Origin: a virus
Length of the DNA: 24,431 nucleotides
Direction: 5' to 3' (one strand)
Virus record (IMG/VR): IMGVR_UViG_3300023179_000499
Location: 1 to 24,431 of that record
The position numbers and the translations under genes were made by a program. Numbering within the stretch: the stretch's first letter is position 1; each line of letters starts with the position of its first letter. Shown here piece by piece: positions 1 to 24,431 of the stretch. A model generated the notes under the pieces. The model had not been told where the DNA came from. It searched no databases and saw only the letters and a list, made by a program, of their open reading frames with translations.

Positions 1-120
1 TCCACTTGATCCGCTAGTTCCTGAAGAACCGCTGGTTCCATTCGAACCAGAAGATCCACTAGTTCCGCTAGAACCTGAAGTGCCTGAAGATCCGCTTGTT
101 CCAGACTCTCCTTGAACACC
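1..120 (-). repeat. Collagen-like Gly-X-Y repeat, block 2 (open at left edge)
   Basis: Forty residues (915-954 of the fibre protein) form an unbroken Gly-X-Y series. It begins GVQGES and continues as mixed GTS/GSS triplets with one GSN, running off the window. The reading frame is intact and codons for Ser, Thr and Gly vary, so the repeat is kept at protein level. Such stretches form trimeric stalks in phage fibres. Confidence 0.9.
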
Positions 121-2862
121 TTCTAATTTTGCTATAATAATCCTACTTCCAGGATAATTAGTTTGAGAATTTATATTTTGAGAAGATGAATCATCATGCC
201 AAACATAAACCTGAATATAATCATTATTTTTCAGTATTATATTAGTAGAAAAAATTACTACAGGATTATCAGAAGTTGAAGTAGCTGGTATTACAGAATA
301 AGAATATCTTCCTTGAGAAGAAGATATATTTCCATTTTTTACTATGAATACAGATCTAGATGTTCCAGCAGTACCACCAGATGCCCAACCTATATATCCA
401 GCAATATTGAAAAATCCATCGTATCCTGATGTATTTGTAAATTTATTTGTTCCATCAAAAGTTAAACCTATAGAGCCTTGACTGTTATCTGTATCAGAAG
501 TATTCCAAGTTACTGCTGTATTTGTGCTTGCAGTTATACTTTGAGTAGTGTTATTATATCTAGCTAATGCAGAAATTATTGTTGCCGTTCCACTTGTTCC
601 TGAACTACCTGATGTACCAGAAGATCCCGAAGAACCAGAAGATCCAGAGGTTCCCGAAGATCCACTTGTTCCAGAGGTTCCGCTAGTTCCATTTAATGGC
701 GCAACTTCATACCCTCTAAAAGTTAAAACATTAGCTGTTGTAGAAGATAATGCAAATAATACGGGTTTAGAAATTTGACCAAATGTTGTAGGCTCAGTAG
801 GCGTTAATCCTCCAGCTACAGTTGGAGATAGAAAATAAACAGTTCCAGGCGTTAAACCTATTAAACCTTCTATTAATCCATCATATACCAATTTAAAAGT
901 ATTAGAATCAACAATATTTCTTACTATTCCTTGAACTTCAGCATGTTCAGCAGTGTCTGCTTGAGCTTTATACCAATTTGCTCCATCAAATCTAACGACA
1001 TCACCAACAATAAATCCATGACTAGCTTGAGTGAATTCATCAATCAAAGCTGTTCCATTGCCAGTATCTATTTGTTTTTTAACAATATTATTCTCAATTA
1101 CTAACTTATATAAATTTTCAGAAGTCGTGGTTGTTGGAAGTTCTGTAAATACTAAATTATTAGAACCGCTATAATATAATGTTCCTGTTGTTAAAGTATC
1201 TGAATCTGAAAATTTTGGTATATAATTACTAACCCCCGAACCATCAATAACTTTCTTGCCGCTTAATGCAGATAAATTTATGGCTTGATTTATATACCCA
1301 GAACTTATGAAAAAAGTATCAGAAAATTCTGATACGACTTCATCTGTATTTATCGCTCTTACTTTTACGAAGTAATTATTATCTTCTTTTATTGGAAAAA
1401 CAAAAGAAGGATTAACCGTTGAATACACAAAATCAGCAAAACCAGTTATTCTTTTTGCTATTTGTATACCAGTTACAAAATCTGCCAAATCATCAACACC
1501 AGTTGTAGAAGGTGTAAAATTATTTAAATATCTATCTATAGAATAAGTTCCAGTATAAATAGTTCCACTATAAAAACCCCCAGAAGGCAAGAAATTGAAA
1601 CCGCCATTTCCTGTATATCCGTAAGACAAGAAAATATCTTGATAATTAGAATTACCTGATGGAATTCTTATTTCTGTTATATAAGGAATTTGACTAGAAT
1701 TCGTTTGATAAGACCCAACTGGCAAAGATCCAAAATTATCTACATAAATCGTATGATCAGTCCATTGAATACCTGAAGATCCATAGTTAGAAAAAATATT
1801 TAAATTTCCAGAAATTCCAGTTCCTGTTCCATAAGCAATTGATAAAATATTTTTAGGAACGATGTTTTGCTCAAAAAAATCATAGATTTTTTTATTATTT
1901 CCGCTCTCTTCTACTGCAATATGAAAAACACAATCTTGAGATTGCGTTATTGAATTCCAAGTGAGAAACGCTTCTAAGTTTAAATTTTTATCTGTTTTAT
2001 TTAAACTAGAAGAAACGTAACCTGTTAAACCAGATATTATTGGTGGTAAAGTTGATAAATTATAAGAAAACGGTTTTATTCCTGAAGAAACTACTTTTTG
2101 ACCACTATAAAAATAACTATATGGTATTAGATGTACATAATATGGCTGACGAATATTATTATCAGCTACTAAAAATTGAGAACTAGATTGTAAATCAGGA
2201 ATAATTACACTATCAATATTTGTATTTTCATAAGATTGTGTAAAAAGATAATCATTAGAACTTGTATCAAAAGAAGATCCTGTTGTTACAAAAACATCTA
2301 AAGATTTGATAATTTTTCTGTTTTCGTAATTTAAATTTACTGTTACTTCATTATTTATATTATATCCAGATATAGAAACTTGAGGGGTTCCAAAATTTAT
2401 TAAAGCGCTTCCAGTGCTGGTTCTGCCCTGAATATCCGTGCTTACAATATCTATAAAAAACTGACTTAAATTATTTACATTTTGTTCTCCAGTGATATTA
2501 GAAAATAAATTTACTAAGTCACTATTATTTACTGAATAAGATGTGTTTAAAAAACTATCAGTAGAACTAAATATTAAATTACGATTTATATCATAAAAAT
2601 TAGTTATAAAACCTGAAAAACCAGCGTCTGTAACTATATCTGATATAATATCATTAGTAACTGGCCTAATAACCGACCAATCTAAAACAATTGAATTTTC
2701 CAATAAAAACCCACTAACAAATGGCGTATTGACATTTAAACCATATAAACTTGGAGATAAAGTAGTATTTACTGAAGAATCTATATTAGTAGTAACTAAA
2801 GTTATACTAGATACTTCGAACGCCTTATCATAATCAATTCCTGAATTTGGAATAAATGCCAT
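1..2862 (-). CDS. Tail fibre / J-continuation protein with FN3-like, collagen-like and C1q-like modules (3'-partial)
   Basis: This reading frame starts at ATG 2862-2860, 8 nt after the stop of the J-like gene. It stays open for 954 codons to base 1, so the C-terminus lies outside the window. Residues 1 to about 560 are Asn/Ser/Tyr-rich beta-sandwich-like segments resembling the FN3-type repeats that follow the core of lambda J. Around residues 605-724 there is a compact module (ASHGFIVGDVVRFDG..., LTPGTVYFLSPTVAGGL) that I recognise from other phage fibres. Residues 725-759 are Gly-(Thr/Ser)-Ser triplets. Residues 760-914 look like a C1q/TNF-type jelly roll, and residues 915-954 are Gly-X-Y triplets again. 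The protein is probably the distal host-binding fibre attached to the tail tip. The fold assignments are by eye; the family of the first 560 residues is uncertain. Confidence 0.85.
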   Translation of the reverse strand, partial: MAFIPNSGIDYDKAFEVSSITLVTTNIDSSVNTTLSPSLYGLNVNTPFVSGFLLENSIVLDWSVIRPVTNDIISDIVTDAGFSGFITNFYDINRNLIFSSTDSFLNTSYSVNNSDLVNLFSNITGEQNVNNLSQFFIDIVSTDIQGRTSTGSALINFGTPQVSISGYNINNEVTVNLNYENRKIIKSLDVFVTTGSSFDTSSNDYLFTQSYENTNIDSVIIPDLQSSSQFLVADNNIRQPYYVHLIPYSYFYSGQKVVSSGIKPFSYNLSTLPPIISGLTGYVSSSLNKTDKNLNLEAFLTWNSITQSQDCVFHIAVEESGNNKKIYDFFEQNIVPKNILSIAYGTGTGISGNLNIFSNYGSSGIQWTDHTIYVDNFGSLPVGSYQTNSSQIPYITEIRIPSGNSNYQDIFLSYGYTGNGGFNFLPSGGFYSGTIYTGTYSIDRYLNNFTPSTTGVDDLADFVTGIQIAKRITGFADFVYSTVNPSFVFPIKEDNNYFVKVRAINTDEVVSEFSDTFFISSGYINQAINLSALSGKKVIDGSGVSNYIPKFSDSDTLTTGTLYYSGSNNLVFTELPTTTTSENLYKLVIENNIVKKQIDTGNGTALIDEFTQASHGFIVGDVVRFDGANWYKAQADTAEHAEVQGIVRNIVDSNTFKLVYDGLIEGLIGLTPGTVYFLSPTVAGGLTPTEPTTFGQISKPVLFALSSTTANVLTFRGYEVAPLNGTSGTSGTSGSSGTSGSSGSSGSSGTSGSSGTSGTATIISALARYNNTTQSITASTNTAVTWNTSDTDNSQGSIGLTFDGTNKFTNTSGYDGFFNIAGYIGWASGGTAGTSRSVFIVKNGNISSSQGRYSYSVIPATSTSDNPVVIFSTNIILKNNDYIQVYVWHDDSSSQNINSQTNYPGSRIIIAKLEGVQGESGTSGSSGTSGSSGTSGSSGSNGTSGSSGTSGSSG
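121..585 (-). other. C1q/TNF-like globular domain between two collagen-like stalks
   Basis: Residues 760-914 of the fibre protein lie between the two Gly-X-Y blocks. The segment has the C1q-type order of features: an opening strand (ISALARYNN), a mid-domain GYDGFFNIAGYIGW strand comparable to the G-x-Y-x-F core strand, LKNNDYIQVYVWHDD comparable to the L-x-x-x-D-x-V strand, and a closing SRIIIAKLEG strand. C1q-like heads on collagen stalks form trimers. The assignment is by pattern only; another jelly-roll receptor-binding fold is possible. Confidence 0.55.
586..690 (-). repeat. Collagen-like Gly-(Thr/Ser)-Ser repeat, block 1
   Basis: Thirty-five residues (725-759) in which every third residue is Gly and the others are only Thr or Ser (GTSGTSGTSGSSG...). 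It sits between the upstream fibre module ending APLN and the C1q-like domain. Several codons are used for each residue, so this is a protein repeat and not a recent DNA-level expansion. Confidence 0.92.
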
Positions 2863-2870
2863 ATATTACT

Positions 2871-5800
2871 TTACACGTTGATCAGTTTTAAATTTTTATC
2901 AAAAGCATAAAAATCAATAAAATAGCTTGGACTATAATCTCTTGAAGAACTGGGCTTTTCACCTAAGAAAATGTTTATAAAACGGGCATCGCTTCTTAAG
3001 ATTTTAAACTTTAAAATTTTACCATTTCTAGTTATATTGCAAAGCAATCCATAAACAGATGGATTAGTCAAATAACTAAATAAATTAACAAAATTTATAC
3101 TAATTGATTGATACATCTTTAAATTATAATTGGCATTCAACACTTCATTTTCTATTATAAAAGAATAATCATAATTTGTATTGATAGATTGAATATAACT
3201 TATATCTAATGGAGGATTAGTTATATTTGCAGTTATTTGAGCATCTGTTAATGCGGAAGATACATAATCATCTGTAGAAAAAACTATTTGTTTTTGATTG
3301 TTTTGATTTGGATCTACATATTTATCGTCTTCAATTATTTTAAACTTTTCTTGATCATATTTAAGTGCAGAAATAGCATAATCATTTGCTGAATTCTCCG
3401 TAATACTGCTGATGCGATAAAGATTTTGTTTATCAATGTTTTCTTCTAGATAAATAGCAAAGTTTGCATCTGATCTTAAATTAGCATAATTACCATAAGT
3501 TTCATCTGGAAAAGATGTGTAATATAAATCTTTTACACTTGCATATATAGTTTTCATAGCAACTATTGCATATAATGGATTTTTATTAGTTCTACTATCT
3601 GTTTCTGTATATAACAAAACATTATTTTGGTAGAACTTAATATATTTGCCATCATAAGTTATCGAAAAAACATCAGTTATTTTAAAAACTCCAGAAGCAA
3701 CACTAGAAGCATCAATTTCAACAACAAAGGAAGCAGCGTTAAATCTAAAACGATAATATATATCTGTATAACTATTATTTATATTATTAATTTCTGAAAC
3801 ACCAACAGATGTTTCACTAGATACATCAGGGATCGAAAAACTAAGAGAACAATTATTAATATATGATTGATTGGTATAAGCTATTTTATTCCAATTTGAT
3901 GAAAAACTGCTAATAGCAGTTAATATTTTATTGTCAGAAGACGCTGTTATTCCAGATTTTAAAACCCAAGAAAAATACTTTTCACTTATTAATTTCAATC
4001 GCAAATTAATATTATCAATTTGTAGTATATAAAAAGATAATTCAATTGGCTCTCCCTGAACAACAGAAAATATTTTTATATTTTTGCCCAAAGAATCATC
4101 AGAAACCGGCCTGTCTATATAAATATAACTATTTTTGAAATCTAAAGAAGTTATTTTGCCATAACTTATATTTGATGTTTTTAAATAATCTGCGACTCTT
4201 ACAATATCTCCTATTTTTAATAAATTTGCTTCAACACCAGTCGTGAAACTAACAACTTCAGACTCTAGCTTTCCTGTCGCTAAAAACCATTTTCCTATTC
4301 TATTTGCTTGATATCTAGAAGTAACACCAAATCCAATAACTTCTTTTTCGATCAATCCGTATTTTTTTATTAAATCAGAATCCTCTACATATACCACTTT
4401 ATCTTTAAAGTTATCATTTTTATCCAGATAAGAGACTTTTACTATAGAAAATGAATTATTAAAATCACTAGATGTATATGTAAATAAACCATCTTTTACA
4501 TTTGAATTTGTAAATATATAACTAACAGGTCTAGAAACATCGCTACTTAAACTTAAGTAACCATTTTTAAAATAAAAAATACCTCTAAAAATCGACGATA
4601 AATCAGATAAAACTTTTAAACTTTCTGTTTCACTATTTAAAAATATATTAGCTGAAAATCTAGGTTCTAAGAAATCTCCAAAACCCTCTTGAGCAGCTAC
4701 GCATTTTCCTGATTTGATTTTCAAATCATAATCAAATATTCTAGCAGAACTATACTGTTGAGAAATTTCTTCTTCTGCGCTGTTATAAGTTAAAACTATA
4801 TTATCTGTTCTAGATATATAAGAAATCGCATATTTTTTAACTTTATCTTGTCTATTTAAAATAGATGGATTTCCTGAAACATATGACTGTAAAGCAGTAA
4901 AGAATCTTCCACTTTTATCAGATTCAATGAAAGTACGAGGACCAAAATCATTATAAAGTTTTATTTTAGCTGTATAAGTTCCAGTTACCGTTGCCGATAC
5001 AATAATTTTTTTATAATTAGTATTTATGTTTTCATCAAACTGATCTTTTATATCATATAAAAATAATAAGGAACCTGTTGGATATTCTAAAGATAATTGA
5101 GTTTGATTTATAGCTGTAGCTCTAGTAATCGTTATTGTATTATAATCTACAGAATTTATATCAATTAAATTATTATCATAAGTAAAATCATCTGAAGGAT
5201 ATTTTGTTGAAGAATTTGTTTTTACAAGCTCATCGCAATACTTAGAAATTTTCAAAAGCTCCCATTTATTTAAATCATTTTCATTAAAGAATGTTTTAGC
5301 TAAACCATATCTAGAGTTAACACACAAATCATAAAATACCCAAGCTGGATTATCAGACCATTTTAGAGTTTTACTGAAATTACCAGTCCAGTCACCATAA
5401 TATTCTCTAGCTTCACAATCATAATTATCTGGTACTCTTATTTTTAACAATTTACAGTCATAACTTCTTACTGGTATCGATCCAAAATGTTTTGCGCTTA
5501 CTTTGTTTCTGCACAATACAGAATATGGATTTGAAAAACCATAATTGACCTGTTCAATAACAGAATCAACTGAAAAATTTCTTGATGCATTTCCTGCATT
5601 TTTTAACTCTTGAATTGCGCTTATTCTCTGTTGAACGCTATATACACTTAAAATAAATTCAGCAAAAGGATTGTTAGCTCTATCTTCATCAGAAATTTCT
5701 AAAACTATTGGAATAATAATAGGTGTAGATTTAACTACAAAATATCCTTGAAAGTATAAATATGTTGTTTTTCTCGTTTGAGGATTATTTAAAGCTACGA

Positions 5801-6425
5801 CAAATCTTATATAATTACTATAGGTTTCACCTTTTCCTCCAATATAATACAATAAATCGATAGAAATATTTAATATTAAAGTTGTTGTGTATTTATTTTT
5901 AACATAATGAGTAAAACAACGAGCTTTTTCTTTTAATGAAATTAATTTTTTATGAAAATCATTATTAACAATCTCAGTAGAGCTTTCATAAAAAGTCTGA
6001 GTATCATAATTTTTTGTTATATCAAAATTTAAAGCTGGATCTCCTTCTAAATCATAAACTCTACTCTTGTATTCATATAAAGAACTAGCATTCAAATCAG
6101 AATTTTTAATTGAGTTCCCTAAAAATAAACTGAAATCAGAAGAAGTTACATTGAATAAATTACTTCTACTATCTTTAACTGAAACATCATTATAATAAAC
6201 CCCATAAGCTAAAGAAGAATTTGCAGAATTAATTAAATTAGCTGAAGAATTATTTAGCGTTATATAATTAACAGTATTACCATTAGAGTCAGTTAACCCT
6301 TCTATTGGACCTTCACTTAGCATATCTACAGACTCATAAAACGATTCTGAATCTATTGTCGCATTATTACTTCCAGCAGCAATGCTTAAAATATCACCTG
6401 TATCTTTTTGAACGTATATATTCAT
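2871..6425 (-). CDS. Tail tip attachment protein, lambda gpJ-like
   Basis: The 1184-residue central tail-tip protein closes the distal tail and carries host specificity. The N-terminus has the J-type opening (residues 30-50, SEGPIEGLTDSNG). The strongest hallmark is near residues 345-400: a W-x-G...W-S-D-N-P-A-W-V-F-Y-D-L run followed by SRYGLA and later KYCDELV, which is typical of the J family. Residues about 822-974 look like an inserted concanavalin-A-like lectin domain (YDGKYIKFYQNNVLLYTE). The last ~110 residues look FN3-like. The start ATG overlaps the stop of the upstream TapI gene by 1 nt (TAATG), suggesting coupled translation. At 1184 aa it has a length similar to lambda J, but the following gene appears to carry further J-type repeats. 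Confidence 0.93.
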   Translation of the reverse strand: MNIYVQKDTGDILSIAAGSNNATIDSESFYESVDMLSEGPIEGLTDSNGNTVNYITLNNSSANLINSANSSLAYGVYYNDVSVKDSRSNLFNVTSSDFSLFLGNSIKNSDLNASSLYEYKSRVYDLEGDPALNFDITKNYDTQTFYESSTEIVNNDFHKKLISLKEKARCFTHYVKNKYTTTLILNISIDLLYYIGGKGETYSNYIRFVVALNNPQTRKTTYLYFQGYFVVKSTPIIIPIVLEISDEDRANNPFAEFILSVYSVQQRISAIQELKNAGNASRNFSVDSVIEQVNYGFSNPYSVLCRNKVSAKHFGSIPVRSYDCKLLKIRVPDNYDCEAREYYGDWTGNFSKTLKWSDNPAWVFYDLCVNSRYGLAKTFFNENDLNKWELLKISKYCDELVKTNSSTKYPSDDFTYDNNLIDINSVDYNTITITRATAINQTQLSLEYPTGSLLFLYDIKDQFDENINTNYKKIIVSATVTGTYTAKIKLYNDFGPRTFIESDKSGRFFTALQSYVSGNPSILNRQDKVKKYAISYISRTDNIVLTYNSAEEEISQQYSSARIFDYDLKIKSGKCVAAQEGFGDFLEPRFSANIFLNSETESLKVLSDLSSIFRGIFYFKNGYLSLSSDVSRPVSYIFTNSNVKDGLFTYTSSDFNNSFSIVKVSYLDKNDNFKDKVVYVEDSDLIKKYGLIEKEVIGFGVTSRYQANRIGKWFLATGKLESEVVSFTTGVEANLLKIGDIVRVADYLKTSNISYGKITSLDFKNSYIYIDRPVSDDSLGKNIKIFSVVQGEPIELSFYILQIDNINLRLKLISEKYFSWVLKSGITASSDNKILTAISSFSSNWNKIAYTNQSYINNCSLSFSIPDVSSETSVGVSEINNINNSYTDIYYRFRFNAASFVVEIDASSVASGVFKITDVFSITYDGKYIKFYQNNVLLYTETDSRTNKNPLYAIVAMKTIYASVKDLYYTSFPDETYGNYANLRSDANFAIYLEENIDKQNLYRISSITENSANDYAISALKYDQEKFKIIEDDKYVDPNQNNQKQIVFSTDDYVSSALTDAQITANITNPPLDISYIQSINTNYDYSFIIENEVLNANYNLKMYQSISINFVNLFSYLTNPSVYGLLCNITRNGKILKFKILRSDARFINIFLGEKPSSSRDYSPSYFIDFYAFDKNLKLINV
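3505..3960 (-). other. Concanavalin-A-like domain inside the J-like protein
   Basis: J residues about 822-974. The segment has the rhythm of ConA/SPRY-like lectin sandwiches: a start with a W-x-K turn after SSFSSNW, a middle SYTDIYYRFRFN strand, then VFSITYDGKYIKFYQNN VLLYTE, where an aliphatic-x-x-D-G-x-x-aliphatic-x-F/Y-x-x-N strand pair precedes LLYT. Phage tail proteins often carry such domains for glycan binding. Boundaries are approximate. Confidence 0.55.
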
Positions 6426-6931
6426 TATGAAGCTATTCTATTTGTATTATATAAATAATTAGAAATAACTACCGATCCAATTTTTAATCTTCCATAGCCA
6501 ATAGGAATAGACACGTTTCTTTTAGTAACATTTTCATATCCAGAAAATAATTTAGAATTATTTTTTATATCTTTTGGTGTTTTTGGTGATAATAATTTTG
6601 TTATTAACAATTGAATACCTGTAGAAATAGCCATTATAATTAAAGAAACTAAAAGAGTTATACCAAAATCAGATCCCAAGACCAAAGGAACTACTTCGAT
6701 TTTTGAATTTTTATTTAAAATTGGAGAATTCAAATAGTCTGGAGACATTATTTTGCCATCTACATAAATCAAAAAATGAGATATATATTCTTCCAAAACT
6801 CCTAGAGTTTTAATTAATTTTCCACTATTAGCTTCAATAGCGTCAAAAGCTTCAGAAACAGTTTTAACATTCAAAGTCCATTCTGTTTTTATAAAATTTT
6901 CAAAAATTCCATATAGTTTTATGTTAACCAT
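6425..6931 (-). CDS. Tail assembly protein, lambda gpI-like (TapI, ubiquitin-like N-terminus)
   Basis: A 168-residue protein in three parts. Residues 1-83 resemble the beta-grasp (ubiquitin-like) domain of phage TapI proteins, including the strand-turn pattern of KLYG and the closing NSKIEVVPLVLG. Residues 89-112 form one strongly hydrophobic segment (ITLLVSLIIMAISTGIQLL). The C-terminus, residues 129-157, has FSGYENVT and SIPIGYGRLKIGSVVIS, the family signature with the PIP-x-x-YGR and GS-x-V-I-S elements. It lies between the JAMM gene (4-nt gap) and J (1-nt overlap), exactly the lambda K-I-J order. gpI is needed for tail-tip assembly and is generally absent from, or processed in, the finished tail. 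Confidence 0.9.
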   Translation of the reverse strand: MVNIKLYGIFENFIKTEWTLNVKTVSEAFDAIEANSGKLIKTLGVLEEYISHFLIYVDGKIMSPDYLNSPILNKNSKIEVVPLVLGSDFGITLLVSLIIMAISTGIQLLITKLLSPKTPKDIKNNSKLFSGYENVTKRNVSIPIGYGRLKIGSVVISNYLYNTNRIAS

Positions 6932-6935
6932 ATAA

Positions 6936-7265
6936 TTATTTACACTTCATTTCTTTGAAAAGATCGTTTTTAACGTCATACATAAGCATATTTAAATTAT
7001 GATATTTCTGATATTGAAAGTCAGTTTTTGAAAAATCTCCGCCATTTGGATGACTATGAAACAAATAAACTATTCTAAACTTATTTTTTATATCTAAATA
7101 GTCTCTAGGCGACATCAAAAAATTATTTTCTTTATTTGGATGCTTATTTTCTATTTGAATAAATTTGTATACATTATTATCTTCTACAACAAAACCACAA
7201 ATTTCAAATTTACTATTTTTATTGCACAAGATTTTAATTTGATTTAATAAATCATTTTTTAGCAT
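6936..7265 (-). CDS. JAMM/Mov34-type metallopeptidase, N-terminal half of lambda gpK
   Basis: I place the start at ATG 7265, giving 109 residues and a 14-nt overlap with the upstream gpL-like gene. ATGs at 7274 and 7301 are in frame but extend the overlap. E21 lies in FEICGFVVE, the usual Glu-x-Cys-Gly strand. The metal motif is H70-S-H72-P followed by S79 and D82. ENKHPNKENNFLMSPRDYLDI is the conserved middle part, in which substrate-side residues precede the metal motif. The NlpC/P60 half that is fused in lambda gpK is missing, and no separate NlpC/P60 gene is visible. The neighbour encodes a ubiquitin-like protein, the known JAB/ubiquitin-like pairing of phage tail modules, in which the peptidase may trim the ubiquitin-like partner. 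Between the second His and Ser there are six residues, one fewer than usual. Confidence 0.88.
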   Translation of the reverse strand: MLKNDLLNQIKILCNKNSKFEICGFVVEDNNVYKFIQIENKHPNKENNFLMSPRDYLDIKNKFRIVYLFHSHPNGGDFSKTDFQYQKYHNLNMLMYDVKNDLFKEMKCK

Positions 7266-8349
7266 CGTTATCATAAGGATAAGTTGCTGGAAAAGCTCCA
7301 AAAGGTAAAGACGTTCTAGAGTTATTCGCAGACGTTTTATTATCTTGAAATCTTAATAAACACCCATTAAGAGTTTTAGAACATTTATCTTGCTTCCAAA
7401 CATCGGTATTCTCTAATGGATTTTTATTTAATACCCCATCTTGCAAACATACAAAAAAAGTTTTTGGACTATTTAACGGTATTATTAAAGAAGGCTCTTC
7501 ATCTAAATCTATACTTGGCAATGGATCTACAAAAACAAAATCTCCTTTAGAATAATTTCTTGTTGACGACCATTCTCCTTTATAAGTTAAAGATGTTAAA
7601 TTATAAGAATTATTACTTAAATTTGTTTTATATCCAGCTAAAAAAGTTTTATCGTTTTGATCAGCAACTGGAAGACCTATGTTACTAGTTATTCCAGGAT
7701 AAGAAGGTGTAGACGATACAGAGTCTTTCCACGCTGTTTGAAAAAAATATAATGCATTAGCAGCATCTCCAGATCCATTTTTTATAATTGGACCTGCATA
7801 GTCAGAAGTGTTTCCATAATTACATCCATAACAACGATAATTCCATCCGCAAGTATCATTTGTTACTTTTCTGGCTGGAACATTTAAATTTTGCACATCA
7901 ATTTTTGTCGAAAGCTCCAATTCAATTTCTTGCTTATTTTCACTTTTTTTCAAATTTATTATTAATTTGTCAAATGCTACATAAGTATTGAAACTAGAAG
8001 TTCCATAAGGATTGATTCCATCAGTAAAATTTGCAACATCTAAATCTTTAGCTAAAATCTTTTTTCTATAAAACTTTTTTCCTATAAGATTATTTCTATC
8101 GGCTAAGATTTTAGAAAAATAATTATTAATATTTGCAATCTTTAGAGTTGGTCTACTTTGTCTTCCATCAGAACTTTTTTGAAAAGATGAGAATTCACAA
8201 GGCAAAAAAGAATATTCATTGCCTTGAAAAATTATATTTTTAGAAAAATTCTTAGATCCATGAAATCTTAGAAATCCTTCATTAGGATCTAATTCTATCT
8301 CATATAAATCTAATATTAGATAATTATTTAATTTAAAAAGAGTATTCAT
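7252..8349 (-). CDS. Minor tail protein, lambda gpL-like, with inserted carbohydrate-binding-like module
   Basis: A 365-residue tail-tip protein. The N-terminal half follows the gpL pattern: NEYSFLPCEF, SRPTLKIANI, NNLIGKKFYRKK, and a long strand run IELELSTKIDVQNLNVPARK. Then come C167 and C176 (eight residues between them; C173 also lies here) and C323 and C330 (six residues between them). The end has GCLLRF and LPFGAFP. gpL-family proteins are known to bind an iron-sulphur cluster through four Cys near the C-terminus. Here about 146 residues separate the two Cys pairs, against roughly 20 in lambda. The insert contains YKGEWSSTRNYSKGDFVFV...TFFVCLQ...DVWKQ, which resembles CBM5/12-type chitin-binding modules. 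A 1-nt gap separates it from the upstream gene. Confidence 0.88.
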   Translation of the reverse strand: MNTLFKLNNYLILDLYEIELDPNEGFLRFHGSKNFSKNIIFQGNEYSFLPCEFSSFQKSSDGRQSRPTLKIANINNYFSKILADRNNLIGKKFYRKKILAKDLDVANFTDGINPYGTSSFNTYVAFDKLIINLKKSENKQEIELELSTKIDVQNLNVPARKVTNDTCGWNYRCYGCNYGNTSDYAGPIIKNGSGDAANALYFFQTAWKDSVSSTPSYPGITSNIGLPVADQNDKTFLAGYKTNLSNNSYNLTSLTYKGEWSSTRNYSKGDFVFVDPLPSIDLDEEPSLIIPLNSPKTFFVCLQDGVLNKNPLENTDVWKQDKCSKTLNGCLLRFQDNKTSANNSRTSLPFGAFPATYPYDNDAKK

Positions 8350-8350
8350 A

Positions 8351-11032
8351 TCAAGAAGCGTTTGATGATGTTCCAGCTATATTAAAGATATTTGGCAATC
8401 TAAAGGTTTTACTTCTTATATCGTAAGTAGAAGAGGTTTCTCCAGTAAATAATTTAAAATATGCATCTATAAAATAATTATTTATATTAATTTGTTCGCT
8501 ATCTATCAAAAGTCTATTGTAACAGACAATATCAAAAAAAGAAACTTTAAGACTTGACAAATCATTTATCAATTTAAAAGTAGTATCTTTAATGTCATTT
8601 ATTAACAAAGATGAAGATTTACTCGTTTCTGGCGCTAAAGCCAATAGATCATAATTAGTTAACAAAACTCCATTTATAAAAATCGAATAAAAAGTTTTTG
8701 AACGTTTTATATTTATTATTACTGGATAATAAGTTTGATTAGATGCGTTTAAACTTTTAGAAACTTGAGCAAAATTAGTTCTTATAATATTAGTCTTATC
8801 ATAAATAAAAAAATTAGCAGAAGTATCATTTTTTATTACAGCGTCAAATAATGGAGTTAAAAACGATTGAAAAACATTAGGCTCTTTTGAATAATAATTA
8901 TAAGAACTTATCGGATATTTCGTATACAAAAGATGTTTAGATGAAACGTTTTCCGCTGTCTTATACCAATCTAAAAATTTAAAAGATGTAGGTGCAGCAG
9001 CCAATGTATTAAAAGGTGTCGCTACTTGTTCTATCGAAGCTACTATATATAAATCAAAATCACTACATAAAATAGAATCAGTAAATATTGTTGATAAAGA
9101 TTGATTTGTTAAAGTTAAAGCTTTATATCCAAAACTCTTATAATCTGGATCATATGCAGCTGTTCCAGTCATGGTATAAGATCCTCCAACCCAACTTGGA
9201 GTATTTGAAATACCACTATTAGGAAATCTAAATATGTAATCAGATGGTAAATTTTTATTATATATATTTAATAAAACAGAAGAATTTAAAAATGAAGTTA
9301 TCAAATTACCACAAAGTTGATTTGTAACTATTTCATTTACTGGTTTAAATCTAGCTACAAATAAATTACCTTGATTATAATCAAAAGGATTTATGCTACT
9401 TACATCTTTATCTACATCATTAAAAGAATTAGGTTTTCCTTTTGAATCTGTATTTGTAAAATTAGTGTTTGGATTTAAATAATAAACTACGGTTTGCGAT
9501 CCAGATTCTCCGCGACCAACTTGAGGAGAAAACCAATAACCTATTGTTTGTGTTTGATTGCTGTTTATTTGGGTTGTATTTGTATTAGGATAAGATGAGT
9601 AAACTAAATCAAATTTAGTATTAAAAGAATTAGCGGCCCCTTGTATAGGAAAATTGCCATTTTGATATACATAATCATTTCCTCTGCCACCTAAACCATT
9701 TTTAGTCATTACAACTCCAGCTTTAGAACCTCCTCCTCCAGACTGCAAAGAGCTTTTATTTTGTATATACAGATTATATTTTATATCAGAAACAGGATTT
9801 TGATTATTCAAACTTGTTTTTGCAGTAAGTTTTAATACATTTCCTCCATTTTTTGAATCAGAAAAAGTATTGTTATTATAATTATTTATAGTTTGAGCAA
9901 TTAAGCTTGACCAATCACGACCAAAAGGACTATAACTGTTTAAATTTTGATTTATTATTTGACCGCCTCTGCCTTGATAACCAATTAAACTAGTTGTTTG
10001 TGGAATATAAATATTTACTATTGTATCACCACCAGTATTTCCAGTAAAATTTTGAAATGTACCTTCTAATTGCAACGCATATTTATCGCTATCTGTTGAA
10101 TAAAAATTACTATCTTCTGGCAAATATATATCTATAGAATTATAATAACTTAAGTCTGGATTGCCATAATTAGCATCTACTATATATTTAAATAAGTCAA
10201 AATTTTGTATATCATATCCTTGTTTTAAATTAACTACTAAAGGCCCTCTTGAAAATTTTATATTTTCAGGAGTTCCACTATAACCACTAACAACTTCATT
10301 TGATAACTGAGTGCTTATAGAATCTACTCCTGTCGCATAAATACTTATTCCACTATGATTTACAGACATAGTATACATTCTTGCATAATAATCAGTCTCT
10401 ATAGCAAATGGATAATCTACAGAAGAAATGTTTAAATAATTTAAATTTTGATCTGTACCATAGAAATTTCCATAAATAGGAAAAGAATTCGTATTATTTG
10501 AAACGTTAATACTCTTAGAAAAAACAGTTGAAGCAGCAAAATTCAAGCCAGTAGAAATATCTAAAACATAACCTGTAAAAAAATAATTATTCAAATTCTC
10601 TGTTCCTGTTGGAACTGACCAATAAAAATCATAATTTAATTTATTTTTTGAATCATAATTTCTTACTGCTTTAAAAGATCTAACATAGCCTCCAGTTATG
10701 TCTATAATTTTATTTCCTGTTATTTCTAATGTAATACTTCCACTTGGATCTGTAGATCCATCTTCAGTTGATTCACTATTTATTGTAATTATTGTTGATT
10801 GTGTTCCAGAAGGCGAAGAAATAGTTGGAATATAATATATATCTACATTGCCATAATCACTACTATCTAATAATAAAGAAGATTGAGATAACGCAAAATT
10901 TGCATCATTACTATTATCAAATGTATATTGAACTTGTGAATTTCCACTATTATATATATTTAATGGATAAGAAACAGCAAAACCAGTTAAACATTGTCCT
11001 ATATTTTTACCAGTTGTATTAACGTAAGTCAT
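8351..11032 (-). CDS. Large tail protein with Ig-like N-terminus and LamG/ConA-like C-terminus
   Basis: An 893-residue protein with no lambda counterpart, lying between the M-like and L-like genes. Residues 1-112 look like an Ig-like beta sandwich (LNIYNSGNSQVQYTF and SGSITLEITGNKI). Residues 113 to about 330 contain further strand-rich, FN3-like sequence. Residues about 335-480 are Gly/Asn/Ser-rich (GYQGRGGQI, SGGGGSKAG, GLGGRGNDYVYQNG), perhaps a fibrous region. Residues about 580-870 look like a LamG/ConA-type lectin domain, ending in a SFFDIVCYNRLLIDSEQ-type strand and helix that also closes the lectin domain of the neighbouring 670-aa protein. It starts with an ATGA overlap. A receptor-binding or tip-decoration role is inferred from domains and position only. 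Confidence 0.75.
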   Translation of the reverse strand: MTYVNTTGKNIGQCLTGFAVSYPLNIYNSGNSQVQYTFDNSNDANFALSQSSLLLDSSDYGNVDIYYIPTISSPSGTQSTIITINSESTEDGSTDPSGSITLEITGNKIIDITGGYVRSFKAVRNYDSKNKLNYDFYWSVPTGTENLNNYFFTGYVLDISTGLNFAASTVFSKSINVSNNTNSFPIYGNFYGTDQNLNYLNISSVDYPFAIETDYYARMYTMSVNHSGISIYATGVDSISTQLSNEVVSGYSGTPENIKFSRGPLVVNLKQGYDIQNFDLFKYIVDANYGNPDLSYYNSIDIYLPEDSNFYSTDSDKYALQLEGTFQNFTGNTGGDTIVNIYIPQTTSLIGYQGRGGQIINQNLNSYSPFGRDWSSLIAQTINNYNNNTFSDSKNGGNVLKLTAKTSLNNQNPVSDIKYNLYIQNKSSLQSGGGGSKAGVVMTKNGLGGRGNDYVYQNGNFPIQGAANSFNTKFDLVYSSYPNTNTTQINSNQTQTIGYWFSPQVGRGESGSQTVVYYLNPNTNFTNTDSKGKPNSFNDVDKDVSSINPFDYNQGNLFVARFKPVNEIVTNQLCGNLITSFLNSSVLLNIYNKNLPSDYIFRFPNSGISNTPSWVGGSYTMTGTAAYDPDYKSFGYKALTLTNQSLSTIFTDSILCSDFDLYIVASIEQVATPFNTLAAAPTSFKFLDWYKTAENVSSKHLLYTKYPISSYNYYSKEPNVFQSFLTPLFDAVIKNDTSANFFIYDKTNIIRTNFAQVSKSLNASNQTYYPVIINIKRSKTFYSIFINGVLLTNYDLLALAPETSKSSSLLINDIKDTTFKLINDLSSLKVSFFDIVCYNRLLIDSEQININNYFIDAYFKLFTGETSSTYDIRSKTFRLPNIFNIAGTSSNAS

Positions 11033-13041
11033 AGTGAAATTAATGTATTGAAATATATATCGGATGAAGTTAAACCTTTAAATTCTAAAAGCTTTACTGA
11101 AATATCATGATTGTTATAGAATTTATATGTATGATTCCATTCAGGACAATAAACATTTATCGTCTTATTATAAGGGTCTGGTAAATCTATTTCAAAAATC
11201 TTAAAACCAGCTTTATTATCTAAAAATTTTAATATCGCTAACGCTTCCTTATCAGATCTGTTAGAAAAATTCAAATTGAAATCTAGAACAGTCTTGTTAA
11301 TTCCATCGTTTTCATAAACTGGCGCTGTCATTGCATATTCAGTTTTAACATATCTTGGATTAACTGGAATTTGAAAATTTAAATCAGGTTTAAAATAAAA
11401 TTTTCTTGTAAATAAACTATTTACTCCTGTTGGATTTTCATCTATGCTTACAATTTTATTATCAGTTCCAGTATACCAATAATAATCTTCTAATAAAGAG
11501 CTTGTTGTTTTAAAGAATGATACATCATCTTTAAAATATGCTTTATTTTGATCGAACAGTCTTGTCACATTATCACCAGTAACTAAAAATCCTTTATAAT
11601 CTAAATTAGAATCATAAGGTGAATTACAAGTTATTGTAATTGTATTTAAGTTAGCTTCTTTAGAAGAATAATCTAAAGAATTAAAATATATCTTAGCATT
11701 ATTTTTATATGGATAAAATAAATCAATATCTACAGACTGATAAGAATCTATTAATCCAATAGGTTCATACTCAAAAGTATTTTGAAAAAATCCAATTAAA
11801 CATTTTGACTGGATATCCGTTAAACCATCATAAACTAATTTAAAATCACTTGTTAAATTATTAATATTAGAAACTACATTTGTATAATAACCATCACCAT
11901 ATTGCATCTTTGAAGCTTTAGTGGCAAAATTCGCAGAACATCCATATGTTTTATTGAAAATAGAATCTATATTTTTAGTTAAATATCTTGATCCTGTTAT
12001 ATTAATAGGTGCGTATGAGTAGTCGGAAGAAGTAAAATCTTGATTAGCCATGTAAAGGCCATCATCATTCATGAAATGTTTTTCAAATAAATATTTTTCT
12101 ATCTGTAATATTTGTTCATCTGTAGGGGTTTTAGAATATCCAATTATTTCATAATAAGAAATAGCGGAAGCATCGTAATTCCATATGTTATTTGCTCCAA
12201 CATGACCGTTTCCAGCAGTTCCTATTCTAAGCCCAGCAGCACCACTATAAAAATAATTACTTGTCAAGTTCAGCAATTCGCAACCATTATTTCTTAATTT
12301 AAAATTATTTGTTGTATTATTTTTTATAATTGAAACTATGCTTTTCTTTTTTAATAATTTAGATGCCGAGAATGATGAATTAATGGGTGGAGGAGAAACT
12401 ATTCCATTTGAAGTAATAGTATCTATTATGAATTGTTGAGCTTCTTTAGGTACACTTGTATTCCAAGAGTATTCAATATTATTTCCATAAACCATCAATG
12501 CCCCACTAGTAACGTATGCATTTGCAGAATCTGTATTTATAATTGTAGAGTAATTTGGATAAATTACTCCATAAGGACTGCCAGCATCATAATTAAATAA
12601 TCCATTTTTTAAATCATCGTATTCAAATACCACAAACCAACATCTGTCTCCAGTTAAAAAACCAGAAAAATTTTGTGTTGTATATAATTGATTATACGAG
12701 AAAATTTCACCTAAAGATCTTTGGCAAACTACAGAATTTCTATTTGAATCGTATGTTGGTCTAGAATCTAAAGCAACAGTTGCATCTACATTTACTAAAT
12801 TCTGTTCTGAAAATCCTGGAGCAGAATTATACCATAAAGATATTTTACCAGAACCATCAAACTCAATATTATTAAGCGTATCCAAATTGAACCAAGCATA
12901 TAGACCAGATAAATTTGCTGGATATACAGAATTTCCAGTATAAAATTCATAATCAACTAAATCATACTGATCATAATTTTGATTAATATCAAAATCTTTA
13001 ATTCCTGTAATAGAAAATTGTGTATTTAAAAATTCGCTCAT
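11029..13041 (-). CDS. Lectin-like domain fused to lambda gpM-like minor tail protein
   Basis: A 670-residue fusion. Residues about 45-327 look like a concanavalin-A/LamG-type domain. They start LSGLYAWFNLD, pass LWYNSAPG and DSRPTYDSN, and end YYEIIGYSKTPTDEQ with an amphipathic helix. The C-terminus, residues about 560-655, matches the gpM / minor-tail pattern: TVLDFNLNFSNRSDKEALAI, LKFLDNKAGFKIFEI, and CPEWNHTYKFYNN, which precede the closing strands. Residues about 385-500 look like a second, weaker copy (NLTSDFKLVYDGL, then CLIGFFQNTF). The order places it where lambda has gpM, between tape measure and gpL, but with adhesion genes on both sides. ATGA overlaps join it to both neighbours. 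Confidence 0.8.
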   Translation of the reverse strand: MSEFLNTQFSITGIKDFDINQNYDQYDLVDYEFYTGNSVYPANLSGLYAWFNLDTLNNIEFDGSGKISLWYNSAPGFSEQNLVNVDATVALDSRPTYDSNRNSVVCQRSLGEIFSYNQLYTTQNFSGFLTGDRCWFVVFEYDDLKNGLFNYDAGSPYGVIYPNYSTIINTDSANAYVTSGALMVYGNNIEYSWNTSVPKEAQQFIIDTITSNGIVSPPPINSSFSASKLLKKKSIVSIIKNNTTNNFKLRNNGCELLNLTSNYFYSGAAGLRIGTAGNGHVGANNIWNYDASAISYYEIIGYSKTPTDEQILQIEKYLFEKHFMNDDGLYMANQDFTSSDYSYAPINITGSRYLTKNIDSIFNKTYGCSANFATKASKMQYGDGYYTNVVSNINNLTSDFKLVYDGLTDIQSKCLIGFFQNTFEYEPIGLIDSYQSVDIDLFYPYKNNAKIYFNSLDYSSKEANLNTITITCNSPYDSNLDYKGFLVTGDNVTRLFDQNKAYFKDDVSFFKTTSSLLEDYYWYTGTDNKIVSIDENPTGVNSLFTRKFYFKPDLNFQIPVNPRYVKTEYAMTAPVYENDGINKTVLDFNLNFSNRSDKEALAILKFLDNKAGFKIFEIDLPDPYNKTINVYCPEWNHTYKFYNNHDISVKLLEFKGLTSSDIYFNTLISL

Positions 13042-13844
13042 AATGTATTTCTTAATGGAGCTAAACGTTGAGTTATTGCTAAATTGCTTTGCAATATTCC
13101 ATTGTTACTAGCATTTATTCCTCGCGACTCTATTCTTCCAGAAATATTGAAAATATTTAATAAATTATTATTATAATCTTTTATATATAAATCACAATTA
13201 CTTATTTTTCCTTCTACATCAGAAACATTATTTTGTTTGAAAAAATTGCCATCAACGCTTACGCTTTTATTTTTATTTGATTTAGCAACTCTAAAAGGAA
13301 CTGTTTCACCATTTTTAAAAAATGGAATTCTTTCACACTGCTCAGAATATTGAAATCCAAATATTTCAGAAAATCCAAATACATTAGTTAAATCAGAAAT
13401 ATAACTTCTATTTGAGTGAGAAATATTATCAAGAGGTTGATTTCTATTAAAATAAAACTGTTTTAAATTATTCGTGCTATCAACTGTGTTTAATTTACCA
13501 AACCAGTCAAATTCTGCATTTAAAGATATTGGAGAAAATTGAGACGCTTTAAATGAAACAGTTTTGAGATAACAATTTTCTATTTGAATTCCTGCAAATA
13601 AAGCATTAACTGGATTTTCTGAGTTACTTGTAGGAATTAAATAGCTTGGATAAGCTCCTGTCAAAAAAAATTCAGTATTTAAATTTCCAACAACTGTTCC
13701 TTGAGGAGCGTATCTTAATAACGAACCATCAGAAAGCAACACAGGTTCTATATTTGTTCTCAAAGAGATTTGTACTGATGTAGAATAAAAAATATCATTA
13801 TTTATTCTAAAATCTAAATTCTCATATTTTATAAATTTACTCAT
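13038..13844 (-). CDS. Tail-tube-like protein (268 aa), putative
   Basis: A beta-rich 268-residue protein with no signal peptide or membrane segment. A segment reading DGSLLRYAPQGTVVGNLNTEF followed by NCYLKTVSFKASQFSPISLN parallels the 315-aa protein upstream (NGSYNLNYAPINTIGV and GCLNGFSLDCSVGEIPKTSI). Both also share the N-terminal order of a Gly-x-x-x-x-Y-A-P turn before long strands. This suggests a tube-type fold, possibly a distal tail or tube-terminating ring. I cannot name a family. It begins with a TAATG overlap with the fibre-like gene and ends in an ATGA overlap with the gpM-like gene. Confidence 0.6.
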   Translation of the reverse strand: MSKFIKYENLDFRINNDIFYSTSVQISLRTNIEPVLLSDGSLLRYAPQGTVVGNLNTEFFLTGAYPSYLIPTSNSENPVNALFAGIQIENCYLKTVSFKASQFSPISLNAEFDWFGKLNTVDSTNNLKQFYFNRNQPLDNISHSNRSYISDLTNVFGFSEIFGFQYSEQCERIPFFKNGETVPFRVAKSNKNKSVSVDGNFFKQNNVSDVEGKISNCDLYIKDYNNNLLNIFNISGRIESRGINASNNGILQSNLAITQRLAPLRNTL

Positions 13845-15643
13845 TAGCTTACAGTATATGCAATTGTAGATATTACTGTGAAATCAACTGGACCATATCC
13901 ATCTTTAGTTCCATCAGTTTCACATATTCTATATTGCAACATTTGACCCGAATTAAAAGAAGTAGTTCCAGTAAAATTAGCTTTTAATTTACTGTATATA
14001 TTATTATAATTTAAATTATTGAATGTAGTATACCCTACAATACCACTTATAGGTAATGAAGTTGGATTACTTGGAGGACTTATTGAAAATCCTGAAATAT
14101 ATCCATTTGCTACTGCTGGATTATATACAGGATTAACAGCGGATACTTCAAATCTATAATTTGCATTTATTGCAGCATTATCTGATGTAATTATCATTAC
14201 TTTTTCAATAGAACCGGGATATTGTGTTATACTAAATGGAGCTTGAAAATCATTATGACCTGATGGGTTCGATGCTGAACTATTTATTAAAGGATTGAAA
14301 TAAATATCTGCACCAGTAACTCTAGTTGAATATATTTGAACAAATTTTCCTTTGCAGTAATTATCGCTAGAAGTATAACTTCCATCTATATCTAAACTTC
14401 CTGCTGAACTCAATTTAGCTACTACATCTGGCGAAGCTCCAGCATATCCATTTTTAACAAATACGAAGTAATCATTTAAACCAGCAAAAACAGTATCATT
14501 ATATAAATTTCCAATAGACCATTTATCAGTGCTTGGTGAACCATCATAACGAGAAAAAGTTACAAAACTATTTCTAGGCCCAGTATCTCCTCCTCCAAAT
14601 GGCTTATTTGCAGCTACTACTATTTGTGCATATCCTTGTGTATTTGTATTTTGAAAATAAGCGGGAGTATATTGACTTGAACCAGTCGCCCTAATATCTA
14701 ATTTATATGACGGTCCCGTTGTTCCTATTCCAACAAAACCATTGCTTCCTACGACTAAATTATTTTCACTCAACGTAGAAACTGGCCCCATAAAAGCATT
14801 GGAACTTTCTGCTCCAAAATAATATGTAGACGTTGATGTTTTATAACTGCTTACGCATCTACTAACATTAGTTTGAAATCTTGTTACTTCTCCAGCAGTA
14901 CCACTAATATGAAGAGTATATGCTGGTATAGTATGACCTATTCCAACTTTAGGTGCAGTCAAACTATTATCAACATATATTCCATTATAACCTATATTTA
15001 TATCTCCAAGATTATTATAATTCAGAAGCAAAGTTTCATCTATGGCACTTGTTTTTATTTCTGTATTATATGGATCAAACAATAAAGCGTTTCCAGAATT
15101 TTGAAATTGAATTGAAACCCCACTAACTAAAAATTTATCAGATAAAGCCCCAGTAGAATTGGTCAAACCAAAATTACCACTTTGATCAACAACAAACAAA
15201 TTACTGAAAGTTGATCCATTATTTATAGAAGATTCTAAATATAATTTAGTATCGTTTGGTTTTTTACTGAATTCATAATAAGTATTTGGATCACTTAATG
15301 AAAAAGCTATTTTTCTTCCAGAATTTGGAGTGCTTAGTCTAATTTGACCAGAACCATTTGCAGAAGCAGTATTATCTACAACATCTAATGAAACAAATGG
15401 AGTTCGATCATTTATACCAACAAAACCATTTGATCCACTAATTGATAATCCATAATTACCATTATTTTCAAAAATAGTAAAACCTTGTGAATCTTGAGCG
15501 TAAAAACCAGTAAATGCTTTACTAAACTCATCTCTTGTTATTTTATTATCTTGCGTGGAATCAGTATTGGATACCAAAAATATATCAGTAGCCGCAACAT
15601 TTACTCCTAATTTATCAGATAATGATGATAGTGGTATTCCCAT
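13844..15643 (-). CDS. Fibre-like structural protein with VGIG-type repeats
   Basis: A 599-residue protein. The N-terminus (residues 1-48) has an ATDIFLVSNTD...KITRDEF module of the kind found at the start of phage structural and fibre proteins. Four copies of a short G-x-x-G-I/L-x-x-x-x-P-x-x-x-L-x-V/I motif follow at residues 73-89 (GFVGINDRTPFVSLDV), 154-175 (degenerate), 231-248 (PKVGIGHTIPAYTLHI) and 301-319 (GFVGIGTTGPSYKLDI). This is the pattern of trimeric fibre and adhesin head modules. The end (residues about 430-599) is a different beta-rich domain. The intramolecular chaperone (peptidase S74) often found after such repeats is not visible. It sits between the two tube-like genes; a tail-decorating fibre is the best guess. 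Confidence 0.75.
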   Translation of the reverse strand: MGIPLSSLSDKLGVNVAATDIFLVSNTDSTQDNKITRDEFSKAFTGFYAQDSQGFTIFENNGNYGLSISGSNGFVGINDRTPFVSLDVVDNTASANGSGQIRLSTPNSGRKIAFSLSDPNTYYEFSKKPNDTKLYLESSINNGSTFSNLFVVDQSGNFGLTNSTGALSDKFLVSGVSIQFQNSGNALLFDPYNTEIKTSAIDETLLLNYNNLGDINIGYNGIYVDNSLTAPKVGIGHTIPAYTLHISGTAGEVTRFQTNVSRCVSSYKTSTSTYYFGAESSNAFMGPVSTLSENNLVVGSNGFVGIGTTGPSYKLDIRATGSSQYTPAYFQNTNTQGYAQIVVAANKPFGGGDTGPRNSFVTFSRYDGSPSTDKWSIGNLYNDTVFAGLNDYFVFVKNGYAGASPDVVAKLSSAGSLDIDGSYTSSDNYCKGKFVQIYSTRVTGADIYFNPLINSSASNPSGHNDFQAPFSITQYPGSIEKVMIITSDNAAINANYRFEVSAVNPVYNPAVANGYISGFSISPPSNPTSLPISGIVGYTTFNNLNYNNIYSKLKANFTGTTSFNSGQMLQYRICETDGTKDGYGPVDFTVISTIAYTVS

Positions 15644-15644
15644 A

Positions 15645-16592
15645 TTAGTTGTTTAAATAACCTTTATAATTAAGTTTTACACTTAAAACGTCGTCAGCAC
15701 TTGAATTAAATTCTTGAGATACTAGTTTGACATTGTTAAACGATTGATTAAACATGTTTATTCCAACTAGTTTTTTATATAATATCAAATCAGAACCTCC
15801 ATTAACTGTTAAGTTTTGCCCATTAACAGTAAGAACTTCATCTGCGAAAACTGTTCCATTTATACTTATTGAAAAACTAGCATCATCATCATTATTTAAT
15901 TGAGTGTATAATTTTCTAGCTTGATAATCATCTATTTCTAGATTAAAAGAAGCATCTATTTCAATCGGCAACTCTAATAATATTTCATTAGGAACGTAAG
16001 CATAATTAGCTGTAGGGCCAGATGGGCCAGATCCTCCTGAAGAAAGCCCAGATGGCTGAAGAAGATAAATTGGTTTTTTAGGACAATTTATAGAATAATT
16101 AAACTGAGTTATTCTATTTGTTGATGAACCACTGCATGATAGAATAATATCTTTTACTTGAGGAACGCTAATATATGGTGCGCTATAATTTCCAGAAGCA
16201 GAAATATTATTTCCTATGTCACCAAAAACCTGAATATCTATAGAAGTCTTAGGAATTTCTCCTACAGAACAATCTAAACTAAATCCATTTAAACAACCAG
16301 TTTGAAATCCAAATGATTTGCCAAAGTAATTTATACTAGCTGCAAAAGTTCTTGCTTGTCTAGAAAGATTTTCACCCGTAAAAGGTAAAAACGGATCATT
16401 ATATAATAAATACTTATCTACTTTAAATTGAGCATTTGGAACTTCGGCCATTATTTGTTTATTATAACCAACTCCAATTGTGTTTATTGGAGCATAATTA
16501 AGATTATAACTACCATTAACAGATAATATTCCAGAAATAGCTGCGCCATTTAAATAGAATCTATTTTCGTAGTTTAATGCGGCGTTTTTCAT
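15645..16592 (-). CDS. Tail-tube-like protein (315 aa), putative
   Basis: The first gene after the tape measure, separated by 1 nt. It has 315 residues, is beta-rich, and has no signal peptide. Residues about 13-50 (ISGILSVNGSYNLNYAPINT) and 96-125 (CLNGFSLDCSVGEIPKTSID) match the pattern of the 268-aa protein. A Gly/Ser/Pro linker (SSGGSGPSGP, about residue 186) precedes a second half with NEILLELPIEIDASFNLEID and a tube-like closing strand (SVKLNYKGYL). It could be a tail-tube or distal-tail protein with two stacked domains. In lambda the tube gene is upstream of the tape measure, so this may be a second ring and not the main tube. This is the only start in the operon with a fair SD-like AAGGA, ending 4 nt before the ATG. 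Confidence 0.6.
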   Translation of the reverse strand: MKNAALNYENRFYLNGAAISGILSVNGSYNLNYAPINTIGVGYNKQIMAEVPNAQFKVDKYLLYNDPFLPFTGENLSRQARTFAASINYFGKSFGFQTGCLNGFSLDCSVGEIPKTSIDIQVFGDIGNNISASGNYSAPYISVPQVKDIILSCSGSSTNRITQFNYSINCPKKPIYLLQPSGLSSGGSGPSGPTANYAYVPNEILLELPIEIDASFNLEIDDYQARKLYTQLNNDDDASFSISINGTVFADEVLTVNGQNLTVNGGSDLILYKKLVGINMFNQSFNNVKLVSQEFNSSADDVLSVKLNYKGYLNN

Positions 16593-16593
16593 A

Positions 16594-19500
16594 TTATCCT
16601 TGGCGTGTTCCAGCTAAACTTCCACCAAATCTTTGTTCATTTTTAATAGCATCTAATACTACCGCATAAACTTTACTATTCAAATTCTTAGATAATGCAA
16701 CATCTTGTTGAGCATAACTTGTAGAATTAGATCCAACTTCAATTGTCCCATCTCTACTAACATTAGTATTGAAATTGAATGAGTTAGTAGCATTCGTAGT
16801 GTTAACAACATTAGAATTACTATTTGATATTGGCGACATACCTCCAGCTTGCATACCAACACCATATCTCTTAACTATAGGAGTATTATACAATCCACCC
16901 TCCATATAACCTGGAATTGTATCAGATAAACGCGAACCAATTAATCCGCCTGTCTGTTTTCTATCGCTAGCGAAAGGTGGCGCATATGGATTAGGACCAT
17001 AAATACTTGAACTATAAAAAGGTTTTGAAGTAAAACTTCTAAAACCAGTTTGAGCTTGTGGACCAGCATATTGACCATATTGATTTATAAATCCTGCTTT
17101 TTGAAAATTTTCATAAGCTGATACTTCTGCTTTGGTTAAATTAACTGGACCCTGAGCTTTTATCGCCAAAGATTCTGCTTTTTTAGCTTGTGCGTTTTGC
17201 GAGAAATTTGACATTCCTTGAGCTAACCCTATTGAAGCTACAGCAGCTACAACTGATCCAATCATTGCTGCTCTTTGTTGTTTTCTAGCAAAAGCTTTTC
17301 TTCTGCGCTCTTCAGCGGCGGCTACTTCTGCATCTCTTAATTCATTATAAAGCTTACTATTTTCCATTCCATAGCTCGTCATATTATCTTCCATAGATTT
17401 TAAATCTGTAAATTCATTACTGAATGAACCTCCAGAAGCAAAACGAGGAGCCATACTAAAATTAAGAGTATCTAAAGCAGATGGCCCACCCATCGCCATT
17501 ACTGCTCTTCTATTTAATACATATTCACCATTCTCAAGCAATGCTGGATATTTATCTCCTGAACCGCTTCCAGAAATATACATACCAGTTTGAGCGCGAA
17601 TATATCCACCTTTTTGATTACCATTTAAACCTTGAGCTACACCATCAAATCCTCCTATACCACTTATAATATTACGAACACTAGCTCTCATTAGTGTTGT
17701 ACTTATTTCATCTAAAAATTTAGCAGCTATGCCCATCAAAGCATCGCCCAAATTATCTGACTCCCTGATGGCAGCTTTTATTCCATCAACTAAACCATCA
17801 GCAAACATTCCTGGTAAATTTCTGCCTAATTGATCAACCATTTCATCAGCTTCTTTATTCAAATTTTTGAAACCAATTTGCATATTATTAACAAAACCAG
17901 CAGATTGTTCAAAATCTTTACGGGTTTGTGCTACTTTTGCTGCAAAAATATCAGCCTTAGAGCCAAGTTGTTGACTTGCATTACTAAGATCTTGTATTGT
18001 ATTATCTATTGCATTTATAGTTGACTGATCTTTTCCGGTTCTTTCAGATTTTAATTTATCAATAGCTTGTTCAATAGACATGTTATCTGTTACTCCAAAA
18101 TCTTTTAATTCTTTATAAGATAATACATTTTTTCTTTCATTGAATGATTTTCTTAATAAACTATTATTAGATTTTATATCTGCTACCTGTTCAGCTTTTT
18201 TAGAGAAATTCGATAAAGCTAAATTAAATTCTGGAGTACCAGCAGTTGTTTTTTCTATATCTTGTAAATAAGGTTGCAATTGCTGATCAGCTATAATATC
18301 TACTAATCCCAAAACAGCTTCTGTGTTAGCATTTTGAGCTTGCGTGTTTGCGTCCTGAGCTGCTATTTCAATAATAGATTTTCTTGCATCGAAAATCGCT
18401 TGTTTTTTTGCCATTTGTTGCTCATCTTTGAAAATTGACTGCTGATCAGCTTGTTGAGCCTCAAAAGTAGCTCTTTTATTTAATCCTAAATATCGAAACT
18501 CACTTCCAATATCAATTCTTTTTAATTCTAATTTTTCATCTGCAATTATTTTAAAAGCTTCCGAATCTTTTCTTAGCTTTAAAGTTGCATCTCTTTGAGC
18601 ATAAGTTATTTTTAATTTTTCTTTTTCAAGATCTAATTGCTTTATTCCTACTTCATAATTTATCTTATTGTTAATTCTAGATAAATCTATCTCTTCTTGT
18701 TTTAATTTAAGCTCTTGATTATATTCTTGAACTTTATCTCTAAAAGCTCTTTGATTTTCTTCTAAAGTTTTCGCTAAAACACTTGCAGAATCAGAAGATA
18801 AACCCAAACTGCCAGCAAAAGTTTCAAATTCTTTTCTTGTTCTAGTCACAGAAGTGGACAAATAGCTAGTTATCGATGCAATAGTATCTGGACTTCTTTG
18901 CACACCTCCCGAATTAAATATTGTTTCTCTACTTTGATTTAAATATGAAGATCTAGCTTCAATATTTTTAAGAGATGTAGACTTTCGTGTCTGCTCTATT
19001 AATCTAGAAAGTTGAGCTTCTTCAAATTGTTTATTATAAGTTAACTGAGATGCTTTCAAACTTATTGCAGCAACCTCAGATAAATTGCCAGAAATAGAAG
19101 AATAAATAGAATCATTTATTTCTTTCATTTTTCCAGAAATTAAATTTATTAAAGAAGTATCAAATCTATATTTATTTAAAGCATCAGTGGCTGCAATTAA
19201 AGAATCAGATAATGTTTGAGATATTTCTTTTTTAAATTTTATAAAATCATTAGAAAGTTGATCGGAAACTGTTTTATTAGCCGTATCTTGTTTTACTTTT
19301 TGAGCATTTATTTTTAGCAATCTTGATAAATATCTTATCAAATAATCTCCAATTTCATTTGTATCTTCTTCAAGTATATCAAAGCGTTCAGCTAAACGAT
19401 CAGCCAATCCCTGAGAAATATTATTGTCTGTCAAAAATTTAGATATTCTTTCTCTATCAAAAGACGCTTTTCCCTTTTCTTCTCTAACCATCTCTTGAAA

Positions 19501-22500
19501 CTGTTTAGCTTTGTCTTCGGTTAAAATACTCAAATCTTCAAAAGTTTGTTTAAAATCATTTAAAATTTTCTCATCATTTTCTTTTGAATATTCTAAATAA
19601 GTATAATCAGATACAAGAGCTGGGCCTTTAATAGTTTTTGTTTTATTATAACCTAATTCAGATAATTTTTTTGCGTTTTTAGCTTTTACTCCTTCAGCAG
19701 CAAGTACATCTTCTTCAGCTTCTTTTTGAGTTTTTTTTCTGCCTTTTTCGTATTCATACAATGCTTCGCCTAATTTTTGAACATCTGTGCCTGTTTGTTT
19801 AAATATTTTTTGCAATTCAACATCTTTTATATTATTAAAATTATCAGCTAAAGAATCACTAGCTCTTTTTATTATTTCTGGATCAGTAGATGTATTTAAA
19901 GTCTTTAATGTATCTATATACATTTGTGCTGTAGATACATTTTCTTGAGTTTTCGATTTATATTCATCTGCTACTTGACGCAATTCATCTGCACTCAACG
20001 ATGCTGCGCCTAAAGATTGAGCCAAGCCCACAGCCGCTCCAGCAGCAAGACCAATTGCTGCTCCCCAAGGACCAAAAGCTGCTCCTAATGATGCGCCAGT
20101 TGAAGCAGCAGTTAATCCTGTACTTAATCCTGCCTGAACCTTACGCTCTGTTTCAGACATATCCATTCTTCTTCTATTTCCAAAAACCGATTGTTCAATT
20201 AATCCAGCAGCCATTGGACCAGCAAAAGCTAAAGTTGTGCTGGATTTTTCTAAACTTTTTGCTAATTTACTTTGTTGACCGGAAATATCTTTACGAGCTT
20301 TTTCCATTGCATCGCTTAAAGCCGCTCCAGACACGCCTCCTTTAGACAAAGAACCTTCTAATTTTTTTAATCCATTATTTATTAATTTTGTTCTTCCTCC
20401 AAAAGCGCTTTCAAAAACACCTAATTGTTCATCTGCCGATTGAACTGAATTTATGAAATTAGAAATAGCTTTGTCAATATCATCTTGATTAAATAAAGCA
20501 TTAGTTGCAGCAGTTGAAGGTGCAAATGTTGTACTTACTTGTTGCGATACATTTGGATTTCCAGAAGGATACCAAGTAGATGATGTTGAAGACGTTCCAG
20601 ACGGCATGTATGGATAACTTGAACCAAAATTGACAAAATTAGGAATAAAACCTCCACTCATCAATCCAGCAGCTTTTTGCCCTCTCATTGAATCACTCAA
20701 TGCATTACTTAAACCACCATGATCAGCGATTGCGGAACTAAATGTTGGTTGACTGCTATTTCTAATATGTGGGAAAGGTTTTGTATCGAAGATAGCTTTA
20801 TTTCCGCTCATGCTTTCTTCTAAGCCCATTACTGCTTGTTTATAAGCGAAATTAGGAATAAAACCTGATGCTGAATTCAAAATCATTTTCTTACTTGCAG
20901 CGTTATATGTCCAACGCCCCATCTTATCGTACATGGCTTTATTATTTTTATAATCGCCATAGAAAATTCCTTGTTCTTTGTATTTTTTCAATTTCTCCAT
21001 TTCGCCAAGATTTTGAAGATTAGAAACACCAGCCAAATCAGATCTTAAAGCTGCATAATTTGCGCCTCTCACACCTTCAGCACCTTGACGATAATCACTT
21101 AATTTAACCCTTGTTCCAATGTATTGATTTTTAGCAAGCCAATCATTATAAGCTTTTTTCAATAAAGCTGTCTTGGGTCTAATTTTTTCTTTATCTTCAT
21201 ATTTACCGCTTTCAGAAAGTGATTTCAAATCTTCCCAAGCAGATTTAGTTTCTGGATTACTAGACCAAAAAACTCCTAAAACATCTGAGAGTCGATCATA
21301 GTTAACTCTCTTCATTCTTCCAGAAACTTGACCGGTATATACTGAATTTGGATTAAAGACGTATCTTGAATTTCCAAACGCTTCGCTCATCATTCCTCTT
21401 TCCATACCAAGCGACTTGGTTTTCCCTGCGCTTGATAGTCTCAAAGCTGCAACTCTAGCAGAATTTTCAGCATAAGCGTTAACATCATCTGTTAATTTTG
21501 GATTTATATAAGAAGTATCAGGTATAAAAACATTATTACCTAATATGGACATTACCATATTATTCAACTGCTCTTTTAATTGATATCCATATGATTTAAA
21601 ACCGGGTTGTCTATAAACAGTACCACTTAATCCAGTTCCTCCTTCTTTAGAAAAAGGCTCACCAAAACCAGTTTTTGTTCTAAAAAATTTAGTATTAATT
21701 TCTTTTCCAGCAAAATTAGGAATAAAACCACTTGCAGCAGCCATTGCTAAAAACGCAGGATTTTTTACATAGCTATTTAATAAATTATTTGTTTCTGCGG
21801 ACAATCCTTTTACAAGATCAGGGCTATTCTTGACCATTTGAGAATAACTCACACCAGCTAAAGGACTAAAAAGTTTTTTACCTAATTCTGAAGTTATTTG
21901 ATTTTCATGACCTACTTCATTAAAAGCAATAATTAATTCTTTTAGTTTTGCGGCTGCTGCGGGATTAGTCTTAGATAGTGTTTCATATTTTCTTGTCAAT
22001 TCTCCAGTAATGCTTCCAGTTAAATTCTTTTTTGGGTAACCTTTGTATTCTATACCTACACCAGCTTCTTTTAATGCAGCATCAAATGCTGATTGTTTTT
22101 GATTTGTTTTTGGTTGCAATACATAACCTCTTATTAAATCGTCTTTTACATCTTGTTGAGAAACTAATTGCATTGCTTTAAATGCAAAATCCTCAAACAA
22201 TGGAGCAAATATATTATTATCTCCTTTTTCATCTGCGCCTTCAGCAGTGCTTTTAAAATTTATTTGTCTGAAAGTTTCTGTATCACTTGCTTTAGATATT
22301 CCTAAAGCAGGTTGAATAGTATCAAAAGCAGGATTACCAAATTTTTTAAACCAAGGAATTCTTATCGCACTTGTAGGAGGAGCAAAATTAGGAATGAAAC
22401 CACCACTTAAATTTACTCTATCTTTATAGTAATGAAGAAGAATTTTTTGATTCATTGCTTTCTGCATTTCTTCACGACTTAAACCTTTTAAGAATTCACT

Positions 22501-24431
22501 TTTAGAATCAGAAGATAAACTAGAAATTTTTGTTTTATTTAAAAACTCGTCATCTTGGCCTTTTCCTATGATTTCTGTAAAATCTGGAACGAAAACTAAT
22601 TCATTATCATCAAACCAAAAATCTTCATTGGAATGTTGCAATAAATTTTTATATGTTAATTTAGAATGTCTAATAATTTTACCTGCAATTTGTGGGTTCG
22701 TGTGTCCAAGACCGCTATGAGCATCCGCAAAAGTGCCTGAATCATAATATTTTTTATTAAAACCTAAGCTAGTATCATCTGGTATATTAGGCACTACTTT
22801 AAAATCAACCGCACCATTCCAAGATGGAGGTTCTCCAATATACTCACCAACAAGTTTTTCAAAATCTCTTCCGCGTTCGAGGCTTTGTTTTAATTTAGAT
22901 TTTTTAGCATCAGCAAAAAAATTAGGAATAAAACCGCGATACATATAAGGATCAACTCCTGTTTGTCTTAAAGCATTAGCTCTATGTATTTTTCCTGCTC
23001 TAGATTTTTCTGGAGGATTAATAAAAGGTTGAGCAAAACCGGGAATATATTTTACATCTTCAGCAGTGTTCATCACTCCACCAACAGGAGAAGAAACAAC
23101 TCTACCGGGAGTATATCCACCAGCTTGTGCGCCAACAACTTCAGCCATTTTTGTTGCGTTAGGAATATATCCATCTGCGCGTGTAACTTGTAATCCACCA
23201 GAACCTTTAACTCTTACTCCTTGTCCAGCCAATTGAACTGCTAATTGTTTAGCAAGAGTAGTTTGCATTTGATATTCTGCTGTTTGCTGTCTAGCTACTT
23301 GCAATAATAATTGAGCTTGGGCAGCTTGATTACCCATATTTCCAGCAAGAGCTTGAGAAACCGGCCCTTGTTGCTGCATGATTTGCAAAATAGATTGTTC
23401 GATATTTTTTCTATTTTGTGTTTCAGTTGTTATACCAGCAATTTGAGGCAAAGCCTGACTAAGATAAGTAAAAGAATTTTGTATTAACTTAAAAAGCGTA
23501 AAGAAAGCTGCAATAGCACCTGGACCAGCTATTACATTACGAATACCTTTTAATAAACCATTCGCAAAAGTAGAACCAACTCCTTCTCCTTCGAGAACTT
23601 CATTCAACGATTCAATAAAAGATTTTAATTGCTCAGTACCATACTTAGCCAATGGTTCGAATGTTACTTTGCCAATATTGTTAGCTAATTGTTGAGTTGA
23701 AGTTGCGGTTTGCTTTAATAAAGCATCAAGAGTTTGATTCAATTTTGCAGTTGCTACTTCAGCTTCATTTGTTGCCGCTGCGCCTCTTTGTAAAGCTCCA
23801 GCGTATGTACCTTGTGATTTATTTAAATCATTAACAATCGCTTTTAAGATGTTAACTTGATAAACACCTGCAACTTGTTCTGACAATTGCGCTCTTTGAG
23901 CGTCAGCTAAACCTTTATAAGCTCCAGCAAAGTTTTGTAATATTTGAACAGCAGGTAAAATATTACCTTGAACGTCTCTTACAGAAATATTAAAAGCTTC
24001 TAATTGATCTAAAGTATCAGTACGTTGTAAGCGAGTAAAAATTGTTTTTAATGCGTTACCAATTACCGCGCCACCTCTTGCTGTACTTTGTTGAGCTGAA
24101 GTGACTAATGCATTCAATTGATCAAGACTGACACCTGCTTCTTGCGCCGCTTGTCCTGTACGAGACAACGCTTCCGCCAAATCTCCTGCACCTACAGCAT
24201 AATCTTGTTCTACAGCAACTAGCTTATTTAAAATTTGAGTGGTAGAAATTCCAGTTGCAGCGAATCCGTTTACGGTAGATGTCAATGCATCAACAGCATT
24301 TGCAGTGCTAATTCCCGCCAATCTTGTTAATGTCAATGCATCTTTTGTTCTTTGAAGAGTTTCTTCAGCTTTCAAACCTTGACGAGAGAATTCAAGAGCG
24401 GCTTTAGAAGCGTCATCGAATGAAGAAGCTG
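16594..24431 (-). CDS. Phage tail tape measure protein with motif-separated inserts (5'-partial)
   Basis: The frame is open through the right edge, giving at least 2611 residues. A TTG at 24375 is only an in-frame codon, not a credible start. Numbering below counts that codon as 1. Residues 1 to about 240 match the TMP core family (SQQSTARGGAVIGNALKTIF-type helices). A hydrophobic stretch covers 280-310. Residues 402-1250 hold the GFIPNFA-type array with unrelated inserts. Residues about 1405-1450 are Gly/Ala-rich and hydrophobic, followed by long charged coiled-coil helices to about 2160. Residues about 2240-2290 carry the TMP C-terminal motif SGSGDKYPALLENGEYVL, with a degenerate second copy near the end. 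The protein sets tail length and is ejected during infection. Confidence 0.93.
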   Translation of the reverse strand, partial: ASSFDDASKAALEFSRQGLKAEETLQRTKDALTLTRLAGISTANAVDALTSTVNGFAATGISTTQILNKLVAVEQDYAVGAGDLAEALSRTGQAAQEAGVSLDQLNALVTSAQQSTARGGAVIGNALKTIFTRLQRTDTLDQLEAFNISVRDVQGNILPAVQILQNFAGAYKGLADAQRAQLSEQVAGVYQVNILKAIVNDLNKSQGTYAGALQRGAAATNEAEVATAKLNQTLDALLKQTATSTQQLANNIGKVTFEPLAKYGTEQLKSFIESLNEVLEGEGVGSTFANGLLKGIRNVIAGPGAIAAFFTLFKLIQNSFTYLSQALPQIAGITTETQNRKNIEQSILQIMQQQGPVSQALAGNMGNQAAQAQLLLQVARQQTAEYQMQTTLAKQLAVQLAGQGVRVKGSGGLQVTRADGYIPNATKMAEVVGAQAGGYTPGRVVSSPVGGVMNTAEDVKYIPGFAQPFINPPEKSRAGKIHRANALRQTGVDPYMYRGFIPNFFADAKKSKLKQSLERGRDFEKLVGEYIGEPPSWNGAVDFKVVPNIPDDTSLGFNKKYYDSGTFADAHSGLGHTNPQIAGKIIRHSKLTYKNLLQHSNEDFWFDDNELVFVPDFTEIIGKGQDDEFLNKTKISSLSSDSKSEFLKGLSREEMQKAMNQKILLHYYKDRVNLSGGFIPNFAPPTSAIRIPWFKKFGNPAFDTIQPALGISKASDTETFRQINFKSTAEGADEKGDNNIFAPLFEDFAFKAMQLVSQQDVKDDLIRGYVLQPKTNQKQSAFDAALKEAGVGIEYKGYPKKNLTGSITGELTRKYETLSKTNPAAAAKLKELIIAFNEVGHENQITSELGKKLFSPLAGVSYSQMVKNSPDLVKGLSAETNNLLNSYVKNPAFLAMAAASGFIPNFAGKEINTKFFRTKTGFGEPFSKEGGTGLSGTVYRQPGFKSYGYQLKEQLNNMVMSILGNNVFIPDTSYINPKLTDDVNAYAENSARVAALRLSSAGKTKSLGMERGMMSEAFGNSRYVFNPNSVYTGQVSGRMKRVNYDRLSDVLGVFWSSNPETKSAWEDLKSLSESGKYEDKEKIRPKTALLKKAYNDWLAKNQYIGTRVKLSDYRQGAEGVRGANYAALRSDLAGVSNLQNLGEMEKLKKYKEQGIFYGDYKNNKAMYDKMGRWTYNAASKKMILNSASGFIPNFAYKQAVMGLEESMSGNKAIFDTKPFPHIRNSSQPTFSSAIADHGGLSNALSDSMRGQKAAGLMSGGFIPNFVNFGSSYPYMPSGTSSTSSTWYPSGNPNVSQQVSTTFAPSTAATNALFNQDDIDKAISNFINSVQSADEQLGVFESAFGGRTKLINNGLKKLEGSLSKGGVSGAALSDAMEKARKDISGQQSKLAKSLEKSSTTLAFAGPMAAGLIEQSVFGNRRRMDMSETERKVQAGLSTGLTAASTGASLGAAFGPWGAAIGLAAGAAVGLAQSLGAASLSADELRQVADEYKSKTQENVSTAQMYIDTLKTLNTSTDPEIIKRASDSLADNFNNIKDVELQKIFKQTGTDVQKLGEALYEYEKGRKKTQKEAEEDVLAAEGVKAKNAKKLSELGYNKTKTIKGPALVSDYTYLEYSKENDEKILNDFKQTFEDLSILTEDKAKQFQEMVREEKGKASFDRERISKFLTDNNISQGLADRLAERFDILEEDTNEIGDYLIRYLSRLLKINAQKVKQDTANKTVSDQLSNDFIKFKKEISQTLSDSLIAATDALNKYRFDTSLINLISGKMKEINDSIYSSISGNLSEVAAISLKASQLTYNKQFEEAQLSRLIEQTRKSTSLKNIEARSSYLNQSRETIFNSGGVQRSPDTIASITSYLSTSVTRTRKEFETFAGSLGLSSDSASVLAKTLEENQRAFRDKVQEYNQELKLKQEEIDLSRINNKINYEVGIKQLDLEKEKLKITYAQRDATLKLRKDSEAFKIIADEKLELKRIDIGSEFRYLGLNKRATFEAQQADQQSIFKDEQQMAKKQAIFDARKSIIEIAAQDANTQAQNANTEAVLGLVDIIADQQLQPYLQDIEKTTAGTPEFNLALSNFSKKAEQVADIKSNNSLLRKSFNERKNVLSYKELKDFGVTDNMSIEQAIDKLKSERTGKDQSTINAIDNTIQDLSNASQQLGSKADIFAAKVAQTRKDFEQSAGFVNNMQIGFKNLNKEADEMVDQLGRNLPGMFADGLVDGIKAAIRESDNLGDALMGIAAKFLDEISTTLMRASVRNIISGIGGFDGVAQGLNGNQKGGYIRAQTGMYISGSGSGDKYPALLENGEYVLNRRAVMAMGGPSALDTLNFSMAPRFASGGSFSNEFTDLKSMEDNMTSYGMENSKLYNELRDAEVAAAEERRRKAFARKQQRAAMIGSVVAAVASIGLAQGMSNFSQNAQAKKAESLAIKAQGPVNLTKAEVSAYENFQKAGFINQYGQYAGPQAQTGFRSFTSKPFYSSSIYGPNPYAPPFASDRKQTGGLIGSRLSDTIPGYMEGGLYNTPIVKRYGVGMQAGGMSPISNSNSNVVNTTNATNSFNFNTNVSRDGTIEVGSNSTSYAQQDVALSKNLNSKVYAVVLDAIKNEQRFGGSLAGTRQG
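20632..23172 (-). repeat. GFIPNFA-type motif array in the tape measure protein
   Basis: Short repeated motifs, in transcription order: GYIPNA (23155-23172), a weak GGYTPGRV (about 23100), KYIPGFA (23032-23052), RGFIPNFF (22915-22938), GGFIPNFA (22381-22404), SGFIPNFA (21709-21732), SGFIPNFA (20845-20868) and GGFIPNFV (20632-20655). Distances between the last five are 178, 224, 288 and 71 residues. The five GFIPNF copies agree at DNA level at nearly all codons. The sequences between them are not alike, so the motif separates modules and is not part of a tandem domain repeat. Confidence 0.9.
21730..22380 (-). other. Tape measure insert with a PD-(D/E)XK-like signature
   Basis: TMP residues 666-882, between two GFIPNFA motifs. 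An N-terminal helix with F727-E728 (FAPLFEDFAFKA) is followed by D765, ten residues, then E776-Y-K778 (GIEYKG). This is the spacing of PD-(D/E)XK nuclease active sites. Residues 800-880 are helical and Lys/Asn-rich. It may equally be a structural module with a chance match; only a fold search can decide. Confidence 0.4.

Follow-up and report, generated by a model that had tools for sequence, protein, structure and literature searches.

A lambda gpL-type tail-tip protein with a probable CBM5/12-fold module between its iron-sulphur cysteine pairs

Hub proteins with a domain between iron-sulphur segments

Two described hub proteins, gp13 of RcGTA (PDB ID: 6tba) and vBDshSR4C_014 of R4C (PDB ID: 8gtc), carry a separate domain between the segments that bear their Fe-S cysteines. 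In the RcGTA hub, the iron-binding domain is composed of segments 143-167 and 250-263, with an oligosaccharide-binding domain (168-249) lying between them (PMC7296036). The corresponding segments of the R4C hub are 142-161 and 244-266, flanking an oligosaccharide-binding domain at 162-243 (PMC10276861), and its sequence places the cysteines at 147/157 and 244/251, with a gap of 86 residues. The lambda gpL protein likewise contains a cluster (Tam et al., 2013, as cited in PMC10721106), the first-pair ligands of which are C173 and C182, and what the Fe-S cluster does in tail tips of the gpL type is not known (PMC10721106). Furthermore, the evolved Dit and Tal proteins of siphophages bear CBMs in loops, some of which were shown to bind hosts (PMC7291167).

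Herein, we describe a gpL-type protein encoded within the IMG/VR virus record IMGVR_UViG_3300023179_000499, the 24,431 nucleotides of which (positions 1 to 24,431) are hereafter referred to as the window. Its features are summarized in Table 1.

Table 1. Features of the window gpL and the evidence on which they were assigned.
Feature	Position in the window	Strand	Evidence
gpL-type tail-tip (hub) protein, 365 aa	7252..8349	-	Pfam, PHROG, NCBIfam, phmmer
N-terminal HDI (tail-tube-like) domain, residues 1-160	7870..8349	-	VIA match to lambda gpL
First Fe-S cysteine pair C167/C176, with C173 between	7822..7851	-	Alignment, conservation
Variable linker, residues 188-224 (12-44 aa in relatives)	7678..7788	-	26% mean identity, 38% gaps
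Retained gpL loop motif GLPVADQNDK, residues 225-234	7648..7677	-	HK629 alignment
Probable CBM5/12-like beta module, residues 252-322	7384..7596	-	AlphaFold2 strands, VIA, hhalign
Hypervariable loop, residues 276-293, between module strands 2 and 3	7471..7524	-	28% mean identity, pLDDT <50
C301, module cysteine	7447..7449	-	60/60 clade members; hhalign register
Second Fe-S cysteine pair C323/C330	7360..7383	-	Alignment, conservation

The gpL-type protein and its enlarged cysteine gap

The protein matched Pfam Phage_tail_L (E = 3.8e-35; 121.5 bits against a cut-off of 25), PHROG 18 (E = 1.5e-46) and NCBIfam TIGR01600 (113 bits against a cut-off of 70.75), and a phmmer search matched it to lambda gpL (8iyk_L, E = 6e-15). 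It is thus a minor tail protein of the lambda gpL type (PF05100/TIGR01600). In the VIA comparison, residues 5-157 were superposed on 8iyk_L with a Z of 16.0 and an rmsd of 3.5 over 148 aligned residues, and the N-terminal region thus has the HDI fold. Homologues of gpM (11029-13041), gpI (6425-6931) and gpJ (2871-6425) are encoded on the same (minus) strand, the gpK position (6936-7301, minus strand) is occupied by the JAB-domain part of gpK, and the M, L, K, I and J homologues stand in lambda order. Between gpM and gpL lies an extra ORF of 893 aa (8351-11032, minus strand) that matched no family.

Several further observations were made on the neighbouring genes. A counterpart of the extra ORF, 888 aa long, occupies the same place in the record of locus L068, which also contains, at G007:C1:36365-52091, two giant adjoining ORFs of 2809 and 2424 aa, the second starting with NNTAMGFYSL-type repeats. 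In the gpM homologue of the window, the family domain is confined to residues 547-650 of 670, preceded by an N-terminal extension of about 540 residues that is also present in a relative. The ORF at the gpK position consists of the JAB-type domain alone and lacks the NlpC/P60 peptidase part found in lambda-type gpK. The tape measure protein (16594-24375, minus strand) contains several GFIPNFA-like repeats, and the fibre ORF (1-2862, minus strand), which runs off the record, carries collagen-like GTSGSSG repeats. No RNA families were found in the window.

The window gpL contains seven Cys residues, at positions 51, 167, 173, 176, 301, 323 and 330. In an alignment with isolated phages, C167, C176, C323 and C330 fell on the lambda-type [4Fe-4S] ligand quartet, and all four were invariant in the 60 distinct members of the clade. 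Between C176 and C323 lie 146 residues (positions 7380-7825 encode residues 176-323), whereas the gap was 21-22 residues in 228 distinct gpL proteins in which both pairs were found; these came from four unrelated groups collected from IMG/VR with Acinetobacter, Burkholderia, Escherichia mEp515 and cyanophage KBS-S-2A proteins as seeds, which makes up a wide, though not exhaustive, sample of gpL. The gap spanned 120-157 residues in 56 distinct relatives of the window gpL, and the insert is thus fixed in this clade of uncultured phages. The short loop between the pairs, which the window gpL lacks, is a usual trait of the family and not a criterion of membership. None of the isolated phages gave a match covering 80% of the window gpL query, the insert alone matched no isolated-phage sequence at E values up to 10, and no prophage or host relative was encoded in the bacterial genomes searched. 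An alignment of all gpL types yielded no usable conserved stretch.

Other forms of gpL were also encountered. The protein of Prochlorococcus phage MED4-184 (L097:7980-8552; 190 aa) ends directly after the HDI domain, and it and 59 distinct related proteins (L107-L186) are devoid of the entire Fe-S cysteine domain. The KBS-S-2A gpL relatives (L192:1004-1903, L219, L254, L257, L261 and L263) carry a 65-aa insert after the second Cys pair, which showed a weak ASH/Ig-like match and marks a second insertion place in gpL. In Acinetobacter-type gpL (L300:1001-1804 and about 30 similar loci), the N-terminal HDI domain is 36 aa longer. Candidates for further insertions in PF05100 or PF09356 proteins are the BFVD entries A0A218MK99 (522 aa), A0A7T5QUL0 (435 aa) and A0A6J5N8N2, the last of which is annotated ChiA1_BD.

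Compared with lambda gpL, phi80 gpL and their relatives, the window gpL shares the HDI domain, the four Fe-S Cys residues spaced by 9 and 7, and a VADExDQ-type loop motif, whereas those proteins have the short gap throughout our sample and no inserted module. With the RcGTA and R4C hubs it shares an HDI/attachment domain, four Fe-S Cys residues in two segments, and a separate domain (of about 82 residues in theirs) between these segments. In contrast, those hubs belong to other sequence families, PF09931 and PF09356, which the R4C hub matched with 150 and 86 bits and the window gpL did not match at all; their inserted domain is named after the LKA1 gp49 insertion domain and not after CBM5/12; and the R4C gap is 86 residues against 146. 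These results agree with the first-pass annotation of this DNA in its assignment of the protein to gpL, in its pairing of C167/C176 and C323/C330, and in its estimate of about 146 residues between the pairs in place of the usual 20 or so. Its remark that no such case had been described was mistaken, since RcGTA (PMC7296036) and R4C (PMC10276861) carry a domain between the same Fe-S segments, and the architecture is therefore already described. What is new here is the fold of the inserted domain, its presence in the lambda-type (PF05100) family, and the clade-conserved C173 and C301; the open-licence papers searched describe no PF05100 protein with a CBM5/12-like module in its Fe-S loop.

Make-up, predicted fold and conservation of the insert

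Part of the usual gpL loop is still present in the gap: GLPVADQNDK of the window aligned with GPAVADEYDQ from HK629, a phage of the lambda type. The added sequence therefore falls into two pieces, a variable linker preceding this motif and a module following it. Within the motif, G225, P227, A229, D230, N232 and K234 were invariant in the 60 clade members. An initial AlphaFold2 model, based on 23 close sequences, was of low overall quality (mean pLDDT 49.6). The second, based on 68 sequences, reached a mean pLDDT of 69, with about 85 in the HDI domain and 82-93 in much of the module; it is unreliable at residues 153-182 (pLDDT <50), which cover the first Fe-S segment. The module strands were predicted at residues 255-259, 270-274, 297-301 and 318-320, in CBM5/12 order. 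In the VIA comparison of the second model, residues 252-322 matched residues 134-184 of 8kec_a (Z 7.2, rmsd 1.0 over 50 residues, 22% identity), and the first model reproduced the match to this chain (Z 7.4, rmsd 1.2 over 51 residues), Z values of about 7 being graded as middling by the tool. Structures of CBM5/12 such as 1ed7 were absent among the VIA matches listed, which were filled by the HDI domain, so that their absence excludes nothing.

Chain a of 8kec comprises 279 residues and, from this length and the published domain limits, is presumably gp33, the short tail fibre of cyanophage A-1(L), with the matched stretch falling in its joint domain (residues 111-215), which anchors the fibre to the baseplate wedge (PMC10966104). 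The matched stretch, RGAYSATETYLYGEMVSYFGKNY...P...W, displays a CBM5/12-like residue order, and the joint stretch gave a partial Pfam CBM_5_12 match of 13.9 bits, similar to that of the best gpL relative (14.0 bits). The profile comparison of the module with gp33 was weak, as 2-3 of 200 permutations reached its score. The gp33 joint domain resembles the predicted fold of the module (rmsd 1.0-1.2 over 50-51 residues, within residues 134-185 of gp33), and differs from it in sitting in a fibre and serving as a wedge anchor (PMC10966104).

The relation to CBM5/12 was further assessed by profile comparison, using as reference four CBM5/12 stretches taken from PDB matches to the chitin-binding domain of ChiA1 (query confirmed as 1ed7). 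In hhalign, the insert profile scored 23.7, the best of 200 column permutations being 18.2, and strands 1-2 scored 22.7 against a maximum of 14.6, with none of the 200 permutations reaching the score; strands 3-4 alone did not rise above chance (133 of 200). In this register, C301 aligned with the Cys of YKCLQ in the ChiA1 domain. The module shares with CBM5/12 modules (ChiA1, 1ed7) the strand 1-2 motif and the order W, Y, GD, V, YxC, P, W, whereas it has a variable loop of about 18 residues between strands 2 and 3, lacks the binding Trp, and lies below the Pfam threshold: CBM_5_12 (PF02839) gave no match in the window gpL at the curated cut-off of 26.2, and the best match in a gpL relative covered 14 of 44 positions, which is noise level. 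Searching the insert against PDB sequences returned nothing beyond MORN-repeat and other chance matches. When an HMM of the module was run against all ORFs of the loci collected, full matches were confined to gpL. In a PF02839 scan of 14 related records, the best match in the window, at positions 940-1011 within the fibre ORF (15 bits), was partial and judged spurious.

The W-Y-GD-x-V and (F/Y)xVC pattern, which is followed by P and W, together with the above-permutation score of strands 1-2, would suit a genuine CBM5/12 with chitin-like or GlcNAc polymers as its ligands. Trp687 of ChiA1 is important for chitin binding. However, the profile alignment showed the Trp687 position to be deleted or occupied by Lys (NKxP/GKFP) in all 56 sequences, and the partial Pfam match of 14 bits against 26.2 was no better than the apparent false positive in the fibre. 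A carbohydrate-binding module of this kind is therefore unlikely. The strand match suggested that residues 252-322 are likely related in fold to CBM5/12, and the loss of the Trp687 position makes chitin binding by the module unlikely. With regard to the CBM5/12-like insert that had been proposed at first reading, its fold was supported as a likely one, on the two AlphaFold2 models compared with 8kec_a and on hhalign strands 1-2, whereas the carbohydrate binding ascribed to it was not supported, considering the 14 of 44 positions matched, the missing chitin-binding Trp, and the nearest solved match, which by residue numbers belongs to a joint domain.

Among the 60 distinct clade members, the module residues Y266, F271, K296, C301, P311, N314 and W318 were invariant, W260 and G269 were present in 58, and C173 was present in 59, the remaining member having it one position away. 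Identity to the window averaged 84% over both Fe-S segments, 72% over the HDI domain and 60-62% over the module strands; for the linker and loop 276-293 it was 26-28%. The invariance of the Cys and module residues in 60 members indicated that the insert is a conserved protein and not an assembly artefact, and the persistence of the module core across relatives down to 57-58% identity indicated that the module is under selection. The latter observation also bears on the idea that a surface loop tolerant of insertions expanded neutrally and has no binding role. This idea would be in line with the poor conservation of the linker and loop 276-293 and with the existence of other gpL groups having inserts elsewhere or lacking the Fe-S domain, but it hardly fits an invariant core and is, in our judgement, the least credible of the readings considered here.

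Possible role of the module at the tail tip

Instead of contacting the host surface, the module could be a docking piece that binds another tip protein, such as the 893-aa protein, the extended gpM or a side fibre. Such a role would be consistent with the best solved fold match falling, by residue numbers, in the gp33 joint domain, with strands that are, unlike a host-range module, conserved at a level not far from that of the HDI domain, with the absent chitin-binding Trp, and with the large extra tip ORFs (888 and 667 aa) kept in the L068 record. A fold match carries no function, however, and the variable loop 276-293 and the linker could face a changing host surface, so that we regard docking as plausible but somewhat doubtful. 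Host contact is slightly favoured over docking by analogy with the evolved Dit/Tal proteins and with the proposal made for RcGTA/R4C. The evolved Dit/Tal proteins resemble the window gpL in bearing binding-type modules in loops of tail-tip proteins (PMC7291167), and differ in that they are different tip proteins, with different CBM folds and no Fe-S loop.

We thus propose, with middling confidence, that the window gpL is a hub carrying a CBM5/12-fold module outward in its Fe-S loop, most likely as an accessory contact to the host surface. By analogy with lambda, three copies of gpL would build the last ring of the tail via their HDI domains, with the Fe-S domain lying on the outside of the tip and the loop that joins the Cys pairs directed outward. 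In that loop, a small beta module of the CBM5/12 fold would have been gained by a lambda gpL-type hub. The cluster, provided that it forms, would act as a staple closing both ends of the stem of the module, and the tip would thereby bear three outward modules. These would most likely serve as accessory contacts as the tip settles on the host surface, possibly through weak glycan or envelope binding, a role likened to that of the evolved Dit/Tal decorations and of the RcGTA/R4C loop domain. It is conceivable, though very unlikely, that C173 and C301 additionally tie the module to the Fe-S site, either by forming a disulphide or by serving as alternative ligands, with the state of the cluster controlling where the module lies or whether it is exposed in the course of infection.

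The occurrence of different domains between the same Cys pairs in two separate hub families suggested an outward insertion site in this loop, with the cluster serving to hold the ends of the loop together. As the loop length is otherwise fixed in the sampled lambda-type family, the clade described here offers a clean natural comparison, and the idea of loop stapling would be testable with a small soluble protein.
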